Shown here: piece after piece, positions 1 to 64,000 of the stretch | How positions within the stretch are numbered: position 1 is the first letter of the stretch | Layout of the letters: every line of letters starts with the position of its first letter | DNA from: Kangsaoukella pontilimi | GTDB taxonomy: Bacteria > Pseudomonadota > Alphaproteobacteria > Rhodobacterales > Rhodobacteraceae | Assembly (NCBI RefSeq): GCF_009830125.1 | Contig: NZ_WUPT01000001.1 | Span: forward strand, 62,001-126,000 | Length of the DNA: 64,000 nt | Reading direction: 5' to 3' | Notes under the pieces: model-generated | What the model was told of the DNA's origin: nothing | The model's database searches: none | The model's input: only the letters and a program-made list of their open reading frames with translations | Made by a program: the position numbers and the translations under genes

Positions 1-74
1 GTGTCGAGCGCACCATCAGGCAGGAAGGGCGTTGCGGCGATGGTGAAGACACCTTTGGCTGTTTCGTCAAGCAT
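1..74 (-). CDS. DapA-like (dihydrodipicolinate synthase family) protein, N-terminal fragment
   Basis: Only the first 24 codons lie in the window; the gene continues beyond position 1. The start ATG (72-74) lies inside the end of the racemase gene, an 8-base overlap that implies translational coupling. The visible peptide begins MLDETAKGVFTIAATPF and continues to a PDGALD stretch. This is the usual beginning of the DapA/NAL aldolase family, where TPF precedes the phosphate-binding region. Family members cleave or form pyruvate-derived C-C bonds through a Schiff base. Here it is the last visible gene of a hydantoin-type operon, so it may act on a carbon skeleton released upstream. The substrate cannot be told from this fragment. 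Confidence 0.65.
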   Translation of the reverse strand, partial: MLDETAKGVFTIAATPFLPDGALD

Positions 75-741
75 GGGTCATCCCCGTTCTGTGTGTCAGT
101 CCAAGCGTAATTCGACCAAGTGCCTTGGCAACGGCGGATTGGCAAGGCTCGACCACAGGCAGGCCGGTTTCCTCTTCTATGCGCGCGCGATACTGGGCCA
201 TACCTGCGCATCCCATGATCAGCACATCGGCACCGTCCTCATCGCAGAGCGCGCGGCCGACCTCGATCATGCGATCCAGCGTCCGGGCCGCGTCGGCAAG
301 GTCGGTGACGGACAGCCCGAGCGGACGGTCGCCTGCCAGACGGGACGACACGCCCATCGCATCGAAGGCAGCAAGATGGCGGCGCACCGACGGCTCGCCG
401 ATCGCGATGACGCCGAAGCGCTCGCCCAGGGTCAGCGCGTCAGTGACAGCAGCCTCGCGTATGCCGATGACGGGACGGGCATGGGTCTTGCGCAGGTCCG
501 AAACGCCCGGGTCGCTGAAACAGGCGATCACGAAGCCGGTCGCATCGGTCAGCCCGGCCATGCGCGCGGTGAGCGGGGCGACGACCCCGGCTACATGGGC
601 GTCGCTTTCGATCCCCGGAGGCCCCTCTGCCAGCGTCAGGCATTCGATGGGATAGCCCCAAGATCGCAAAAGCCGGATGGCGCGGTCGATCCCGTCGGTC
701 ACGGCTTGGGTCGAGTTCGGATTGATCACGTAGAGCGTCAC
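67..741 (-). CDS. Asp/Glu/hydantoin racemase family protein
   Basis: 224 residues, full length for the HyuE/hydantoin racemase family. The N-terminus has the family pattern VINPNST (residues 5-11). The two cysteines expected to act as the opposed acid/base pair are Cys74 (in ACFSDP) and Cys178 (in MGCAGM). Known members racemise 5-substituted hydantoins or aspartate/glutamate without cofactor. The gene overlaps the VOC gene by 4 bases and the DapA-like gene by 8, and follows a hydantoinase, so a hydantoin-like substrate is the best inference. A member acting on another cyclic or amino-acid substrate (for example allantoin racemase) cannot be excluded. Confidence 0.82.
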   Translation of the reverse strand: MTLYVINPNSTQAVTDGIDRAIRLLRSWGYPIECLTLAEGPPGIESDAHVAGVVAPLTARMAGLTDATGFVIACFSDPGVSDLRKTHARPVIGIREAAVTDALTLGERFGVIAIGEPSVRRHLAAFDAMGVSSRLAGDRPLGLSVTDLADAARTLDRMIEVGRALCDEDGADVLIMGCAGMAQYRARIEEETGLPVVEPCQSAVAKALGRITLGLTHRTGMTHA

Positions 742-1127
742 GCGCCGGGCCTCGTCGCGGATTGCACCTCGATCTGATAGCCTTCGGGATCGGTGAAGAC
801 AAAGGCGCGGATGCCGATCTCGTCATTCTGAAAGAGCTTTGAAAGGCCACTCAGCCCCGCCTTTTGCGACCAGCCGTACCACGCATCCACATCCGGCACG
901 CGAAGGCAAAGCTGCACGCATTTCTCGGCTTGCCAGTCGTTCATGCCGCGCGCCTCGTCCACCAGACCAACATGCGCGCCCCCGGCCAGGCGCAGGATCT
1001 TGGCCCATCCCTGGTCGATGACCAGAGGCAGACCAAGCGTCTCGCGGTAGAACGCCTCGGCCCGTGCAAGGTCCTTGTAGTAGAGGAAGGTGATCGCAAG
1101 CTTCGGCAGCGACGGCGGCGGCATCAT
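738..1127 (-). CDS. VOC superfamily (glyoxalase/bleomycin resistance fold) protein
   Basis: 129 residues forming a single vicinal-oxygen-chelate domain. The paired beta-alpha-beta-beta-beta modules are visible, with a typical FYRETLGLPL segment near residue 30 and a C-terminal FTDPEGYQIEV strand carrying the usual metal-ligand glutamate. It overlaps the hydantoinase by 4 bases and the racemase by 4, so all three are probably translated together. Such proteins bind a divalent metal and act as isomerases, dioxygenases or lyases; an epimerase or ring-opening role in the hydantoin pathway is possible but not shown. No transmembrane segment or signal peptide. Confidence 0.75.
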   Translation of the reverse strand: MMPPPSLPKLAITFLYYKDLARAEAFYRETLGLPLVIDQGWAKILRLAGGAHVGLVDEARGMNDWQAEKCVQLCLRVPDVDAWYGWSQKAGLSGLSKLFQNDEIGIRAFVFTDPEGYQIEVQSATRPGA

Positions 1128-2566
1128 GGCATGGTCGCTTCGGTGTATTCCGGGGCCGGTGAGCGGTCGGTCGCCGCGCCAATAGCGGGCCGGTCGATCC
1201 AGCGGCCCGTGCCGGGCTCGGCCCTAACCGCTCCTGCCTCGGCAACAACTTTGCCACGAAGCAGCGTCATCTCCGGCCATCCGGTGACCGTCCGGCCCTC
1301 CCACGGGTTATAGCCCACGTTATCGTTCAGATCGTCCGGGCCGTAGGTCACTTGTACGTAGGGGCCCCAGACTACGAGATCGGCGTCGAAACCCTCCGCG
1401 ATGTCGCCTTTGCCGGATAGCCCGTAAAGCCGCGCCGGTTCGGTCGCGGTCAGCCTCGCGAACTCGGTCGCGGGCAGGCGGCCTTTCGAGACGATCTCAT
1501 CGAAGAGAAGCGGCATCCTGACTTCCAGCCCCGGCAGGCCATTGGCGATCTTCGAGAAATCGACATCGCGTCCTTGCGACAGCTTGCCGGTTTCGTCGAA
1601 GCGGTAGGGCGCGTGGTCAGAGGACACGAGCGACAGCGTGCCATCGCCAAGCCCCTCCCAAAGCGCCACCTGATCGTCGGTCGCGCGTTGCGGGGGCGAG
1701 CACATCCACTTGGCGCCCTCGATGCCGTCGCGGTCCAGAAAGTCGGCGGCCATCATCAGGTAATGCGGACAGGTCTCGGCCCAGACCGGCACTCCGCGCG
1801 CCTTCGCGGCGCGGATGGCGTCAAGCGCCTCGCGCGTCGAGATGTGAAACAGCATAAGCGGAGTGGCGAAGAACTCGGCAAAGCGGATCATGCGCTCGAC
1901 CGCCTCGATCTCGGCCAGACGGGGATGCGATACGGCGTGGTAACGGGGCGCGTGTTTGCCCGCTGCAACCAGACGCTCCTTGGTCCAGCCGATCAGGCCG
2001 TCATTCTCGGCATGGATGCAGACCAGCGCACCGGCCTCACGGGCGATTCCGATGACCTCACAGATTTCCCGATCGGAAAGCTGAATGTTGTAGGTCGTGA
2101 AGACTTTGATCGAGCGATGGCCCTCTCCGATCAGGCGGCGCATATCCTCCGCGACCGAGGGCACGGACATGTCGGCTACGATCATGTGAAACGCATGGTC
2201 GATCATTGCGCCCCGACATGCAGCCGAAGCATAGTCGGACATCGCGTCGCTCAGGCGCTGGCCCCGTGCCTGCGCGGCGAAACTGATGACCGAGGTGGTG
2301 CCGCCGATGGCCGCCGATCTTGTCGCGGTCTCGAACGTGTCGGCATTCATCAGCCCCATGCCGGACATCTGTTCGATATGGCAGTGCACATCGACGCCGC
2401 CGGGCGTGACGACCTTGCCGGTCAGATCGCGACGGTCGCCCGTCTCGGCGCCCGACAAGTCGCCAAGCGCTGCGATCTTGCCGTCGCGGATGCCGATATC
2501 GGCAATTCCGTCATGGGTTGCGGTCAGGACGCGGGCGGAGGTCAGGATCAGGTCATAGCGGGACAT
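1124..2566 (-). CDS. Dihydropyrimidinase/D-hydantoinase-type cyclic amidohydrolase
   Basis: 480 residues, the usual size of D-hydantoinases. The binuclear metal site is complete: His61 and His63 (DVHCHIE), carboxylated Lys154 (SIKVFTTYN), His185 (CIHAEND), His241 (FHISTRE) and Asp317 (SSDHAPY). Family enzymes open five- or six-membered cyclic ureides (hydantoins, dihydropyrimidines, allantoin) to N-carbamoyl amino acids. It is the first gene of the VOC-racemase-DapA-like set and lies 49 bases downstream of the small cyd-associated gene, so it may also receive transcripts from cydAB. Allantoinase or phenylhydantoinase activity is an alternative. No carbamoylase is seen next to it. Confidence 0.85.
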   Translation of the reverse strand: MSRYDLILTSARVLTATHDGIADIGIRDGKIAALGDLSGAETGDRRDLTGKVVTPGGVDVHCHIEQMSGMGLMNADTFETATRSAAIGGTTSVISFAAQARGQRLSDAMSDYASAACRGAMIDHAFHMIVADMSVPSVAEDMRRLIGEGHRSIKVFTTYNIQLSDREICEVIGIAREAGALVCIHAENDGLIGWTKERLVAAGKHAPRYHAVSHPRLAEIEAVERMIRFAEFFATPLMLFHISTREALDAIRAAKARGVPVWAETCPHYLMMAADFLDRDGIEGAKWMCSPPQRATDDQVALWEGLGDGTLSLVSSDHAPYRFDETGKLSQGRDVDFSKIANGLPGLEVRMPLLFDEIVSKGRLPATEFARLTATEPARLYGLSGKGDIAEGFDADLVVWGPYVQVTYGPDDLNDNVGYNPWEGRTVTGWPEMTLLRGKVVAEAGAVRAEPGTGRWIDRPAIGAATDRSPAPEYTEATMP

Positions 2567-2615
2567 GTCCGGACTAGAGCAGGGGCGCGCTCGCCCCGCA
2601 AGAGCGCGCGACGGC

Positions 2616-2720
2616 TCAGAGGATCACCGCCCGGATCGCCATGGCGACCACCGTGATCACGCCGACCCCGGCAAGCCAGAGGCCGACGAACCACGCTAGG
2701 CGTTTCAGACCCTCCGGCAT
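2616..2720 (-). CDS. DUF2474 family small membrane protein, probable bd-oxidase accessory subunit
   Basis: A 34-residue protein with one predicted transmembrane helix (WFVGLWLAGVGVITVVAMAI). Its ATG overlaps the cydB stop codon by one base (TGATG), so it is translationally coupled. Length, position directly after cydB and the R/K-L-x-W-F-x-G-L-W-x-A-G pattern fit the DUF2474 family, which accompanies cyanide-insensitive bd-type quinol oxidases in many proteobacteria and resembles CydX in role. It would sit in the inner membrane and stabilise the CydAB complex; that function is inferred from family context. Confidence 0.75.
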   Translation of the reverse strand: MPEGLKRLAWFVGLWLAGVGVITVVAMAIRAVIL

Positions 2721-3736
2721 CAGTGATACCCCTCGGTCGGGTCGACCTTGCCGCGAAACACCCAATAGGCGTAGGCGGTATAGGCCAGAATGATCGGCAC
2801 GAGGATCACCGCCCCCACAAGCGCGAAGGCGAGCGAGGAATCCGGCGCTGCCGCATCCTGAATGGTCAGCGACGGCGGCACGATCATGGGATAGAAGCTG
2901 ATCCCGATCCCGATGAAGCTGAGCGTGAAAAACGCCAGAGCCGCAACGAACGGCGAGACGTCATGACCGCGTCTCAACCCGTGGAACATCACCCAGGCTG
3001 CGACAGCCACAAGCGCGGGAACGATGACGGACCAGATCGCCGTGCGCCCCGCGAACCAGCGTTCGAAATAGACCGGGTCCTGGAACGGCGTCAGGATGCT
3101 GACCAGACCGATGAAGCCGAGCGTCGCGGCCCCCAGCCACATTGCATAGCCACGCATCTGGATCGCCGTGTGTCCTTCGGTCTTCATCACCAGCCATGTC
3201 GCGCCCAGAAGCGCGTAGCCCACGGTGACGGCCGCACCGGTCAGGACGGTGAACGGCGTCAGCCAGTCCCACCAGCCACCGGCATAGGCGCGGCCCTCAA
3301 TCTCGATCCCCTGCACCAGCGCGCCAAGGGCGATGCCCTGACAGAACGCGGCTATGACCGACCCGCCGAAGAACGCAGCGTCCCAGACGCCCCGCCAGCG
3401 CTTGGTGCGCCACCGGTATTCGAAGCTCACGCCCCGGAAGACAAGCGCCAGAAGCATCAGGATTATCGGCATGTAGAGCGCCGGCATGACCACCGCATAG
3501 GCCAGCGGAAAAACCGCGAAGAGCCCGCCGCCGCCAAGGACCAGCCATGTCTCGTTTCCGTCCCAGACGGGTGCGATGGAATTCATCGCGACATCGCGGT
3601 CGCCATCGGTCCGGAGCATCGGGAAAAGAATGCCGATGCCAAGGTCGAAACCGTCGAGGATGACATAGACCAGTACCGCAAAGGCGATGATACCGGCCCA
3701 GATGAAGGGAAGATCGAATGCGGCCATCATGGTCAT
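2720..3736 (-). CDS. cydB: Cytochrome bd-type quinol oxidase subunit II
   Basis: 338 residues with about eight or nine hydrophobic helices, matching CydB length. The early segment VLDGFDLGIGILFP (near residue 25) is the CydB signature, and WDGNETWLVLGGG follows near residue 60. It overlaps cydA by 4 bases and the DUF2474 gene by 1. CydAB oxidises quinol and reduces oxygen to water without pumping protons, useful at low oxygen or in the presence of haem-copper oxidase inhibitors. The start could be either the first or the third/fourth codon (MTMMAAF); the overlapping first ATG is taken. Confidence 0.93.
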   Translation of the reverse strand: MTMMAAFDLPFIWAGIIAFAVLVYVILDGFDLGIGILFPMLRTDGDRDVAMNSIAPVWDGNETWLVLGGGGLFAVFPLAYAVVMPALYMPIILMLLALVFRGVSFEYRWRTKRWRGVWDAAFFGGSVIAAFCQGIALGALVQGIEIEGRAYAGGWWDWLTPFTVLTGAAVTVGYALLGATWLVMKTEGHTAIQMRGYAMWLGAATLGFIGLVSILTPFQDPVYFERWFAGRTAIWSVIVPALVAVAAWVMFHGLRRGHDVSPFVAALAFFTLSFIGIGISFYPMIVPPSLTIQDAAAPDSSLAFALVGAVILVPIILAYTAYAYWVFRGKVDPTEGYH

Positions 3737-5157
3737 TCTCCCGGCGTGGTTTGCGGCAGTTTGCCGGATTCGCGCATCTGGTAGGCGGGCGTGATGCCGG
3801 CTGTCCGACTGGGCCCTTCCGAGCGGAGCGGCGGCGCGTTGCCCGGCCCTTTGTTCATCAGCCGCAGGATATAGAAGGTCCCCGCGCCGAAGACGAAGAA
3901 ATAAACGATGATGAAGGCGATGAGCGACGCAGCGACTGCCGGAGCCTCGACCGGTGCGAGCGATTCAGACGTCCGCATCAGCCCGTAGACCGTGAACGGC
4001 TGGCGGCCCACCTCGGTCGTGATCCAGCCTGCGAGCACGGCGACAAAACCCGACGGTCCCATTGCAAGAACCGACCGGTGCAGCCAGACCGAGCTGTCCA
4101 GCCGCCCGCGCCAGCGCGCCCAGAGGCTCCAGACCCCGACCGCCAGCATCGCCATGCCGATGCCGATCATGATGCGGAAACTGTAGAAGACGATGGCCAC
4201 CGGCGGCTCATCTTCGTCCGGAATCGTGTCGAGTCCGTCCATTGGCGCATTCAGATCGTGCTTCAGGATGAGCGATGACAATTTCGGAATCTCAATGGCG
4301 TAGTCGACCTCCTTGTTGGCCTCGTCCACGATGCCGAACAGGATCAGCGGTGCACCTTCGGGGTAGCTGTCGAAATGGCCTTCCATCGCCATCACTTTCT
4401 GCGGCTGGTACTCGTAGGTGTTCAAACCATGCAGGTCGCCCGCGACGATCTGGATCGGCGTCACGATCGCCGCCATCCACATCGCCATCGAGAACATGGT
4501 GCGCGCCTCGCGGTTGCTGCGGTCACGCAGAAGATGCAGCGCGCCGACCGCGCCCACGGCGAAGGCCGTGGTCAGGAATGCTGCCAGCGTCATGTGGACA
4601 AGCCTGTAGGGGAAGGACGGGTTGAAGACGATTTCCCACCAGTCTTCGGGTACGAACTGACCCTGCTCGTTGATGGCGAAGCCAGCGGGCGTCTGCATCC
4701 AGCTGTTCACGCTTAGAATCCACGTGGCGGAAATCAGCGTCCCGATGGCGACCATCGCGGTTGCGGTCATGTGCAGGCCCGGTCCCACACGGTTCCGGCC
4801 AAAGAGCATGATGCCGAGGAAACCCGCCTCCAGGAAAAAGGCAGTCAGCACCTCGTAGGCCATCAGCGGCCCTATCACCGGCCCGGCCCTGTCCGAGAAG
4901 ACAGACCAGTTGGTACCGAACTGGTAGGACATCACGATGCCCGAGACGACGCCCATCCCGAAGGCGACAGCGAAGATCTTTTTCCAGAACTCGAAAAGCC
5001 TGAGATAGACCTCGTCTTTCTTCCAGAGCCAGAGGCCGTTCAGAACGGCAAGATAGCTGGCCAGCCCGATAGAGAAGGACGGGAAGATGATGTGAAACGA
5101 GACCGTGAAGGCGAATTGAAATCTGGCCAGATGTTCGGCCGAAAATCCATCCAACAT
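3733..5157 (-). CDS. cydA: Cytochrome bd-type quinol oxidase subunit I
   Basis: 474 residues from the ATG at 5157, where the protein begins MLDGFSAEHLARFQFAFTV as CydA proteins do; an in-frame extension to 5235 is not needed and looks non-coding. An AGGG ribosome-binding site lies 8 bases upstream. Haem ligand candidates are His in SFHIIFPSF, His in YRLVHMTL and Met in FYSFRIMIGIG; the quinol-site GRQPFTVYGLMRT motif is present. The Q-loop is short, and a DUF2474 partner follows, which suggests the cyanide-insensitive (CIO) subtype rather than the E. coli long-loop type. First gene of the cydAB-DUF2474 group. Confidence 0.93.
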   Translation of the reverse strand: MLDGFSAEHLARFQFAFTVSFHIIFPSFSIGLASYLAVLNGLWLWKKDEVYLRLFEFWKKIFAVAFGMGVVSGIVMSYQFGTNWSVFSDRAGPVIGPLMAYEVLTAFFLEAGFLGIMLFGRNRVGPGLHMTATAMVAIGTLISATWILSVNSWMQTPAGFAINEQGQFVPEDWWEIVFNPSFPYRLVHMTLAAFLTTAFAVGAVGALHLLRDRSNREARTMFSMAMWMAAIVTPIQIVAGDLHGLNTYEYQPQKVMAMEGHFDSYPEGAPLILFGIVDEANKEVDYAIEIPKLSSLILKHDLNAPMDGLDTIPDEDEPPVAIVFYSFRIMIGIGMAMLAVGVWSLWARWRGRLDSSVWLHRSVLAMGPSGFVAVLAGWITTEVGRQPFTVYGLMRTSESLAPVEAPAVAASLIAFIIVYFFVFGAGTFYILRLMNKGPGNAPPLRSEGPSRTAGITPAYQMRESGKLPQTTPGE

Positions 5158-5287
5158 TTGGAAAACCCTGACTTGTTTCCCGAGAGATAGGGCAAACCGT
5201 CCCGAATCCGAGCGGGCGGCATGTCGCGCGCCCACCTGCCGCGCGACAAACTGGCGCGACGGGTGATCCGAAGTCGGTTCCGGCCTG

Positions 5288-6472
5288 TCAGGGTTTGACG
5301 AACAACTCGCGGGGACGGTCGCAGAGACACTCTGCCGGTCCGTCCTCCCGGATGACGATGGATTCGGTGATCTCCAGCCCCCAATCCTTCATCCAGAGGC
5401 CCGGCATGAAATGAAACGTCATTCCCGCTTCAAGCAGTGTCTCGTCTTCGGCGCGGAACGATATCGTGCGTTCGCCCCAGTCGGGCGGATAGGACAGCCC
5501 GATCGGGTATCCGCAGCGCGCGCCCCTTTCGATCCCTGCTTTTTCCAAGGGCGCGGCGAGGGCGTTGGCCACGTCGCAGGCGCGGTTGCCCGGTCGGGCG
5601 GCGGCGAGGCCCGCTTCCAGACCCTCGACCAGCGCCGCCTCGGCGCGCTTGATGGTCTCTGGCGGCTCGCCCAGGAACACCGTTCTGCAGAAGGGCGCGT
5701 GATAGCGGTGATAGCAGCCCGACAATTCGAAGAACGTCGCCTCGCCCTTCCGGAACGGCCGCCCGTCCCAGGTCAGATGCGGCGCGGCGGCGTCGGTACC
5801 CGACGGCAGCAGCGGCACGATGGCGGCATAGTCGCCCCAGTCCTCGCCATTGCCGCGAATGGCCTCGGCCATGATATCGGCCACCAGCATGTTCTTGGGC
5901 AGTCCCGGTTCGATACGCTCACGGGCAAGATCGACCAGCCGCTCGGAAATGCGCGCGGCGCGGCGCATGTAGTCGATTTCGGCCTCGGATTTGACGCCCC
6001 GCTGCCAGTTCACCAGCGCGGTCGCGTCCAGGATGTCGGCGTCCGGCAGCGCGGCGACCAGCGACGTATAGGCCTTGGCCGAGAAATAGTAGTTGTCCAT
6101 CTCGACGCCGATCCGCGCGCGTCCCAGGCTCATGTCCAGCAGATGGCCGGCCAGATCCTGCATCGGGTGCCGTTCGGTCGACTGTACGAAGTGATCCGCA
6201 TAGGACAGCACGTGGTCGGACGACATCCAGACGGTGCGGAGCGCGCCGTTCGAATCCTGCCGCCGGCCCCACCAGAACGGATCATGCTCGTGGGTCACGA
6301 TGACGCCCTGATGGACATAGAAGGACCAGCCGTCATAGCCCGTCAGCCAGGCGATGTTCGACGGATCTTCGACGAAGAGAACGTCAAGCCCGCGGCGTGC
6401 CATCTCGGCGCGCACGTTGGTCAGGCGTCGGGTGTATTCAGCGAGCGTGAAGGGGAGATCAATCGGTGCCAT
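5288..6472 (-). CDS. doeA: M24 family peptidase-fold hydrolase, ectoine hydrolase (DoeA)-like
   Basis: 394 residues with a creatinase N-terminal domain (about 1-150) and an M24 pita-bread C-terminal domain. The segment WLTGYDGWSFYVHQGVIV, split around residues 43-60, is what I recall as characteristic of ectoine hydrolases (DoeA/EutD), which open ectoine to N-acetyl-diaminobutyrate. The length of about 399 residues also fits. No doeB deacetylase, doeC/doeD or ectoine ABC importer is visible, and the gene is divergent from a creatinase, so the true substrate could be another cyclic or guanidino compound. Roughly 130 bases separate it from the downstream cydA start. Confidence 0.6.
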   Translation of the reverse strand: MAPIDLPFTLAEYTRRLTNVRAEMARRGLDVLFVEDPSNIAWLTGYDGWSFYVHQGVIVTHEHDPFWWGRRQDSNGALRTVWMSSDHVLSYADHFVQSTERHPMQDLAGHLLDMSLGRARIGVEMDNYYFSAKAYTSLVAALPDADILDATALVNWQRGVKSEAEIDYMRRAARISERLVDLARERIEPGLPKNMLVADIMAEAIRGNGEDWGDYAAIVPLLPSGTDAAAPHLTWDGRPFRKGEATFFELSGCYHRYHAPFCRTVFLGEPPETIKRAEAALVEGLEAGLAAARPGNRACDVANALAAPLEKAGIERGARCGYPIGLSYPPDWGERTISFRAEDETLLEAGMTFHFMPGLWMKDWGLEITESIVIREDGPAECLCDRPRELFVKP

Positions 6473-6569
6473 ATGCGATCAGTCGCCGGAGAGCGCCGTC
6501 GCGTCAAGACGCTTGCGCAAGCAGGTGCCGGTGCTAATCTGCGGCCACCCGCAGCGATGGCGTCGCTGC

Positions 6570-6634
6570 CCCGGGTGTGACCCGGGTCCGGGAGATATTG
6601 GCCCTGTACGCCGGGGCAATATCGCGGACCCCGG
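6570..6634. promoter_or_regulatory. Dense inverted repeats in the doeA-like/creatinase divergent intergenic region
   Basis: Two dyads are visible. CCCGGGT-GTG-ACCCGGG (6570-6586) is a perfect 7-base inverted repeat. Immediately overlapping it, the arm around GGGTCCGGGAGATATTGG (6584-6604) is nearly the reverse complement of the arm around GGCAATATCGCGGACCCC (6613-6634), with an 8-base spacer. They lie 27-90 bases upstream of the creatinase ATG and between two divergent genes. They could be operator sites or an mRNA leader hairpin; no cognate regulator gene is adjacent. Confidence 0.45.
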
Positions 6635-6660
6635 ACCGGTCCGCCTTGGGAGATACGCCA

Positions 6661-7875
6661 ATGACCACGGAACGCCCTGAATTTTTCGTCTGCGAAAACG
6701 GCGACAAGGCCCCGCTGCCTTTCGCGCAATCCGAATATGATGACCGCCTCGCCAAGCTCCGCGCGGTGATGGCACGCCGGGACATTCCGGCGGTGCTGAT
6801 GACTTCGATGCACAACATCGCCTATTATTCGGGCTTTCTCTATTGCAGCTTCGGTCGCCCCTATGGCTGCGTCATCACGCAGGACCGCTGCACGACCGTG
6901 TCGGCCAATATCGACGCCGGTCAGCCATGGCGCCGGTCCCATGGCGACAATGTCATCTATACTGACTGGAAGCGGAACAACTTCTGGCGGGCCGTTGCCC
7001 ATCTGCTCGGGGATGTGAAGCGATTGGGAATCGAGGGCGATCACCTGACCCTGCAGGCCCGCGGGACGCTGGACGACATGCTCGGCCGGCCGGAACTGAT
7101 CGACGTGGCGCCCGATGCGATGTCGCTCCGGATGGTAAAGTCGCCCGCCGAAATCGCGCTCATCCGCGATGGCGCGCGGGTGGCCGATATCGGCGGCGAA
7201 GCGATTCATGCGGCGATCCGACCCGGTGTTCGCGAGATCGACGTCGCCATGGCCGGGCGCGACGCGATGGAGGCCGCGATTGCCGACGCACACCCCGATG
7301 CCGAGTATCGCGACACCTGGGTCTGGTTTCAGTCGGGGCTGAACACCGATGGGGCGCATAACCCTGTGACGGGCCGTCGCCTTGCCGCCGGAGACCTGCT
7401 CAGCCTGAACACGTTTCCCATGATCTCGGGCTATTACACGGCCCTTGAACGCTCGCTTTTCCTGGGCGAGCCCGACAAGGACACGCTGCGTCTCTGGGAG
7501 GCAAATGTCGCGGCGCATGAGCTTGGCATCTCGCTGATCAAGCCTGGGGCGACCTGTTCGGGAATATGCCATGAAATCAACCGCTTCTTCGCGGATGAGG
7601 GGCTGTTGCAGTACCGGTCCTTCGGTTACGGGCACTCCTTCGGCATCCTCAGCCACTATTACGGACGCGAGGCCGGGCTGGAGCTGCGCGAGGATATCGA
7701 TACCGTCCTGGAAGAAGGCATGGTCGTGTCGATGGAGCCGATGCTCTGGGTGCCCGAAGGGCAGGCCGGCGCGGGCGGCTACCGAGAACATGACATTCTC
7801 GTGGTTGGCCGCGATGGTGCCGAAAATATCACCGGTTTCCCGTACGGACCGGCACATAATGCGATCTCTGCCTGA
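6661..7875 (+). CDS. Creatinase (creatine amidinohydrolase)
   Basis: 404 residues from ATG 6661, preceded by GGGAGA 9 bases upstream; the upstream in-frame extension is non-coding. The protein closely follows remembered Pseudomonas creatinase: NIAYYSGFLYCSFGRPYG, GQPWRRSHGDN, WFQSGLNTDGAHNPVT (active-site His), FGYGHSFGILSHYYGREAG and the C-terminal GAGGYREHDILVV. The enzyme hydrolyses creatine to sarcosine and urea in the cytoplasm and, unlike true M24 peptidases, needs no metal. No creatininase or sarcosine oxidase is in the window. The ABC importer just downstream is a candidate uptake system for creatine or a related guanidino compound. Confidence 0.9.
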   Translation: MTTERPEFFVCENGDKAPLPFAQSEYDDRLAKLRAVMARRDIPAVLMTSMHNIAYYSGFLYCSFGRPYGCVITQDRCTTVSANIDAGQPWRRSHGDNVIYTDWKRNNFWRAVAHLLGDVKRLGIEGDHLTLQARGTLDDMLGRPELIDVAPDAMSLRMVKSPAEIALIRDGARVADIGGEAIHAAIRPGVREIDVAMAGRDAMEAAIADAHPDAEYRDTWVWFQSGLNTDGAHNPVTGRRLAAGDLLSLNTFPMISGYYTALERSLFLGEPDKDTLRLWEANVAAHELGISLIKPGATCSGICHEINRFFADEGLLQYRSFGYGHSFGILSHYYGREAGLELREDIDTVLEEGMVVSMEPMLWVPEGQAGAGGYREHDILVVGRDGAENITGFPYGPAHNAISA

Positions 7876-7880
7876 TTTGG

Positions 7881-7906
7881 GGGCGCCGATGCCGAAATCG
7901 GCGCCC
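7881..7906 (+). terminator. Hairpin after creatinase, possible terminator
   Basis: GGGCGCCGAT and ATCGGCGCCC form a perfect 10-base stem with a 6-base loop, starting 5 bases after the creatinase stop codon. There is no clear T-tract on the plus strand directly after it (AAAATGCC follows, then GGTTTT), so termination efficiency is uncertain; it may instead protect the 3' end. Confidence 0.5.
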
Positions 7907-8026
7907 AAAATGCCGGTTTTGACGAATGGGTTGCACCCAAGCGCCTACACTGTTGAAATGCGCGCGAGGAAAAGAAACATGACCGCATGGGTTTGATCAC
8001 CATGCGGCACAAACAGTGGGGATGCC

Positions 8027-9124
8027 TTGGCTTTGGATAGTGGACCCAGCGGCTTTGTCGTTTTCGACCGAGTCCAGAAAAGCTACGACGGTGAAACGCT
8101 TGTCGTGAAGGACCTGAACCTGTCCATCGGAAAGGGCGAGTTCCTGACGATGCTCGGGCCCTCGGGGTCGGGCAAGACGACCTGCCTGATGATGCTGGCC
8201 GGTTTCGAGACCGCGACGCACGGGGAAATCCTGCTCGACGGCAATCCCATCAACAACATTCCGCCGCATAAGCGCGGGATCGGCATGGTCTTCCAGAACT
8301 ATGCTCTGTTCCCGCATATGACCGTGGCCGAGAATCTCGCCTTTCCGCTGGAAGTGCGGAAGCTCGACAAGTCGACCCGCGAGGAAAAAGTCAAACGCGC
8401 CCTCGACATGGTGCAGATGGGCGCTTTTGGCGGCCGTCGTCCGGCGCAATTGTCTGGTGGGCAACAGCAGCGGATCGCGCTTGCCCGCGCGCTGGTGTTC
8501 GAGCCCGAGCTTGTCCTTATGGACGAGCCGCTCGGCGCTCTCGACAAACAGCTTCGCGAACACATGCAGTTCGAGATCACCAATCTGGCCCACAGTCTCG
8601 GGATCACCACAGTCTACGTGACCCACGACCAGACCGAAGCGTTGACGATGTCGGACCGCGTGGCCGTTTTCGACGATGGCCGCATTCAGCAGCTTGCGCC
8701 GCCCGACACACTCTATGAAGAGCCGGAAAACGCATTCGTTGCCCAGTTCATCGGTGAGAACAACGCGCTTTCCGGCAAGGTCGAGCAGATTCAGGGCGAC
8801 CGCTGTACCGTGCGACTCGACAATGGCGCTCTGATCGACGCCAAGCCGGTCAACGTCTCGCAGCCGGGTGAAAGAACGACGATTTCGATTCGCCCCGAGC
8901 GGGTGGAATTCAACCCCGAACTCGGCCCCGACGCTCACACGCTCGACGCCGAAGTGCTCGAGTTCATCTATATGGGCGATGTCTTCCGCACGCGACTTCG
9001 GGTCGCCGGTCGGGACGACTTTTTCGTGAAAACACGCAACCGCGCCGATCAGGTCCGGCTCAATGCCGGTGAACATGTCAAGATCGGCTGGTTGCCACAG
9101 GATTGCCGGGCGCTGGACGCCTGA
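8027..9124 (+). CDS. ABC transporter ATP-binding protein, polyamine/opine type (PotA-like)
   Basis: 365 residues. A TTG start at 8027 is chosen because GTGGGGA lies just upstream and the family N-terminus (FDRVQKSYDG) follows within 20 residues. Walker A GPSGSGKTT, signature LSGGQQQR, Walker B LVLMDEPLGALD and the H-loop VTHDQTEAL are intact. Residues from about 240 onward form the TOBE-type regulatory domain of the PotA/MalK class. It should energise the two permeases encoded downstream. Placement after creatinase suggests a small nitrogenous substrate, but PotABCD-class importers carry polyamines, amino acids, opines or other solutes and the substrate is not fixed by sequence. Confidence 0.88.
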   Translation: MALDSGPSGFVVFDRVQKSYDGETLVVKDLNLSIGKGEFLTMLGPSGSGKTTCLMMLAGFETATHGEILLDGNPINNIPPHKRGIGMVFQNYALFPHMTVAENLAFPLEVRKLDKSTREEKVKRALDMVQMGAFGGRRPAQLSGGQQQRIALARALVFEPELVLMDEPLGALDKQLREHMQFEITNLAHSLGITTVYVTHDQTEALTMSDRVAVFDDGRIQQLAPPDTLYEEPENAFVAQFIGENNALSGKVEQIQGDRCTVRLDNGALIDAKPVNVSQPGERTTISIRPERVEFNPELGPDAHTLDAEVLEFIYMGDVFRTRLRVAGRDDFFVKTRNRADQVRLNAGEHVKIGWLPQDCRALDA

Positions 9125-9135
9125 GCAAACGCAGG

Positions 9136-9156
9136 CTTCCCGGGCTCGCCGGGAAG
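9136..9156 (+). other. Intercistronic hairpin between ATPase and binding-protein genes
   Basis: CTTCCCGG and CCGGGAAG form an 8-base perfect stem with a 5-base loop, about 80 bases before the binding-protein start. No T-run follows. It may modulate relative expression of the two genes or protect an mRNA end. Confidence 0.4.
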
Positions 9157-9232
9157 TGACGCTAAGAAAGGTTCGTGGCCTGTCCCGAGGCTGGACCTTT
9201 CAGTTATCAAGTTCGGGACATGGGAGTAAAAC

Positions 9233-10348
9233 ATGAAACTGACGACTTCTTTGCTGGCAACGACTGCCCTGGCCGTTTCGGCTGGCGGTGCCTTTGCCGG
9301 CGGCCATATGGCCGATGAAATGACGCTCGTTTCCTGGGGCGGTGCCTATCAGGAAAGCCAGCAGCGCGCTTATGTCGAGCCTTATCTCGAAATGAACCCC
9401 GGCGTGACCGCGGTTTGGGATTCGAGCTCGAACGAAGCCGTTGCCAAGCTCCGCGCCATGGCGGAAGCCGGCAACGTGACCTGGGACGTGGTCGACGTGG
9501 TGGCCTCGGATGCCATCCGTCTCTGCGACGAAGGTCTTGCCATGGAAATCGACCATGACGAGATGCTCGCCCAGGGCGATGACGGCTCGGACGCGTCGGA
9601 CGACTTCGGCGATCTTCTTGTTTCGGATTGCTTCATCCCGCAGATCGTCTACTCGACGACTGCCGGCTACCGCTCGGACCTTCTTCCCGAAGGTGCCCCG
9701 AAGCCTGACTCGATCTGCGCCTTCTTCGACACGGAAACCTATCCGGGTCAGCGCAGCCTCGAGCGCCGTCCGATCAACAACATGGAATGGGCTCTGTACT
9801 GCGATGGTGTCGCCAAGGAAGACATCTACGACGTGCTTGAGACCGAAGAGGGCCAGGACCGCGCCTTCGCCAAGCTCGACACCATCAAGGACAGCGTTGT
9901 CTGGTGGTCGGCCGGTGCCGACACCCCGCAGCTTCTGGCCGATGGCGAAGTCATCATGGGCACGACCTATAACGGCCGTCTGTTCAGCGTGATCGAAGAG
10001 CAGAACCAGCCGGTCGAAATGCTCTGGGACATGCAGGTGTTCGACCTTGACGGCTGGATCATTCCTGCCGACCTGCCCGAAGATCGTCTGGCGCGCGCGA
10101 TGGACTTCGTCCGCTTCGCGACTGACACGCAGCGTCTGGCCGACCAGGCCAAGTACATTTCCTACGGCCCGGCGCGTGCGTCTTCGGCCCCGCTTGTCGG
10201 TCAGCACGCTGACCTCGGCATCGAGATGGCGCCGCACATGCCGACCGATCCGGCAAACGCCACTAACACGCTGCTCTACAACTACGAGTGGTGGGCGGAC
10301 TATCGCGACGATCTCGACGCGAAGTTCCAGGCCTGGCTGGCCCAATAA
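9233..10348 (+). CDS. Periplasmic solute-binding protein of the polyamine-type ABC importer (PotD-like)
   Basis: 371 residues with a Sec signal peptide; cleavage is likely after the AGGAFA region near residue 22. The mature protein starts with TLVSWGGAYQESQQRAYVEPY, split here at the family hallmark SWGGAY, the typical opening of PotD/opine-type binding proteins. A GGGAG ribosome-binding site precedes the ATG. It captures the substrate in the periplasm and delivers it to the two permeases. Two flanking hairpins, one before the gene and one directly after, suggest that its transcript is stabilised relative to its neighbours, as is common for binding proteins needed in excess. Confidence 0.87.
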   Translation: MKLTTSLLATTALAVSAGGAFAGGHMADEMTLVSWGGAYQESQQRAYVEPYLEMNPGVTAVWDSSSNEAVAKLRAMAEAGNVTWDVVDVVASDAIRLCDEGLAMEIDHDEMLAQGDDGSDASDDFGDLLVSDCFIPQIVYSTTAGYRSDLLPEGAPKPDSICAFFDTETYPGQRSLERRPINNMEWALYCDGVAKEDIYDVLETEEGQDRAFAKLDTIKDSVVWWSAGADTPQLLADGEVIMGTTYNGRLFSVIEEQNQPVEMLWDMQVFDLDGWIIPADLPEDRLARAMDFVRFATDTQRLADQAKYISYGPARASSAPLVGQHADLGIEMAPHMPTDPANATNTLLYNYEWWADYRDDLDAKFQAWLAQ

Positions 10349-10361
10349 TCATAACGACCTA

Positions 10362-10385
10362 CTGCGGGGCTTCACGGCCCCGCAG
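10362..10385 (+). other. Strong hairpin after the binding-protein gene
   Basis: CTGCGGGGC and GCCCCGCAG give a perfect 9-base stem with a 6-base loop, starting 14 bases after the binding-protein stop. It lacks a T-tract, so it is more likely an mRNA-protecting or partial-termination element than a full terminator; this is an inference from its position. Confidence 0.55.
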
Positions 10386-10405
10386 CCACCGACGGGGGAA
10401 CACAC

Positions 10406-10693
10406 ATGCCTAAAGGCTACATAATGGGGCACATCACTGTGAAAGACCCCGAAGCCTACAAGGAATATGTCGAGCGGGACACACCGATCCTGAAGGCGCT
10501 GGGCGGAGAATTCATCATCCGCGGCGGACAGTCAGAGGTGCCCGAAGGCGAGACCTATCAACGGCATGTCCTGATCGAATTCCCCAGCTATGAGGCCGCT
10601 CTCGCGGCCTATAACGATCCCGGATACCAAGAGGTCGCCGAGATCCGCCGTCGCACAGCCGACAGTGTCATTATCGTCGTGGAGGGTGTCTGA
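10406..10693 (+). CDS. DUF1330 family protein
   Basis: 95 residues covering one complete DUF1330 (dimeric alpha-beta barrel, ferredoxin-like) domain: GYIMGHITVKDPEAYKEYV at the start and FPSYEAALAAYNDPGYQ near residue 60 are typical. A GGGGGAA ribosome-binding site precedes the ATG, and its TGA overlaps the start of the following permease. The function of DUF1330 proteins is unknown. Its position inside an ABC-importer operon, between binding protein and permeases, is unusual and suggests it modifies or senses the imported compound, although nothing in the sequence proves that. Confidence 0.8.
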   Translation: MPKGYIMGHITVKDPEAYKEYVERDTPILKALGGEFIIRGGQSEVPEGETYQRHVLIEFPSYEAALAAYNDPGYQEVAEIRRRTADSVIIVVEGV

Positions 10694-12429
10694 TGACCGA
10701 CGCAACCGGACCCGATCAAGTCACCGGCGCCACCCCGGACAACGCCATTCGAAATGCTGACCGCGCCGACAACGGCCCGGTTCTGGCGGCGGACGGAACG
10801 CCGCTGAAGCGGTCGCTCAATCGCGCGCTTCGCCGCGAGAAGACCCGCGCGCTTCTGCTCATCGCGCCGCTTCTGCTTTTCATTCTGATCACCTTTATCG
10901 CGCCGATCGCGGACATGCTGTTCCGTTCGGTCGAAAACGCGATCGTCGAAGACACGCTTCCCGCAACGGTCGAGGCGCTCGATGAGTGGGACAGCGCGAC
11001 CGAAGAACTGCCGTCCCCGGACGTGTTCCGCGCGCTCTTCTTCGATCTTTTTGTCGCCGCCGAGGCGAAGGAACACACCCAGCTCGGCACGCGCCTCAAT
11101 TACGAGCAAACCGGTATTTCGTCGACCTTCCGCTCCACCGGGCGCGGTCTGGACGACATCGGCGAGCTTTATCAGGACGTGTTCGAAGACCAGAACGAGC
11201 TCTGGGAAGAGGCGGATTTCTGGTACGCCATGATGAATGCGGGCGACGGCGCCGCGGCGGGCGACCTGCTTGCGGCCGAGCGCGCGCGCATGGCCGCTCT
11301 GACCGACGAGCCGAAGGATGGCGAGATCGGCTTTGCGCCTTCGGCCACCATCGCAAGCATCCTGCCGCGCACGACGCGCGAATATACGGCCTTCGCCATT
11401 CTCACCGCGCTAGTGGAAGAAGACGTCGTCGCTGAGGAAGAGCCCTGGGAAGCAGTCTTTGCCGCCCTTGGCCTCGATCTTCAGGACCAGTCGCTCCGCG
11501 CGGGAATTGAGGGCTATTCCGGCCCGGGTGCCGCCGAGCTTCAGGCCGCACTGGCCAATGTCGACAGCCTGCCGGTGGTCGACTACCGCGCAGCCTTCAT
11601 CGAAGAGGACGACGATTGGGGCGACCCGGAGGTCTGGCGCACGCTTCAGACCTATTCCGATCGCTACACGATGGGGTATTTCCTGAACTCCATCGACCTT
11701 CAGTTGACGCCCGATGGCATCCAGTCACGCCCCGAAGACGAGCAGATCTACATCCTGCTCTTCCAGCGGACACTGATAATGTCGATGGCGATCACGCTAT
11801 CCTGCATCCTCCTGGGTTATCCCATCGCCTTCCTTCTTGCGAACCTGCCGCTTCGCACCGCGAACGTGCTTATGATCCTTGTGCTCCTGCCCTTCTGGAC
11901 GTCGCTTCTGGTCAGAACCAGCGCGTGGAAGGTGCTGCTACAGCAACAAGGGGTGATCAACGACATTCTCGTCTGGATCGGTCTGGTGGATGACGCGAAC
12001 CGATTGGTGATGATCAACAACCAGACGGGCACCATCATCGCGATGACGCATATCCTGCTGCCCTTCATGATCCTGCCGCTCTATTCGGTGATGAAGACCA
12101 TTCCGCCGGCCTATGTCCGCGCCGCCAAATCCCTTGGTGCGACCGACTGGACCGCCTTCTGGAGGGTCTATTTCCCGAACTCGGTACCGGGCATCGGCGC
12201 AGGCTCGATCCTCGTCTTCATTCTGGCCATCGGCTACTACATCACGCCGGAACTGGTTGGCGGCACCACGGGTGTCTTCATCTCGAACCGGATCGCGTAC
12301 CACATCTCGTCCTCGCTGAACTGGGGGCTGGCTGCGGCGCTGGGTTCGATCCTTCTGGCGGCGGTTCTGATCCTTTACTGGACCTACGACCGCATCGTCG
12401 GCATCGATAACGTCAAGCTGGGAGGGTAA
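10693..12429 (+). CDS. ABC transporter permease (PotB-like) with a large extracytoplasmic insertion
   Basis: 578 residues, about twice a normal PotB. The first transmembrane helix lies near residues 54-76 and the second only near 357-383; the roughly 280 residues between are hydrophilic, acidic and predicted periplasmic. From 357 onward the protein is a standard BPD-type permease with the cytoplasmic EAA loop (VRAAKSLGATDWTAFWRVY) that docks on the ATPase. The N-terminal 50 residues are a charged cytoplasmic tail. The start overlaps the DUF1330 stop by one base (TGATG). I do not recognise a domain in the insertion; it could be an extra substrate-docking or sensing module. Confidence 0.85.
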   Translation: MTDATGPDQVTGATPDNAIRNADRADNGPVLAADGTPLKRSLNRALRREKTRALLLIAPLLLFILITFIAPIADMLFRSVENAIVEDTLPATVEALDEWDSATEELPSPDVFRALFFDLFVAAEAKEHTQLGTRLNYEQTGISSTFRSTGRGLDDIGELYQDVFEDQNELWEEADFWYAMMNAGDGAAAGDLLAAERARMAALTDEPKDGEIGFAPSATIASILPRTTREYTAFAILTALVEEDVVAEEEPWEAVFAALGLDLQDQSLRAGIEGYSGPGAAELQAALANVDSLPVVDYRAAFIEEDDDWGDPEVWRTLQTYSDRYTMGYFLNSIDLQLTPDGIQSRPEDEQIYILLFQRTLIMSMAITLSCILLGYPIAFLLANLPLRTANVLMILVLLPFWTSLLVRTSAWKVLLQQQGVINDILVWIGLVDDANRLVMINNQTGTIIAMTHILLPFMILPLYSVMKTIPPAYVRAAKSLGATDWTAFWRVYFPNSVPGIGAGSILVFILAIGYYITPELVGGTTGVFISNRIAYHISSSLNWGLAAALGSILLAAVLILYWTYDRIVGIDNVKLGG

Positions 12430-12433
12430 GAAC

Positions 12434-13288
12434 ATGTCAGGACTTCCCCCATACGCCACCGTCGGACAGAAAGCCTGGTACTACGGCTTTCGCGTGATCT
12501 GCGGGCTGATCTTCTTCTTCCTGATCGCGCCCATCGCGGTCATCATCCCGCTCAGCTTCAACGCCGAAGACTTCTTCACCTTCACGCCAGAAATGCTGTC
12601 GCTCAGCCCTGAAGGCTATTCGATGAAGCATTACGAAGACTTCTTCACCAATTCGGAATGGCAGCAGGCGCTCTGGAACTCGGTCCGGATCGCGCCGATG
12701 GCGACGATCCTGTCGGTGTCCTTCGGCACGCTGGCGGCCATCGGCCTCAGCCAGCCGCACGTTCCCTTCCGGCGCGCCATCATGGCGATCCTGATTTCGC
12801 CCATGATCGTACCGCTCATCATCTCGGCCGCCGGCATGTATTTCTTCTACAGCCGGGTCGGTCTGCAGGGCACTTACTGGGGCGTCGTGCTGGCCCACGC
12901 GGCGCTTGGCATTCCTTTCGTCATCATCACTGTGACGGCCACGCTGGTCGGCTTCGATCGCTCGCTCACACGCGCATCGGCCAACCTGGGTGCCGATCCG
13001 GTAACCACCTTCTTCAAGGTGCAGATGCCGCTGATCCTGCCGGGAGTGATCTCGGGTGGACTGTTCGCCTTCATTACGTCGTTCGACGAGGTCGTCGTGG
13101 TTCTGTTCGTGGGCTCCGCAGGTCAGAAGACGCTGCCCTGGCAGATGTTCACCGGCCTGCGCGAGCAGATCAGCCCGACGATCCTGGCCGTTGCGACGAT
13201 TCTGGTGACGCTCTCCATTCTGCTTCTCGCAACGATCGAGATCCTTCGCAGACGCTCTGAAAAACTGCGCGGCATGTCACCGGGTTGA
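12434..13288 (+). CDS. ABC transporter permease (PotC-like)
   Basis: 284 residues with six predicted transmembrane helices, normal for PotC. The EAA loop is visible around LTRASANLGADPVTTFFKV. It begins 4 bases after the preceding permease, with GGGAGG upstream of the ATG, and should form the heterodimeric channel with it. The C-terminus ends in a basic cytosolic tail (ILRRRSEKLRG). A weak GGTTGA...TCAACC hairpin follows the stop codon. This is the last gene of the importer operon. Confidence 0.88.
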   Translation: MSGLPPYATVGQKAWYYGFRVICGLIFFFLIAPIAVIIPLSFNAEDFFTFTPEMLSLSPEGYSMKHYEDFFTNSEWQQALWNSVRIAPMATILSVSFGTLAAIGLSQPHVPFRRAIMAILISPMIVPLIISAAGMYFFYSRVGLQGTYWGVVLAHAALGIPFVIITVTATLVGFDRSLTRASANLGADPVTTFFKVQMPLILPGVISGGLFAFITSFDEVVVVLFVGSAGQKTLPWQMFTGLREQISPTILAVATILVTLSILLLATIEILRRRSEKLRGMSPG

Positions 13289-13399
13289 CGCCGGGTTTCA
13301 ACCAGAGTGTGTCATAGGGCATAGATTTTCTCGTCATTGTGGTGCAATCTTCGGTAAGTGCCGTCGACGAATGACCGGTGCGCCGGGGACCGAAACGAG

Positions 13400-16300
13400 A
13401 TGCCTGACGATACATACGGTGATCTCCGTCTTAACGATGGAGGGCCGCTGGTAGTAGGAGTTGGCGCTTCCGCCGGAGGGTTGGAGGCGTTCCAAAGTCT
13501 GTTGGCGTCCCTGCCGCCCAAGCATTCTCTGGCGCTCATCCTCGTTCAGCACCTGGATCCCGATCACGAAAGCCTTCTACCCGAGCTTCTGGCCAAGCGG
13601 ACCGAGACCCCCGTCGCAACGGCGGAGGACGGCACCAAAGTCGAACCGGGCCACATTTACCTGATCCCGCCCGGCGCGTTCATGACGATCGATGAGGGCC
13701 GGCTCCGGCTGACCAAGATGTCGACGCCGCGCGGTCTGCGGCGCCCGATCGACAAGTTTTTCGAAAGCCTTGCGTCGGATGTCGGGCCCCGCGGCGTGGC
13801 CATTGTTCTGAGCGGTACAGGGTCTGACGGCAGCATCGGCATCCGGGCAGTGAAAGAGGCCGGCGGCCTTGTCTTCGTTCAGGACCCGAGCCAGGCAGAG
13901 TATAACGGGATGCCCAACAGCGCCATTGAGACGGGCGCCGACGACATCGTCCTGCCGACGCAGGACATGTATGACGTCATCAGCGATTACTTCTCGATCC
14001 GGAGCGACCTGAAGCCATCTGTCCTGTCTGACGCCGAGTTTCTGCAGCGTGTGGCCAAGCATATCCGCTACCGCACCGGCCACGATTTCGGGCAGTACAA
14101 GCACGCGACCTTCCTGCGCCGGATCGCCGTGCGCATGTCCGTTCTGGGCCTGAGCGAGCCAAATGCCTATCTGAAAGAGCTTATTTCGAACAAGAGCGAG
14201 GCGGCGAAGCTTTTCCGCGACCTCCTGATCAACGTCACCAGCTTCTTCCGTGACCCGCCGGCATTCGATTCTCTGCAAACCGAGGTGATCCGGAAGATCG
14301 TGCAGAACAAGGGAGCCAGCGACGAGATCCGCGTCTGGGTTCCGGGCTGCTCGACGGGACAGGAAGCCTTTTCCATCGCGATGCTCATCGCCGAGGAGCT
14401 GGAGCGCACCGACGGTGACGCGCAGGTGGCGATCTTTGCCACCGATATCGATGAAGATGCGCTCCGCATGGCGCGCAAGGGGCATTTCCCCAACTCAATT
14501 ATCGACGAAGTGCCCGAGGCGCTGCTGGCGCGGTATTTCACCGTGACGCCCGACGGCTATGAGGCTACGCCGAAGCTCCGCGAAATGGTGCGGTTTTCGA
14601 ACCAGAGCATTATCAAGGATCCGCCCTTTTCACGGATCGATCTGGTGTCCTGCCGGAACGTGACAATCTACTTCGACAACGAGTTGCAGGACTTCGCGAT
14701 AACCGTCTTCCACTATGCGCTGAAAGAGGGCGGCTATCTGTTCCTCGGCCCGAGCGAGACGCCCCGGATCATCGACGACCTGTTCATCACGGTCGATCAG
14801 CGCAATCGTATCTTCCAGCGGCGTCAGGGTCCGTCGCGGCGGCTGAACTTCCCAATTCAGAATACGACCGCCGTCGTTGCGCCTGACATGACGGCTGAAC
14901 TCGAAGCCGAGACGCTTTACCGCGATCCTCTGGCGCATCCTCTGATTTCGCGCTTCTCGCCGCCCTTCGTCCTGACCGACGGTTCCGGCCGGCTGCATTA
15001 TACCTCAGACCGCGCGTCGAAATATCTCCGAATCAAACCGGGTTCCACGCGGATGGTGATTACCCAGCTCATCATCCCTGAGCTGGAATCCAGCCTTAGA
15101 CGTCTGATCGTCAAAGCCGATGGCGGCAGCGACGTCAAAGAGGTCGAGTATCGGGGCGAGATCGACGGGCAGGAGGTTCGGATCGTTCTAGGCCTTGCGC
15201 AGCTCGAAGACGGCTCGCGTCTGATCGTGATCGACGACAGGCTCGACGCCCATGCTGATCGCCCGATCGTCATGCAGCGCCAGAGCGCCGATACGGGCGA
15301 CTACGTGCAGGAGCTCGAACTCGAACTTGAGCGCGCGCGCGAGACCATTCGGACCACCATCGAAGAGCTCGAGACATCGAACGAAGAGCTGAAAAGCTCG
15401 AACGAAGAAATGATGTCGATGAACGAAGAGCTTCAGTCGGCGAACGAAGAGCTCTCGACCACAAACGAAGAACTTCAAGTCAAGATCGCGGAACTGCGAG
15501 ACGCCAATCAGGACATGGCGAACCTGATGCGTTCGACCCGGATCATCACGATCTTCCTCGACGACGAGCTGCGGTTGAGGTTCTTCACGCCCGAATCGCG
15601 CAACGCCTTCCGTTTCGTGGACAGCGACCGGGGGCGGCGCATCGACGATATCGGCAGTGATGTCGACATGGTCATGCTGACCCGGATGTGCCGTCAGGTC
15701 CTTGAGTCGAAGGTCCCGATTGAAGAAGAGATCTCGTCGGTGGGCGGTGAGAAACAGTTCCTGCTGGATATCGAGCCCTACACGGGTGAGGGAGGCCCGA
15801 CACGGGGTGGTGTCGTCTGTACGATGACCGATGTGACGGCGCTGAGACGCGCGCTTCACACTGCCGAGTCCGAGCGCAGTTCAAGCCAGCGCCGTCTCGC
15901 CGAGATCGAACAGCTTTACTATGTCAGCCCGCAGGCCATGGCCCTTTTGGGTACCGACGGCACCTATCTGCGGATCAATCAGCGCATGGCCGAGATCAAT
16001 GGCCTCGGCGTGGACAGCCATGTCGGCCGGCACATGCGGGACGTGGTGCCCGATCTGGCCGCACAGGTGGATGACGCCTTCGGGATCGTCATGGAGACCG
16101 GCTCGCCCGTTCTCGCGCGTCGGATGGAAGGCAGAACACCCGCCAGTGGCAGCGAGAGGCGGCTGTTCCTGACCGACTGGTATCCGGTTCAGAACAAGGG
16201 CGAGACCGTCGCCGTGGGTGTGAACTTCCGCGATATCACCGAACAGACCGAGATGTCGGCCGAATTGAAGCGCGTGATGCAGGAGCTGCAGCACCGCGTG

Positions 16301-16885
16301 AAGAATATGCTGGCTAATGTGCTTGCACTGGTATCGCGGGCGCGTCGGGATGCGACGACCGACATGGCGGTTCTGGACACGCTCGCCTCGCGGATCAATG
16401 CGCTTGCCCACACGCACAAGGTGTTGACCGAAGAGAACTGGCGCGCCGCCGATATCTACGCGCTGATCGGGCCGGAAACGCGCGACATCTACGGCGAAGA
16501 TCGCGTTTCGCTGAAGGGGCCGCCTCTGAAGATGAATGCGCGCGCCTGTCTTGCCATTGGTATGGCCATCCACGAGCTTGCGACAAACGCCGCCAAGTAT
16601 GGCGCGTTCTCGACAGATGCCGGGCGCGTGTCGTTGCACTGGTTCCGGCTGGATGACGGCAACGATGACAAGGTGGTCTTCACCTGGACGGAAAGCGACG
16701 GACCGCCCGTTCCCAAGCGCGAGCGCTCCGGCTTCGGCAGTCAGCTCATCGCCTCGACAATCACCGGAAGCCTGCATGGTGACGTAGTGTTCGACTGGCA
16801 GGAGAGCGGCCTGAAAGTCACTTTGTCGGTACCTTACGAAGAACTGAATGTGGTTAATGAAGATGTTGTCTACGATTTTCTCTGA
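13400..16885 (+). CDS. CheB-CheR-PAS hybrid sensor with HWE-type histidine kinase
   Basis: 1161 residues from ATG 13400. Order: CheB methylesterase (catalytic Ser in GASAGG near residue 21, His in QHLDPDH, Asp in GTGSDG near 140); CheR methyltransferase (SAM motif VPGCSTGQEAFS near 313); a coiled coil with repeated NEEL units near 650-700; two PAS-like regions near 715-940; and a C-terminal kinase. In the kinase, ELQHRVKNML near 962 carries the phospho-histidine and HELATNAAKYG plus TWTES give the HWE signature. No chemoreceptor, CheA or CheW is nearby, so this is a general signal-transduction protein. A longer start at 13358 is possible but less likely. Confidence 0.88.
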   Translation: MPDDTYGDLRLNDGGPLVVGVGASAGGLEAFQSLLASLPPKHSLALILVQHLDPDHESLLPELLAKRTETPVATAEDGTKVEPGHIYLIPPGAFMTIDEGRLRLTKMSTPRGLRRPIDKFFESLASDVGPRGVAIVLSGTGSDGSIGIRAVKEAGGLVFVQDPSQAEYNGMPNSAIETGADDIVLPTQDMYDVISDYFSIRSDLKPSVLSDAEFLQRVAKHIRYRTGHDFGQYKHATFLRRIAVRMSVLGLSEPNAYLKELISNKSEAAKLFRDLLINVTSFFRDPPAFDSLQTEVIRKIVQNKGASDEIRVWVPGCSTGQEAFSIAMLIAEELERTDGDAQVAIFATDIDEDALRMARKGHFPNSIIDEVPEALLARYFTVTPDGYEATPKLREMVRFSNQSIIKDPPFSRIDLVSCRNVTIYFDNELQDFAITVFHYALKEGGYLFLGPSETPRIIDDLFITVDQRNRIFQRRQGPSRRLNFPIQNTTAVVAPDMTAELEAETLYRDPLAHPLISRFSPPFVLTDGSGRLHYTSDRASKYLRIKPGSTRMVITQLIIPELESSLRRLIVKADGGSDVKEVEYRGEIDGQEVRIVLGLAQLEDGSRLIVIDDRLDAHADRPIVMQRQSADTGDYVQELELELERARETIRTTIEELETSNEELKSSNEEMMSMNEELQSANEELSTTNEELQVKIAELRDANQDMANLMRSTRIITIFLDDELRLRFFTPESRNAFRFVDSDRGRRIDDIGSDVDMVMLTRMCRQVLESKVPIEEEISSVGGEKQFLLDIEPYTGEGGPTRGGVVCTMTDVTALRRALHTAESERSSSQRRLAEIEQLYYVSPQAMALLGTDGTYLRINQRMAEINGLGVDSHVGRHMRDVVPDLAAQVDDAFGIVMETGSPVLARRMEGRTPASGSERRLFLTDWYPVQNKGETVAVGVNFRDITEQTEMSAELKRVMQELQHRVKNMLANVLALVSRARRDATTDMAVLDTLASRINALAHTHKVLTEENWRAADIYALIGPETRDIYGEDRVSLKGPPLKMNARACLAIGMAIHELATNAAKYGAFSTDAGRVSLHWFRLDDGNDDKVVFTWTESDGPPVPKRERSGFGSQLIASTITGSLHGDVVFDWQESGLKVTLSVPYEELNVVNEDVVYDFL

Positions 16886-17243
16886 CCGTTCGATCCTCTA
16901 CGTCGAAGACGAGATTATCGTGGCTCTGGAAATCTCCGAGCACCTGCGCGATCTCGGATTCTCGGATGTTCGTGTGGCGCATACGCTGCGCGCAGCCGAG
17001 CGCGAGCTTGAAAAGGGCGTGCCGGATTTCGCGCTGCTCGACGTCAATCTCGGAAACGGCGAGCGCACGTCTGAACTCGGGATATCTCTCAGGGAGCAGG
17101 GAACGCGCGTTCTTTTTGCCTCGGGCTATAACAAGGGCGAGTTGTCCGAGCGTCTGCAGGCGTTCGACTTTCTCGAAAAGCCGACCAGCCATGAAGATAT
17201 TCGGAACGCCCTGGTGCGCATTGCGGATAACGGCAAAGCATAA
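16857..17243 (+). CDS. Single-domain response regulator, FAT GUY-like
   Basis: 128 residues, one receiver domain without output. The acidic pair is in YVEDE, the phospho-acceptor Asp in LLDVNLGNGE, and the VLFASGY motif resembles the F-A-T/S-G-Y class of alphaproteobacterial single-domain regulators. The conserved Lys is in FLEKPTS. Its start lies inside the end of the kinase gene (about 29 bases of overlap), so the two are coupled and it is the probable phosphorylation target. Exact start is uncertain among 16848, 16857 and 16863. HWE kinases of alphaproteobacteria often pair with such regulators in general-stress signalling; that link is inference here. Confidence 0.82.
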   Translation: MKMLSTIFSDRSILYVEDEIIVALEISEHLRDLGFSDVRVAHTLRAAERELEKGVPDFALLDVNLGNGERTSELGISLREQGTRVLFASGYNKGELSERLQAFDFLEKPTSHEDIRNALVRIADNGKA

Positions 17244-17270
17244 AAAAATGGCGGGCCCGGGGGCCCGCCA
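17242..17270 (-). terminator. Rho-independent terminator of the phasin gene
   Basis: TGGCGGGCCC and GGGCCCGCCA form a perfect 10-base inverted repeat with a 2-base centre (17249-17270). On the minus strand it is followed by a run of seven T (17242-17248). It lies 50 bases beyond the phasin stop codon and abuts the convergent response-regulator gene, so it can serve both directions but fits the minus strand best. Confidence 0.85.
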
Positions 17271-17319
17271 GTCAGGATGATGCCAACAGGGAGGACGTTG
17301 GCAATCAGAAACCTGAGAA

Positions 17320-17763
17320 TTACTTCGCGGTCGCCTTCTTGGCGGCGGCGGTCATGTCGTCGGTGGCCTTCTTGACGGCTTTGGTGGCTTCGTCGCCCAT
17401 GTCCTTGCCAGCGGCCAGCATCAGTTCGACGGTTTCCATCTGAACTTTCTTGGCGACTTCGGCGAAGGCAGCCATCGACTCGGCACTCATTTCAGCCTGA
17501 GCCGAAGCGAAGTCGGTCATGGCTTTGGTGTAGTCCGCCGGATCGTCCTTGACGTTGGTGACAACGCCGAACTTGCCGATGGTCGCTTTGGTCCACGAAG
17601 CCGAAATCTCGGTCGACTTTTCAGCAGCGTCGAGAACAACTTTCGACATCTTGTCGGCAAAGGCAGCCTGGGTTTTGAAGGCGTCCTGCATCGCGGTCGT
17701 GTCGACCGGGAAGGCACCCATCATGTCTTTCATCAGTTTGGTGTAGTCGTTGGTCTTGGCCAT
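17320..17763 (-). CDS. phaP: Phasin family protein
   Basis: 147 residues, alanine-, lysine- and methionine-rich, almost entirely amphipathic helix, ending in a lysine/alanine-rich tail (KKATDDMTAAAKKATAK). This composition and the place next to PHA synthase identify a granule-associated phasin. Phasins coat polyhydroxyalkanoate granules, control their number and size, and shield the cytoplasm. A strong GGAGAGAG ribosome-binding site precedes the ATG. Upstream are a sigma70-like promoter and two perfect TGCTGC-N3-GCAGCA operators, so expression is probably repressed by PhaR until polymer accumulates. Confidence 0.88.
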   Translation of the reverse strand: MAKTNDYTKLMKDMMGAFPVDTTAMQDAFKTQAAFADKMSKVVLDAAEKSTEISASWTKATIGKFGVVTNVKDDPADYTKAMTDFASAQAEMSAESMAAFAEVAKKVQMETVELMLAAGKDMGDEATKAVKKATDDMTAAAKKATAK

Positions 17764-17825
17764 GGTCTCTCTCCAATTTGTCTAACGTGTTTGCGGGGAG
17801 GACCCGCTTTCTGCGTCTGCAAAAG

Positions 17826-17854
17826 GATATACATGCTGCAGCGCAGCAAATCAA
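17826..17854 (-). promoter_or_regulatory. Probable phaP promoter
   Basis: On the minus strand TTGATT (17849-17854) and TATATC (17826-17831) are separated by exactly 17 bases. The spacer consists almost wholly of one palindromic operator, so a bound repressor would block RNA polymerase directly. The phaP start codon lies 63 bases downstream of the -10 box. Confidence 0.65.
17834..17848. promoter_or_regulatory. PhaR-type operator 1 upstream of phaP
   Basis: TGCTGC-AGC-GCAGCA, a perfect 6-base inverted repeat with a 3-base centre. It fits the CTGC-N3/4-GCAG pattern reported for the PHA-responsive repressor PhaR of Paracoccus. It lies between the -35 and -10 boxes of phaP. Confidence 0.72.
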
Positions 17855-17859
17855 CCCCT

Positions 17860-17876
17860 TTGCTGCACTGCAGCAA
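17860..17876. promoter_or_regulatory. PhaR-type operator 2 upstream of phaP
   Basis: TTGCTGC-ACT-GCAGCAA, a perfect 7-base inverted repeat with a 3-base centre. It is 27 bases centre to centre from operator 1, that is on nearly the opposite or same DNA face after 2.5 turns, just upstream of the -35 box. Confidence 0.72.
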
Positions 17877-17904
17877 AAAAATTCTTTCTGAATAAATCAG
17901 ACAG

Positions 17905-19704
17905 TTAGGCCTTTTTAGGCGTTTCCGAGACGTATTTCCCGGGCGCAGGGCCCAACACCGGATAGCCCTTGGCCTTGCCCGGGATGCGGGCTTTGACCTG
18001 ACGACCCGACCGCTTGCCCAGCCATTCCTCCCAACGGGGCCACCACGATCCCTCGTGAAACTCCGCAGCCTTGCGCCAGTCTGCCGGCGTGCCCGACCAG
18101 TCGCCGTTGGTGTAATGGCCGTACTTCTTCTTGGACGGCGGATTGACGATGCCGGCGATATGACCCGACTCGGACAGGATGAACGTCTTCGAGCGGCTGC
18201 CCATCTCCTGGACGCCCGCATAGCTCGACGTCCACGCCGCGATATGGTCCGTCTCGCAGGCAATGGCGCAGACCGGGACCTTGACGTCGCTGATCTTCAG
18301 CGTCTCGCCGAACATCTCGAACCCGCCCTTCGCGAAGCGGTTTTCCTGGCAAAGCCCGCGCAGGTAGTCCATCGCCATGCAGGCGGGAAGGTTCGTGCCG
18401 TCGCCGTTCCAGTAGAGCAGGTCGAAGGCTGGCGGTGCCTCGCCCATCATATAGCTGCGGATCGCGGGCTGATAGACAAGGTCGTTCGAGCGCAGGAAGC
18501 TGAACGTCCGGGACATGATGAACTTGTCGAGAATACCATTTTCCGAGACCTCTTCCTCGATCGCGTCGATAAAGTCGTCGGACAGGAACGCGGTGAACTC
18601 GCCCTGATCGTCGAAATCGGTCAGCGTCGTGAAAAGGGTTGCGGATTTGACAGACTTGTCGCCGCGCTTTTCCATCAAAGCCAGCGTCAGCGACAGCGTC
18701 GTGCCGGCGATGCAATACCCGATGGCGTTGACCTGATCCTCGCCAGTGATCGCCTTCACTTCTTCGATCGCGGTCAGATAGCCCTTCTCGACATAGTCGG
18801 AGAGGCCGTAGTCCTTGTAGGATGCGTCCGGGTTCTTCCAGCTGACGACAAACAGCGTGTAGCCCTGTTCGACGATCCACTTGATCAGGCTGTTCTGGGG
18901 CTTGAGGTCCAGGATGTAGAACTTGTTGATCCAGGGCGGAAAGATGATCAGCGGCGTCTTGGCGACAGTGTCGGTCTTGGGCGCGTATTGGATCAGTTCG
19001 AACAGGTCGTTGCGATAAACGACCGATCCTTCAGAGGTCGCGATATTTTCGCCCACCCGGAACGCGTCCTTGTCGGCCAGCGTAACGAGAAGGTCGCCGT
19101 CGTTCGCCTCGATATCGCGGACGAGATTTTCAAGGCCGTCGACCAGAGACTGGCCCTCGGTCTCGACCGCCTTGGCCAGCGCTTCGGGGTTGGTGCCCAG
19201 GAAGTTGGACGGGCTCATCATGTCGACGATCTGGCGTGTGAAATAGCGCACGCGCGCCTTGTCCTTGTCGTCCAGCCCTTCAAGGTCGTCCACTGCCTCA
19301 AAGATCGCCTCGGACGAAAATAGATACTGTTGCTTCAGATAGTTGAAGTAGGGATGCGTTTCCCAAAGCGGGTTCTTGAAGCGGCGGTCGGTCGGGCTGT
19401 TGTCCTCGGGCGGGGTCAGCTTGCCCTGCGCCAGCATGTGCTGCGCATCGACGTAATGCTTCAGCGCCTTGCCCCAATAGCCGATCTGATGCTCGATCAG
19501 CTTCGACGGATTCGACATCATTTCGGCCATGTAGGCCGCAGCCGCCCGGACATAGAGATCCTGCCCGGGGCCCTCGAGGCCCGGATGATGGTGTTTCTTC
19601 TGCGAAATGGCCGCGACGAGGCGCTGCGACAGCTCTTCGATCTTCGCAAGATTCTCGTTCATGCGGTCCAGTTCGGGCGGGGAATTGGTTTCTTCTGTTG
19701 TCAT
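17905..19704 (-). CDS. phaC: Class I poly(3-hydroxyalkanoate) synthase
   Basis: 599 residues, typical of class I PhaC. The lipase-like box GYCIAGTTLS gives the catalytic nucleophile Cys331; the remaining catalytic residues are the Asp in CETDHIAAW and the His in ESGHIAGIVNPP. YWNGDGTNLP is also a family signature. It polymerises (R)-3-hydroxyacyl-CoA into PHA at the granule surface. The gene lies 141 bases downstream of the phaP start on the same strand and is divergent from phaZ. The C-terminus ends in a basic tail. phaA/phaB precursor genes are not in the window. Confidence 0.96.
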   Translation of the reverse strand: MTTEETNSPPELDRMNENLAKIEELSQRLVAAISQKKHHHPGLEGPGQDLYVRAAAAYMAEMMSNPSKLIEHQIGYWGKALKHYVDAQHMLAQGKLTPPEDNSPTDRRFKNPLWETHPYFNYLKQQYLFSSEAIFEAVDDLEGLDDKDKARVRYFTRQIVDMMSPSNFLGTNPEALAKAVETEGQSLVDGLENLVRDIEANDGDLLVTLADKDAFRVGENIATSEGSVVYRNDLFELIQYAPKTDTVAKTPLIIFPPWINKFYILDLKPQNSLIKWIVEQGYTLFVVSWKNPDASYKDYGLSDYVEKGYLTAIEEVKAITGEDQVNAIGYCIAGTTLSLTLALMEKRGDKSVKSATLFTTLTDFDDQGEFTAFLSDDFIDAIEEEVSENGILDKFIMSRTFSFLRSNDLVYQPAIRSYMMGEAPPAFDLLYWNGDGTNLPACMAMDYLRGLCQENRFAKGGFEMFGETLKISDVKVPVCAIACETDHIAAWTSSYAGVQEMGSRSKTFILSESGHIAGIVNPPSKKKYGHYTNGDWSGTPADWRKAAEFHEGSWWPRWEEWLGKRSGRQVKARIPGKAKGYPVLGPAPGKYVSETPKKA

Positions 19705-19724
19705 TTCAGGGCTTAAGGCTTACT

Positions 19725-19736
19725 TTGCAGGTGCAG
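19725..19736. promoter_or_regulatory. Degenerate PhaR-type site between phaC and phaZ
   Basis: TTGC-AGGT-GCAG matches CTGC-N4-GCAG at seven of eight defined positions and lies in the divergent phaC/phaZ intergenic region. It could give weaker or shared PhaR control; a single degenerate copy is only suggestive. Confidence 0.35.
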
Positions 19737-19761
19737 CATTCGATGTGAATGCCCGTTGTTA

Positions 19762-19790
19762 TTGACCTTATCCGTCGAGAGCGCATAGGG
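19762..19790 (+). promoter_or_regulatory. Possible phaZ promoter
   Basis: TTGACC (19762-19767) and ATAGGG (19785-19790) are spaced by 17 bases, about 45 bases upstream of the phaZ ATG. The -10 box is a poor match, so this is a tentative call. Confidence 0.35.
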
Positions 19791-19835
19791 CAAAGCGACG
19801 TTTTGGCCCGCCGGCCTGACCATGAGGATCGACTA

Positions 19836-21101
19836 ATGCGCTACATGATGACCTACGACCTCATGGAGACGATCCGGATTACGAACCAGTGGGCCGGCGC
19901 CACCGCTCAGGCAATGGCGTCCTATCCCATCTGGGGGACGGTGCCGCATCCCTCTTTCCGCATGATGGCGGCCTGGGGCGAAGTCACCGAACGCACCTTC
20001 TCGCGCATGATCGTAAAGCCGGACTGGGGAATTGACGCCGTCGTTGGCTCGGATGGCCGCGATCACATCGTGAGCGTCGAGACCGAAATCGCACGCCCGT
20101 TCGGCGACCTGATCCGCTTCCGCGTTCAGGGGCGGCCCGAAAAGCCTCGGCGGATCATGCTGGTCGCGCCGATGTCGGGTCACTACGCCACGCTTCTGCG
20201 CTCCACCGTGCAGAGCCTCCTGCCGGATGCCGAGGTCTGGATCACGGACTGGCACAACGCCCGCGACATCCCGGTGTCCGAAGGCAAGTTCGATATCGAG
20301 GACTACACCCTCTATCTCGCCGATTTCATGGAGCATCTCGGCCCCGACCTGAACGTGATCGCTGTCTGTCAGCCCGCACCGCTTGCGCTGGCGGCAACGG
20401 CATACTTGGGCGCCGAAAAGCCCAAGGCGCAGCCGAGGACCCTGACCCTGATCGGCGGTCCGATCGACCCTGATGCCGCGCCCACCGATGTGACCGACTT
20501 CGGTCGCCGCGTGACCATGGGCCAGCTTGAACAGTTCATCCTGCAGCGGGTCGGCTTCAAATATGCCGGCGTGGGCCGCAAGGTCTATCCGGGGATGCAG
20601 CAGCTTGCGTCGTTCATGTCGATGAACGCCGAGACCCATACCACGGCCTTCGTCGAGCAGATCATTCGCGTCGCCAAGAACCAGGCGGGCGACCATGACA
20701 AGCACAACCGGTTCTATGATGAATACCTGGCCGTGATGGACATGACCGCCGAGTTCTATCTCTCGACAGTCGAGCGGGTCTTCAAGAACCGCGAGATCGC
20801 GCGGAACGATTTCACCGTCGCTGGCAAAAAGGTGGATATCGCCGCGATCACGGACGTCGCGGTCAAGATCGTCGAGGGCGAGCGCGATGACATCAGCGCA
20901 CCGGGCCAGTGCCTTGCCGCGCTGGACCTGCTGACCGGCTTGCCGAAGTCGAAAAAGGCCGCGCATCTCGAGCCGGGCGCGGGCCACTACGGTATTTTTG
21001 CCGGCAAGAGCTGGCGCAACAATATCCGCCCGCTCGTTCTGAACTTCATCGACGACAACGCGCCCAAGGCCGCGCCGGCGAAGGACCGTAAATCCGCCTG
21101 A
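19836..21101 (+). CDS. phaZ: Intracellular polyhydroxyalkanoate depolymerase
   Basis: 421 residues from ATG 19836 (GAGGATC ribosome-binding site); the longer open frame to 19749 is not supported. The N-terminus MRYMMTYDLMETIR is characteristic of intracellular PhaZ. The nucleophile is a Cys in VIAVCQPAPLALAA (about residue 178), as in PhaZ1-type enzymes. It mobilises stored PHB granules to hydroxybutyrate oligomers in the cytoplasm. It is divergent from phaC; in Rhodobacteraceae phaZ, phaC, phaP and phaR usually form this cluster, but phaR is missing next to phaP here. Confidence 0.93.
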   Translation: MRYMMTYDLMETIRITNQWAGATAQAMASYPIWGTVPHPSFRMMAAWGEVTERTFSRMIVKPDWGIDAVVGSDGRDHIVSVETEIARPFGDLIRFRVQGRPEKPRRIMLVAPMSGHYATLLRSTVQSLLPDAEVWITDWHNARDIPVSEGKFDIEDYTLYLADFMEHLGPDLNVIAVCQPAPLALAATAYLGAEKPKAQPRTLTLIGGPIDPDAAPTDVTDFGRRVTMGQLEQFILQRVGFKYAGVGRKVYPGMQQLASFMSMNAETHTTAFVEQIIRVAKNQAGDHDKHNRFYDEYLAVMDMTAEFYLSTVERVFKNREIARNDFTVAGKKVDIAAITDVAVKIVEGERDDISAPGQCLAALDLLTGLPKSKKAAHLEPGAGHYGIFAGKSWRNNIRPLVLNFIDDNAPKAAPAKDRKSA

Positions 21102-21107
21102 CCGGCC

Positions 21108-21395
21108 TCAGGTCCAGTTGACGGCGGCACCGCCCGGCAACGCCGCGCGGGCGCGCATCGGGAATTCGGGTTTGTAGTTCAGATCACGGCAAAAGCCGGT
21201 GATCCAGGCGTCGTCCATCAGAAGAAAATCCAGAACCGAGGCCAGGAATTCCGGGTCCTGCGCGCGCGACTTCAGGTCATCTGCGCCAGCGCCGGTTGAG
21301 CCCATGAACACTGTCACGAGATCGTCCTGGCCGAGCAGCCAAGACAGCGCCTCGATGGCGAGAAGTTCGGCCGAATCCCGCGATAGCGGCGTCAT
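21108..21395 (-). CDS. DUF3572 family protein
   Basis: 95 residues. The pattern LLAIEALSWLLGQDDLVTVFMGSTG, in two parts around residues 10-34, followed by DPEFLASVLDFLLMDDAWITGFC, matches the DUF3572 family of alphaproteobacteria, which is short, helical and of unknown function. Its gene is convergent with phaZ (6-base gap) and divergent from the diguanylate cyclase that follows, an arrangement I remember as common for pleD-like genes in this group. No signal peptide or membrane segment. Confidence 0.78.
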   Translation of the reverse strand: MTPLSRDSAELLAIEALSWLLGQDDLVTVFMGSTGAGADDLKSRAQDPEFLASVLDFLLMDDAWITGFCRDLNYKPEFPMRARAALPGGAAVNWT

Positions 21396-21480
21396 GGCAT
21401 GGCTCCGGAAAGGCTTTGTTAACCCTTATAAGCGAAGACTGAAGCGACAGAGAACAATTGTAAATAAATTGAGGCGATCC

Positions 21481-22881
21481 ATGACCAGCCGTGTGGCCAT
21501 TATCGAGGACAGCTCGGTCGCGCGAATGCTGCTCTCGTCCCTTCTGACGGCGGGACACTATGATGTCTCGGTCGGCGCCTCTTCCGAGACAGACGCATTG
21601 CTGGAACTACCCCCCGACGCTGTTCTGCTTGGGCCCGGTGTCGAGGACGCCGTTGCACTGATCCCGGCGATCCGGACGAAGACAGGGGCCTCCGCGCCGC
21701 CGATCCTCGTCCTGAGCCGCGACACCGCGCCAGCCCAACGGCTGGCCGCGCTGCAGGCTGGCGCGACAGAGGTACTGCGCTATCCAATCGACGCGGGCCA
21801 TTTCCTGGCCCGACTGCGGAGCGTGATCCGAAGCGCGGAGCCATTCCGCGAACTGCGCCGCCGTCGCGTCGCGTCGATGCAGTTCGGCTTCGCGGAAAGT
21901 GCGGCCACTTTCGAGCGGCAAAAGCGGCTTGTCCTCGTATCGGAAAACGCTGAGCCCTCAATGATCGACTGGCCGGACCTGCCCGGGGTGCGTCAAGAAC
22001 GTTGCGGCCGCCGTGAGGTTCTGTCCGCCGATGCACAGACCCGGCAGGTGGAAGCGTTCGTTCTGGATTGGAGCGGCACGTTCTCGACGGCGCCCGTTCG
22101 GCAGCTTCTGCCCGAGCTGCGGGCGCGCGTTCATACCCGCCATGCCGGTATCGTCGTGCTGCATGATCCCGACGACGATCTGGCGGCGGTGCAGGCGCTG
22201 GACAATGGGGCGACGGACGCGGTGCCGCTCGATGTGGCCCGCGAAGAGATCGCGCTCAGGCTCGAACGAGTGCTGGCGTTGAAGGGGGTCAAGGACACGC
22301 TTCGGCGCTCGACCGAGGCGAGCGTGGAGCTCGCGGTGCGGGACTCTCTCACCGGTCTCTACAATCGGCGCTATGCCGAGGCCTATCTGGCCGATCTCGT
22401 CTCCGACCGCGCGGCGGATCAGGCCTTTGCGCTGATGATCGCGGATATCGACCATTTCAAGGCGATCAATGACACCTACGGCCACGCGGTGGGCGACATG
22501 GTCCTCAGAAAGGTGGCGGACCAGCTTTGCCAACAAACCCGCGCGGTGGACCTTGTCGCCCGTTTGGGGGGCGAGGAATTCCTCATCGTGCTTGCCGAAA
22601 GCAATCTCGCCCAGGCGCGCCACGCGGCGGATCGTCTCCGCAATCGCGTCGGACGGTCCCCGATCAAGCTGGATGATGGAAGCGAGGTCGCCGTGACGGT
22701 CAGCCTTGGTCTGAGCATGGGGGACGCGCGCATGATCGAGCGGCTTCGCGGCGAACGGCGCCTGACCGCACCCGCAATCGGGCTTGGCGACGGCATCCTG
22801 TCCGACCTGATCTCGCGCGCCGACCGGGCGCTTTATCGCGCGAAGGCTCTTGGCCGAAATCAGGTGCAGGTCGCCGTCTGA
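21481..22881 (+). CDS. pleD: PleD-like diguanylate cyclase with two receiver-like domains
   Basis: 466 residues from ATG 21481. Order: receiver-like domain 1 (1-120), receiver-like domain 2 (about 140-265) and GGDEF domain (about 300-466). The cyclase active site is LGGEEF near residue 362, with ADIDHFKAINDTYGHAVGD upstream, split here over the substrate-binding segment, so cyclic-di-GMP synthesis is expected. Domain 1 keeps the acidic pair (IEDSS) but reads AVLLGPG where the phospho-acceptor Asp is expected. Domain 2 has VLDWSG. Control may therefore differ from canonical PleD. The 85-base gap to the divergent DUF3572 gene probably holds its promoter. Confidence 0.87.
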   Translation: MTSRVAIIEDSSVARMLLSSLLTAGHYDVSVGASSETDALLELPPDAVLLGPGVEDAVALIPAIRTKTGASAPPILVLSRDTAPAQRLAALQAGATEVLRYPIDAGHFLARLRSVIRSAEPFRELRRRRVASMQFGFAESAATFERQKRLVLVSENAEPSMIDWPDLPGVRQERCGRREVLSADAQTRQVEAFVLDWSGTFSTAPVRQLLPELRARVHTRHAGIVVLHDPDDDLAAVQALDNGATDAVPLDVAREEIALRLERVLALKGVKDTLRRSTEASVELAVRDSLTGLYNRRYAEAYLADLVSDRAADQAFALMIADIDHFKAINDTYGHAVGDMVLRKVADQLCQQTRAVDLVARLGGEEFLIVLAESNLAQARHAADRLRNRVGRSPIKLDDGSEVAVTVSLGLSMGDARMIERLRGERRLTAPAIGLGDGILSDLISRADRALYRAKALGRNQVQVAV

Positions 22882-22896
22882 GCCGGTGCTGCCCCC

Positions 22897-23376
22897 TCAG
22901 TCGCGGGGCCGGCGGCGGAACGCTCTTTCAAGGCGTTCGGCGTAACCGCGACGTTCTTCGACGCTCATCCCTTCAAGACGGTCCAGGAGTAGCGTCTCGC
23001 CGATGTCCTGACGCCTGACCGCAAGCTGGCGCTGTTCGGCCAGGATTGCCGCGACCCGTGCGCGGTCGAAATCCTCGGCGGCGATGGCGGAGAGAAGCGC
23101 CTCAAGGCGCGCGCGCAGGTCGGCCCGGTTCGCGCGCAGACGATCCCGGTTTCCGACCATTTCGCGCAGGAAGGCCCGCCGATCGTCCTCGTCCAAAGCC
23201 CGAACGAAAGGCTCACCGATCAGCGAGCGCGCCGCACCCGGTGGACGTTCTCCGTCGCCCCGCATCAGCGCACCGATAATGACCCCGGCCACGAGAAGGT
23301 TCAGCGCAAGAGACACCACCAGCAGTGGCCACATCCAGCGGCGATGCGGTTTTTCGGGCATACCAGGCGCGCTCAT
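22897..23376 (-). CDS. CpxP/heavy-metal-sensor-like periplasmic protein
   Basis: 159 residues: a short cytoplasmic N-terminus, one transmembrane anchor (about 16-37), then a long helical, arginine-rich region resembling CpxP/Spy/CnrX-type 'periplasmic heavy metal sensor' proteins (LRANRADLRARLEALL and so on). No His/Met-rich metal-binding cluster is evident. It overlaps the anti-sigma-like gene by 4 bases and is the last gene of the EF-hand-sigma-anti-sigma group. By analogy with CnrX or Spy it could sense periplasmic stress and control the anti-sigma factor; that is inference. Confidence 0.7.
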   Translation of the reverse strand: MSAPGMPEKPHRRWMWPLLVVSLALNLLVAGVIIGALMRGDGERPPGAARSLIGEPFVRALDEDDRRAFLREMVGNRDRLRANRADLRARLEALLSAIAAEDFDRARVAAILAEQRQLAVRRQDIGETLLLDRLEGMSVEERRGYAERLERAFRRRPRD

Positions 23377-23726
23377 TCGCTGTCCTCGCCAAGATAGAAG
23401 ACGCTCGGGTCCGCGCCGGCGATGAAGGCGGAGAGGTCATAGCTTTCCGTATCGACGAACGACAGCCCGGCCGGGAGACCGGTGCCGCTGTTCAGGCCGA
23501 TGACGACACCCACGGCGGTGGCCGCCGTCAGGCTGCCTGCGGCTGTGAGCCATTCGAACAGGCGACGGCGCGGGGCAGGGCGCGAAGCGGTCGGTGTGGC
23601 GGACGGAAGCCCGTCGATATCGGCCGCGATCCGGTTCCACAGCCCGTCAGGAACGGCGGCCGGTGCCTGTCGCGCCGTCTGAAACAACAGGTCGAGACCT
23701 GGATCATCCCGTTTGTCGTCAGTCAT
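23373..23726 (-). CDS. Probable anti-sigma factor (single-pass membrane protein)
   Basis: 117 residues. The N-terminal 60 residues are cytoplasmic and include LWNRIAADIDGLP; one transmembrane helix follows near 62-82 (AAGSLTAATAVGVVIGL), then a short acidic periplasmic tail. It overlaps the ECF sigma gene by 8 bases and the CpxP-like gene by 4. Position and topology are those of membrane anti-sigma factors, but no zinc-binding HxxxCxxC motif is present, so the call rests on context. Confidence 0.62.
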   Translation of the reverse strand: MTDDKRDDPGLDLLFQTARQAPAAVPDGLWNRIAADIDGLPSATPTASRPAPRRRLFEWLTAAGSLTAATAVGVVIGLNSGTGLPAGLSFVDTESYDLSAFIAGADPSVFYLGEDSE

Positions 23727-24318
23727 CCTGATACCCCAATGCGTCCTTCTGTCCCTTGAGCGCCTCGGCCAGGGCCCGCTTGCCGCGGGCCGTCAGACTT
23801 TCGACGGCCTCGACGGTGATGTCCATGATCTCGGCAATCTCGGGATTGCTCATTTCCTCGATATGACGGAGCGACACGGCGATCCGCTGCCTCTCGGGAA
23901 GGCGCGCCATCGCCCGGTCGAGTGCGGCCAGACGTTCGGCGTCGGTCATCCGGCGGACCGCGTCTGTCAGGTCGGCAACCGGCTCGGCCACGCTGTCGAG
24001 TGGCACTTGAGGCCGTCTTGCCCGCAAACGGTCTGTCGCCAGGTTGATCGCGACGCGAAACGCCCATGTCGAGACCTGCGCCCCTTCCTGCCGCCACTCC
24101 GGCGCCATCCGCCAGAGCCTGAGCAAGGTCTCTTGCACGATGTCCTCGGCCTCGGCGGCATCGCCGGTCATCCGGGACACGTGGCGAAAGAGCCGGGGCG
24201 CCAGCCGCCCGGCCAGCGCCCGCGCCGCCTGCGGGTCGCCATGCCCGACCCGCACCAGAAGCGCGGCATCCGGCGTGTCGGCCCATGGGTCCGGTCGTGG
24301 AGATGAAGCGCTGTTCAC
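23719..24318 (-). CDS. ECF family RNA polymerase sigma factor
   Basis: 199 residues. Sigma region 2 (AEAEDIVQETLLRLWRMAPEW, read in two parts near 55-75) and region 4 (LPERQRIAVSLRHIEEMSN, then a helix-turn-helix to about 185) are clear. It should direct transcription of stress genes, likely including its own operon with the overlapping anti-sigma gene. The upstream EF-hand gene on the same strand ends 54 bases before it. A secretion-stress or metal-stress role would fit the periplasmic partners. Confidence 0.88.
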   Translation of the reverse strand: MNSASSPRPDPWADTPDAALLVRVGHGDPQAARALAGRLAPRLFRHVSRMTGDAAEAEDIVQETLLRLWRMAPEWRQEGAQVSTWAFRVAINLATDRLRARRPQVPLDSVAEPVADLTDAVRRMTDAERLAALDRAMARLPERQRIAVSLRHIEEMSNPEIAEIMDITVEAVESLTARGKRALAEALKGQKDALGYQDD

Positions 24319-24372
24319 CCGGTTTGGGTAGCGCCGGACACACCATCTGGCAATCCGGCGCCGTGCCCGTCG

Positions 24373-24870
24373 TCAGTTCCGGTGCCCCTTGCCCCAGCGG
24401 TCGCCCCGGCCTTCGTGGCCACCGCCGCGGCGCTCGGCGAAGTGCTCCATCGCGGCGTCGAACTCCTCTTCGCTGACCCCGCCCGAATTGTCGGCATCGG
24501 CGCGCCTCAGAAGCCGCTCGCCCATTCCGCGGCCCTGACGCGCCTCGACGGCGTCGCGCGAGACCATGCCGTCGCCGTCGGCGTCCAGCCGTGAGAACAT
24601 CTCGGCGGCGCGTTCGCCGGCACGCTCGGCGGCATGTGCAACGAATTCGGCTTCGCTGATTGCACCGTCGCCATCTGTGTCGAGCGCTGCAAAGCGTTCA
24701 GCGCGAAGCGCATCGAGATCGCTTTCCTCGATCTGGCCATTGCCGTCCGCATCAAGCGTCGCGAAATCCATGCGCGGCCCGCCTCCGCGCCCGTCCTGTG
24801 CGATGGCGACCTGGGTTCCCAGCCCGATCAGCGCGGCGGCTGCGATCAGCTTAACGGTTGTCTTGTCCAT
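24373..24870 (-). CDS. Secreted EF-hand protein
   Basis: 165 residues with a signal peptide (about 1-24) and four EF-hand loops: DADGNGQIEESD, DTDGDGAISEAE, DADGDGMVSRDA and DADNSGGVSEEE. The fourth is slightly degenerate. The C-terminus is rich in Gly, Arg and His (RRGGGHEGRGD). It should bind calcium in the periplasm or outside. AGAAAGG upstream is a good ribosome-binding site. It leads the operon with the ECF sigma factor, so calcium or periplasmic conditions may feed into that regulon; the link is an inference from gene order. Confidence 0.85.
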   Translation of the reverse strand: MDKTTVKLIAAAALIGLGTQVAIAQDGRGGGPRMDFATLDADGNGQIEESDLDALRAERFAALDTDGDGAISEAEFVAHAAERAGERAAEMFSRLDADGDGMVSRDAVEARQGRGMGERLLRRADADNSGGVSEEEFDAAMEHFAERRGGGHEGRGDRWGKGHRN

Positions 24871-25035
24871 GGTGTTTTTCCTTTCTCATGGGCGTCTTGC
24901 CCGTCCATGCATCTTCAAACGGACGCCGCCCGCCTTTCCGTCGAAAAAAGAATCTGCCCTGTTCGGCGCGACATCCCGCCGCAAGGACGTTTCGCGCCAT
25001 TCATCTGTCGCACGCTCCGATCCATGTAGAGGGAC

Positions 25036-25464
25036 ATGGCACAGGCGAGTGATGAAATGTTCGACGAAGGTATCCAGAAGGCCGAGTCCGTCTCGGACGA
25101 GGCAGAGCGCGACGTGCGCGGCTCGATGCTGCGCGGGTGGCGACGCAAGTGCCCGAATTGCGGCAAGGGCCCGATGATGAGCTCGTATCTCAGGGTGCGG
25201 GGAACCTGTCCCGTTTGCGACGAGCGTCTCGACGCCCACCGTGCCGATGATGGCCCCGCCTATCTGACCATCCTGATCGTGGGCCACATCATGGCGCCCG
25301 CAATCATCTGGGCTTTCACCACCTTCCGACCCGAGCCGATGGTTCTCGCCAGTGTCTTCACTGTTGGATGCGTTGCGTTGTCTCTCTACCTGTTGCCGAG
25401 GCTGAAGGGTGCGATTGTCGGCCTGCAATGGGCCAAGCGCATGCACGGCTTCCGCGAAAGCTGA
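25036..25464 (+). CDS. DUF983 family membrane protein
   Basis: 142 residues. Two CxxC pairs (CPNCGKG near 38 and CPVCDER near 57) form a predicted zinc ribbon, followed by two transmembrane helices (about 80-100 and 105-125). This is the DUF983 family, often near cytochrome oxidase or ctaG genes but of unsettled function; a role in membrane redox-protein assembly has been suggested for the family. It begins 165 bases from the divergent EF-hand gene, and the NUDIX gene follows with a one-base gap. Confidence 0.8.
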   Translation: MAQASDEMFDEGIQKAESVSDEAERDVRGSMLRGWRRKCPNCGKGPMMSSYLRVRGTCPVCDERLDAHRADDGPAYLTILIVGHIMAPAIIWAFTTFRPEPMVLASVFTVGCVALSLYLLPRLKGAIVGLQWAKRMHGFRES

Positions 25465-25465
25465 G

Positions 25466-26134
25466 ATGACAGGTGGCGCGCACCAAGACGTGCCCGTCAG
25501 GGATGCCGCGACCGTCATCATTGTGAGGGATGCCGCCCGCGCGCCCAAGGTCTTGATGGGGCAGCGCGGCAAGGGCGCGATTTTCATGCCGAACAAGTTC
25601 GTGTTCCCCGGCGGCGCCGTGGACGCGGAAGACGGGAGGGTGGCATTGGGCACGCCGCTCGACACTGTCTGCCGCAAGCGCCTGACGCTTCACGCAACCG
25701 ACGCCTCGCCCGAGGCGCTTGCCGTCGCCGCAATCCGGGAGGTCTGGGAAGAAACCGGACACCGCTTCGCTGTCACGGACACGGACGGGCAGGGTGGGGC
25801 GTGGTCCGGTTTCGGCGGTGCGCCCTCTGCCAGCGCGTTGCGCTTCTTCTTCCGCGCCGTGACGCCACCGGGCCGGCCCCGCCGCTTTGATGCGCGCTTC
25901 TTCCTCGCCCCCGCCGAAGCCCTTGCCGACGACCCAGACGCGTTGCCTCAGGCCAGCGATGAACTGTCCCATCTCACTTGGGTGCCGTTATCCGAGGTCA
26001 GGGCGCTCGACACGGCCTTCGTGACCGAACTGGTGCTGGCCGAACTGTCGCGCCATCTGCCGAGCCTCGATGCGCCCGAGCGGGTGCCCTTTGTCCGGGC
26101 GGACAGCCTGTCGTCGGACGTGATCTGGCTTTAG
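25466..26134 (+). CDS. NUDIX hydrolase
   Basis: 222 residues from ATG 25466. The Nudix box is recognisable as E-x7-REVWEETG (near 75-95), although the first Gly of the classic motif is replaced. The N-terminal strand (DAATVIIVRDAARAPKVLMGQRG) and FPGGAVDAED precede it. Such enzymes cleave nucleoside-diphosphate-linked substrates. The size and the FVFPGGAVD region resemble the NUDT8/NUDT19-like coenzyme A or NDP hydrolases. It is probably co-transcribed with the DUF983 gene and is convergent with the EamA transporter, overlapping it by 4 bases. Confidence 0.83.
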   Translation: MTGGAHQDVPVRDAATVIIVRDAARAPKVLMGQRGKGAIFMPNKFVFPGGAVDAEDGRVALGTPLDTVCRKRLTLHATDASPEALAVAAIREVWEETGHRFAVTDTDGQGGAWSGFGGAPSASALRFFFRAVTPPGRPRRFDARFFLAPAEALADDPDALPQASDELSHLTWVPLSEVRALDTAFVTELVLAELSRHLPSLDAPERVPFVRADSLSSDVIWL

Positions 26135-27018
26135 CCGACCGCGGCGACCGTCACGATGGACAGGGTCAGCAGCGCCATGCCAACACTCTCGCGCCGCTCG
26201 GGCCGCTCGCCCCAGATCAGCCGCCCGATCAGAAGCGAGAACAAGAGCTCTATCTGCCCGACGGCAAACACGTAGGCCGCATTCTGAAGGCTGAAGGCCG
26301 CGAACCACGAGAAGCTGCCGATCATCGAGAAGACGCCCACCAGCCCGGAGCGCCGCCAGCTCTTCAGCGTTTCGGTGATCTGCCCTGGCTGCCGGAAGGC
26401 CAGCCAAACGCCGAGCATGACGGTCTGCAGGAACGTGATCATGGTCAGCGTCGTGCCGGCTGTCACGATCAGGTCGGCATCCTCGATCGACAGAGTCGCT
26501 CCGCGATAAGTGACCGCGGCCAGAGCGAAGAAAACGCCGGACAACAGGCCGAGCGCCGCGCCCGCATTGAAGGGGCTGCCGCCCTCGGGCGGGCTGGACA
26601 GAAGCAGGACCGCGACAAACCCGACGGCAATCGCCGCCGCGCCGGTCGTCGAGATGACATCGCCCAGGATCACGAGCCCGGCCAGCGCCGTCAGCATCAC
26701 TTCGGTTTTCTTGAAGGTGATGCCGACGGAAAAAGCGCGCCGCCGGAACAGGGCAACGGTGCAGATCGTGGCAAGGATCTGGAACAGCCCGCCCGAGGCG
26801 CCGAATACCCAGAATTCCAGCGACAGGTCGGGCAAGGTTTGACCGGTCGCCGTCAGATAGGCCCAGAGACCGATGGCGACGAGGGGTGCAGACCAGAGGA
26901 ACCGCGCCCACGTCGCAGCGGCCGGGCCAAGCGTATCGGCCGCAAGCGTTTTCTGTATGGCGAAGCGGACCGATTGCGCCGCCGCCGCGACGACCGAGAA
27001 GATAATCCAGAGTTCCAT
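26131..27018 (-). CDS. EamA/DMT family transporter
   Basis: 295 residues with ten predicted transmembrane helices in two repeated EamA halves. Features such as GLFQILATICTVALFRRRAF and the second-half GVFSMIGSFSWFAAFSLQNA are typical of drug/metabolite transporters, which export amino acids, nucleosides or other small molecules. Substrate unknown. It follows the Rossmann-protein gene by 8 bases on the same strand, so they may share a transcript. Confidence 0.83.
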   Translation of the reverse strand: MELWIIFSVVAAAAQSVRFAIQKTLAADTLGPAAATWARFLWSAPLVAIGLWAYLTATGQTLPDLSLEFWVFGASGGLFQILATICTVALFRRRAFSVGITFKKTEVMLTALAGLVILGDVISTTGAAAIAVGFVAVLLLSSPPEGGSPFNAGAALGLLSGVFFALAAVTYRGATLSIEDADLIVTAGTTLTMITFLQTVMLGVWLAFRQPGQITETLKSWRRSGLVGVFSMIGSFSWFAAFSLQNAAYVFAVGQIELLFSLLIGRLIWGERPERRESVGMALLTLSIVTVAAVG

Positions 27019-27026
27019 CGGAAGTG

Positions 27027-27539
27027 TCAGGCGCTGGCGGCAAAGTCGCGGGGGATCGGGGGGACGTAGTCCGCGCCAATGGTACGGACCGCCGAGAGCG
27101 CCGAAAGGGCGAGAACCGCGTCACGGCGGAACGCATCGTCGTTTCGCTGCGTGACGTTCAGATCGAAGCCGCCTCCGTCCTGACGGCGCACGTGGATGAC
27201 CCGTCCGGGCCGGATCGCGCAGCCCTGGATGGCGTCCACCTCATGGGTTTCCGACAGAACGGCGACAATCGCCGTCTCGGGCGCCTCGGCCTGCGCGCGT
27301 TGAATGATCTTCTGCATCAGTTCCAGCCGATCCGGCACCGCGACGATGACCCAATCCGCCGCGGCCACGCAGCCGGAAATCGTGCCGGTCCGCTCGAAGC
27401 TCTTGGGTTTGAGGCCAGAAAGACCCGAGGGCTGCGGTTCGGGGTCGAAGACCCGCACGCGCCAGCCGGCGTCAAGCATGTCGCGCGCCCATTCGCCCCC
27501 GGCGCGTCCAAGGCCAAGAATGGCGACCGTCCGGCTCAT
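27027..27539 (-). CDS. NAD(P)-binding Rossmann-fold protein (dehydrogenase N-terminal domain only)
   Basis: 170 residues. The N-terminus VAILGLGRAGGEWARDML is a classic dinucleotide-binding GxGxxG fold, followed by WVIVAVPDRLELMQKII as in 6-phosphogluconate- or 3-hydroxyacyl-type dehydrogenases. The helical C-terminal catalytic domain of those enzymes is absent, so this is a stand-alone Rossmann domain rather than a full dehydrogenase. It overlaps the lipocalin gene by 4 bases. Function unknown. Confidence 0.6.
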   Translation of the reverse strand: MSRTVAILGLGRAGGEWARDMLDAGWRVRVFDPEPQPSGLSGLKPKSFERTGTISGCVAAADWVIVAVPDRLELMQKIIQRAQAEAPETAIVAVLSETHEVDAIQGCAIRPGRVIHVRRQDGGGFDLNVTQRNDDAFRRDAVLALSALSAVRTIGADYVPPIPRDFAASA

Positions 27540-28075
27540 TCCGTCAGCTCCTGCGGCGTCGCTTTGAGGGCGCTCAGGTCGTAGCCGTTGAACGCAAGAA
27601 CTTCGCGCGCCGCGGCCAACCGGTCAGAGGGGATCGTGGGCTCGCGGTTCAGGATCCAGCCCGCGCGGCCGGAAGGCGTGCCGACAACCGCGGTACGGTA
27701 GGCGTCATCGACCCAGAGCACCCAGTAATCGGCGGCGAAGGGCACACCCGACAGGCTCACCTTAAGCCGCCCCGGTCCTACGACCCAGGCGTCACCCTCG
27801 ATCCGAACGGTCTGGCCGTCCTTCTCGCAGCGGTTCAGGACGCCGAGCGTCCCGTCATCGCGCTGCGTATAGAGCGCGCGCGTATTCTCGCAACCGCGCT
27901 GGAAGGGTGCCTCGAAGCTCGCAACTTCGTACCAGAGCCCGGTATATTCCGAGGGGTCGAACACCGCCATGGACGTCATAGGAACGTCCTGGTCGCGGTA
28001 GGACGGAAAAGCCGCGCATCCCGCGAGCAGGGCGGTCAGACTGAGACCGGCAACAAGGCGCATCAGTTCACGCAT
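27536..28075 (-). CDS. Lipocalin family outer-membrane-type lipoprotein (Blc-like)
   Basis: 179 residues from ATG 28075. Lipoprotein signal with lipobox LLAGC near residue 17. The lipocalin motif GLWYEVASFEAPFQRGCEN (near 45) and the barrel strands through GWILNREPTI are as in bacterial lipocalin Blc, which binds fatty acids or lysophospholipids at the outer membrane. Cys residues near 58 and 75 could form a disulfide. The start overlaps the end of the next upstream gene by 13 bases and the stop overlaps the Rossmann gene. Confidence 0.85.
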   Translation of the reverse strand: MRELMRLVAGLSLTALLAGCAAFPSYRDQDVPMTSMAVFDPSEYTGLWYEVASFEAPFQRGCENTRALYTQRDDGTLGVLNRCEKDGQTVRIEGDAWVVGPGRLKVSLSGVPFAADYWVLWVDDAYRTAVVGTPSGRAGWILNREPTIPSDRLAAAREVLAFNGYDLSALKATPQELTE

Positions 28076-28410
28076 CGCGTGGCCCTCGTGCCGCCGTCGG
28101 TCAGAACCTCGTGACAGCCAAGAAACGGTGTGATCGGCGCGCAGGTGCGCGAACGCGCGAGGCACAGCCCTTCGCAGTCATTGCCCGAGGAACAGGATTT
28201 GTTGGCGTCGCTTGTAGGCCGGTAGCAGGTGAAGAGCGCGCTGCCCCGAAGAGCCCACGTGCCACCGTCGCGTTCGCACTGGGTGCGCGCCTCGGTCACC
28301 ATTGGGGGGACGCGGGGAACGTCGGGCCGGGAGGCCACGCCGTCTTCCTGACAGCTACCAAGGACAAGGACCGAACACATCATCGCTGCGAACCGGGCGA
28401 ACGCCGGCAT
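28063..28410 (-). CDS. Cysteine-rich hypothetical lipoprotein
   Basis: 115 residues with a lipoprotein signal (VLVLGSC, lipid-modified Cys near residue 20). The mature part holds about eight further cysteines, including CSSGNDCEGLCLARSRTC, suggestive of a small disulfide-bonded periplasmic domain. I recognise no catalytic motif. It overlaps the lipocalin gene by 13 bases, so the two are likely co-expressed surface lipoproteins. Confidence 0.65.
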   Translation of the reverse strand: MPAFARFAAMMCSVLVLGSCQEDGVASRPDVPRVPPMVTEARTQCERDGGTWALRGSALFTCYRPTSDANKSCSSGNDCEGLCLARSRTCAPITPFLGCHEVLTDGGTRATRCVN

Positions 28411-28479
28411 CCTGTCCTCCTCACTGATCAGTTGGCCGGACGTTAGGGAGCGCCGAACGTCCGGGCAAGCGTCGCGTGA

Positions 28480-29526
28480 TCAGTAGGGGATCGGATGTGC
28501 GCGGTGTGCCTTCGATACCTCATCCAGCACCTCTTCGGTCAGCGTGACCTCGGGTGCCTTCAGCGTGATTTCGAGCTGATCCATCGTCGTGGCGCCGAAA
28601 ATCGGGATCGTCGGGAACGGCCGCGTGCGGGTCCATTGCAGCGCAAGATGGACCGGGTCCAATCCGTGCCGTCTTGCGATGTCCAGATAGGCGGCGGTCG
28701 CGTCGAAGACCCGCGCCGATTTCCGCCCGCCCATCTCGGCGTTGAGCGACATGCGCGAGCCTTCGGGGATGTTGTCGTTCTGGTATTTGCCGGTCAGGAA
28801 CCCGGCGGCCAGAGGCGAGAAGGCAAGAAGCGTCACGTCTTCATGCACCGCAAGCTCGGCCATATCGGTGTCGTAGTGACGGCAAAGCAGCGAATACTCG
28901 TTCTGCATCGTGGCGACGCGCGGCCCGCCGGTTTTGGCCGCCGCGCCAAGCCACTGCATCGTGCCCCAGGCGCTGTCATTGGACAGACCGAAGGCGCGGA
29001 TCTTGCCCTCGTCCACCATCTCTTTCAGCGCCTGCATGACACCGTGCATCTCGTCGACGATCTCGCCCTTGGACGGCTGCCCGGACGGATCGAAGTCCCA
29101 GTTTTGCCGGAAGTGGTACGAGCCACGATTGGGCCAGTGAAACTGGTAGACGTCGATATAGTCCGTCTGAAGCCGCTTGAGCGAGCCTTCGACCGCGCCC
29201 CGGATCGTATCGGGGTGGATGCCGCGACCGTCACGGACGAAGCCGCCGTTCTTGCCGGAATGCTTGGTCGCGATGATCCAGTCCTTGCGCCGTCCGCTCT
29301 TGGCCACCCAGTTGCCGATGATCGTTTCGGTGTTGCCCACCGTTTCGGCCAGAACCGGGTTCACCGGATACATTTCGGCGGTGTCCATGAAGTCGATGCC
29401 GGCATCATACGAGCGCTCGATCTGCGCGTGCGCGTCGTCTTCGGGGGTCTGCGTGCCCCATGTCATGGTGCCGAGGCAATATTCCGAGACCTCGATGCCG
29501 GTCCGGCCGAGCGTGGTGCGTTTCAT
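28480..29526 (-). CDS. Aldo/keto reductase, Tas-like
   Basis: 348 residues from ATG 29526; the longer frame to 29820 is non-coding. The start MKRTTLGRTGIEVSEYCLG, the Tyr-containing DTAEMYPVNP, the Lys in IATKHSG, and the His in YQFHWPNRGS form the aldo-keto reductase catalytic tetrad region. Length, AEMYPV and DIARRHGLDP resemble E. coli Tas. It should be a cytoplasmic NADPH-dependent reductase of unknown physiological substrate. A roughly 100-base gap separates it from the divergent ImuA-like gene. Confidence 0.87.
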   Translation of the reverse strand: MKRTTLGRTGIEVSEYCLGTMTWGTQTPEDDAHAQIERSYDAGIDFMDTAEMYPVNPVLAETVGNTETIIGNWVAKSGRRKDWIIATKHSGKNGGFVRDGRGIHPDTIRGAVEGSLKRLQTDYIDVYQFHWPNRGSYHFRQNWDFDPSGQPSKGEIVDEMHGVMQALKEMVDEGKIRAFGLSNDSAWGTMQWLGAAAKTGGPRVATMQNEYSLLCRHYDTDMAELAVHEDVTLLAFSPLAAGFLTGKYQNDNIPEGSRMSLNAEMGGRKSARVFDATAAYLDIARRHGLDPVHLALQWTRTRPFPTIPIFGATTMDQLEITLKAPEVTLTEEVLDEVSKAHRAHPIPY

Positions 29527-29627
29527 GTGGGAAAGTCCTTTTGTCTTTGGGTCAGAGGAATAGGGGTGAGGGGACAAATGGCAAGTCGGGGATTGAGAAC
29601 AAAAAGAGAACATGATAGAAAAACACC

Positions 29628-30251
29628 ATGCCTGCCAGCACTGCCGCCCATCTTCTGAGCCGTCAAAGCCATCGTCCCGACAGGGCGCGCGTGGCCTTTC
29701 TGGACGATCTCGGCCTCGATCGGGCGCGGGCGCATGAGCTTTGCGGGTCGGCCCGGCGAACCCTTGCGGTTCAGATCGCGGGACGGCTGACCGGCCCGGT
29801 TCTCTGGATACGTCCCGCATGGGAGCCGGGGCGGCTGAACCCCGATGGGATGCTGGCGTTGGCCGACCCGTCGCGCTTTCTCTTCGTCACACCGAAACGG
29901 GCCGAAGACGTGCTCTGGTCCGCGGAAGAGGCGCTCCGCGCAGGCGCGGTGCCGCTCGTCGTCGCCGACCTGCCAGGGCCGCCGGGGCTAACCGCCATCC
30001 GCCGCCTGCACCTTGCCGCCGAGACCGGGGCCGAGCGGGGGACGGCCCCTCTGGGTCTTGTCCTGACGCCCGGCAAGGGCGGTGCGCCGGGGGTGGAAAG
30101 CCGCTGGTCGTTTGTGGCACGCCACGGCGGTGACGGGCGCGAGGCCTGGCAGTTGGAGCGCCGCCGTGCCCGGACAGAGCCCGAGAAAAGCTGGCTGGTT
30201 CGGCGGGGTGATAGGGGCCTGACGCTGGACGCCGCGCCGGTGACGGGCTGA
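29628..30251 (+). CDS. ImuA/RecA-like protein
   Basis: 207 residues. After a variable N-terminus, RTLAVQIAGRLTGPVLWIRPAW and the segment VLWSAEEALRAGAVPLVVADLP resemble the truncated RecA fold of ImuA-type proteins, which work with ImuB and DnaE2 in mutagenic translesion synthesis in alphaproteobacteria. The Walker A motif is not conserved. No imuB or dnaE2 follows: the next gene is convergent, with abutting stop codons (30251/30252). If ImuA, it is an orphan copy; confidence is limited because the family is divergent. Confidence 0.55.
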   Translation: MPASTAAHLLSRQSHRPDRARVAFLDDLGLDRARAHELCGSARRTLAVQIAGRLTGPVLWIRPAWEPGRLNPDGMLALADPSRFLFVTPKRAEDVLWSAEEALRAGAVPLVVADLPGPPGLTAIRRLHLAAETGAERGTAPLGLVLTPGKGGAPGVESRWSFVARHGGDGREAWQLERRRARTEPEKSWLVRRGDRGLTLDAAPVTG

Positions 30252-30626
30252 TCAGTTTCGCGAAAGAAGTCGTGCCAGAAGCGCGGTCGCGAACATGGCC
30301 GCACCGATCCAGCCGAAATACCAGACCTGACCGGCGAACCTGTCCTCGGCGAAAGAGGCCGCGAACTGCGACTTGCCCCAGGACGCAGCCGCGACCAGCA
30401 CGACCGTTCCCAACAGGTAAAGCCCCAGCCGCATTCCGCGACTGAGCCCGATCCGCCGGATTGCCCAGGCGAGGATCAGTCCCAGAGGAACGCCGATATA
30501 CGCTACCTTGCCAGACCAGAACGGGTGCGCCCCGGCATATTCCAGAAGACCGATCGCGCCGACCGCCAGCATCAGCGCGGCGGCGACAAGAGCGGCAATG
30601 CCGTCGGATCTGTCGAAAGCGGTCAT
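30252..30626 (-). CDS. Small four-helix membrane protein, unknown function
   Basis: 124 residues with four predicted transmembrane helices (about 10-30, 42-60, 66-84, 102-120) separated by short loops. I do not recognise a named family. The stop codon abuts that of the convergent ImuA-like gene. No obvious ligand or catalytic motif. Confidence 0.65.
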   Translation of the reverse strand: MTAFDRSDGIAALVAAALMLAVGAIGLLEYAGAHPFWSGKVAYIGVPLGLILAWAIRRIGLSRGMRLGLYLLGTVVLVAAASWGKSQFAASFAEDRFAGQVWYFGWIGAAMFATALLARLLSRN

Positions 30627-31051
30627 GGCGCAAAGGATATGCGCGGATCGGGATGTTTGGGAAGTAGGAAGAAACGAAGAACGCGGGCACCAGAGGCTTG
30701 GCGGGGGATCGATCAGAGCGGAGAAACTTGCGCGGTGGTGCCTTACGCCGCGCAGCCCCTCAGATCATCGCCCAGTCATCGAAGGTCCAGTCGCGCGGCG
30801 TTCCCTTTCGGGCATCGCGTGGTGCGGGCTCCTGCCGGCGATGACGGTCGTCTTTGGGGTCGCGTTGCATCGGTCTTCTCCTTTGCTGGGGAATTAACGC
30901 CCAGAGATGCAAAAGGTTTCGATTTGTTCAGAAAAATCGCGGTTTCTTGGTCAGTCTTGCCGGCGCGACCGGAAAGAAGACCGCATTCGGTCCCTCTCCG
31001 ACGCGCTGACAAAAGGACTCAGCAAAGGTGCTTGGAAGGCCCGCGATGGCC
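30627..31051. other. Intergenic stretch holding one small ORF
   Basis: 425 bases between the start of the four-helix membrane protein and the end of ettA. Apart from the small ORF at 30760-30870, I see only short overlapping frames of low quality and no convincing terminator. Confidence 0.5.
30760..30870 (-). CDS. Putative 36-residue protein
   Basis: An ATG at 30870 is preceded at ideal distance by AAAGGAGAAGACCG, the strongest Shine-Dalgarno in the neighbourhood. The peptide starts MQRDPKDDRHRRQEPAPRDA, is highly charged, and ends with DWTFDDWAMI. It has no signal peptide or membrane segment. The ribosome-binding site and biased composition support a real small gene; it resembles no family I know, and it was too short for ordinary gene calling. 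Confidence 0.5.
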   Translation of the reverse strand: MQRDPKDDRHRRQEPAPRDARKGTPRDWTFDDWAMI

Positions 31052-32707
31052 TCAGCGTGTGAACTTCTTGTGCTTGATCCGCTTTGGCTCAAGGGCGTCG
31101 GGGCCAAGCCGACGCTTTTTGTCTTCCTCGTAATCCTCGAAGTTGCCCTGGAACCACTCCACATGGGCCTCGCCTTCGAAGGCGAGGATGTGGGTGCAGA
31201 TCCGGTCGAGGAAGAAGCGGTCGTGGCTGATGACCACGGCGCAGCCCGCGAAATCGACCAGCGCGTCTTCGAGCGCGCGGAGCGTTTCCACGTCGAGGTC
31301 GTTAGTCGGTTCGTCGAGCAGAAGGACGTTGCCTCCGGACTTCAGGAGTTTGGCCATGTGCACGCGGTTGCGCTCACCGCCCGAGAGAAGGCCGACCTTT
31401 TTCTGCTGGTCGCCGCCCTTGAAGTTGAAGGCCGAGCAATAGGCGCGGCTGTTCATCTGGGCATCGCCAAGCTGGATCACCTCGCCGCCATCCGAGATCT
31501 CTTCCCAGACGGTGGCGTTGGGGTCGAGCGCGTCGCGCGACTGATCCACATAGGAAAGCTGCACCGTGTCGCCGTACTCGACGCTGCCGCCATCGGGCTG
31601 TTCCTGCCCTGTGAGCATCCGGAAGAGCGTCGTCTTACCCGCGCCGTTCGGGCCGATCACACCGACAATGCCGCCGGGAGGCAGGCTGAAGCTCAGGTCC
31701 TCGATCAACAATTTGTCGCCCATTGCCTTTTTCAGACCCTCGACCTCGATCACCTTCGATCCGAGGCGCGGGCCGGACGGGATGATGATCTGGGCGCGGC
31801 TAAGCTTTTCCCGCTCCGACTGATTGGCCAGTTCGTTATAGGCGTTAATGCGGGCCTTCTGCTTGGCCTGACGCGCCTTCGCGCCCTGACGAATCCATTC
31901 AAGCTCGCGCTCGAGCGTCTTCTGGCGCGACTTGTCCTCGCGCGCCTCTTGCTCCAACCGCTTGGCCTTTTGTTCCAGCCAGGCCGAGTAATTGCCCTCG
32001 TAAGGGATGCCTCGACCCCGGTCGAGTTCGAGAATCCATCCGGTGATGTCGTCGAGGAAGTAGCGGTCGTGGGTGACGATCAGGATCGTGCCCTTGTAGT
32101 CGATCAGATGCTGCTGCAGCCATGCGATCGTCTCGGCGTCGAGATGGTTGGTCGGCTCATCCAGAAGCAGCATCTCTGGCGCTTCCAGCAGGAGCTTGCA
32201 GAGCGCAACGCGGCGCTTTTCGCCGCCCGACAGCGTCGTGACATCGGCGTCGTCCGGCGGGCAGCGGAGCGCCTCCATCGCGACGTCGATCTGGCTGTCG
32301 AGATCCCAGAGGTTCTGGCTGTCGATTTCGTCCTGAAGCGCGGCCATCTCTTCGGCGGTCTCGTCGGAATAGTTCATCGCCAGTTCGTTGAACCGATCGA
32401 GCTTTTCCTTCTTTGCGGCCACGCCCAGCATAACGTTCTCGCGGACGGTCAGCGTCTGATCCAGTTCCGGCTCCTGCGGCAGATACCCGACCTTTGCACC
32501 CTCGGCGGCCCATGCCTCGCCGGAGAAATCCTTGTCCAGTCCGGCCATGATGCGGAGCAGAGTTGACTTACCCGCGCCGTTGACGCCCACGACGCCGATC
32601 TTGACGCCGGGCAGGAATGAGAGCCGGATATTCTCGAAGGTCTTCTTGCCGCCCGGATAGGTCTTGGAGACACCGTCCATGTGGTAGACATATTGATAGC
32701 TGGCCAT
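31052..32707 (-). CDS. ettA: Energy-dependent translational throttle protein EttA (ABC-F)
   Basis: 551 residues from ATG 32707. Two ABC cassettes: Walker [10 protein letters not shown] and GPNGAGKTT, signature motifs LSGGEKRR and LSGGERNR, Walker [12 protein letters not shown] and [11 protein letters not shown]. The linker ([19 protein letters not shown] region) and the opening [20 protein letters not shown] match EttA, about 555 residues in E. coli. It binds the ribosomal E-site and gates the first elongation steps according to the ATP/ADP ratio. Stand-alone gene. Confidence 0.94.
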
Positions 32708-32823
32708 CGGAAACCCCTGCGCGATCCTGAGTGTGATGCATGTAACGTCAGGGTCGATACAGTGCAATCGGAGACCGGCAATGCGCCTGCCGAAAGGCAA
32801 GACTGCTGTCAGGCAGCTACCTT

Positions 32824-32864
32824 GAGTATTTTAACCAAGAAGAAAGACAATTTGAGTCAAATTG
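32824..32864 (+). repeat. Intergenic repeat copy D (diverged, plus orientation)
   Basis: Reads GAGTATTTTAACCAAGAAGA and then AAGACAATTTGA followed by GTCAAATTG. It matches the core GAGTATTT-n-(A)CA-(A/G)AAGAA-GAC of the full copies and the AATTTGAC...AAATT centre seen at 38690. It lacks the GC-rich hairpins on its 5' side. Confidence 0.55.
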
Positions 32865-32958
32865 TTGTCACGGTACAGGCGGGAGCGCCGATGACCGTCC
32901 AAGGAGAAGGCAGTGTGACCTTCGGCAGGGCGCGGCTGCGAATGCGCTGCGTTCCTGC

Positions 32959-32982
32959 TCCTTCTTCTTGGCCGAAATACTC
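32959..32982 (-). repeat. Intergenic repeat copy E (diverged, minus orientation)
   Basis: On the minus strand GAGTATTTCGGCCAAGAAGA, followed by AGGA. It is inverted relative to copy D, about 95 bases away, the same head-to-head layout as the intact pair near 38.7 kb. Confidence 0.5.
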
Positions 32983-33016
32983 ATGCCGACACCCGTGAAT
33001 GAGTGCCGCTGCTGCT

Positions 33017-33784
33017 CTAGCGTGCCTGTTCGTGCGCCAGGCGCTTCCGCGCGATGCTTTCGTTCTTCTCGGCTTTCAGGTGATCGCTCAGAGCCTGCGC
33101 AATGAAATCCAGATGCGCTTCAACCGCACGTCGTGCTTCTGCCCCCTCACGAGCCAGAAGCGCAGTATTGATGGCACGATGCTGGTCGAGCAGCGCTTCG
33201 CGGGTCGTACGCTGCTGGAACATGATCTTGCGGTTGTAGAAAACCCCGGCCCGGAGCAGTTCGTACATCGAACGCATCATGTGCAGCATAACGACGTTAT
33301 GACTGGCCTCGATGATCGACAGGTGAAAATCGGCGTCAAGACGGGCCTCGTCCGAGGGGTCCCTCTTGGCGTGGGCGCTCGCCATTTTCTCGAAGATCGA
33401 ATTGATCAGCTGCAGATCCGTGTCGGAGCCGAGGCGCGCCGCCCGTTCGGCCGCAAGCCCCTCCATGTCGCGGCGAAAGGCGATGTAGTCGAAGACAGCT
33501 TCTTCATGCGTCGAAAACAGCCGCTGCAGCGCAGGCGAAAATGCAGAGCCGAGAACATCGGCCACGAATATCCCGCTATTGGCCCGGCTGATCAGAAGAC
33601 CGTTTCGCTGCAGCTCACCCACGGCGTCTCGTAACGAAGGGCGTGAAACACCCAGTTTTTCGGACAGGTCACGCTCGGACGGCAGGCGCTCACCCGGGCG
33701 AAGGATGCCGCGTAAGATCAGCTGCTCGATCTGTTTGACGACCGAGTTGGACAGCTTTTCTGGCTGAATTCGCTCAAAAGGCAT
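33017..33784 (-). CDS. GntR family transcriptional regulator, FadR/FCD subfamily
   Basis: 255 residues: N-terminal winged helix (LPSERDLSEKLGVSRPSLRDAV near 35-57, here in two parts), C-terminal all-helical FCD ligand domain with metal-ligand-type residues (DADFHLSIIEASHN). FCD regulators respond to organic acids such as lactate, pyruvate or glycolate. No clear target operon is adjacent: galU lies upstream on the same strand (91 bases away) and the repeat region downstream. The ligand is unknown; its opening MPFERIQPEKLS resembles PdhR/LldR-type proteins. Confidence 0.85.
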   Translation of the reverse strand: MPFERIQPEKLSNSVVKQIEQLILRGILRPGERLPSERDLSEKLGVSRPSLRDAVGELQRNGLLISRANSGIFVADVLGSAFSPALQRLFSTHEEAVFDYIAFRRDMEGLAAERAARLGSDTDLQLINSIFEKMASAHAKRDPSDEARLDADFHLSIIEASHNVVMLHMMRSMYELLRAGVFYNRKIMFQQRTTREALLDQHRAINTALLAREGAEARRAVEAHLDFIAQALSDHLKAEKNESIARKRLAHEQAR

Positions 33785-33875
33785 CGCGCGTTCCTCTCGG
33801 CACGCAGTTTACTGGCGGCTCTGCTGCGTCTTCAAGCCCGTGCGTGCGCGAGAGGTGCGATTTCCTGTGGGGAAA

Positions 33876-34772
33876 TCAGGCGGCCGATGGCATGCGTTGG
33901 CTTGCGACGAAATCCGCAAGGACTTCAGCGTATTCCGGATCCGATGCCGCAAGGTAAAGCGTGGCCGAGAGCATGCCGGCCTTGGAGCCGCAATCGAAAC
34001 GCTGCCCCGAGAAGCGATAACCTGCGAGGCCACCGCAGGCTTCGGCGCTGCGGGCGATCGCGTCGGTCAGCTGGATTTCGCCGCCGGCGCCCGGCTCCTG
34101 CGTTCTGAGCGCTTCAAAAATCGCCTCGTCGAGTACGTAGCGTCCCACGACGGCCTCCCGCGATGGCGCATCCTGCGGGTCGGGCTTTTCGACCATGCCG
34201 CGGGCCAGAACAGCGGGACCGCGACGCTCGGTGATGTCGAGAACGCCGTATTTGTTCACGTCCTGCTCGGCAACTTCCATGGTCGCGACCAGATGGCCCG
34301 CGTCGAGCTCCTGGTAGGCATGCGTCAGTTCGGAAAGGGCGCCGCGTTCGCCAAGGATGAGGTCGTCGGGAAGGATGACGGCAACAGGCCCCGGCAGCGC
34401 GAGCTTGGCAGCACACAGCACCGCATGACCCAGTCCAAGCGGCTCATGCTGCATTGTGAATACGACATCATCTTCGGGTGTCGTGAACGAGTTCTCGCGC
34501 AATTCCTGCGCCATCTCGTCCTTGCCCTTGGCATGAAGTTCCGACCGCAGACGGGCGTCGTCCATAACGTGGCGCTCAATCGCGCTCTTCGACGGATGGC
34601 TTACGAAAACCATGCGCTCGACCCCGGCTTCTACGGCTTCGTTGATCGCATACTGGATGAGAGGCGTGTCGATCACCGGCAGAAGCTCCTTCGGCGTTGC
34701 CTTGGTGGCCGGCAGAAAGCGCGTTCCAAGTCCTGCGACGGGGAAAATTGCGGTTCTCACTTTTCTCGACAT
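33876..34772 (-). CDS. galU: UTP-glucose-1-phosphate uridylyltransferase
   Basis: 298 residues from ATG 34772. Nucleotidyltransferase signature FPVAGLGTRFLPATKATPKE (residues 10-29 region), VEKPDPQDAPS and the C-terminal RFDCGSKAGML match GalU. It makes UDP-glucose for cell-surface glycans and could also feed glycosyltransferases. It is divergent from the gpsA-HAD-ggpS operon across 356 bases; cyanobacterial GgpS uses ADP-glucose, so supply of that operon by GalU is possible only if this GgpS accepts UDP-glucose. Confidence 0.94.
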   Translation of the reverse strand: MSRKVRTAIFPVAGLGTRFLPATKATPKELLPVIDTPLIQYAINEAVEAGVERMVFVSHPSKSAIERHVMDDARLRSELHAKGKDEMAQELRENSFTTPEDDVVFTMQHEPLGLGHAVLCAAKLALPGPVAVILPDDLILGERGALSELTHAYQELDAGHLVATMEVAEQDVNKYGVLDITERRGPAVLARGMVEKPDPQDAPSREAVVGRYVLDEAIFEALRTQEPGAGGEIQLTDAIARSAEACGGLAGYRFSGQRFDCGSKAGMLSATLYLAASDPEYAEVLADFVASQRMPSAA

Positions 34773-35128
34773 GTGATGCTCTCTCTCTTCTTTTTCTTCA
34801 TGGGTTCCCGGCGTCGAAGCCGTCTTACTGGCCCCTCCGCTAACGAAACGTTCACGGCTTAACGGTCCGGTTGGGCTTTTGTTTCCGCGATGCGGCAATT
34901 TATTCCAATGAGCATCTGGAACTGCTGAAATCATGAGCAGACTGCCCGGGAAAGGTGCAGTTCGATTAGAGAGCGCCGCTTCAAATTAGCATTTTCAACT
35001 TATTTTCGAGATATTCCTTCACGGCGCGCTCTGTCCTCGCGCACGGGATGCGTCAACTTGTCCGGAACCCTTAGCCAGCGGTCGGGTTGGATAAGCGGAC
35101 GCGATTGCTGCAATGCAGGAGAATTCGA
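34773..35128. other. Divergent galU/gpsA intergenic region
   Basis: 356 bases, locally AT-richer around 34980-35020. It must hold promoters for galU and for the glucosylglycerol operon. I could not fix -35/-10 boxes with confidence and see no strong dyad, terminator or small ORF. It is the place to look for osmotic control. Confidence 0.4.
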
Positions 35129-36271
35129 GTGTCTTGGGAACAAAAAAACGGGCGGGCCGGACAGACACGGTCGGCGCCCTTTCAAACGGTTGCGGTGCTT
35201 GGTTCGGGCTCGTGGGGAACGGCGCTCGCGGCGGTCCTCGCTCGAGGTGGCGCGGACGTGCGGCTGTGGGGTCGGCGCGACGATGTGGCGCTTGATATTA
35301 ATGAGAAGCGCGAGAATGCCGTCTACCTGCCGGGCGTGCCCTTGCCGGAACGGCTGACGGCGACCACCGAAATCAGCGAGGCGCTGGATGGTGCCGAAGC
35401 GGCCATGATCGTCGTTCCGTCGCGCTCGGTGCGCTCTGTGGCGCGGGCGGTCGCGGAGTGGGCGGCCGAAGACATTCCCGTCGCCATCTGCGCAAAGGGG
35501 ATCGAGGCCGATACGGGCCTCTTGATGACGCAGGTTGCGGAGGAAGAACTGGGATCGCGCCCGGTAGGCGCCGTGTCCGGCCCGACCTTCGCCCGTGAAA
35601 CGGCGCTCGGCCATCCGACGGCGGCAACCGTTGCCTTCGACTTCCGTTATGCGGACCGGCTTTCGCCTGCGGAAAGCCCTGCGGCGCGCTTTGCTGTCTC
35701 TTTGTCCGACGGTGCGTTCAGAGGGTATGTCTCTGATGACCTCATCGGCGTCGAGATTGGCGGGGCAGTCAAGAACGTCATCGCGATTGCTTGCGGGATG
35801 ATGACGGGTGCGGGCTTTGCCGAGAATACCCGTGCTGCACTCATCACGCGCGGATTGGACGAGATGAAGAGTCTCGCCGAAGCGCTGGGAGGCCGTCGCG
35901 AGACCGTGACGGGCTTGTCTGGCATCGGCGATCTGACCCTCACCTGTTCATCCGAGACGTCGCGCAACATGTCGCTCGGTACGCAGCTTGGCCGCGGGGT
36001 GAAGCGTGAAGACTGTTTCGACGGTCAACCTGTCGTGGTGGAGGGCGAAATGAACGCCCGGTCCATCACCGATCTCGCGCGCCGTGTCGGCGTCTCAATG
36101 CCCATCGCGGAGGCGGTGCGGAAAATCCTTCATGAAGGCGGGGACCTCGCCGAGACATTCACTGCGCTCTGGTCGCGTCCCATCGAGGCCGAGCCGCGTG
36201 CGATGGACCTGTCCTTCGACCATCCGGCGGCCGATGCCGCCCTTATCAAACTGACCGAGAGGTTTGCGTGA
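35129..36271 (+). CDS. gpsA: Glycerol-3-phosphate dehydrogenase [NAD(P)+]
   Basis: 380 residues from GTG 35129, chosen because GGAG lies 7 bases upstream; a TTG at 35087 is the alternative. Rossmann motif VLGSGSWGTALAA near 33, catalytic Lys in CAKGIE, and GLSGIGDLTLTCSSETSRN are GpsA signatures. The start is longer than in usual GpsA (about 330 residues) by a charged N-terminal segment. It reduces dihydroxyacetone phosphate to sn-glycerol-3-phosphate. Its stop overlaps the HAD gene by 4 bases, and the third gene is ggpS, which needs exactly this product, so it appears dedicated to glucosylglycerol synthesis as well as, or instead of, lipid synthesis. Confidence 0.92.
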   Translation: MSWEQKNGRAGQTRSAPFQTVAVLGSGSWGTALAAVLARGGADVRLWGRRDDVALDINEKRENAVYLPGVPLPERLTATTEISEALDGAEAAMIVVPSRSVRSVARAVAEWAAEDIPVAICAKGIEADTGLLMTQVAEEELGSRPVGAVSGPTFARETALGHPTAATVAFDFRYADRLSPAESPAARFAVSLSDGAFRGYVSDDLIGVEIGGAVKNVIAIACGMMTGAGFAENTRAALITRGLDEMKSLAEALGGRRETVTGLSGIGDLTLTCSSETSRNMSLGTQLGRGVKREDCFDGQPVVVEGEMNARSITDLARRVGVSMPIAEAVRKILHEGGDLAETFTALWSRPIEAEPRAMDLSFDHPAADAALIKLTERFA

Positions 36272-37044
36272 CCCTACAGCAATCGATCACCGGACGACCG
36301 ATTTCCGAAACCGACTTCGTACTCGCTACCGACCTGGACGGAACGTTCCTGGGCGGCACGGACGACGACCGCCGCACCCTCTACGACTGGATAGAAGCCA
36401 ACAGGTCCAGTATCGGGCTGATCTTCGTCACCGGGCGAGACCCGGAGTTCATTCTTGAGATGTGTTCCGAGAATGGTCTGCCCTGGCCCGAGTTCGTCGT
36501 CGGCGATGTCGGTACCACGATTGCGCATGTTACAACGGACGGGCGTATCGCTCCGATCGGGCCGCTTGAAGAGGATATCGCTCATCGCTGGGGCGATTCC
36601 GGACCGCGTGTGAGGGACGCCCTCAAGGATGTGCGGGGTCTTGAGTTGCAGCCGACATCCTTCCGCTACCGCGTGAGCTATTACTACGATCCCGAGACCT
36701 TCGAGGACGCGACGCATGATCTGGTCGCTGAACTGGGCTTCGACACGCTCGTCTCGGACGACAAGTATTTCGATGTTCTGCCGAAGGGCGTCAGCAAAGG
36801 GCCGTCTCTGTTGCGCCTTGTTGAGCATCTTGATCTTTCGCCCGACCGTGTTCTTGCCGCCGGCGACACGATGAACGATTTCTCGATGCTGACCTGTGGC
36901 CTGCCGGCCGTGGCCGTCGGCGGATCAGAAGCTCCGCTTCTGGCCGCGCTGGAAGGCCATGATAAGGTGCATCGCGCAGAACCTGTGGGCGCTGCCGGAA
37001 TCCTTGACGCCGTGCGCGCCTTCAATCTGCACCCCACACCCTGA
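36268..37044 (+). CDS. HAD-superfamily phosphatase, probable glucosylglycerol-3-phosphate phosphatase
   Basis: 258 residues with a GTG start overlapping the gpsA stop. HAD motif I is DLDGTFLGG (near 22), motif II FVTGRD, the Lys is in LPKGVSKGPS and motif IV is AAGDTMNDFSM: the Cof/sucrose-phosphate-phosphatase-like class. Lying between gpsA and ggpS it should dephosphorylate glucosylglycerol-phosphate. Cyanobacteria use an unrelated phosphatase (StpA/GgpP); in some heterotrophs a HAD phosphatase domain is fused to GgpS (GgpPS). Here the two are separate genes. Substrate is inferred from context. Confidence 0.78.
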   Translation: MTLQQSITGRPISETDFVLATDLDGTFLGGTDDDRRTLYDWIEANRSSIGLIFVTGRDPEFILEMCSENGLPWPEFVVGDVGTTIAHVTTDGRIAPIGPLEEDIAHRWGDSGPRVRDALKDVRGLELQPTSFRYRVSYYYDPETFEDATHDLVAELGFDTLVSDDKYFDVLPKGVSKGPSLLRLVEHLDLSPDRVLAAGDTMNDFSMLTCGLPAVAVGGSEAPLLAALEGHDKVHRAEPVGAAGILDAVRAFNLHPTP

Positions 37045-37065
37045 CACCCACAGAAAGGAGCCCCC

Positions 37066-38571
37066 ATGTCATCCGATCTGGTCATCGTTTACCACCGCCA
37101 GCCCTATGAGGAGGTTGAGCTCGACGGAAAAATCGAGTTCCGCGAGAACAAGAGCCCGAACGGTATCGTCCCAACCCTGAAGTCATTCTTCGGCAAGGTC
37201 GATCACGGCGCCTGGGTGGCTTGGAAGCAGGCCGAGGACACCGCCAATCCGGGCTTCGACCGCGTCGTCGAAATCGAGGATGATTACGGCAAGTATTCGG
37301 TGTCGCGCCTGCCCCTGACCGAAAATCAGGTCAAGCAGTTCTACCACGTCACATCGAAAGAAGCATTCTGGCCGATCCTGCACGGCTTCAAGGAGCGCTA
37401 TAATTACGACCCCGTCGACTGGCCGAATTTCCGGCAAGTGAACTGGTCCTTCGCCGAGGCCGCCGCATCCGAAGCCGCCGAGGGAGCCCTCGTCTGGGTC
37501 CACGACTACAATCTCTGGCTGGTGCCGGGCTATCTGCGGCAGATGCGGCCGGATGTGAAGATCGCCTTCTTTCACCACACGCCTTTCCCGCCGCCGGATA
37601 TCTTCAACGTGCTGCCGTGGCGGAAGGAAATCACGGAAAGCCTTCTCGCATGCGACGCGGTCGGGTTCCATATCCCGCGCTACGCGGCGAATTTCGTACA
37701 GGTTGCGCGGTCCCTGACGGATGTCGACGTGACGGAACGGGTGCGCGTCTCGGAAGATCTGATTTCGGAAGGCACTGCCCTGACCGAACGCACAGTGCCG
37801 ACGCGTCTGTCGTGGAAAGGCCGGGATGTGATCGTGAACACCGCATCGGTCGGTGTCGACACCGCTTATATCGCGGAACGCGCAGCAACTGACGAGACGG
37901 CAAATCAGGTCGCCCGCATCCGTAAGGAAATGGGCGATGCGCAGCTCATCCTGTCGGTCGGCCGAACGGATTACACCAAGGGCGGCGTCGAACAGATGCA
38001 GAGCTTTGAGCGTGTACTCGAAGCCAATCCCGAACTGCACGGCAAGGTGCGGCTCATGCATGTATCGGTCAGTGCCAACCGGAACATGACCGTCTATGCC
38101 GAGGTGCAGGCCGCCATCGAAGAGACGGCAGGCCGGATCAACGGCCGTTTCGGGCGACTCGACTGGCAACCGATCAGCCTGATCAGCAGACCGATCCCAT
38201 TCGCGGAGCTGGTGGCCTATTACCGGGCCGCCGACGTCGCATGGATCACACCGCTTGCGGACGGGATGAACCTTGTGTGCAAGGAATACGTCTCGGCAAG
38301 AACGGACGGCGCTGGCGTTCTGGTTCTGTCGGAATTCGCCGGCGCGGCGGTCGAACTGGGGTCGGCTGTGATCGCCAACCCGTTTTCGAACCGTTCGATG
38401 GACGAGGCGATCCTTCGCGGCCTGCGCATGGGCGAGGACGAGCAGCGTGCGCGGATGGCCGAGCTCAAGAAGGCGGTCGAGAAATACGACGTCGGGGCCT
38501 GGGGCCGATCCATCGACGAAGTTCTGGGCAAGGTCGGCGGCAGCCCGTCGCCGAAGCCCGAAGCCGCCTGA
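37066..38571 (+). CDS. ggpS: Glucosylglycerol-phosphate synthase (GT20 family)
   Basis: 501 residues, nearly the length of Synechocystis GgpS. The N-terminus LVIVYHRQPYEEVELDGK, then KSPNGIVPTLKSFFGK, HDYNLWLVPGYLRQ, FFHHTPFPPPDIFNVLPW and ILSEFAG-type VLSEFAGAAVELG follow cyanobacterial GgpS more closely than trehalose-6-phosphate synthase OtsA. The enzyme joins NDP-glucose (ADP-glucose in cyanobacteria) and glycerol-3-phosphate. AAGGAG precedes the ATG, 21 bases after the phosphatase. OtsA is the alternative, but gpsA in the same operon and the YHRQPY opening favour GgpS. Confidence 0.88.
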   Translation: MSSDLVIVYHRQPYEEVELDGKIEFRENKSPNGIVPTLKSFFGKVDHGAWVAWKQAEDTANPGFDRVVEIEDDYGKYSVSRLPLTENQVKQFYHVTSKEAFWPILHGFKERYNYDPVDWPNFRQVNWSFAEAAASEAAEGALVWVHDYNLWLVPGYLRQMRPDVKIAFFHHTPFPPPDIFNVLPWRKEITESLLACDAVGFHIPRYAANFVQVARSLTDVDVTERVRVSEDLISEGTALTERTVPTRLSWKGRDVIVNTASVGVDTAYIAERAATDETANQVARIRKEMGDAQLILSVGRTDYTKGGVEQMQSFERVLEANPELHGKVRLMHVSVSANRNMTVYAEVQAAIEETAGRINGRFGRLDWQPISLISRPIPFAELVAYYRAADVAWITPLADGMNLVCKEYVSARTDGAGVLVLSEFAGAAVELGSAVIANPFSNRSMDEAILRGLRMGEDEQRARMAELKKAVEKYDVGAWGRSIDEVLGKVGGSPSPKPEAA

Positions 38572-38620
38572 CGACTGGGCGCTTCAGTAGATTTGCGCTT
38601 GCTTGCGCAATCGCGGGAAA

Positions 38621-38688
38621 GAGGGGGCGCTGCCCCCTCTTGGCCTCTGGCCAATTCACCCCCGGGATATATCAGAACAGGCGAAGAC
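38621..38688 (+). repeat. Intergenic repeat copy A (plus), possible terminator of ggpS
   Basis: Hairpin GAGGGGGC-GCT-GCCCCCTC (38621-38639), second hairpin TTGGCC-TCT-GGCCAA (38640-38654), then CCCCCGGGATATATCAGAAC and AGGCGAAGAC. The same order of hairpin, hairpin and tail is seen in copies B and C. It lies between the convergent ggpS and ferredoxin-like genes and forms a head-to-head pair with copy B. Confidence 0.7.
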
Positions 38689-38705
38689 AATTTGACTTAA
38701 ATTTT

Positions 38706-38763
38706 CGCTTCTTCTGTTGAAAAATACTCCGGGGAGGTCCGGAGGGGCAGCGCCCCTCTGGCC
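38706..38763 (-). repeat. Intergenic repeat copy B (minus)
   Basis: On the minus strand: GGCCAGAGGGGCGCTGCCCC (GGGGC-GCT-GCCCC stem), TCCGGACCTCCCCGGAGTAT, then TTTTCAACAGAAGAAGCG. Together with copy A it makes an imperfect palindrome of about 140 bases centred on AATTTGACTTAAATT. It ends 4 bases before the stop codon of the convergent 4Fe-4S gene. Confidence 0.72.
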
Positions 38764-38766
38764 CCT

Positions 38767-40743
38767 TCAGTTCTTGTCGCGTTCCGCGATCTCGTCTTCC
38801 GTCGTTCTGACGCGTGGCCGGTCACCCATTCGGAAGGGTGACGCCTCTTGGTGATACTGTGCTGTGATACGGCAATCGTCGCACATCTGGATCAGTCGCG
38901 TGTTGTCGGAATTCGTGTACATCCAGTGCTGGCCACTCAGCTTTTCAACGATCCTCTCTATCGTCGATCGGACGCCGAAAGCCTTACCGCATTCGATACA
39001 CTCGAAAGGCTCTTCCTCGTTCAGGACGCGGAATTCCAGAGCCGCTTTCGAGGTATCGAGTTGCGGCACGAGGCTGATTGCATTCTCCGGGCATGTGGAG
39101 GCGCAGATACCGCATTGCAGACACGCGGCCTCCTGGAAACGCAATTGCGGTCGATCCGCGCTGTCGCCGAGCGCGCCGACGGGGCAGAGCGAAACGCAGG
39201 CGAGGCAGAGCGTACAGGCGTCGGTGTCCACGGCAATCGCGCCGTATGGGGCGCCATCGGGCAGCGGAATCGGCGTTTCGCTCTTGGTCATCGCTGCTGC
39301 AGCGATACGGGTCACCTCGCGCCGTCCGCCGAGCGGCAGGATAGGCTCGGCGTCCAGCGGGGCCGCGGGCCCCTCGTCATAAAGTGCGGCTTCGAGCGCG
39401 TCGGGCTCGGCCGGTTCAACCAGTGAAATCTGCGTGTCGTTTTCCAGAATTGCGTTGGCCAGCGCGATTTCCCGGTTGGGCACCGACAGGTCGCTCCGGG
39501 GCCCGGCCAGAACCGTCGCGGTTGCAAAGCCCACGCCGAGCGCCGCCAGCAGTTCGGCATGACCGACGCCCTCGATGTTCGGGACCTCGACCGGGATCAC
39601 GTCAGCAGGCAGACCGCGGCCGAAGCGTGCGGAAAGGCGGATCAGTTCGGCACCATGCTCGGCGTCGTGGAATAGCACCCTAGGCGCGCCGGAACCACCC
39701 GCCTTGCGATACGCCGACGCCAGTGTCCGAAGCCGTGCGAAGAGGTGGCTGACCGGCGGATCGTCATAGCTTGCGGCGCCGGACGGGCAGACCGCCGCGC
39801 AGGCACCGCAGCCGGCGCAAATGTCGGGGTCGATGCTGACGTGGTCGCCTGCCGGCACGATTGCGCCGGTCGGGCAGACCGTCAGACAACGGTCGCAGCC
39901 CTGTTGCGAGGCTCGTGAATGCGCGCAGATCGACGCGTCGTAGCGGATGTAGATCGGTTTCTCGAACGTGCCCTGCAGGTCGCGCGCCTCGGCGATCGCC
40001 GTCTGCACGCGGCGCGGGTCGCCTGGATCGGCGCGAACATAGCCGTCGCGCTTGTGATCGGCGGGAAAGAGCGGGCCTTGGCCCCGGAGATCGAGAATGA
40101 TGTCGCAGCCCGACCGGGCGCCGTCCGCGGCATCGCCGAAGCGCGCGGCACCCCGTCCGCCGGGGAGCATCTGGCGATAGCCGTCCACGACGACCTCGAA
40201 CCGGCCGAGAGAGCCGCTCGCAGATTTCAGCCGTCCGAGCGCCACGTCGAAGAGGTCGGTGGGCACCATGTCGTCTGGCGCGCTGTCCAGAAGCGCTGTT
40301 ACGGCCAGCGTGTCGGACAGCACTTCGGCCGCGTCGAGCACGACGTCGGGCGCGCCGAGGATCAGGCAGGTGCCCGAGGAGTCGATGTCGCGCAGCGGCG
40401 TGGCCGGGCGGGGCAGGGCGGCCTCTGCCAGAAGCGCGGCCTGCTTGGCGAAGGCGCGGCCATCCGCCGTCCAGCCGGCCCGGTCGCGGATATCGGCCGT
40501 GGCGAGGCGGTCGCCCGCACCCAGCTCATCGGCCAACTCCTCGAAAAAGCCTGCCATCTGGCCGCAGGCGATCAGGGTCGTTCCGTCTTCGGCCAGCGCC
40601 TTGGCCGCGACGTCCGTATCGCCAGTGCAGGCCCGCGTTGCGCGGAGGACGCTGGCCCCGGCCAGCGCCGCCGACGCGCTTTCGGGATCGGTCTCCATCG
40701 TGCTTTCGCAGGAACACAGAATAACCCGTTCGATCTTCGCCAT
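38767..40743 (-). CDS. 4Fe-4S binding protein of the formate dehydrogenase locus
   Basis: 658 residues. An N-terminal Cys pair (LCSCEST) is followed by a disulfide-reductase-like region; two ferredoxin-type clusters lie near 280-320 (CDRCLTVCP, CAGCGACAAVCP) and two more near 505-560 (CTLCLACVSLCP, CLQCGICASTCP). The C-terminus has CIECGKAF and CDDCR, possibly a zinc or extra cluster site. Such large poly-ferredoxins accompany DUF3305/DUF3306 and fdh genes in proteobacteria and are thought to serve electron transfer or maturation of formate dehydrogenase. It is divergent from DUF3305 across 92 bases. Cytoplasmic, no TAT signal. Confidence 0.83.
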   Translation of the reverse strand: MAKIERVILCSCESTMETDPESASAALAGASVLRATRACTGDTDVAAKALAEDGTTLIACGQMAGFFEELADELGAGDRLATADIRDRAGWTADGRAFAKQAALLAEAALPRPATPLRDIDSSGTCLILGAPDVVLDAAEVLSDTLAVTALLDSAPDDMVPTDLFDVALGRLKSASGSLGRFEVVVDGYRQMLPGGRGAARFGDAADGARSGCDIILDLRGQGPLFPADHKRDGYVRADPGDPRRVQTAIAEARDLQGTFEKPIYIRYDASICAHSRASQQGCDRCLTVCPTGAIVPAGDHVSIDPDICAGCGACAAVCPSGAASYDDPPVSHLFARLRTLASAYRKAGGSGAPRVLFHDAEHGAELIRLSARFGRGLPADVIPVEVPNIEGVGHAELLAALGVGFATATVLAGPRSDLSVPNREIALANAILENDTQISLVEPAEPDALEAALYDEGPAAPLDAEPILPLGGRREVTRIAAAAMTKSETPIPLPDGAPYGAIAVDTDACTLCLACVSLCPVGALGDSADRPQLRFQEAACLQCGICASTCPENAISLVPQLDTSKAALEFRVLNEEEPFECIECGKAFGVRSTIERIVEKLSGQHWMYTNSDNTRLIQMCDDCRITAQYHQEASPFRMGDRPRVRTTEDEIAERDKN

Positions 40744-40835
40744 GACCTCGGACTCCTCCCTCCGAATCCCGACCTTGCGGCGGCATACTGGTCAGTTGTT
40801 TTGACAATGGCAAACAAGCTGCGTTTAGTCATGTC

Positions 40836-41420
40836 ATGAGCAAAACGACCGACATCGCTTCCAAGGAGATCGTGATCCCGCTCGGCGTCGTTCTGCGCCG
40901 CAGCCCGGGTGTCACGCGCTGGGCCAAATGGGCGTGGAAAGCGGTTGCGCTGATTCCCGGCGCCACCGAGGCGGGCTGGCGCGTTCTTCGCGAGGAAAAC
41001 GGCCATACCGAATACCTCGCCGCTGTCGCGCGGCTGGAGCTTCACGCGACCGAGGTGGGCTCATACCGCACGTCACTGATGATGACGCCTCCGTCGATCT
41101 TCGTCGTTCTCGACAAGGGCGCGCATGTGGAAAACGAGCATGGAGTCGACGTCCATGTCGTGACGGCATCGGCGGACATCGCGGGCGATTACACCGATAG
41201 CGCCGAGGTGCTGGTCGAGCCGGTGGCGATGCCCGATGCGCTTGTCGCTATGATCCGAGATTTCTGCGAGGCGCATTACAGGGAAACCGAATTCAAGAAA
41301 CGCCGGCGCGACAGGGCTCGGGTGGACCTGACGCAGGACGGCAAGGGCGATCCGCGAATCCGCCAGGAGTCGGACGTCTATCGCGCTCCGGCCGGCCTGA
41401 AGCCCGGAGCGTCGAAATGA
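40836..41420 (+). CDS. DUF3305 family protein (formate dehydrogenase locus)
   Basis: 194 residues. PLGVVLRRSPGVTRWAKWAWKAVALIPG, read in parts near 16-44, then WRVLREENGHTEYLAA identify DUF3305, a family seen almost only in molybdoenzyme formate dehydrogenase clusters. It overlaps the following DUF3306 gene by 4 bases. Cytoplasmic and without cofactor motifs; a maturation or assembly role is inferred from consistent linkage. Confidence 0.85.
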   Translation: MSKTTDIASKEIVIPLGVVLRRSPGVTRWAKWAWKAVALIPGATEAGWRVLREENGHTEYLAAVARLELHATEVGSYRTSLMMTPPSIFVVLDKGAHVENEHGVDVHVVTASADIAGDYTDSAEVLVEPVAMPDALVAMIRDFCEAHYRETEFKKRRRDRARVDLTQDGKGDPRIRQESDVYRAPAGLKPGASK

Positions 41421-42034
41421 GCGGCGACGACGACAGCCTTCTATCCCGTTGGAGCAAAAGGAAAAGGGCCGTTGCCGAAGAGGCGCGGGTCGAAGAAAAG
41501 CCTATGCCTGAGGCGGTCGGAAGTGACGATGCTGCCGTCGGGGCCATGCCGGAACCGTTTGAGGATGAGCCAGAGGACGTGGTCCTTGCGCGGCTTGGCT
41601 TGCCCGATCCCGACACGCTCGGGGCGGGGGACGATTTCTCGGGCTTCATGCGGGCGGGCGTACCCGATCTGATTCGCAAACGTGCGCTTCGACGTCTCTG
41701 GCGCAGCAATCCCGTTCTGGCGAATGTCGACGGGCTGAATGACTACGATGAGGATTTCAACTCGCCTGAAGAGACATTGAAGATCCTCAAGACCGCCTAT
41801 CAGGTCGGGCGCGGATTCCTGAGGCCGGAGCCCGAATCGACGGACTCTGAAACAGATTCGGCGAGCGTCGTTGACGAGACGACAGATGATGCCGTGGCCG
41901 CCGGGGCCGAGACCCATGAAGACGCGCCTCATGCCGCGCCCGAAGGCACAGGCCATCCGGCACCGACGGAAGCGCCTGCGGAGGCTCGTGAACCCGCGCC
42001 GGCCCGCCCCCAACGGATGCGCTTTCGAACCTGA
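41417..42034 (+). CDS. DUF3306 family protein (formate dehydrogenase locus)
   Basis: 205 residues. The opening LLSRWSKRKRAVAEEAR and the central FMRAGVPDLIRKRALRRLWRSNPVLANVDGLNDYDEDF, seen in parts at about 75-115, define DUF3306. The C-terminal 70 residues are low-complexity Glu/Ala/Pro-rich and end in basic PQRMRFRT. It is translated in overlap with DUF3305 and is a probable partner. Function unknown beyond linkage to fdh. Confidence 0.85.
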   Translation: MSGDDDSLLSRWSKRKRAVAEEARVEEKPMPEAVGSDDAAVGAMPEPFEDEPEDVVLARLGLPDPDTLGAGDDFSGFMRAGVPDLIRKRALRRLWRSNPVLANVDGLNDYDEDFNSPEETLKILKTAYQVGRGFLRPEPESTDSETDSASVVDETTDDAVAAGAETHEDAPHAAPEGTGHPAPTEAPAEAREPAPARPQRMRFRT

Positions 42035-42108
42035 GAGCGGGGCGCACGTTCCACAGGCGCCGGATTGGAAAATTTATTTGCCCAGACAAAAAACTTGCCG
42101 TAGCGTGA

Positions 42109-42756
42109 ATGTGTGCAACGGAATACTGGGAACCGCGAGTGAGCCAAAAGAGCCAAACGGCCGGGCTTGATGTGCAGATTGCCGAGGAAGATCTTCTTCG
42201 CGCAGACCTCTATGCCATGCTCGCACGTCTTCTGGCAGGACCGCCCGACACCGCGACGCTTGAAAGCGCCTCGAAACTGGGTGGAGACGGCTCTGACCTC
42301 GGGCAGGGCGTGGCCGCCCTGGCAAAGGTGGCGGCCTCTGCGGCGCCTTCGGGCGTCGAACGCGAATACAACACGCTTTTCATCGGTCTCGGACGCGGCG
42401 AGCTTCTGCCCTATGCCAGCTATTACCTGACCGGTTTCCTGAACGAGAAGCCGCTGGCGCGGCTGCGCGGGCACATGGCCCAGCTCGGGATCGAGCGGAA
42501 CCCCGACGTGAAAGAGCCGGAGGATCACATCGCCACGCTCTGCGAGATGATGGCGGGTCTGATCCGTGGCGCCTATGGCGACCCGCTGTCGCTCGACGAT
42601 CAGCACGCCTTCTTCAACACACATCTCGCCACATGGGCGGGACATTTCTTTACCGACCTCGAAGCCGCCGAGAACTCGGTCTTCTATGCGCCTGTCGGCA
42701 AGATCGGCCGCGCCTTCATGGAGATCGAGATCGAAGCCTTCAGGATGGACACCTGA
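42109..42756 (+). CDS. TorD/DmsD family molybdoenzyme chaperone
   Basis: 215 residues, all-helical TorD-like. EEDLLRADLYAMLARLLAGPP near 25-45 (in two parts), REYNTLFIGLGRGELLPYASYYLTG in the middle and EPEDHIATLCEMMAGLI are typical. Such chaperones bind the twin-arginine leader of the molybdoenzyme until cofactor insertion is complete; the target here is FdhA. ATG 42109 is used, but GTG 42139 is a reasonable alternative since the first ten residues look unrelated. Upstream 74 bases are AT-rich and may hold a promoter. Confidence 0.83.
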   Translation: MCATEYWEPRVSQKSQTAGLDVQIAEEDLLRADLYAMLARLLAGPPDTATLESASKLGGDGSDLGQGVAALAKVAASAAPSGVEREYNTLFIGLGRGELLPYASYYLTGFLNEKPLARLRGHMAQLGIERNPDVKEPEDHIATLCEMMAGLIRGAYGDPLSLDDQHAFFNTHLATWAGHFFTDLEAAENSVFYAPVGKIGRAFMEIEIEAFRMDT

Positions 42757-42800
42757 CGCCGGACGCGGCGTCGCCAAGACGATAGAAAGGGAGGATCACC

Positions 42801-42989
42801 TTGGAAGACGAAAAGAAGCAGAAGAGCAGCCGAAGGGACTTCCTGAAACTTGCGGGCACGGCTGCGCCGGTTGCCGCCGTGGCGATGGCCACGGGCGCGA
42901 CTGAAGCCGCCGCCGAAGAGGCGCCGACAAGCCTCGGTATGAAAAAGACGGGTCACGTCAAGCAGTACCTCGATACAGCGCGATTCTGA
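42801..42989 (+). CDS. Formate dehydrogenase region TAT-target small protein
   Basis: 62 residues from a TTG start with an excellent AAAGGGAGGATCACC upstream. The twin-arginine motif SSRRDFLKLAGT lies near residue 10, followed by a hydrophobic stretch (AAPVAAVAMATG) and a short mature tail ending QYLDTARF. This matches the small TAT-signal proteins known from fdh loci (FdhX-like, TIGR02811 type). It sits directly before fdhA; a role in assembly or membrane attachment is assumed. Confidence 0.82.
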   Translation: MEDEKKQKSSRRDFLKLAGTAAPVAAVAMATGATEAAAEEAPTSLGMKKTGHVKQYLDTARF

Positions 42990-43010
42990 GACAGCGGAGA
43001 TTTCGCAAGG

Positions 43011-43065
43011 GGGCGTGACGACGTCCGCCCTCGGACGAAAAGTCCCGGCGAGGCAACGGGCCGGG
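43011..43065 (+). other. Structured leader between fdh TAT protein and fdhA
   Basis: GGGCG (43011-43015) pairs with CGCCC (43026-43030), and CCCGGC (43044-43049) with GCCGGG (43060-43065), giving two short hairpins upstream of the fdhA ribosome-binding site. They could be simple mRNA structure or a control element; evidence is weak. Confidence 0.3.
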
Positions 43066-43083
43066 CAATAGGGAGACAGGAAT

Positions 43084-46068
43084 ATGCTCAGGAAAAAGAC
43101 AGGCGGGGCGTCGGCGATACGGTCCCGGTCGATCCTTTCCCAGGTTGGTGAGAAGAAGGTGGACCGCCGCGGATTCCTCCGCGGCTCGGGTCTGGCCGTA
43201 GGTGGCCTCGCAGCGCTGGCGACCGTTGGCGGGCGCGTCGCCCCGGCGGCAGCTCAGGCAGCGGCACAGGGCCGGGTCGAGATCGTCAAGTCGGTCTGCA
43301 CCCACTGCTCGGTCGGCTGTACCGTTCTGGCCGAGGTCGAAAACGGCGTCTGGACCGGTCAGGAACCGGCTTGGGACAGCCCCTTCAACCTGGGCGCCCA
43401 CTGCGCCAAGGGCGCGGCTGTCCGCGAGCACGCCCATGGCGAGCGTCGCCTGAAGTATCCGATGAAGCTGGAAGGCGGCGAGTGGAAGCGCGTCTCCTGG
43501 GAGCAGGCCATCGACGAGATCGGCGACCAGATGCTGTCGATCCGCGAGGAAAGCGGCCCCGACTCGGTCTACTGGCTCGGCTCGGCCAAGCACAACAACG
43601 AGCAGGCCTACCTGTATCGCAAGTTTGCCGCCTACTGGGGCACGAACAACATCGACCATCAGGCGCGTATCTGTCACTCGACGACGGTTGCCGGTGTGGC
43701 GAACACATGGGGCTACGGCGCCATGACCAACAGCTACAACGACATCCACAACAGCCGCGCGATCTTCATCATCGGCGGCAACCCTGCCGAAGCGCATCCC
43801 GTGTCTCTCCTGCACGTTCTGCGCGCGAAAGAGCAGAACAACGCGCCCCTGATCGTCTGCGACCCGCGCTTCACGCGGACCGCGGCCCATGCCGACGAGT
43901 ATGTCCGCTTCCGGCCGGGCTCGGACGTTGCGCTGATCTGGGGCATTCTCTGGCACATCTTCGAGAACGGGTGGGAGGACAAGGAATTCATCCGCACCCG
44001 CGTCTGGGGCATGGACCAGATCAAGGAAGAGGTCGCCCGCTGGACGCCAGAGGAAACCGAGCGTGTGACCGGGGTGCCGGGCAGCCAGCTCGAGCGCGTC
44101 GCGCGCACGATGGCGAACAACCGACCCGGCACCGTGATCTGGTGCATGGGCGGCACCCAGCACACCAACGGCAACAACAACACCCGCGCCTATTGCGTGC
44201 TGCAGCTTGCGCTCGGCAACATGGGCACCTCGGGTGGTGGCACGAACATCTTCCGCGGCCATGACAACGTGCAGGGTGCGACGGACCTTGGCGTCCTCGC
44301 CGACACCCTGCCGGGCTACTACGGTCTTGCGCCGGGCTCGTGGGCCCACTGGGCGCGCGTCTGGGAAGAGGATCTCGACTGGCTCAAGGGCCGCTTCGAC
44401 GTGATGGAAGGTGCCGGCACCGATGGTGCAGACCGCCTGATGATGAACGAGCGCGGCATCCCGGTCAGCCGCTGGATCGACGGTGTTCTGGAAGACCGCG
44501 AGGCCCTTCAGCAGCCCGACAACACGCGGGCGATGGTGCTCTGGGGCCATGCGCCCAACTCACAGACCCGTCTGCCGGAAATGAAGACGGCGATGGAAAA
44601 ACTCGACCTTCTGGTCGTGGTGGACCCGTATCCGACCGTCTCGGCGATTTTGCATGACCGGACCGACGGCGCCTACCTGCTGCCGGCGTGCACGCAGTTC
44701 GAGACCTATGGCTCGGTCACCGCGTCCAACCGCTCGCTCCAGTGGCGCGAGACGGTCGTGGAGCCCCTGTTCGAGAGCCGTCCGGACCACAACATCATGG
44801 CGATGTTCGCCCGGAAGTTCGGCTTTGATGACAAGTTCTTCCGCAATATCGAGGTGGTCGAGACCGACCGTGGCCCCGAGCCGAAGATCGAGGACATCAC
44901 CCGCGAGTTCAACCGCGGCATGTGGACGATTGGCTATACCGGCCAGTCGCCCGAGCGGATGCGCCTGCACATGGCCAACCAGCACACCTTCGACCGGACG
45001 ACGCTCCGGGCGAATGGCGGTCCTGCCGATGGCGACTACTACGGGATGCCGTGGCCCTGCTGGGGCACGCCTGAGATGAACCATCCGGGCACGGCGAACC
45101 TCTACGACATGTCGCTGCCGGTCTCGAAGGGTGGTCTGACGTTCCGGGCGCGCTTCGGCGTCGAGCGGGACGGCGACAACCTTCTCGCCGAAGGCGTCTA
45201 CAGCCAGGGTTCGGAAATCCAGGACGGCTATCCCGAGTTCACCATGCAGATGCTGCAGGACCTGGGCTGGGATGCCGATCTGACTGCTGAAGAGCGGGCC
45301 TCGATCGAGCGCGTCGCCGGTTATGTCCGCGAGGGCACGGCAGAGGTCGGTGAACAGTCCCAGCAGGGGCCATACCCGTCGGATTGGCAGCCGAAGATCG
45401 GCGGCGTCAACTGGAAGACCGACCTTTCCGGAGGCATCCAGCGGGTGGCGATTGCCCACGAATGCGCGCCCTTCGGCAACGCCAAGGCCCGCGCCGTGGT
45501 CTGGACCTTCCCCGACCCGGTGCCGACGCACCGCGAGCCGCTCTACTCGAACCGGCGCGATCTGGTGGCGGATTACCCGACCTACGACGACAAGACCTTC
45601 TGGCGCGTGCCCACCATGTACGCATCGATCCAGCAGAACGACTTCAGCCAGGACTACCCGATCATCCTGACCTCGGGCCGTCTGGTCGAATACGAGGGCG
45701 GCGGGGACGAGACCCGGTCGAACCCGTGGCTGGCCGAGCTTCAGCAGGACATGTTCGTCGAGATCAACCCGCGCACCGCGAACAACATCGGTATTCGGGA
45801 TGGGGCTCAGGTCTGGGTCGAAGGCCCCGAAGGCGGCAAGGTCAAGGTTATGGCCATGCTGACCGAGCGGGTCGCCGAAGGCGTCGCCTTCATGCCCTTC
45901 CACTTCGGCGGGCATTTCCAGGGCGAGGACTGGAGACACAAATATCCGGCAGGGGCGGACCCATACGTCCTTGGCGAAAGCTGCAACACCGCACAGACCT
46001 ATGGCTACGACTCCGTGACGCAGATGCAGGAGACCAAGGCCACGCTCTGCAAGATCACTGCGGCCTGA
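43084..46068 (+). CDS. fdhA: Formate dehydrogenase alpha (molybdopterin) subunit, cysteine type
   Basis: 994 residues. Twin-arginine signal (KKVDRRGFLRGSG near 22-34) for periplasmic export, the 4Fe-4S motif Cys72, Cys75, Cys79 and Cys107, and the active-site segment ARICHSTTVAG with Cys197 as the Mo/W ligand where E. coli FdnG/FdoG has selenocysteine. GGNPAEAHPVS and the C-terminal molydopterin-binding GHFQGEDWRHKYP region are as in respiratory FDH-N/O type enzymes. It oxidises formate to CO2 and passes electrons through FdhB and FdhC to quinone. The GGAGACAGG upstream is a good ribosome-binding site. Confidence 0.94.
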   Translation: MLRKKTGGASAIRSRSILSQVGEKKVDRRGFLRGSGLAVGGLAALATVGGRVAPAAAQAAAQGRVEIVKSVCTHCSVGCTVLAEVENGVWTGQEPAWDSPFNLGAHCAKGAAVREHAHGERRLKYPMKLEGGEWKRVSWEQAIDEIGDQMLSIREESGPDSVYWLGSAKHNNEQAYLYRKFAAYWGTNNIDHQARICHSTTVAGVANTWGYGAMTNSYNDIHNSRAIFIIGGNPAEAHPVSLLHVLRAKEQNNAPLIVCDPRFTRTAAHADEYVRFRPGSDVALIWGILWHIFENGWEDKEFIRTRVWGMDQIKEEVARWTPEETERVTGVPGSQLERVARTMANNRPGTVIWCMGGTQHTNGNNNTRAYCVLQLALGNMGTSGGGTNIFRGHDNVQGATDLGVLADTLPGYYGLAPGSWAHWARVWEEDLDWLKGRFDVMEGAGTDGADRLMMNERGIPVSRWIDGVLEDREALQQPDNTRAMVLWGHAPNSQTRLPEMKTAMEKLDLLVVVDPYPTVSAILHDRTDGAYLLPACTQFETYGSVTASNRSLQWRETVVEPLFESRPDHNIMAMFARKFGFDDKFFRNIEVVETDRGPEPKIEDITREFNRGMWTIGYTGQSPERMRLHMANQHTFDRTTLRANGGPADGDYYGMPWPCWGTPEMNHPGTANLYDMSLPVSKGGLTFRARFGVERDGDNLLAEGVYSQGSEIQDGYPEFTMQMLQDLGWDADLTAEERASIERVAGYVREGTAEVGEQSQQGPYPSDWQPKIGGVNWKTDLSGGIQRVAIAHECAPFGNAKARAVVWTFPDPVPTHREPLYSNRRDLVADYPTYDDKTFWRVPTMYASIQQNDFSQDYPIILTSGRLVEYEGGGDETRSNPWLAELQQDMFVEINPRTANNIGIRDGAQVWVEGPEGGKVKVMAMLTERVAEGVAFMPFHFGGHFQGEDWRHKYPAGADPYVLGESCNTAQTYGYDSVTQMQETKATLCKITAA

Positions 46069-46083
46069 GGGGAGGATTGAAGA

Positions 46084-46677
46084 ATGGCTAGAGCAAAGTT
46101 CCTCGTCGACGCCGAACGGTGCATCGAATGCAACGCCTGCGTCACCGCGTGCAAGAACGAGCACGAGGTGCCATGGGGCATCAACCGTCGCCGCGTCGTC
46201 ACCATCAATGACGGCTCGCCGGGCGAGCGCTCGATCTCAGTCGCGTGCATGCACTGCTCGGACGCGCCCTGCATGGCGGTCTGCCCGGTCGACTGTTTCT
46301 ACCAGACCGCCGACGGGGTGGTCCTTCACTCGAAGGACCTCTGCATCGGCTGCGGCTACTGCTTCTATGCGTGCCCCTTCGGTGCGCCGCAGTTCCCGCA
46401 GGCCGGCAATTTCGGCAGCCGTGGCAAGATGGACAAGTGCACCTTCTGCAACGGCGGCCCGGAAGAGGACATGACGCAGGTCGAGTTCAACAAGTACGGC
46501 CGCAACCGGATCGCGGAAGGCAAGCTGCCGATCTGCGCCGAAATGTGCGCCACCAAGGCGCTTCTGGCGGGCGATGGCGACGACGTGTCGGATATCTACC
46601 GCGAGCGCGTGGTGGCCCGCGGCTTCGGCTCGGGCGCATGGGGCTGGGGCACCGCCTACGGCCAGAAGGGCGGCTGA
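46084..46677 (+). CDS. fdhB: Formate dehydrogenase iron-sulfur (beta) subunit
   Basis: 197 residues with four 4Fe-4S cluster motifs: CIECNACVTACKNEH, CMHCSDAPCMAVCP, CIGCGYCFYACP and a final set CTFCNGG plus CAEMCATKA. This is the four-cluster DMSO-reductase-family electron-transfer subunit. It lacks the C-terminal membrane helix of E. coli FdnH, so attachment may rely on FdhC. It begins 15 bases after fdhA and is followed by a hairpin terminator candidate before the TPR gene. Confidence 0.93.
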   Translation: MARAKFLVDAERCIECNACVTACKNEHEVPWGINRRRVVTINDGSPGERSISVACMHCSDAPCMAVCPVDCFYQTADGVVLHSKDLCIGCGYCFYACPFGAPQFPQAGNFGSRGKMDKCTFCNGGPEEDMTQVEFNKYGRNRIAEGKLPICAEMCATKALLAGDGDDVSDIYRERVVARGFGSGAWGWGTAYGQKGG

Positions 46678-46721
46678 TCCCGCACCTTTGCTGTGGCGCC
46701 GTGCGTGCGTTGTGACATTGG

Positions 46722-46755
46722 GCGCTCCGGCTCAGGCCGGGGCGCTCTTGATTAA
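46722..46755 (+). terminator. Hairpin terminator candidate after fdhB
   Basis: GCGCTCCGGC-TCAG-GCCGGGGCGC makes a 10-base stem (one T-G pair) ending at 46745, followed by TCTTGATTAA. It may end most transcripts after fdhB, or attenuate so that the downstream TPR and cytochrome genes are expressed less. Confidence 0.5.
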
Positions 46756-46785
46756 GTAGCATCTGAACACTCGTCAAAGCCCCGG

Positions 46786-47775
46786 ATGGACCAGAAGGCG
46801 GAACCTGACAATGCGCTGACATTCGGCGACCCCGCCTTGCTGACGCGGGTCGCATGGACGTCGCGGTGGTGCCGCCGGACGCAAAGCGTTGAGTACGCCA
46901 AACGCGCGCTTGCGATCCTGAAGGGCGAGAAATCCCAACGAGCTATTACGCAACGCGGTCTCGCGCTGATGTGTCTTTCCTGGCAGGCGAAATGGCGCGG
47001 CGATTTCGACCTGTCCATGCAAGAGGCGCTGAGAGTCGAGGGCGCCCTGCCCGAAGACGCTTTTCCTGTCGAACGCGCGCATATCTATTCTGTTCTCGGC
47101 GTCATTCACTATTCGCGCCACCGGCTCGATCTTGCGGACTGCTCGGTTCAGCGCGGCCTGATGCTGGTCGCGCACATGGACAGCGAGCCGGCGCATGTGG
47201 ACCTGCTGACGACACTGGCGACGATTCAGCGGCACGGTGGCAATCGCCAAAGCGCGGGAGAGATCCTTGGCAAGGCGCGCAGCCTTGCGGAAGGTGCCGA
47301 ACTGGCGCGGGTGGAGCACAATGTCGCCCGATGGATGCAGGCCGACGACGCGCCCGCGCATGCGCTTGAACATGCCGAGCGGGCGCTTGAGCTGGCTGAC
47401 ACGTTCAACAACCGCGTGATCCTGCCTTACGCCCATGAGGTGGCGGGGGCTTGCCTGATCGACCTCGGTGAACTGGACCGGGCAGAAGCGCATTTCACTG
47501 ATGGTCTTACCATCGCAACCGAGGACGAGGATACGCGCGCCCAGTGCCAGATCGTCGGGTGGCACGCACAGCTGGAAAAGGAGCGCGGCAATCTCGGCCA
47601 GGCGCGCGACCTTTATCGCTTTGGGTCTGAAATCGCCCGGAAAATGGACTATACTCTTTGGGAGAAAATCTTCGCTCGCGGGCTGGCGGATGTTTACGAA
47701 GGGCTTGGCGACTTCAAGGCATCTGTCGAGGCGCATAAGATGGCCTGGAAGCTGGAAGCGGCGAAAAGACAATAA
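46786..47775 (+). CDS. Tetratricopeptide-repeat protein
   Basis: 329 residues made of about seven TPR-like helix pairs (for example GDFDLSMQEALRVEGALP, GELDRAEAHFTDGLTIATE, GNLGQARDLYRFGSEIARK, GDFKASVEAHKMAWKLEAAK). No signal peptide, membrane segment, DNA-binding or output domain, so a cytoplasmic scaffold. It lies between the beta and gamma subunit genes of formate dehydrogenase, with 108 bases and a hairpin before it and only 34 bases after it. I see no strong ribosome-binding site. It could be an assembly factor, or an unrelated insertion. Confidence 0.75.
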   Translation: MDQKAEPDNALTFGDPALLTRVAWTSRWCRRTQSVEYAKRALAILKGEKSQRAITQRGLALMCLSWQAKWRGDFDLSMQEALRVEGALPEDAFPVERAHIYSVLGVIHYSRHRLDLADCSVQRGLMLVAHMDSEPAHVDLLTTLATIQRHGGNRQSAGEILGKARSLAEGAELARVEHNVARWMQADDAPAHALEHAERALELADTFNNRVILPYAHEVAGACLIDLGELDRAEAHFTDGLTIATEDEDTRAQCQIVGWHAQLEKERGNLGQARDLYRFGSEIARKMDYTLWEKIFARGLADVYEGLGDFKASVEAHKMAWKLEAAKRQ

Positions 47776-47809
47776 GGCGGTGCTCCGGCACCCGGATGGG
47801 AGGATAATT

Positions 47810-49084
47810 GTGGTACACCTGATGCGACTTCTGGGCGTTGTCGCCCTGGCGCTTGCCTTTACTTCACCCATGGCCCTCGCGCAGTCGGCGGCCGAAACCG
47901 AAGCCGAGGCCGCGCCGAGCCGGGCCGAGACCGGCGGCGCCACCACCCTTGAGGATATCTTGCGCCGCCAGCGGGGCGAAGAAGTCGATATGGACTTCCG
48001 CCGCGAAAATACGGGCAGCCGGGACGGTGCCGCGTCGATCGCGGACCCGCTCGGCACCCTTGGTGGGGCCTCGGACCCCGAGCTATGGCGTGCGCTCCGC
48101 TTCGGAACCGCCGATGTGACCAGTCAGGTGCGTGCGCCCGGTGCCACGTTGCTGGTACAGGACAGTGGCATGAGCTGGCTCGAATTCCGCGAGGGCCCGC
48201 TCAGAACCTATGGCGGTTATTTCCTTCTTGGGGTGATCGGTCTTCTGGCTCTGTTCTTCCTGATCCGCGGGCGCATCCGCATCGGCGCCGGCCGCTCTGC
48301 CGCGACCATTCTGCGTTTCAAGGCTATCGAGCGCTTCGGGCACTGGCTTCTGGCCGGGTCGTTCATTCTGCTCGGTCTGACGGGGCTCTTCACGCTCTAT
48401 GCAAGGCTCGCCATCGGACGCCCCGAGACGGGGCTCTCCGACGAGGCCTCGATCATGGCGCGTCAGGACGGGGCGTGGCTCGAGACCGCGCTTCTCGGCG
48501 CGAAATGGATCCACAACAACGTCTCCTGGGCCTTCATGCTGGCGCTGGTCCTCGTTTTCGTGATGTGGGTCATCCACAACCTGCCCGACAAGACGGACAT
48601 CAAGTGGCTTCTGCAGGGCGGCGGCATCTTCACCAAGGCGCATCCGCCCGCGAAGAAGTTCAACGCGGGTCAGAAGCTGATCTTCTGGTCGGTCATCGTC
48701 CTTGGCGCCTCGATCTCTGCGTCGGGCCTGTCGCTCCTCTTCCCGTTTGAACTGCCGATGTTCGCAAAGACTTTCGCGCTTCTGAACGGCACTGGCCTGC
48801 CCGAAGCGGTGGGTTTGGGCGCTTTGCCCGAGACGCTGACACCTCATGCCGAGATGCAGTTGTCGCAGGCATGGCACGCCATCGTCAGCTTCGTCCTCAT
48901 GGGGATTATCATCGCCCATATCTATATCGGCTCGGTCGGCATGGAGGGCGCCTATGACGCCATGGGCTCGGGCGAAGTCGATCTGAACTGGGCCAAGGAG
49001 CACCATTCGCTCTGGGTGGAAGAGGTGCAGTCCAAGAACCCCCAGAAGATCGACGCGCCCGGCGGGGCCACCCCGGCCGAGTGA
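47810..49084 (+). CDS. fdhC: Formate dehydrogenase cytochrome b (gamma) subunit
   Basis: 424 residues from GTG 47810, chosen for GGGAGGATAATT directly upstream. There is a signal peptide (about 1-25), a periplasmic region of about 110 residues, a first transmembrane helix near 135-155, and four more helices in the cytochrome-b FDH-gamma domain: histidines in ERFGHWLL, KWIHNNVSW, QAWHAI and IIIAHIYIG are haem ligand candidates. It anchors FdhAB to the inner membrane and reduces quinone. The long N-terminal extracytoplasmic region before the core is common in alphaproteobacterial members. Confidence 0.92.
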   Translation: MVHLMRLLGVVALALAFTSPMALAQSAAETEAEAAPSRAETGGATTLEDILRRQRGEEVDMDFRRENTGSRDGAASIADPLGTLGGASDPELWRALRFGTADVTSQVRAPGATLLVQDSGMSWLEFREGPLRTYGGYFLLGVIGLLALFFLIRGRIRIGAGRSAATILRFKAIERFGHWLLAGSFILLGLTGLFTLYARLAIGRPETGLSDEASIMARQDGAWLETALLGAKWIHNNVSWAFMLALVLVFVMWVIHNLPDKTDIKWLLQGGGIFTKAHPPAKKFNAGQKLIFWSVIVLGASISASGLSLLFPFELPMFAKTFALLNGTGLPEAVGLGALPETLTPHAEMQLSQAWHAIVSFVLMGIIIAHIYIGSVGMEGAYDAMGSGEVDLNWAKEHHSLWVEEVQSKNPQKIDAPGGATPAE

Positions 49085-49085
49085 C

Positions 49086-50372
49086 GTGATCCGCGCGCTT
49101 GTCTGCCTGACGCTGATGGCGGCGCCGGCCGCCGCAGCGGATTTCCGGCTACTCGTCGGGCATGGCGGGCCGGTCATGGATGCCGCCGTCTCGCACGATG
49201 GCCGTCACGCGCTGACGGCCAGCTTCGACAACTCGGTCGGCTACTGGACCCTTGGCGGGGAAGAGGTGACCTGGCTCGAAGGCCATGAGGCGGCGGTCAA
49301 GACGGCGATCTTCCTGCCCGGTGGCCGCGCAGCCTCGGGTGGCGACGACTTTGCCATCGAGGTCTGGGACCTTCAGGCCGGTCAGAGACGCGAGCGTCTG
49401 GAGGGCCACAAGGGACAGGTCGCGTCATTGGCCGTGTCCCCCGACGGAGCGCTTCTGGCCTCGGCCTCGTGGGACGGCTCTGTGGGGCTCTGGCCGCTTG
49501 ACGGGCAGGGGGCGCCGCAGTTCATGACGGGGCACGAAGCGTCGGTCACCGATGTCGCTTTCTCACCCGACGGGACGCTTGTCTATTCCACCTCCGCCGA
49601 CGGCACGATCCGAGCTTGGGACGTGGCGACCGCGAGTGAGAAACGCCTGCTTCTTAGCCACGGCTTCGGGGTCAACACGATCCTCGTTGGCGACGGCTGG
49701 TTCGCCTATGGCGCGGTTGATGGCGGCACGCGGGTGATCGACAGCACGACCGATACGCTTCTGGCTGACCTCACGCTCGAGCGGCGCCCGATCCTGTCGA
49801 TGGCGCTCAGGCCGGATGGCGGCGAGATCGCCGTGGGCGACGGCGAGGGTTATGTGATGACCGTCTCGACCGAGGACTGGCGGATCAACGGCGACTTCCG
49901 CGCCGCAGCCAAGGGGCCGGTCTGGGCACTGGCCTATACCGGCGATGGCGAGGGGCTTCTGGGCGGAGGGATCGACGACACAGCCTATGTCTGGCCTGCC
50001 CATAACACGCTGGATGCACCGATCATGGCGACGGTCGAGCGCGGTTTTCTGAAGGATCCCGACAAGATGTCGAACGGCGAACGGCAGTTCCGCCGGAAAT
50101 GCTCGATCTGCCACAGCCTGACCGAGGATGGCGCGCGCCGGGCCGGGCCGACCCTCGCCGGCGTCTTCGGGCGAAAGGCCGGCACGGTGCCGGGGTATCT
50201 CTATTCCGAGACGCTGACCGGGCTCGATATCGAATGGAACGACGAGACCATCGACCTGCTCTTTGATCTGGGTCCGGATCACTATATCCCCGGCTCGAAA
50301 ATGCCGATGCAGGTCATTCAGAATCCAGACGACAGGGACGACCTGATCGCATATTTGAAGAACAATACCTGA
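49086..50372 (+). CDS. WD40 beta-propeller fused to c-type cytochrome
   Basis: 428 residues: signal peptide (1-18), then WD40-like repeats to about 310 (each with GH...D-G...S-A-S-x-D-x-x-V-x-x-W, for example VSPDGALLASASWDGSVGLW), then a cytochrome c domain. The haem site is CSICH (Cys339, Cys342, His343) and the distal ligand is Met406 in GSKMPMQ. It follows fdhC by one base, so it is part of the fdh operon. It would be a periplasmic haem protein, possibly an electron partner or structural element of the formate dehydrogenase. I do not know an experimentally studied homologue. Confidence 0.87.
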   Translation: MIRALVCLTLMAAPAAAADFRLLVGHGGPVMDAAVSHDGRHALTASFDNSVGYWTLGGEEVTWLEGHEAAVKTAIFLPGGRAASGGDDFAIEVWDLQAGQRRERLEGHKGQVASLAVSPDGALLASASWDGSVGLWPLDGQGAPQFMTGHEASVTDVAFSPDGTLVYSTSADGTIRAWDVATASEKRLLLSHGFGVNTILVGDGWFAYGAVDGGTRVIDSTTDTLLADLTLERRPILSMALRPDGGEIAVGDGEGYVMTVSTEDWRINGDFRAAAKGPVWALAYTGDGEGLLGGGIDDTAYVWPAHNTLDAPIMATVERGFLKDPDKMSNGERQFRRKCSICHSLTEDGARRAGPTLAGVFGRKAGTVPGYLYSETLTGLDIEWNDETIDLLFDLGPDHYIPGSKMPMQVIQNPDDRDDLIAYLKNNT

Positions 50373-50386
50373 AGGGAGACGATGCA

Positions 50387-50515
50387 ATGAAAGCCATGCT
50401 GACCGCCTTCGCCGCCATGGCGCTTATCGCGGTGGGTGCCTGGTTCGTGCTGGGCGAATATGCCGGTTTCGGTTCGGGTGACCGGCAGGCCGGCACCGCC
50501 GTTCGGATCGACTGA
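50387..50515 (+). CDS. Small single-helix membrane protein (fdh operon)
   Basis: 42 residues from ATG 50387, with GGGAGA 9 bases upstream and 14 bases after the WD40-cytochrome stop. It is one transmembrane helix (AMLTAFAAMALIAVGAWFVL) plus a Gly/Arg-rich tail. Codon use and spacing support a real gene. A small subunit of the formate dehydrogenase complex is possible, no more. Confidence 0.6.
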   Translation: MKAMLTAFAAMALIAVGAWFVLGEYAGFGSGDRQAGTAVRID

Positions 50516-50527
50516 CCGCACGATCCG

Positions 50528-50707
50528 ATGACGGATTACTTCGGGCTTCTGCAGCTCTTCATCATTTCACTTGCGCTCTGGGGGCTGACCGACGTCTGGC
50601 GCTCGGGGCGGAGCATGGGCGTGCGGCTGATCTGGTCGGCCGTTCTGATCCTGCCCATCTTCGGTTTCATCGCCTGGTTCCTGATAGGTCCCCGCGCCAC
50701 AGCCTGA
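50528..50707 (+). CDS. Small PLDc_N-type membrane protein
   Basis: 59 residues, ATG 50528, 12 bases after the previous stop. Two hydrophobic helices (LLQLFIISLALWGLTDVW and LIWSAVLILPIFGFIAWFLIG) match the phospholipase-D-N-terminal-like (PLDc_N) small proteins, whose second helix typically ends GxxxWFLxGPR. Last gene of the fdh operon. Function unknown. Confidence 0.65.
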   Translation: MTDYFGLLQLFIISLALWGLTDVWRSGRSMGVRLIWSAVLILPIFGFIAWFLIGPRATA

Positions 50708-50733
50708 ACCCCTTTCAATCCTGTGCACCCGGC

Positions 50734-50781
50734 CGCTCTCCGCAGGAGAGCGCCCAAAAATCCGGCATTCGCGCGGATTTT
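50734..50781 (+). terminator. Tandem hairpins ending the fdh operon
   Basis: CGCTCTCC-GCA-GGAGAGCG (50734-50752) is followed by AAAATCCG and CGGATTTT (50757-50781), an 8-base stem with AT flanks and then GATCCTTTG. Either could end transcription; both precede the metal-regulated promoter region. Confidence 0.6.
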
Positions 50782-50803
50782 GATCCTTTGTTCGTAGTCT
50801 CCC

Positions 50804-50855
50804 TTGACTTTTTGAGAATGGTTCTCATTTACTATGACATTGAGAATTATTCTCA
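50804..50855 (+). promoter_or_regulatory. Promoter region with two Mur/Fur-type boxes before the metal ABC operon
   Basis: TGAGAATGGTTCTCA (50813-50827) and TGAGAATTATTCTCA (50841-50855) are 15-base palindromes 28 bases apart. A TTGACT -35 candidate (50804-50809) lies just upstream; the -10 is probably in TTTACTAT. The TGAGAAT-n-ATTCTCA form is the Fur/Mur box of alphaproteobacteria, where Mur responds to manganese, so the operon should be shut off when metal is plentiful. Confidence 0.8.
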
Positions 50856-50884
50856 GACTATGGTCTCACGGGAGGATGAACGAC

Positions 50885-51862
50885 ATGGCGTGGCGCACGG
50901 ATCGCAGAGGGGTATTGCTGGGCCTTGGGGCTTCGGCGCTTGTCCTTGGCGGCATGTCCGCGCCCGCGCGTGCCTCCGGTGTTCTGGACGTCGTGGCGAC
51001 TACGGGCATGATCGCGGATGTGGCCCGCCGGATCGGCGGCGATGCCGTGACCGTCAAGGCGCTGATGGGGCCGGGGGTCGACCCCCATGCCTATCGCCAG
51101 ACGCGAAGCGACATCGTCGCGCTGGCACGCGCTGATCTTGTGCTCTGGAACGGCCTCTATCTGGAAGCCCAGATGGAAGACTTCATGGCCGATCTAGCCG
51201 GACGCACCCGCGTCGTGCCGGTGGCCGAGGCCATGCCGTCGGACCTCCGCATTGCGCATGACGACTATGCCGACCGCAAGGACCCCCATATCTGGATGGA
51301 CCCGGCGCTTTGGCGTTACGCGATCGAGGCCACGCGGGATGCGATGGTGGCGGCTGCGCCCGAACATGCCGAGGCCTTCAAGGCGAACACCGCCGAATAT
51401 CTGACTGAGGTCTCCACGCTTGCCGACTATGCCACCGGCGTGCTGTCGAGCGTGCCGGAGAGTGCCCGCGTCCTGATCACGGCCCATGACGCGTTCAACT
51501 ACTTCGGCCGCGCCTACGGCTATGAAGTTGTCGGCATTCAGGGCATCTCGACCGAAAGCGAAGCCGGCCTGGCCCGCATGGGCGAGCTTGTAGACATGCT
51601 GGTCGAGCGCCGGATCGGCGCGGTCTTCGTGGAAAGTTCGGTTTCGGACCGCTCGGTCAAGGCGCTGATCGAAGGCGCTGCGGCGCGGGGCCATGAGGTG
51701 CGGATCGGGGGCGAGCTCTTCTCCGATGCCATGGGCGCGCCCGGCACCTACGAGGGCACCTACATCGGCATGATCGACCATAACGCCACGCTGATCGCCA
51801 GCGCTCTCGGCGGCGACGCGCCGCTTCGCGGGCTGAACGGCCGCCTGAGCGCGGGAAGCTGA
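50885..51862 (+). CDS. sitA: Metal (probably manganese) ABC transporter substrate-binding protein
   Basis: 325 residues from ATG 50885, 9 bases after GGAGG; the ATG at 50876 would touch the ribosome-binding site. The N-terminus WRTDRRGVLLGLGAS looks like a twin-arginine or Sec signal. The cluster A-I fold is evident, with metal ligands expected at His in GVDPHAYR, His in DPHIWMD, Glu in FVESSVSD and Asp/His in IDHNA. There is no His-rich loop as in ZnuA, and the boxes upstream are Mur/Fur-like, so manganese (or iron) is preferred over zinc. Confidence 0.85.
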   Translation: MAWRTDRRGVLLGLGASALVLGGMSAPARASGVLDVVATTGMIADVARRIGGDAVTVKALMGPGVDPHAYRQTRSDIVALARADLVLWNGLYLEAQMEDFMADLAGRTRVVPVAEAMPSDLRIAHDDYADRKDPHIWMDPALWRYAIEATRDAMVAAAPEHAEAFKANTAEYLTEVSTLADYATGVLSSVPESARVLITAHDAFNYFGRAYGYEVVGIQGISTESEAGLARMGELVDMLVERRIGAVFVESSVSDRSVKALIEGAAARGHEVRIGGELFSDAMGAPGTYEGTYIGMIDHNATLIASALGGDAPLRGLNGRLSAGS

Positions 51863-51865
51863 GCC

Positions 51866-52681
51866 ATGACACTTGCCCCGAGCACTCCGCATTTGACGCT
51901 GGCGCAGGACACCGCGACCGAGGCCGCGCGCGCCGCCAGTCCCTTTGCCATTCGCGGGATGACCGTGTCTTACGGTCAGAAACCCGCGGTCTTCTCGATC
52001 GACGCGACCATCCGCGCTGGAAAGATGACGGCGATCGTCGGGCCGAACGGGGCGGGCAAATCTACGCTCCTGAAGGCGGCCCTTGGCATCGTCACCCCGC
52101 TTTCGGGGCAGGTCACGATGTATGGCCAGCCTCTGAAGGCCATGCTTCCCCGGATTGCCTATGTGCCGCAGCGTGCCAGCGTCGACTGGGATTTCCCTGT
52201 TCGCGTGATCGACGTGGTGACAATGGGCCTTTACCGCCATCTCGGTCTGATCGGACGTCTCACGGGCGCACATCGCGCCCGGGCGCTTGCCTGCCTCGAC
52301 CGCGTCGGCATGGCCGATTTCGCCGAGCGCCAGATCGGCCAGCTCTCGGGCGGCCAGCAACAGCGCGTCTTCCTCGCCCGCGCCCTCGCGCAGGGTGCTG
52401 ACCTTTACCTGCTGGACGAGCCTTTCGCCGGTGTTGATGCGGCGACGGAAAAGGCGATCATCGGTGTTCTCAAGTCCCTTCGGGACGAGGGCAAGACGGT
52501 TGTTGCCGTGCATCACGACCTGTCCACGGTGCCGGACTATTTCGACGACGTGCTGCTTTTGAATGTCCGCAAGGTCGCGGAGGGTCCCGTTGCGGATGTC
52601 TTCACCGAGACCGCCCTCGCAGAGGCCTATGGCGGGCGGCTTCAGGCGGCGCGGCCCGATGCGGTACCGGTGACCGGCTAG
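51866..52681 (+). CDS. sitB: Metal ABC transporter ATP-binding protein
   Basis: 271 residues. Walker [14 protein letters not shown] near 60, signature LSGGQQQRVF, Walker B LYLLDEPFAGVD and the H-loop VHHDLSTV are intact. The FxVRVIDVVTMG segment fits the Mn/Zn ATPase family (TroB/MntB/SitB). It lies 3 bases after the binding protein gene and couples to the two permeases that follow. Confidence 0.9.
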   Translation: MTLAPSTPHLTLAQDTATEAARAASPFAIRGMTVSYGQKPAVFSIDATIRAGKMTAIVGPNGAGKSTLLKAALGIVTPLSGQVTMYGQPLKAMLPRIAYVPQRASVDWDFPVRVIDVVTMGLYRHLGLIGRLTGAHRARALACLDRVGMADFAERQIGQLSGGQQQRVFLARALAQGADLYLLDEPFAGVDAATEKAIIGVLKSLRDEGKTVVAVHHDLSTVPDYFDDVLLLNVRKVAEGPVADVFTETALAEAYGGRLQAARPDAVPVTG

Positions 52682-52689
52682 GCTTCCCC

Positions 52690-53895
52690 GTGTTTCTCGA
52701 CGCGCTGACCTTTCAACTTGGCTACAACGCCTCGCTCGTCGGGCTGGGCGCGGCGCTTCTCGGTGTCGCAGCCGGCGCGACGGGCACGTTCCTGTTCCTT
52801 CGAAAGCGCGCGCTCGTCTCGGACGCGATCAGCCATGCGACCCTTCCCGGTGTCGCGCTCGCCTTCATCGCGATGAGCCTTGCGGGCTTCGACGGGCGTA
52901 ACCTGGGCATCCTTCTGGCAGGTTCGGCCGTTTCGGCGGCAGCGGGCCTGATCGCGGTTCAGTGGCTGTCGTCGCAAACGAGGCTGAGCGAGGATGCCGC
53001 AATCGGCGCCGTTCTTTCTGTCTTCTTCGGCTTCGGTATCGTACTTCTGACGGTGATCCAGAACATGGCGACGTCAGGGCAGGCCGGGCTGGAAGGTCTG
53101 TTGCTCGGCTCGACGGCGGGGATGCTCTTCTCGGATGCGGTCCTGATCGCGGCGGGGGGCGCCGCGGCGCTGGCGCTTGTTCTTGTGTTCCGCCGCCCGA
53201 TGACCATCGCGTCCTTCGATCCGGGTTATGCCCGTTCGGCGGGGATCGACGTGGGCCGCACCGACCTGATCATGATGGGCCTCGTCATGGGCGTCACGGT
53301 GATCGGGTTGAAGGTCGTGGGCCTGATCCTGATCGTCGCGCTTCTGATCATCCCGCCTGTAGCTGCCCGTTTCTGGACCGAAAGGGCTGACCGCGTTGCA
53401 CTGATAGCAGGCGGCATCGGCGGCGTCTCGGGATGGGTGGGCGCGGCGATTTCGGCCTCGACCCCGAACCTGCCCACAGGGCCGATCATCGTGCTGACTG
53501 CCTTCGGACTTTTCTGCGCCTCGCTCCTTTTCGCCCCTGCGCGGGGACTGGTCGCTGCCGGGTTCCGCCACCGGCGCTTCCAGCGCGGAGTGCATATCCG
53601 GCAAGGTCTTCTGTCATTGGCGCAGGGGCATCCGATCTACGAGCCGCTGACGATCCGCCTTTTGACCGCCGAACGTCTTGCCCGCGCCGACGGTGTCGCG
53701 ACCGATGACGGGCGCGCGCGTGCTGCCCGTGCGCTCAGGGACGAGACCCGTTGGCAGGTCGCCCGCCGCACGCCCGAGTTCGAGCTTGCCGCCGCCCGCT
53801 ATGACGGGCTGACCCAGATCGAGGACGTGCTGACCCCAGACCAGATCGCCCAGATCGACGCCCAGATCGGCCCGCCCAAAGGTGTACCGGCATGA
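52690..53895 (+). CDS. sitC: Metal ABC transporter permease with C-terminal cytoplasmic extension
   Basis: 401 residues. The first about 285 residues are an ABC-3 type permease with eight or nine helices (KRALVSDAISHATLPGVALA is the coupling segment). The remaining about 115 residues are hydrophilic and cytoplasmic, beginning RHRRFQRGVHIRQGLL, with DxR-type helices; similar winged-helix-like tails are known in some TroC/MntC permeases. It overlaps the next permease by 4 bases. The extension may sense metal or interact with the ATPase; this is inferred. Confidence 0.87.
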   Translation: MFLDALTFQLGYNASLVGLGAALLGVAAGATGTFLFLRKRALVSDAISHATLPGVALAFIAMSLAGFDGRNLGILLAGSAVSAAAGLIAVQWLSSQTRLSEDAAIGAVLSVFFGFGIVLLTVIQNMATSGQAGLEGLLLGSTAGMLFSDAVLIAAGGAAALALVLVFRRPMTIASFDPGYARSAGIDVGRTDLIMMGLVMGVTVIGLKVVGLILIVALLIIPPVAARFWTERADRVALIAGGIGGVSGWVGAAISASTPNLPTGPIIVLTAFGLFCASLLFAPARGLVAAGFRHRRFQRGVHIRQGLLSLAQGHPIYEPLTIRLLTAERLARADGVATDDGRARAARALRDETRWQVARRTPEFELAAARYDGLTQIEDVLTPDQIAQIDAQIGPPKGVPA

Positions 53896-54803
53896 GCGGC
53901 GCGGATTTCGTTCCCTTCAGCCTCGTGCCGCTTCTGATCGGTTGTCTCGCAGCCGTCGCTTGCGCGCTGCCGGGCAATTTTCTGATCCTGAGGCGTCAGG
54001 CGCTGATTGGCGACGCGATCAGCCATGTCGTTCTGCCTGGGATTGTCATGGCCTTTCTGGTTACCGGCACCATCGCGGCGATCCCCATGCTTATCGGCGC
54101 CGCCGCCGCCGCTCTGATCGCGGTGGCCGCCATCGAAGGCATCCGCCGCTTCGGACGGATCGAGCCGGGCGCTGCCATGGGCGTGGTGTTCACGTCCATG
54201 TTCGCGGCCGGGGTGCTGATCCTTGAACTGAGCGACACCTCGGGCGTGCACCTCGACGTCGAGCACGCGCTTTACGGCAATCTGGAAAGCCTGATCTGGC
54301 TCGACGCGACCGGCTGGGCGTCTCTGACCGACCCCGTGGCGCTGGCCGGCCTGCCGCCGGAACTGGGCCGGATCGCGGTAGTCGCGCTTCTGATCGTGGC
54401 GCTGCTCGCGTTGTTCTGGCGTCCGCTCGCCATCTCGACCTTTGACGAGGGCTTCGCGGCCACGCTCGGCCTGCCCGTCGGCGCGATCGGTCTTGGCCTT
54501 GTGATCGTTTCGGCCATCGCAGCCGTGGCGGCTTTCGACGCGGTGGGGTCGATCATCGTCATCGCGATGTTCATCTGCCCGCCGGCCGCCGCGCGGCTTG
54601 TGACTGACCGGCTGGTGCACCAGGTCCTGTGGTCCGTGGCTTTCGCGCTGATCTCCGCCGTGCTCGGCTATGTGCTTGCCGGGTATGGACCGCTCTGGCT
54701 GGGCTTCGGCAACTCGGTCAGCGCGGCCGGCATGATCGCCACCGTATCAGGCGTGATCCTGGCCCTGACCGCTATCGCAGGGCCAAAGCGGCGGCGCATC
54801 TGA
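53892..54803 (+). CDS. sitD: Metal ABC transporter permease
   Basis: 303 residues, ABC-3 permease without the long tail. The coupling segment is ILRRQALIGDAISHVVLPGIV. It overlaps sitC by 4 bases and completes the four-gene SitABCD set. Its stop is 0 bases from the start of the convergent antiporter reading frame end (54803/54804). Its two helices near the C-terminus carry Gly-rich GYGPLWLGFGNSV. Confidence 0.87.
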   Translation: MSGADFVPFSLVPLLIGCLAAVACALPGNFLILRRQALIGDAISHVVLPGIVMAFLVTGTIAAIPMLIGAAAAALIAVAAIEGIRRFGRIEPGAAMGVVFTSMFAAGVLILELSDTSGVHLDVEHALYGNLESLIWLDATGWASLTDPVALAGLPPELGRIAVVALLIVALLALFWRPLAISTFDEGFAATLGLPVGAIGLGLVIVSAIAAVAAFDAVGSIIVIAMFICPPAAARLVTDRLVHQVLWSVAFALISAVLGYVLAGYGPLWLGFGNSVSAAGMIATVSGVILALTAIAGPKRRRI

Positions 54804-56789
54804 TCACCCAGCCTCGCGCGGCAGCGGCGTTTCGGCGGTGCCGGAGGGCTGCTCTTTGGCGAGGTCGGGATCGTCGATCTCTTCTTCCGGCTGAATAGGC
54901 GAGCCGTCGTCCAGATGCGAGACGAGCGCGGTTTCCAACTCGGCGTTCAGTTCCTTGGCGCGGGCGACATAGGCCGGGTTGCGGCTGACCGGAATGGACG
55001 GATCCCAGAGGCTCGCCAGTTCGCGCAGCCCCTCACGATCCTTGCGGAAAAAGAAATGCTCGATCTTCGCGGCTTCGATATCGGTGAGGCCCATATTCTC
55101 GAGGACGTATCGCCCCGCACGGAGCGACGAGTCGAAAAGTTCGCGTACGATGTCGTCGGCGCCCGCCTGATAGAGCTGGTAGACATGCACCCGGTCATGG
55201 GCGCGGGCGACGATATGGATATCAGGCCGCCGCGAGCGGGCGTATTTTATCAGCCTGAGCGCCGCCTCCTTGTCGTCCAGCGCCACGACGAGCACGCGCG
55301 CCTCGTCCAGACCGGCGGTGTGGAGCAGTTCGGGGCGCGTCGGGTCGCCGAAATAGCTTTTGATGCCGAAGCGCCGCATGGTCTCGATCGCTTCCATGTT
55401 GTGGTCGAGCACCACGGCCTTGAAGCCCGCCAGCATCAGAAGCCTGTTCACCACCTGACCGAAGCGTCCGATCCCTGCGATGATGATCGGCTGCTGTTCC
55501 TCGATGACGTCGGCCTCCGGTGTCTCGCCCGGACCGGACATGCGATGCTGAAGCCGCTCGTAGGCGATGAAGAAGAGGGGCGTAAGCAGCATCGACAGAG
55601 CGACGATCAGCAAAAGCCGCTGGCCCAGGTCGGGGGGCAGAACGCTTTGCTGCAACGCGAAGCTGATCAGAACGAAGCCGAATTCACCGGCCTGCGCGAG
55701 GCCGAGCGTGAAGAGCCACTTGTCCCGCCCCCTGATGCGGAAGATCAGTGCCAGAAGATACAGCACCAGCCCTTTGACGAGCATCAGCAAAAGGGTCAGG
55801 CCGATCAGGTCGAGCGGATCGCGGAAGAGCGCGCCGAAATTGATGCCGGCGCCCACGGTGATGAAGAAAAGACCCAGAAGCAGGCCCTTGAACGGCTCGA
55901 TATCGCTTTCAAGCTCGTGCCTGAATTCCGAGTTCGCCAGGACCACGCCAGCAAGAAACGTCCCGAGCGCCGGCGACAGACCCACCATGGTCATCAGAAG
56001 CGCGATGCCGATCACGATCAGAAGCGCAAAGGCGGTGTAGAGTTCGCGGAGGCGCGCGAAATGAACGAAGCGAAAAAGGGGACGGGTGCCGTACATGCCG
56101 AAAAGGATGATGACGATCACCGCGCCGAGCGTGACGAGTGTGACGCCCCAGCCGGGCAGCCCGTCGACAAGCGACATCGCGACATCGCCGTGCCCGTCGC
56201 CATGCGCCGCGGTGCCGCCGTGACCTGCATCCGAAGGCCGCATGATCGAGCCGTCCGAGTTGAAATGTGACACGGTCGGAAGGGTCAGAAGCGGCAGAAG
56301 GGCCAGCATCGGGATGACGGCAATGTCCTGACTGAGGAGGACCGAGAAGGATGAGCGCCCGCCTCCGGTCTGCATCAGGCGCTTTTCGTTCAGCGTCTGA
56401 AGCACGATGGCCGTCGACGAGAGCGCGAAGATCATGCCGACCGCCAGCGATGTCTGCCAGGCATAGCCAAAGAGCCAGATGCAGAGCCCCATGATCAGAA
56501 GCATGGTCACGCTGACCTGAAGCCCGCCGAGGCCTATGAGTTTGGCGCGCATGTCCCATAGCTGTCGCGGGCTCAGTTCGAGACCGATGAGGAACAGCAT
56601 CATCACGACGCCGAATTCCGCAAAATGCTGCAGATCCTCGGTTTCCACCGCAAGCCCCAGCACCGGGCCGATCACGATACCCGCGATCAGATAGCCCAGC
56701 ACCGAGCCCAGCCCGAGCCGTACCGCAATCGGCACCGCGATGACTGCCGCGACCAGAAAGATGACCGCCTCGAACAAGAAACCCGTCAT
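54804..56789 (-). CDS. KefB/KefC-like monovalent cation:proton antiporter (CPA2) with RCK domain
   Basis: 661 residues. Residues 1-385 form a Na+/H+ exchanger (CPA2) membrane domain of about twelve helices; residues about 415-535 form an RCK/TrkA-N NAD(H)-binding domain (IIIAGIGRFGQVVNRLLM). The C-terminal tail is acidic. An unusual loop near residues 175-205 is rich in His and Gly (AGHGGTAAHGDGHGDVAM). Such proteins export K+ or Na+ in exchange for protons and protect against electrophile or pH stress; glutathione gating cannot be judged. Confidence 0.88.
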   Translation of the reverse strand: MTGFLFEAVIFLVAAVIAVPIAVRLGLGSVLGYLIAGIVIGPVLGLAVETEDLQHFAEFGVVMMLFLIGLELSPRQLWDMRAKLIGLGGLQVSVTMLLIMGLCIWLFGYAWQTSLAVGMIFALSSTAIVLQTLNEKRLMQTGGGRSSFSVLLSQDIAVIPMLALLPLLTLPTVSHFNSDGSIMRPSDAGHGGTAAHGDGHGDVAMSLVDGLPGWGVTLVTLGAVIVIILFGMYGTRPLFRFVHFARLRELYTAFALLIVIGIALLMTMVGLSPALGTFLAGVVLANSEFRHELESDIEPFKGLLLGLFFITVGAGINFGALFRDPLDLIGLTLLLMLVKGLVLYLLALIFRIRGRDKWLFTLGLAQAGEFGFVLISFALQQSVLPPDLGQRLLLIVALSMLLTPLFFIAYERLQHRMSGPGETPEADVIEEQQPIIIAGIGRFGQVVNRLLMLAGFKAVVLDHNMEAIETMRRFGIKSYFGDPTRPELLHTAGLDEARVLVVALDDKEAALRLIKYARSRRPDIHIVARAHDRVHVYQLYQAGADDIVRELFDSSLRAGRYVLENMGLTDIEAAKIEHFFFRKDREGLRELASLWDPSIPVSRNPAYVARAKELNAELETALVSHLDDGSPIQPEEEIDDPDLAKEQPSGTAETPLPREAG

Positions 56790-57258
56790 AGCCTGCCCTG
56801 CTTCAGCTTGGCCTCGGCGCGCCGGGGATGCCGTGGCGTAGCTTCCGCTGTCTCTGATGGGTGCAGAGGAGCGTCATAAGCCTGCGATATCCGGGACCGG
56901 GCTCTGCCGTGAGCGTTTTCGAAATACACGATGACAAGGATATGCTTGCTGCGGGTGCATTGTCCACGAGGCTTTCGCGGATGGAGCGGGAGAGGGGGCT
57001 TCGCCCCGGCTCGTGACCGAGCCTCCCCGGAGTATTTCCGAACAGAAGAAGACCATTGCCGCATGATGCACCCGCTTGCCCTTTTCAGGCGTCGGCTGTA
57101 TCCGATCAGCCATGACACTCGTTTTCGACATGGATGACCGCGCGCGCCTGCCCTGGCGGTTCTTTGGCGCCACCATGACGGTGCTGGCCCGACTTTCCTG
57201 ACCCGGACCGCCCGCGCGTTTCGCGCGCTCTTCAACCATGTCAGCCAGGATTCATGAA
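56790..57258. other. Intergenic stretch between antiporter and leuC
   Basis: 469 bases containing one intact intergenic repeat copy (56992-57057). The rest shows no convincing gene; a 29-codon frame at 57112-57201 has no ribosome-binding site. The leuC promoter must lie in it. Confidence 0.5.
56992..57057 (+). repeat. Intergenic repeat copy C (plus)
   Basis: Hairpin GGGGC-TTC-GCCCC, second hairpin GGCTCG-TGAC-CGAGCC (57008-57023), then TCCCCGGAGTATTTCCGAAC and AGAAGAAGACC. The tail agrees with copy B at CTCCCCGGAGTATTT and ACAGAAGAAG, while both hairpins have different bases but the same shape. Confidence 0.75.
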
Positions 57259-58665
57259 ATGACCACACCCCGTACGCTCTATGACAAGATCTGGGATGCC
57301 CACGTCGCCCACGAGGCGGAAGACGGCACCTGCCATCTCTATATCGACCGCCACCTCGTCCACGAGGTGACCAGCCCGCAGGCCTTTGAGGGTCTGCGCA
57401 TGGCGGGCCGGCCCGTGCGCGCGCCCGAGAAAACCGTTGCCGTGCCGGACCACAATGTGCCGACCGACCCGACCCGCCTGCAGGGGATCAAGGACGAGCA
57501 GTCCCGTATCCAGATCGAGGCGCTGCGCCAGAACGCGAAGGACTTCGGGATCGAGATCTATGACATCGACGACAACCGTCAGGGCATCGTTCACATCGTC
57601 GGCCCCGAGCAGGGCTGGACTCAGCCCGGCATGACCATCGTCTGCGGCGACAGCCACACGGCGACCCACGGTGCGTTCGGCGCGCTGGCCCACGGGATTG
57701 GCACGTCCGAGGTCGAGCATGTGCTTGCCACCCAGACGCTGATCCAGAAGAAGGCCAAGAACATGCTGGTCGAGGTCGAGGGCGAGCTTGCCCCCGGCGT
57801 CACCGCCAAGGACATCACGCTTTCGATCATCGGCAAGACCGGGACCGCGGGCGGAACCGGCCACGTCATCGAATATCGCGGCTCGGCGATCCGGGCGCTG
57901 TCGATGGAAGGCCGGATGACGGTCTGCAACATGGCCATCGAAGGCGGCGCGCGCGCGGGCCTGATCGCGCCCGACGAGAAGACCTTCGAATACGTCAAGG
58001 GCCGTCCCCATGCGCCGAAAGGCGGCCAGTGGGAAATGGCGCTGGAATGGTGGAAGACGCTCTTCTCCGACGATGGCGCCCATTTCGACAAGATCGTCAA
58101 ACTCGACGCCGCCGAAATCGCCCCTGTCGTCACATGGGGCACCAGCCCCGAGGACGTCCTTCCGATCACCGCAACAGTCCCGGCGCCCGAGGATTTCGCG
58201 GGCGGCAAGGTGGACGCGGCGCGCCGCTCGCTCGACTACATGGGGCTGACGCCCGGCCAGAAGCTGTCCGATATCGAGATCGACACGGTCTTCATCGGCT
58301 CCTGCACCAATGGCCGGATCGAGGATTTGCGCGAGGTCGCCAAGATCATGGAAGGCCGCAAGGTCAAGGACGGCCTCCGCGCGATGATCGTGCCGGGCTC
58401 GGGCCTTGTCCGTCTTCAGGCCGAGAAAGAGGGGATCGCTCAGAAGCTTCAGGAAGCGGGCTTTGAATGGAGGATGGCGGGGTGCTCGATGTGCCTTGGC
58501 ATGAACCCCGACCAGCTTGCGCCGGGCGAGCGCTGCGCCTCGACGTCCAACCGTAACTTCGAGGGGCGACAGGGCTACAAGGGCCGCACGCACCTGATGT
58601 CGCCCGGCATGGCCGCTGCGGCTGCAATCACAGGTCGCCTGACCGACGTTCGGGAGCTGATGTAA
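57259..58665 (+). CDS. leuC: 3-isopropylmalate dehydratase large subunit
   Basis: 468 residues from ATG 57259 ([16 protein letters not shown]), with AGGA upstream; the in-frame ATG at 57238 adds seven unsupported residues. Aconitase-type 4Fe-4S ligands are the Cys in [10 protein letters not shown] and the Cys pair in [32 protein letters not shown], in part, is the active-site segment. It isomerises 2- to 3-isopropylmalate in leucine synthesis with LeuD; the leuD ATG overlaps its stop. Confidence 0.97.
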
Positions 58666-59273
58666 TGGAAAAGTTCACCACACTCACCGGGGTCGCGGCG
58701 CCGCTGCCGCTGATGAATATCGACACCGATATGATCATCCCCAAGCAGTTCCTGAAGACGATCAAGCGGACCGGTCTGGGCGCGAACCTCTTCGACGAGA
58801 TGCGCTTCGAGCGGGACGGAACCGAAAACGCCGATTTCGTCCTGAACAAGCCTGCCTACCGAAATGCCGAGATCCTCGTCGCCGGGGACAATTTCGGCTG
58901 CGGGTCGAGCCGCGAGCACGCGCCCTGGGCACTTCTCGATTTCGGTATCCGCTGCGTGATCTCAACCAGCTTCGCCGACATCTTCTACAATAACTGCTTC
59001 AAGAACGGCATTCTGCCTATCGTTCTACCGCAAGAGGAAGTCGACAAGCTGATGGACGACGCGCAGCGCGGCTCGAACGCCGTTATGACCGTCGATCTGG
59101 AAAGCCAGACGATCACCGGGCCCGACGGCGGTTCGATTTCGTTCGAGGTGGACGCGTTCAAGAAGCACTGCCTTCTGAACGGTCTCGACGATATCGGCCT
59201 GACCATCGAGAACGCGGCGGGCTCGATCGACGCCTACGAGGCGAAGGTCGCGAACGAGCGTCCCTGGATCTGA
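58665..59273 (+). CDS. leuD: 3-isopropylmalate dehydratase small subunit
   Basis: 202 residues, full length. [16 protein letters not shown] near 19 and [14 protein letters not shown] near 84 are LeuD signatures. It overlaps the leuC stop by one base (TAATG), so the two are made in stoichiometric amounts. The mipA-like gene is convergent with a 3-base gap. Confidence 0.97.
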
Positions 59274-59276
59274 AGT

Positions 59277-60101
59277 TTACCGGTCCCGTGTCGTCCTGCG
59301 CTGGCTCTGAAAGAGCGACCAGCGCAGGCCGATATGGGCCGAGACGTTTACCTTTTCATCGAAAAGCGGGCTGGCGCGGTTCGCCGCGCCGCTCAGAAGC
59401 GTGACACCCACGCCGCCCACCACCCGCAGACGGTCGTTCAGCGGGTAGCGGACCGAGACATCGGCCTCTGTCCCGAGATAGCCGCCACGCGCGTCATAGC
59501 TGTCAGTCGCATAGAAGAAATCGTGGACACCCTCGCTGGCAAAGACCGGGCCGATGGCGGCGGTGACGCGGGCACCGGGCTTCAACGCGCCGTTCTGCCG
59601 ATACCTCAGCGCCAGCCGTCCCAGCGTGCCGACATGGTCGATCCCGTCCCCGAGTGAGAACACCCCACGCGTCTGGAGAGACAGCTCATAGCGGCCAGTG
59701 CCATTGCCTAAGATCGCGGAACGCTCGCTCAGAGCGATATTCACCTCGGGCCCGATTTCGGCCAGCGCGTCAAGGTCGGGGAGTGCACCCCGAAGCGCGT
59801 TGTCGCGGCTGTCCACGGCAGACGACCCATCGACGGTCACACCGATTTCCACGCGATCCAGCCTGAAGGGAACGATCCGGAAGGTCTGGTCGCCCCCGAA
59901 TTCGAGCAGCCGTCCGCGATACGTAACGAAAGGGAACACCGTGCCGCCGGGGTTGTATTCGGACGCACCCGGATAATCCGGTGCGACGCGCGCGGTCGCG
60001 CCGACGCCAAGCTCCCAAAGGGGCAGGGTGGGTGCATCCCCGGCATGTGCCGGAGACAGAGACGAGACAGCTGGGAGCAGGAAAAGGATCATCAAACCCA
60101 T
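59277..60101 (-). CDS. MipA/OmpV family outer membrane protein
   Basis: 274 residues with a signal peptide (about 1-20). The mature protein is beta-rich and begins LPLWELGVGATARVAPDYPGAS, then continues with alternating aromatic strands, a pattern of MipA/OmpV. It ends near LRWSLFQSQRRTTRDR, a somewhat basic tail. MipA-like proteins sit in the outer membrane and may scaffold murein synthesis or act as porins; the family function is mostly undefined. It is convergent with leuD. Confidence 0.82.
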   Translation of the reverse strand: MGLMILFLLPAVSSLSPAHAGDAPTLPLWELGVGATARVAPDYPGASEYNPGGTVFPFVTYRGRLLEFGGDQTFRIVPFRLDRVEIGVTVDGSSAVDSRDNALRGALPDLDALAEIGPEVNIALSERSAILGNGTGRYELSLQTRGVFSLGDGIDHVGTLGRLALRYRQNGALKPGARVTAAIGPVFASEGVHDFFYATDSYDARGGYLGTEADVSVRYPLNDRLRVVGGVGVTLLSGAANRASPLFDEKVNVSAHIGLRWSLFQSQRRTTRDR

Positions 60102-60362
60102 GGCCGTGGAGCTATTGCGACAGTGCCGATGATCAATGCCAAGCCTCTTGCGGTGCGCGCGACCCAGTACGCAAGATGTTGGGAAAATGCTTGATTTGAC
60201 GCGCTTTTGTTGCCGAAATGATGCATTGTCGCACCAATCCCACCACGAAAAAGCCCAGAATCTTCAGGATGGTTAACCCGTTATTGCTGGGCTGACCGAA
60301 AGAAGGCAGAATTTGGGCAAAATTGAGGCAGACCGCCACAATCGGCGGGAAAGAAACAAAGC

Positions 60363-61253
60363 ATGGCGACCGCAAGAGCGGATCACAGCGCCCCCGTTGA
60401 GGGTGAGCCGGTGATCTTTCGTCTGATAGGAGCGTTCATTCGCGCGATCCTCGTGGTCGCGGTTCTGGCGTTGCCCTCTCTGATCCTGCCTGGCTTCAAT
60501 TCCGACACTGCCCAGATCGTCGCGCTGATCGCCATTTTCGGCGCCAGCCTGACCTTCTTCGAATACGCCTCGTCCTATCCCGGCCTCGTCGAGTTCCGCG
60601 ACGCGCCGCCCTTCAACCGCATCCGCTTCGCCTCGCTGGCGATCACGCTCTGCACGCTGGCCCTCATGGTCCGGGGGCAGGTTCTGCCCAGTGACGTGAC
60701 CGACGTGGTCAACGCGATCGGAGCGACTGTCGGACGGGTAATCGACTTTCCCTATTCGCCTGTGCGGCTTGTCGTTCTGATGCTGCCCCCCGACGCGCCC
60801 GTTCAGCACGTGGAACTGGTCCGCAACGCCGCCGGCATGGCCTATCTGATTTCACTCGTGACCCTCGCGGTCTTCCTGATTCTGCAGCGCATCCGCCGTT
60901 GGCCGCTCAGAAACGGGGCCTTCAACGTCTGGGTCAACCTGCCCACCTTCGACCCGACCGCAGGCGGCGACGTTGTCGAGCGGCTCGAGCGGGACGCCCG
61001 CTTTAACGTTGCATTAGGGTTTTTGCTGCCATTCCTGACACCAGCCGTGGTGAAATCCGCGACATCGCTCTTCGGATCGGTGTCGTTGGAGAATCCGCAT
61101 ACGCTGATCTGGACGGTGTCGGCTTGGGCCTTTCTTCCTGCTTCTCTCTTCATGCGTGGTATTGCCATGGGCCGCATCGCGGCCATGATCACCGAGAAAC
61201 GCCGGAGCGAACGCGAAAAGGACGACGCGTCAGAGGGGCTTTTGCCGGTCTGA
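60363..61253 (+). CDS. Conserved membrane protein, unknown function
   Basis: 296 residues with about six or seven predicted transmembrane helices (near 25-45, 50-68, 95-110, 120-135 region, 150-175, 220-240, 260-285) and a charged C-terminus (EKRRSEREKDDASEG). I do not recognise a named family, although the residue pattern looks like a Rhodobacteraceae-specific membrane protein. The upstream 261 bases contain its promoter region and that of mipA. It is followed with overlap by the nuclease-like gene. Confidence 0.72.
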   Translation: MATARADHSAPVEGEPVIFRLIGAFIRAILVVAVLALPSLILPGFNSDTAQIVALIAIFGASLTFFEYASSYPGLVEFRDAPPFNRIRFASLAITLCTLALMVRGQVLPSDVTDVVNAIGATVGRVIDFPYSPVRLVVLMLPPDAPVQHVELVRNAAGMAYLISLVTLAVFLILQRIRRWPLRNGAFNVWVNLPTFDPTAGGDVVERLERDARFNVALGFLLPFLTPAVVKSATSLFGSVSLENPHTLIWTVSAWAFLPASLFMRGIAMGRIAAMITEKRRSEREKDDASEGLLPV

Positions 61254-62341
61254 CCCTTGCCGCGCTCTGCGCCATGGCCGCCCCGCTTCGTGCCGAGACC
61301 CTGCGCGTAGCCCTCTTTCACACCGAACTCGATCGGGACGGGCCGGGGCTTCTGCTTCGGGACATCCTGAAGGACGACGACGATCAGGTTCGGGCGGCCC
61401 TAGCCGTTCTGCGGCACGTGGATGCCGACATTCTGGTTCTGTCCGGCATCGACTACGATCACCGGGGGCTGGCACTCGGCGCACTTGCAGACCGGCTGCC
61501 GCGCTACGTCTACCGCTTCGCCCTGCCGCCGAACCGGGGCCGCCCGAGCGGGCTGGACCTCGACGGGGACGGACGCATTGGCGGCGCTGGCGACGAGACC
61601 GGCTTTGCCGCTTTCGCCGGTGCGGGCGGACTGGCGGTGCTCAGCCGCCGGGCGATCCTTAGGGGTGGCGTACAGGATCGGACTGCGATGCCTTGGGGAC
61701 AGTTGCCCGATCATCTGGCCCCCGATGCCGTCAGCGGCGAGATGGCGCTTTCGACAACCGCGCATTGGACGGTACCTATCGACATAGGCGGCGGGCAGAC
61801 CCTGAGCCTTGTCGTCTGGCACGCCACGCCGCCGGTTTTCGACGGTCCGAAAGACCGAAACGGACGGCGCAACCATGATGAGACGCGGCTGGCGCACCTG
61901 ATGGCCAAAGAGGCGGTTGGGCCGGTCATCCTTGCCGGCTTAACCAATCTCGATCCTGTCGATGGCGAGGGGCGAGTTGAGGCGATGGCTGCCTTGCTGA
62001 ATGATCCGGCCTTCCGCGATCCCCGACCGGGAAGCGTCGGCGCAGTCCTCGCTTCGGAACGTGACGGCGGCGCTAACCTGAGACAGCGTGGTGACGCAGC
62101 CCTCGACACCGTCGACTGGCCCGACGGCGCGAACCGGCCCGGCAATCTGCGCACTGACCTCCTGCTGCCTTCCATCGATCTGAAGGTGTCGGCAGCCGGT
62201 GTCTTCTGGCCCCCGCCCGATGCGCTATTGAGCAGCGAGGTCGAGCGTGCCTCGCGCCACCGCGTTGTCTGGATCGATCTGGTGACGGATGGCGGCGGCG
62301 ATGGCGATCAGCGGCGGGGTCTGGCGAAAGCCGGGGACTAG
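61124..62341 (+). CDS. Endonuclease/exonuclease/phosphatase-like secreted protein, start uncertain
   Basis: Up to 405 residues. A signal peptide is visible around GAFAGLTLAALCAMAAPLRA, and the mature part begins ETLRVALFHTELDRDGPG. The fold follows the EEP (nuclease/phosphatase) superfamily with LVLSGIDYD near 110 and WHATPPVF and LAGLTNLDP in place of the usual His/Asp catalytic residues, so activity is doubtful. The only in-frame starts are TTG 61124, inside the preceding gene, and ATG 61274, which cuts the signal peptide; the real start may be a rare codon near 61229-61250. It overlaps the epimerase gene by 117 bases at the 3' ends. Confidence 0.7.
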   Translation: MGLSSCFSLHAWYCHGPHRGHDHRETPERTRKGRRVRGAFAGLTLAALCAMAAPLRAETLRVALFHTELDRDGPGLLLRDILKDDDDQVRAALAVLRHVDADILVLSGIDYDHRGLALGALADRLPRYVYRFALPPNRGRPSGLDLDGDGRIGGAGDETGFAAFAGAGGLAVLSRRAILRGGVQDRTAMPWGQLPDHLAPDAVSGEMALSTTAHWTVPIDIGGGQTLSLVVWHATPPVFDGPKDRNGRRNHDETRLAHLMAKEAVGPVILAGLTNLDPVDGEGRVEAMAALLNDPAFRDPRPGSVGAVLASERDGGANLRQRGDAALDTVDWPDGANRPGNLRTDLLLPSIDLKVSAAGVFWPPPDALLSSEVERASRHRVVWIDLVTDGGGDGDQRRGLAKAGD

Positions 62342-63088
62342 CGCGTCGAAGCGGCTGCCGTCGATCCGACGGGGCATCGATCTGGGAGACCGTCCCCCAA
62401 ACAGATGGCGTCCCGTATTCCAGACCGGCAGCATGGGCAGAACCGCCCACCCTGGAAACGCCCTCTGCCGGAGGGTGCGGCCGCTGGCGGAGGAGAGAAG
62501 CTCGGTCAGCTTATCGAAGGTCAGCGCGTAGCCCGTAAAGCTCACGTCCTCGAAGCGCTCGAGAAATTCGCGCCGCTCGGCCAATGCGACAGCGGCGCGC
62601 GCGAGATCGGGCAGGTAAGCCCAGTGGTGTGCGGCGTCGGCTCGGTCCGGTCGGATCACGACACCCTGGTGGAGCTTTGCCGCAGCGACACGGTCGAACC
62701 GCGTGCCGGTGGGCTCGGTGTCGATGAAATCGCCTGAGCGGAGGATAATCGTCCTGACGCCGGACCGGCGATACGTGTCTTCCATCCCGATCCGGACGCG
62801 CTCCAGCCGGTGCCGGGCGGGGTTCAGATGACTTGGGATCAGCACGGTCGCGCCGCTCGCTTGCGCCGCGTCAATCACCCGTTGGGTCAAATGGGGAAGG
62901 TCGTCCTCCCACCGGTCATGAGCCGAGTTCCATGCGTTTACGATCACATCCGCGCCCATAGCCGCATTGACCAGATCGCCCTCCGCCCGGTCGAAGACAC
63001 GGACGCGCCAGCCGGCGTTCCAGAACGCCTCCGCGGCATGACGGCCAAAGCGCCCCGTCGCTCCAAGGATCAGAACCGTGCCGGACAT
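62225..63088 (-). CDS. NAD(P)-binding epimerase/NmrA-like protein
   Basis: 287 residues. Rossmann motif VLILGATGRFGRHAAEAF near 5, then IVNAWNS, a dehydrogenase-like TLDxxxxxY-type active region not clearly kept, and HHWAYLPDLARAAVALAE near 170. It resembles extended short-chain dehydrogenases of the NmrA/SDR-a type, acting as NAD(P)-dependent oxidoreductases or redox sensors. Its C-terminal 39 codons overlap the convergent nuclease-like gene. Substrate unknown. Confidence 0.8.
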   Translation of the reverse strand: MSGTVLILGATGRFGRHAAEAFWNAGWRVRVFDRAEGDLVNAAMGADVIVNAWNSAHDRWEDDLPHLTQRVIDAAQASGATVLIPSHLNPARHRLERVRIGMEDTYRRSGVRTIILRSGDFIDTEPTGTRFDRVAAAKLHQGVVIRPDRADAAHHWAYLPDLARAAVALAERREFLERFEDVSFTGYALTFDKLTELLSSASGRTLRQRAFPGWAVLPMLPVWNTGRHLFGGRSPRSMPRRIDGSRFDALVPGFRQTPPLIAIAAAIRHQIDPDNAVARGTLDLAAQ

Positions 63089-63200
63089 GTCGGCCTCCTT
63101 CGTTGTGCCGGGCGGACTATCCGCGCCTGTCCTGTTCTTTGGAATTGGCGAAATTCGAACTTGGGTTATTCAGATTTGAATGGCTCATCGGGCCGACCGC

Positions 63201-63223
63201 CCGACGGCCATGACGCCGGTCGG
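63201..63223 (+). other. Hairpin upstream of leuB
   Basis: CCGAC and GTCGG, plus GGC and GCC inside, form an eight-base bulged stem about 70 bases upstream of leuB. It could belong to a leader or be a terminator for readthrough; a TTGACC element follows at 63236-63241. Weak evidence. Confidence 0.3.
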
Positions 63224-63294
63224 CAAGGGGTGTGCTTGACCCTCCGGCAGGGGCGGGCTACGCCGCTCGCAAAATCCTGCGGAGTGACCCTGAC

Positions 63295-64000
63295 ATGACC
63301 AATCCTTCCCTTCTCATCCTGCCGGGTGACGGCATCGGCCCCGAAGTCATGGCCGAGGTGCGCAAGATCATCGACTGGTACGGCGCCAAGCGGGGAATGG
63401 TCTTCGACGTGTCCGAGGACCTTGTCGGCGGCTGCGCCTATGACGCCCATGGCACGCCTCTGACCGACGAGACCATGGCCAAGGCGCAAGAGGTCGATGC
63501 GGTTCTGCTCGGTGCCGTCGGTGGCCCGAAATATGACAAGCTCGACTTCAGCGTGAAGCCCGAACGGGGCCTGCTCCGCCTGCGCAAGGAGATGGATCTC
63601 TACGCCAACCTTCGCCCCGCACAGTGTTTCGACGCTCTGGCCGATTTTTCGTCGCTGAAGGCGGACGTGGTTGGCGGCCTCGACATCATGATCATTCGCG
63701 AGCTGACCTCGGGCGTCTATTTCGGTGAGCCGCGCGGCATCATCAAGGAAGGCAACGAGCGGGTCGGGATCAACACGCAGCGTTATACCGAAAGCGAGAT
63801 CGCGCGCGTCGCGCGCTCGGCCTTCGAACTGGCGCGGAAACGGAACAACAAGGTCTGCTCGATGGAGAAGGCCAACGTCATGGAGTCGGGCGTGCTCTGG
63901 CGTGATGTCGTGCAGGAGATCCACGACGCCGAATACCCGGATGTCGAGCTTTCCCACATGTATGCCGACGCGGGTGCGATGCAGCTTACCCGCTGGCCCA
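63295..64000 (+). CDS. leuB: 3-isopropylmalate dehydrogenase, N-terminal part
   Basis: The first 235 codons are present; the gene runs past the window end. It begins [20 protein letters not shown], the LeuB/isocitrate-dehydrogenase family start, followed by [39 protein letters not shown] and the catalytic-site region [13 protein letters not shown] with Lys, and [16 protein letters not shown] lies 10 bases before the ATG. It oxidises 3-isopropylmalate in leucine synthesis, continuing from leuCD encoded 4 kb upstream. The separation from leuCD by four other genes is a common arrangement in the group. Confidence 0.96.

Follow-up and report, generated by a model that had tools for sequence, protein, structure and literature searches.

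The window, a 64,000-nucleotide stretch of the Kangsaoukella pontilimi genome, carries three consecutive genes for a glycerol-3-phosphate dehydrogenase, a HAD phosphatase and a GT20 glycosyltransferase. Do these genes form a pathway of their own, which compound would it make, and how does the arrangement compare with known systems? The locus is very probably a dedicated glucosylglycerol (GG) biosynthesis module; this confidence applies to the GG pathway itself, and the UDP-glucose donor and the EcfG steps are less certain. The features of the locus are:

33876-34772, minus strand: galU', second, diverged UTP-glucose-1-phosphate uridylyltransferase paralogue, divergent from the operon (TIGR01099; linked clade)
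34773-35128, no strand: galU'/gpsA' divergent intergenic region, between both coding regions
35064-35088, plus strand: EcfG-like promoter candidate GGAAC-N16-GGTT (motif match; motif enriched upstream in relatives)
35129-36271, plus strand: gpsA', operon-linked NAD(P)H-dependent glycerol-3-phosphate dehydrogenase (PF01210/PF07479; NF000942; clade apart from housekeeping gpsA)
36268-37044, plus strand: HAD-IIB (S6PP-like) phosphatase, proposed glucosylglycerol-3-phosphate phosphatase (GgpP, heterotrophic type; PF05116; GgpPS N-domain homology)
37066-38571, plus strand: ggpS, predicted glucosylglycerol-phosphate synthase (GT20; TIGR02398; clade apart from OtsA)

The gpsA' gene started with GTG at 35129, with AGGAG upstream, and its end at 36271 ran over the GTG start of the HAD gene at 36268 by 4 bases. 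The HAD gene ended at 37044, and a 21-base gap with an AGGAG-type ribosome site led to the ATG of ggpS at 37066. The tight coupling of the three genes described in the first-pass annotation was seen at both junctions, and the phosphatase is separate from the synthase as it had claimed, with its own open reading frame (ORF), a stop codon and the 21-base gap. The Pfam domains in operon order were NAD_Gly3P_dh_N and NAD_Gly3P_dh_C, S6PP (PF05116) and Glyco_transf_20. That annotation missed galU', which lies divergently upstream and is part of the conserved locus. Directly observed for the locus were the protein families, the order of the genes, the status of gpsA' and galU' as paralogues and the relationships by sequence; the gene order was kept in dozens of genomes, and chance was therefore excluded. 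The gntR, ettA and fdh genes, other neighbours in the window, showed no consistent linkage to ggpS across loci.

Judged by its sequence, the GT20 protein is GgpS rather than OtsA, as the first reading had it. It scored 659.1 bits on the GgpS equivalog TIGR02398 (cut-off 569, passed) and 405.7 bits on the OtsA equivalog (cut-off 564.85, failed), and it was the sole GT20 protein of the genome. Scores on the GgpS model were bimodal among 296 genomes of the family, with 52 at 580-688 bits and the others at or below 286. The GT20 phylogeny that had been proposed as a check compared separate-type GgpS and fused GgpPS with the OtsA of E. coli and eight OtsA-like proteins from the window's own family; it separated GgpS from OtsA with an SH-aLRT of 100 and placed the window protein outside OtsA. 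Within GgpS, the separate type (SH-aLRT 98) and the fused type (82) were sister groups. Arginine R301 of E. coli OtsA (Met1 counted), which we take to be R300 of the crystal numbering and a glucose-6-phosphate contact, was invariant in 9 of 9 OtsA sequences, whereas all GgpS proteins compared had Asn, Ala or Ser at this position (N338 in the window protein). Donor-side motifs common to OtsA (R300, K305 and D399-N402 in the numbering of the window protein) were retained.

The operon might instead make trehalose, with the GT20 protein as OtsA and the HAD protein as trehalose-6-phosphate phosphatase. The pairing of a GT20 synthase with a HAD phosphatase resembles OtsA/OtsB, OtsA is of the same family, the PDB relatives of the GT20 protein are trehalose-phosphate synthases, and trehalose-6-phosphate phosphatases are among the HAD-IIB folds. 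However, the window GT20 protein fell in another clade than the OtsA of E. coli and Rhodobacteraceae, fitted another model and had lost the OtsA-invariant acceptor-site arginine; its partner phosphatase was nearest to sucrose-phosphatase and GgpPS, not to OtsB; and the gpsA of the operon fits glycerol-3-phosphate, not glucose-6-phosphate. We consider a trehalose pathway extremely improbable and reject it on the equivalog models, the tree and the acceptor-site residue.

The phosphatase scored 140.6 bits on PF05116 (S6PP), and the genome had no other S6PP protein; wherever the flanks of a locus were intact, the phosphatase gene lay next to ggpS. The HAD motifs are intact, as first noted: D22/D24, T55, K177 and D200/D204 were all present and were invariant or nearly so among relatives. 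The AlphaFold model (pLDDT 93) had the Synechocystis sucrose-phosphatase 1s2o as its closest structure. Sucrose-phosphatase (SPP) belongs to the same Pfam family and is the best structural match, but the window phosphatase reached just 69.9 bits on the SPP equivalog, far under the cut-off of 183.65, and is encoded next to ggpS as its partner. A comparison with Pfam and NCBIfam at an E-value of 0.001 gave no phosphatase match to cyanobacterial GgpP models, and S6PP and HAD families alone were hit. The first-pass annotation set the separate phosphatase apart from the fused GgpPS as a distinct arrangement and suggested a comparison with the GgpPS N-terminus. Fused GgpPS-like proteins of other classes in the phylum have an N-terminal domain to which it was 36-43% identical, and the HAD catalytic residues were conserved in both, so it is a homologue of that domain and not independent of GgpPS. 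Because of this identity, the best reading is that the phosphatase would be an unfused GgpP of the kind known from heterotrophs rather than one newly recruited.

The gpsA' product scored 372 bits on NF000942 (cut-off 257), with both Pfam domains present. The genome contained two gpsA genes, one of them at the ggpS locus. A linked gpsA was found in 45 of the 52 ggpS-positive genomes, and two copies occurred in 34 of 52 ggpS-positive against 0 of 51 ggpS-negative genomes (Fisher p 3e-14, relatedness not corrected). Linked gpsA proteins were 50-78% identical to that of the window and unlinked ones 35-42%, and in the tree the linked genes formed one clade apart from housekeeping gpsA. The two copies in the genome, the separate clade and the copy-number contrast bear out the suggestion that the operon gene is a dedicated second copy. 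In 11 ggpS-positive genomes (G048, G066, G072, G083, G125, G150, G170, G183, G211, G253 and G259) the linked gpsA was the only copy found, and it may therefore have taken over phospholipid synthesis from the housekeeping copy there.

The dedicated gpsA' also bears on whether the product could be a related glycoside, such as another glucosylated polyol phosphate, built on glycerol-3-phosphate or an acceptor like it. The window GgpS was just 46-48% identical to the synthase domains of fused GgpPS, and to our knowledge no enzyme of the alphaproteobacterial GgpS clade has been assayed. Against this, acceptor-side motifs were common to the window GgpS and the fused GgpPS clade, and gpsA was linked in most ggpS-positive genomes. 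A related glycoside thus seems quite unlikely, and GG is the product that we prefer.

As to the glucosyl donor, the galU' product scored 270.7 bits on TIGR01099, under the cut-off of 326.8, with galF and rmlA far lower, which leaves GalU as clearly the best family. The genome had two galU genes; the other scored 326.8 bits on the same model, and linked galU' in the genome survey ranged over 225-282 bits. Linked galU' proteins were 62-73% identical to the window galU' and unlinked or housekeeping galU 43-51%, and the linked ones formed one clade (SH-aLRT 99) distinct from housekeeping galU. In 27 of 80 named loci a galU' was present, each time placed divergently at one and the same position upstream of the operon; it adjoined the ggpS locus in 15 of the 52 ggpS-positive genomes, and apart from the three core genes no other real neighbour was seen as often. 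An adjacent galU' was missing from about two thirds of the named loci, so it is not essential. Together, gpsA' and galU' suggest a committed supply of glycerol-3-phosphate and UDP-glucose.

On the other hand, GgpS may work on ADP-glucose in the same GG pathway, as in cyanobacteria, with galU' a mere neighbour that serves another need for UDP-glucose, for example surface polysaccharide. The Synechocystis GgpS depends on ADP-glucose and does not accept UDP-glucose instead (PMC6004087), a linked galU' is missing from most loci, and the window genome carries glgC (493 bits, cut-off 425), so ADP-glucose is available too. What speaks for a role of galU' is its rank after the core genes, its constant divergent place, its own clade and its pairing with the dedicated gpsA', which parallels precursor supply. 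We regard this ADP-glucose reading as a serious possibility that falls somewhat short of an even chance.

With UDP-glucose as donor, the pathway would run as follows: GpsA' would reduce dihydroxyacetone phosphate to glycerol-3-phosphate, GalU' would convert glucose-1-phosphate to UDP-glucose, GgpS would transfer the glucosyl group to glycerol-3-phosphate to give phosphorylated glucosylglycerol, and the separate HAD phosphatase would remove the phosphate to release GG, an osmoprotectant; an EcfG-type promoter would make the operon stress-induced. We infer these reactions, the GG product, UDP-glucose as donor (rather than or besides ADP-glucose) and the EcfG-type stress induction from the gene content and relationships above. 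The full proposal, in which a galU'-gpsA'-ggpP-ggpS module makes GG from UDP-glucose with both precursors from dedicated paralogues and under the EcfG/PhyR general stress response, is put forward tentatively. If true, this four-gene module would be a marine alphaproteobacterial GG route biochemically distinct from the cyanobacterial ADP-glucose route.

GGAAC-N16/17-CGTT is the EcfG general stress promoter. Of 82 non-redundant 400-base regions upstream of gpsA, 15 contained this motif, where dinucleotide shuffles gave an expectation of 0.19; the spacing peaked at 16 and 17. The window candidate at 35064-35088 has GGTT instead of CGTT as second element and alone does not exceed chance expectation, and a sigma-70 promoter scan gave no candidate. 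On plasmid pDSHI02 of Dinoroseobacter shibae (NC_009956.1, 153 kb), the operon region at 10074-18400 has genes for a sigma factor, a NepR anti-sigma factor and a response regulator within a few genes. Osmotic induction of the operon through an EcfG-type system could be hypothesized.

How special is this arrangement? The heterotrophic systems of Stenotrophomonas, Pseudomonas, Azotobacter and Marinobacter use a fused GgpPS (PMC10873239). The window operon is like them in its homologous phosphatase and synthase domains, their order and the sister position of the synthase clades, but differs in having two separate genes, a dedicated gpsA and, across loci, often a galU beside them. It resembles the cyanobacterial GgpS and GgpP (Synechocystis sll1566 and slr0746) in the separate genes and the synthase match to TIGR02398, whereas its phosphatase is of S6PP/HAD type, its gpsA-HAD-ggpS operon is tight and its donor is possibly another one. 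In some cyanobacteria gpsA, glpD or glpK is found near ggpS (PMC6753628).

Among 133 ggpS loci, which include some genomes fetched twice, 126 had a separate phosphatase, with gpsA directly upstream in 112 of these; five were fused, all from other classes, and two were cut off before the phosphatase. None of the alphaproteobacterial ggpS genes with intact flanks was fused, and gpsA lay directly upstream in most of these loci. This type of ggpS was present in 52 of the 296 genomes, about one in six sampled genera of the family, and the named scan of 80 loci placed 61 in Rhodobacterales and 13 in Hyphomicrobiales (Hoeflea, Oricola, Cohaesibacter and others). The arrangement is not particular to this genome but the usual alphaproteobacterial form across the loci surveyed. 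The synthase gene is already named ggpS by NCBI in relatives, including the plasmid-borne copies of Dinoroseobacter shibae (pDSHI02) and Falsirhodobacter, which stand beside a HAD hydrolase that carries no gene name. In the open-access literature we found no description of a gpsA-phosphatase-ggpS operon, an absence that is no proof, and no earlier report of the dedicated gpsA subfamily or the linked divergent galU clade. Since heterotrophic systems are given there as fused (PMC10873239), the open literature searched seems to hold no account of the separate form; we apparently see a known pathway in a widespread arrangement that has so far gone undescribed.

This module is probably the means by which many marine and salt-tolerant alphaproteobacteria produce GG as an osmoprotectant. 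Rhodobacter sulfidophilus reportedly accumulates GG (Severin et al. are said to have described it in 1992); the open-access search found no such paper. GG has been measured in the sea, and in an open-ocean study no transcript for its production or degradation could be linked to it (PMC8269247). The presence of ggpS in 52 of 296 genomes, including cultured Dinoroseobacter shibae DFL 12, makes the alphaproteobacteria testable GG producers. If real, a GgpS that uses UDP-glucose and belongs to a compact operon supplying its own precursors would also be of use for making GG in UDP-glucose-rich hosts.

Several further loci were observed. The two fused loci with flanks (L153 and L154) were without gpsA or galU, and a nearby ORF looked MFS transporter-like by eye; it recalls ycaD, which is co-expressed with GG synthesis in Stenotrophomonas (PMC4390839). 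A candidate fused alphaproteobacterial GgpPS (L035) was rejected: its 885-residue frame was the ggpS frame extended upstream, and the phosphatase lay in a different frame, so the two are separate. L155 (2686-3388, the same place as L040), from another class, had a separate phosphatase-ggpS pair with the phosphatase split over two frames, either a real frameshift or an assembly error. In the window, a convergent gene downstream of ggpS is followed by formate dehydrogenase-like genes (38767-46068; a ferredoxin-like protein, a maturation chaperone and a molybdopterin subunit), without linkage to ggpS elsewhere. An alphaproteobacterial-type ggpS locus stood under an actinobacterial label (L077, JAFKDC010000001.1, Enemella evansiae), and this genome is probably mislabelled or contaminated.
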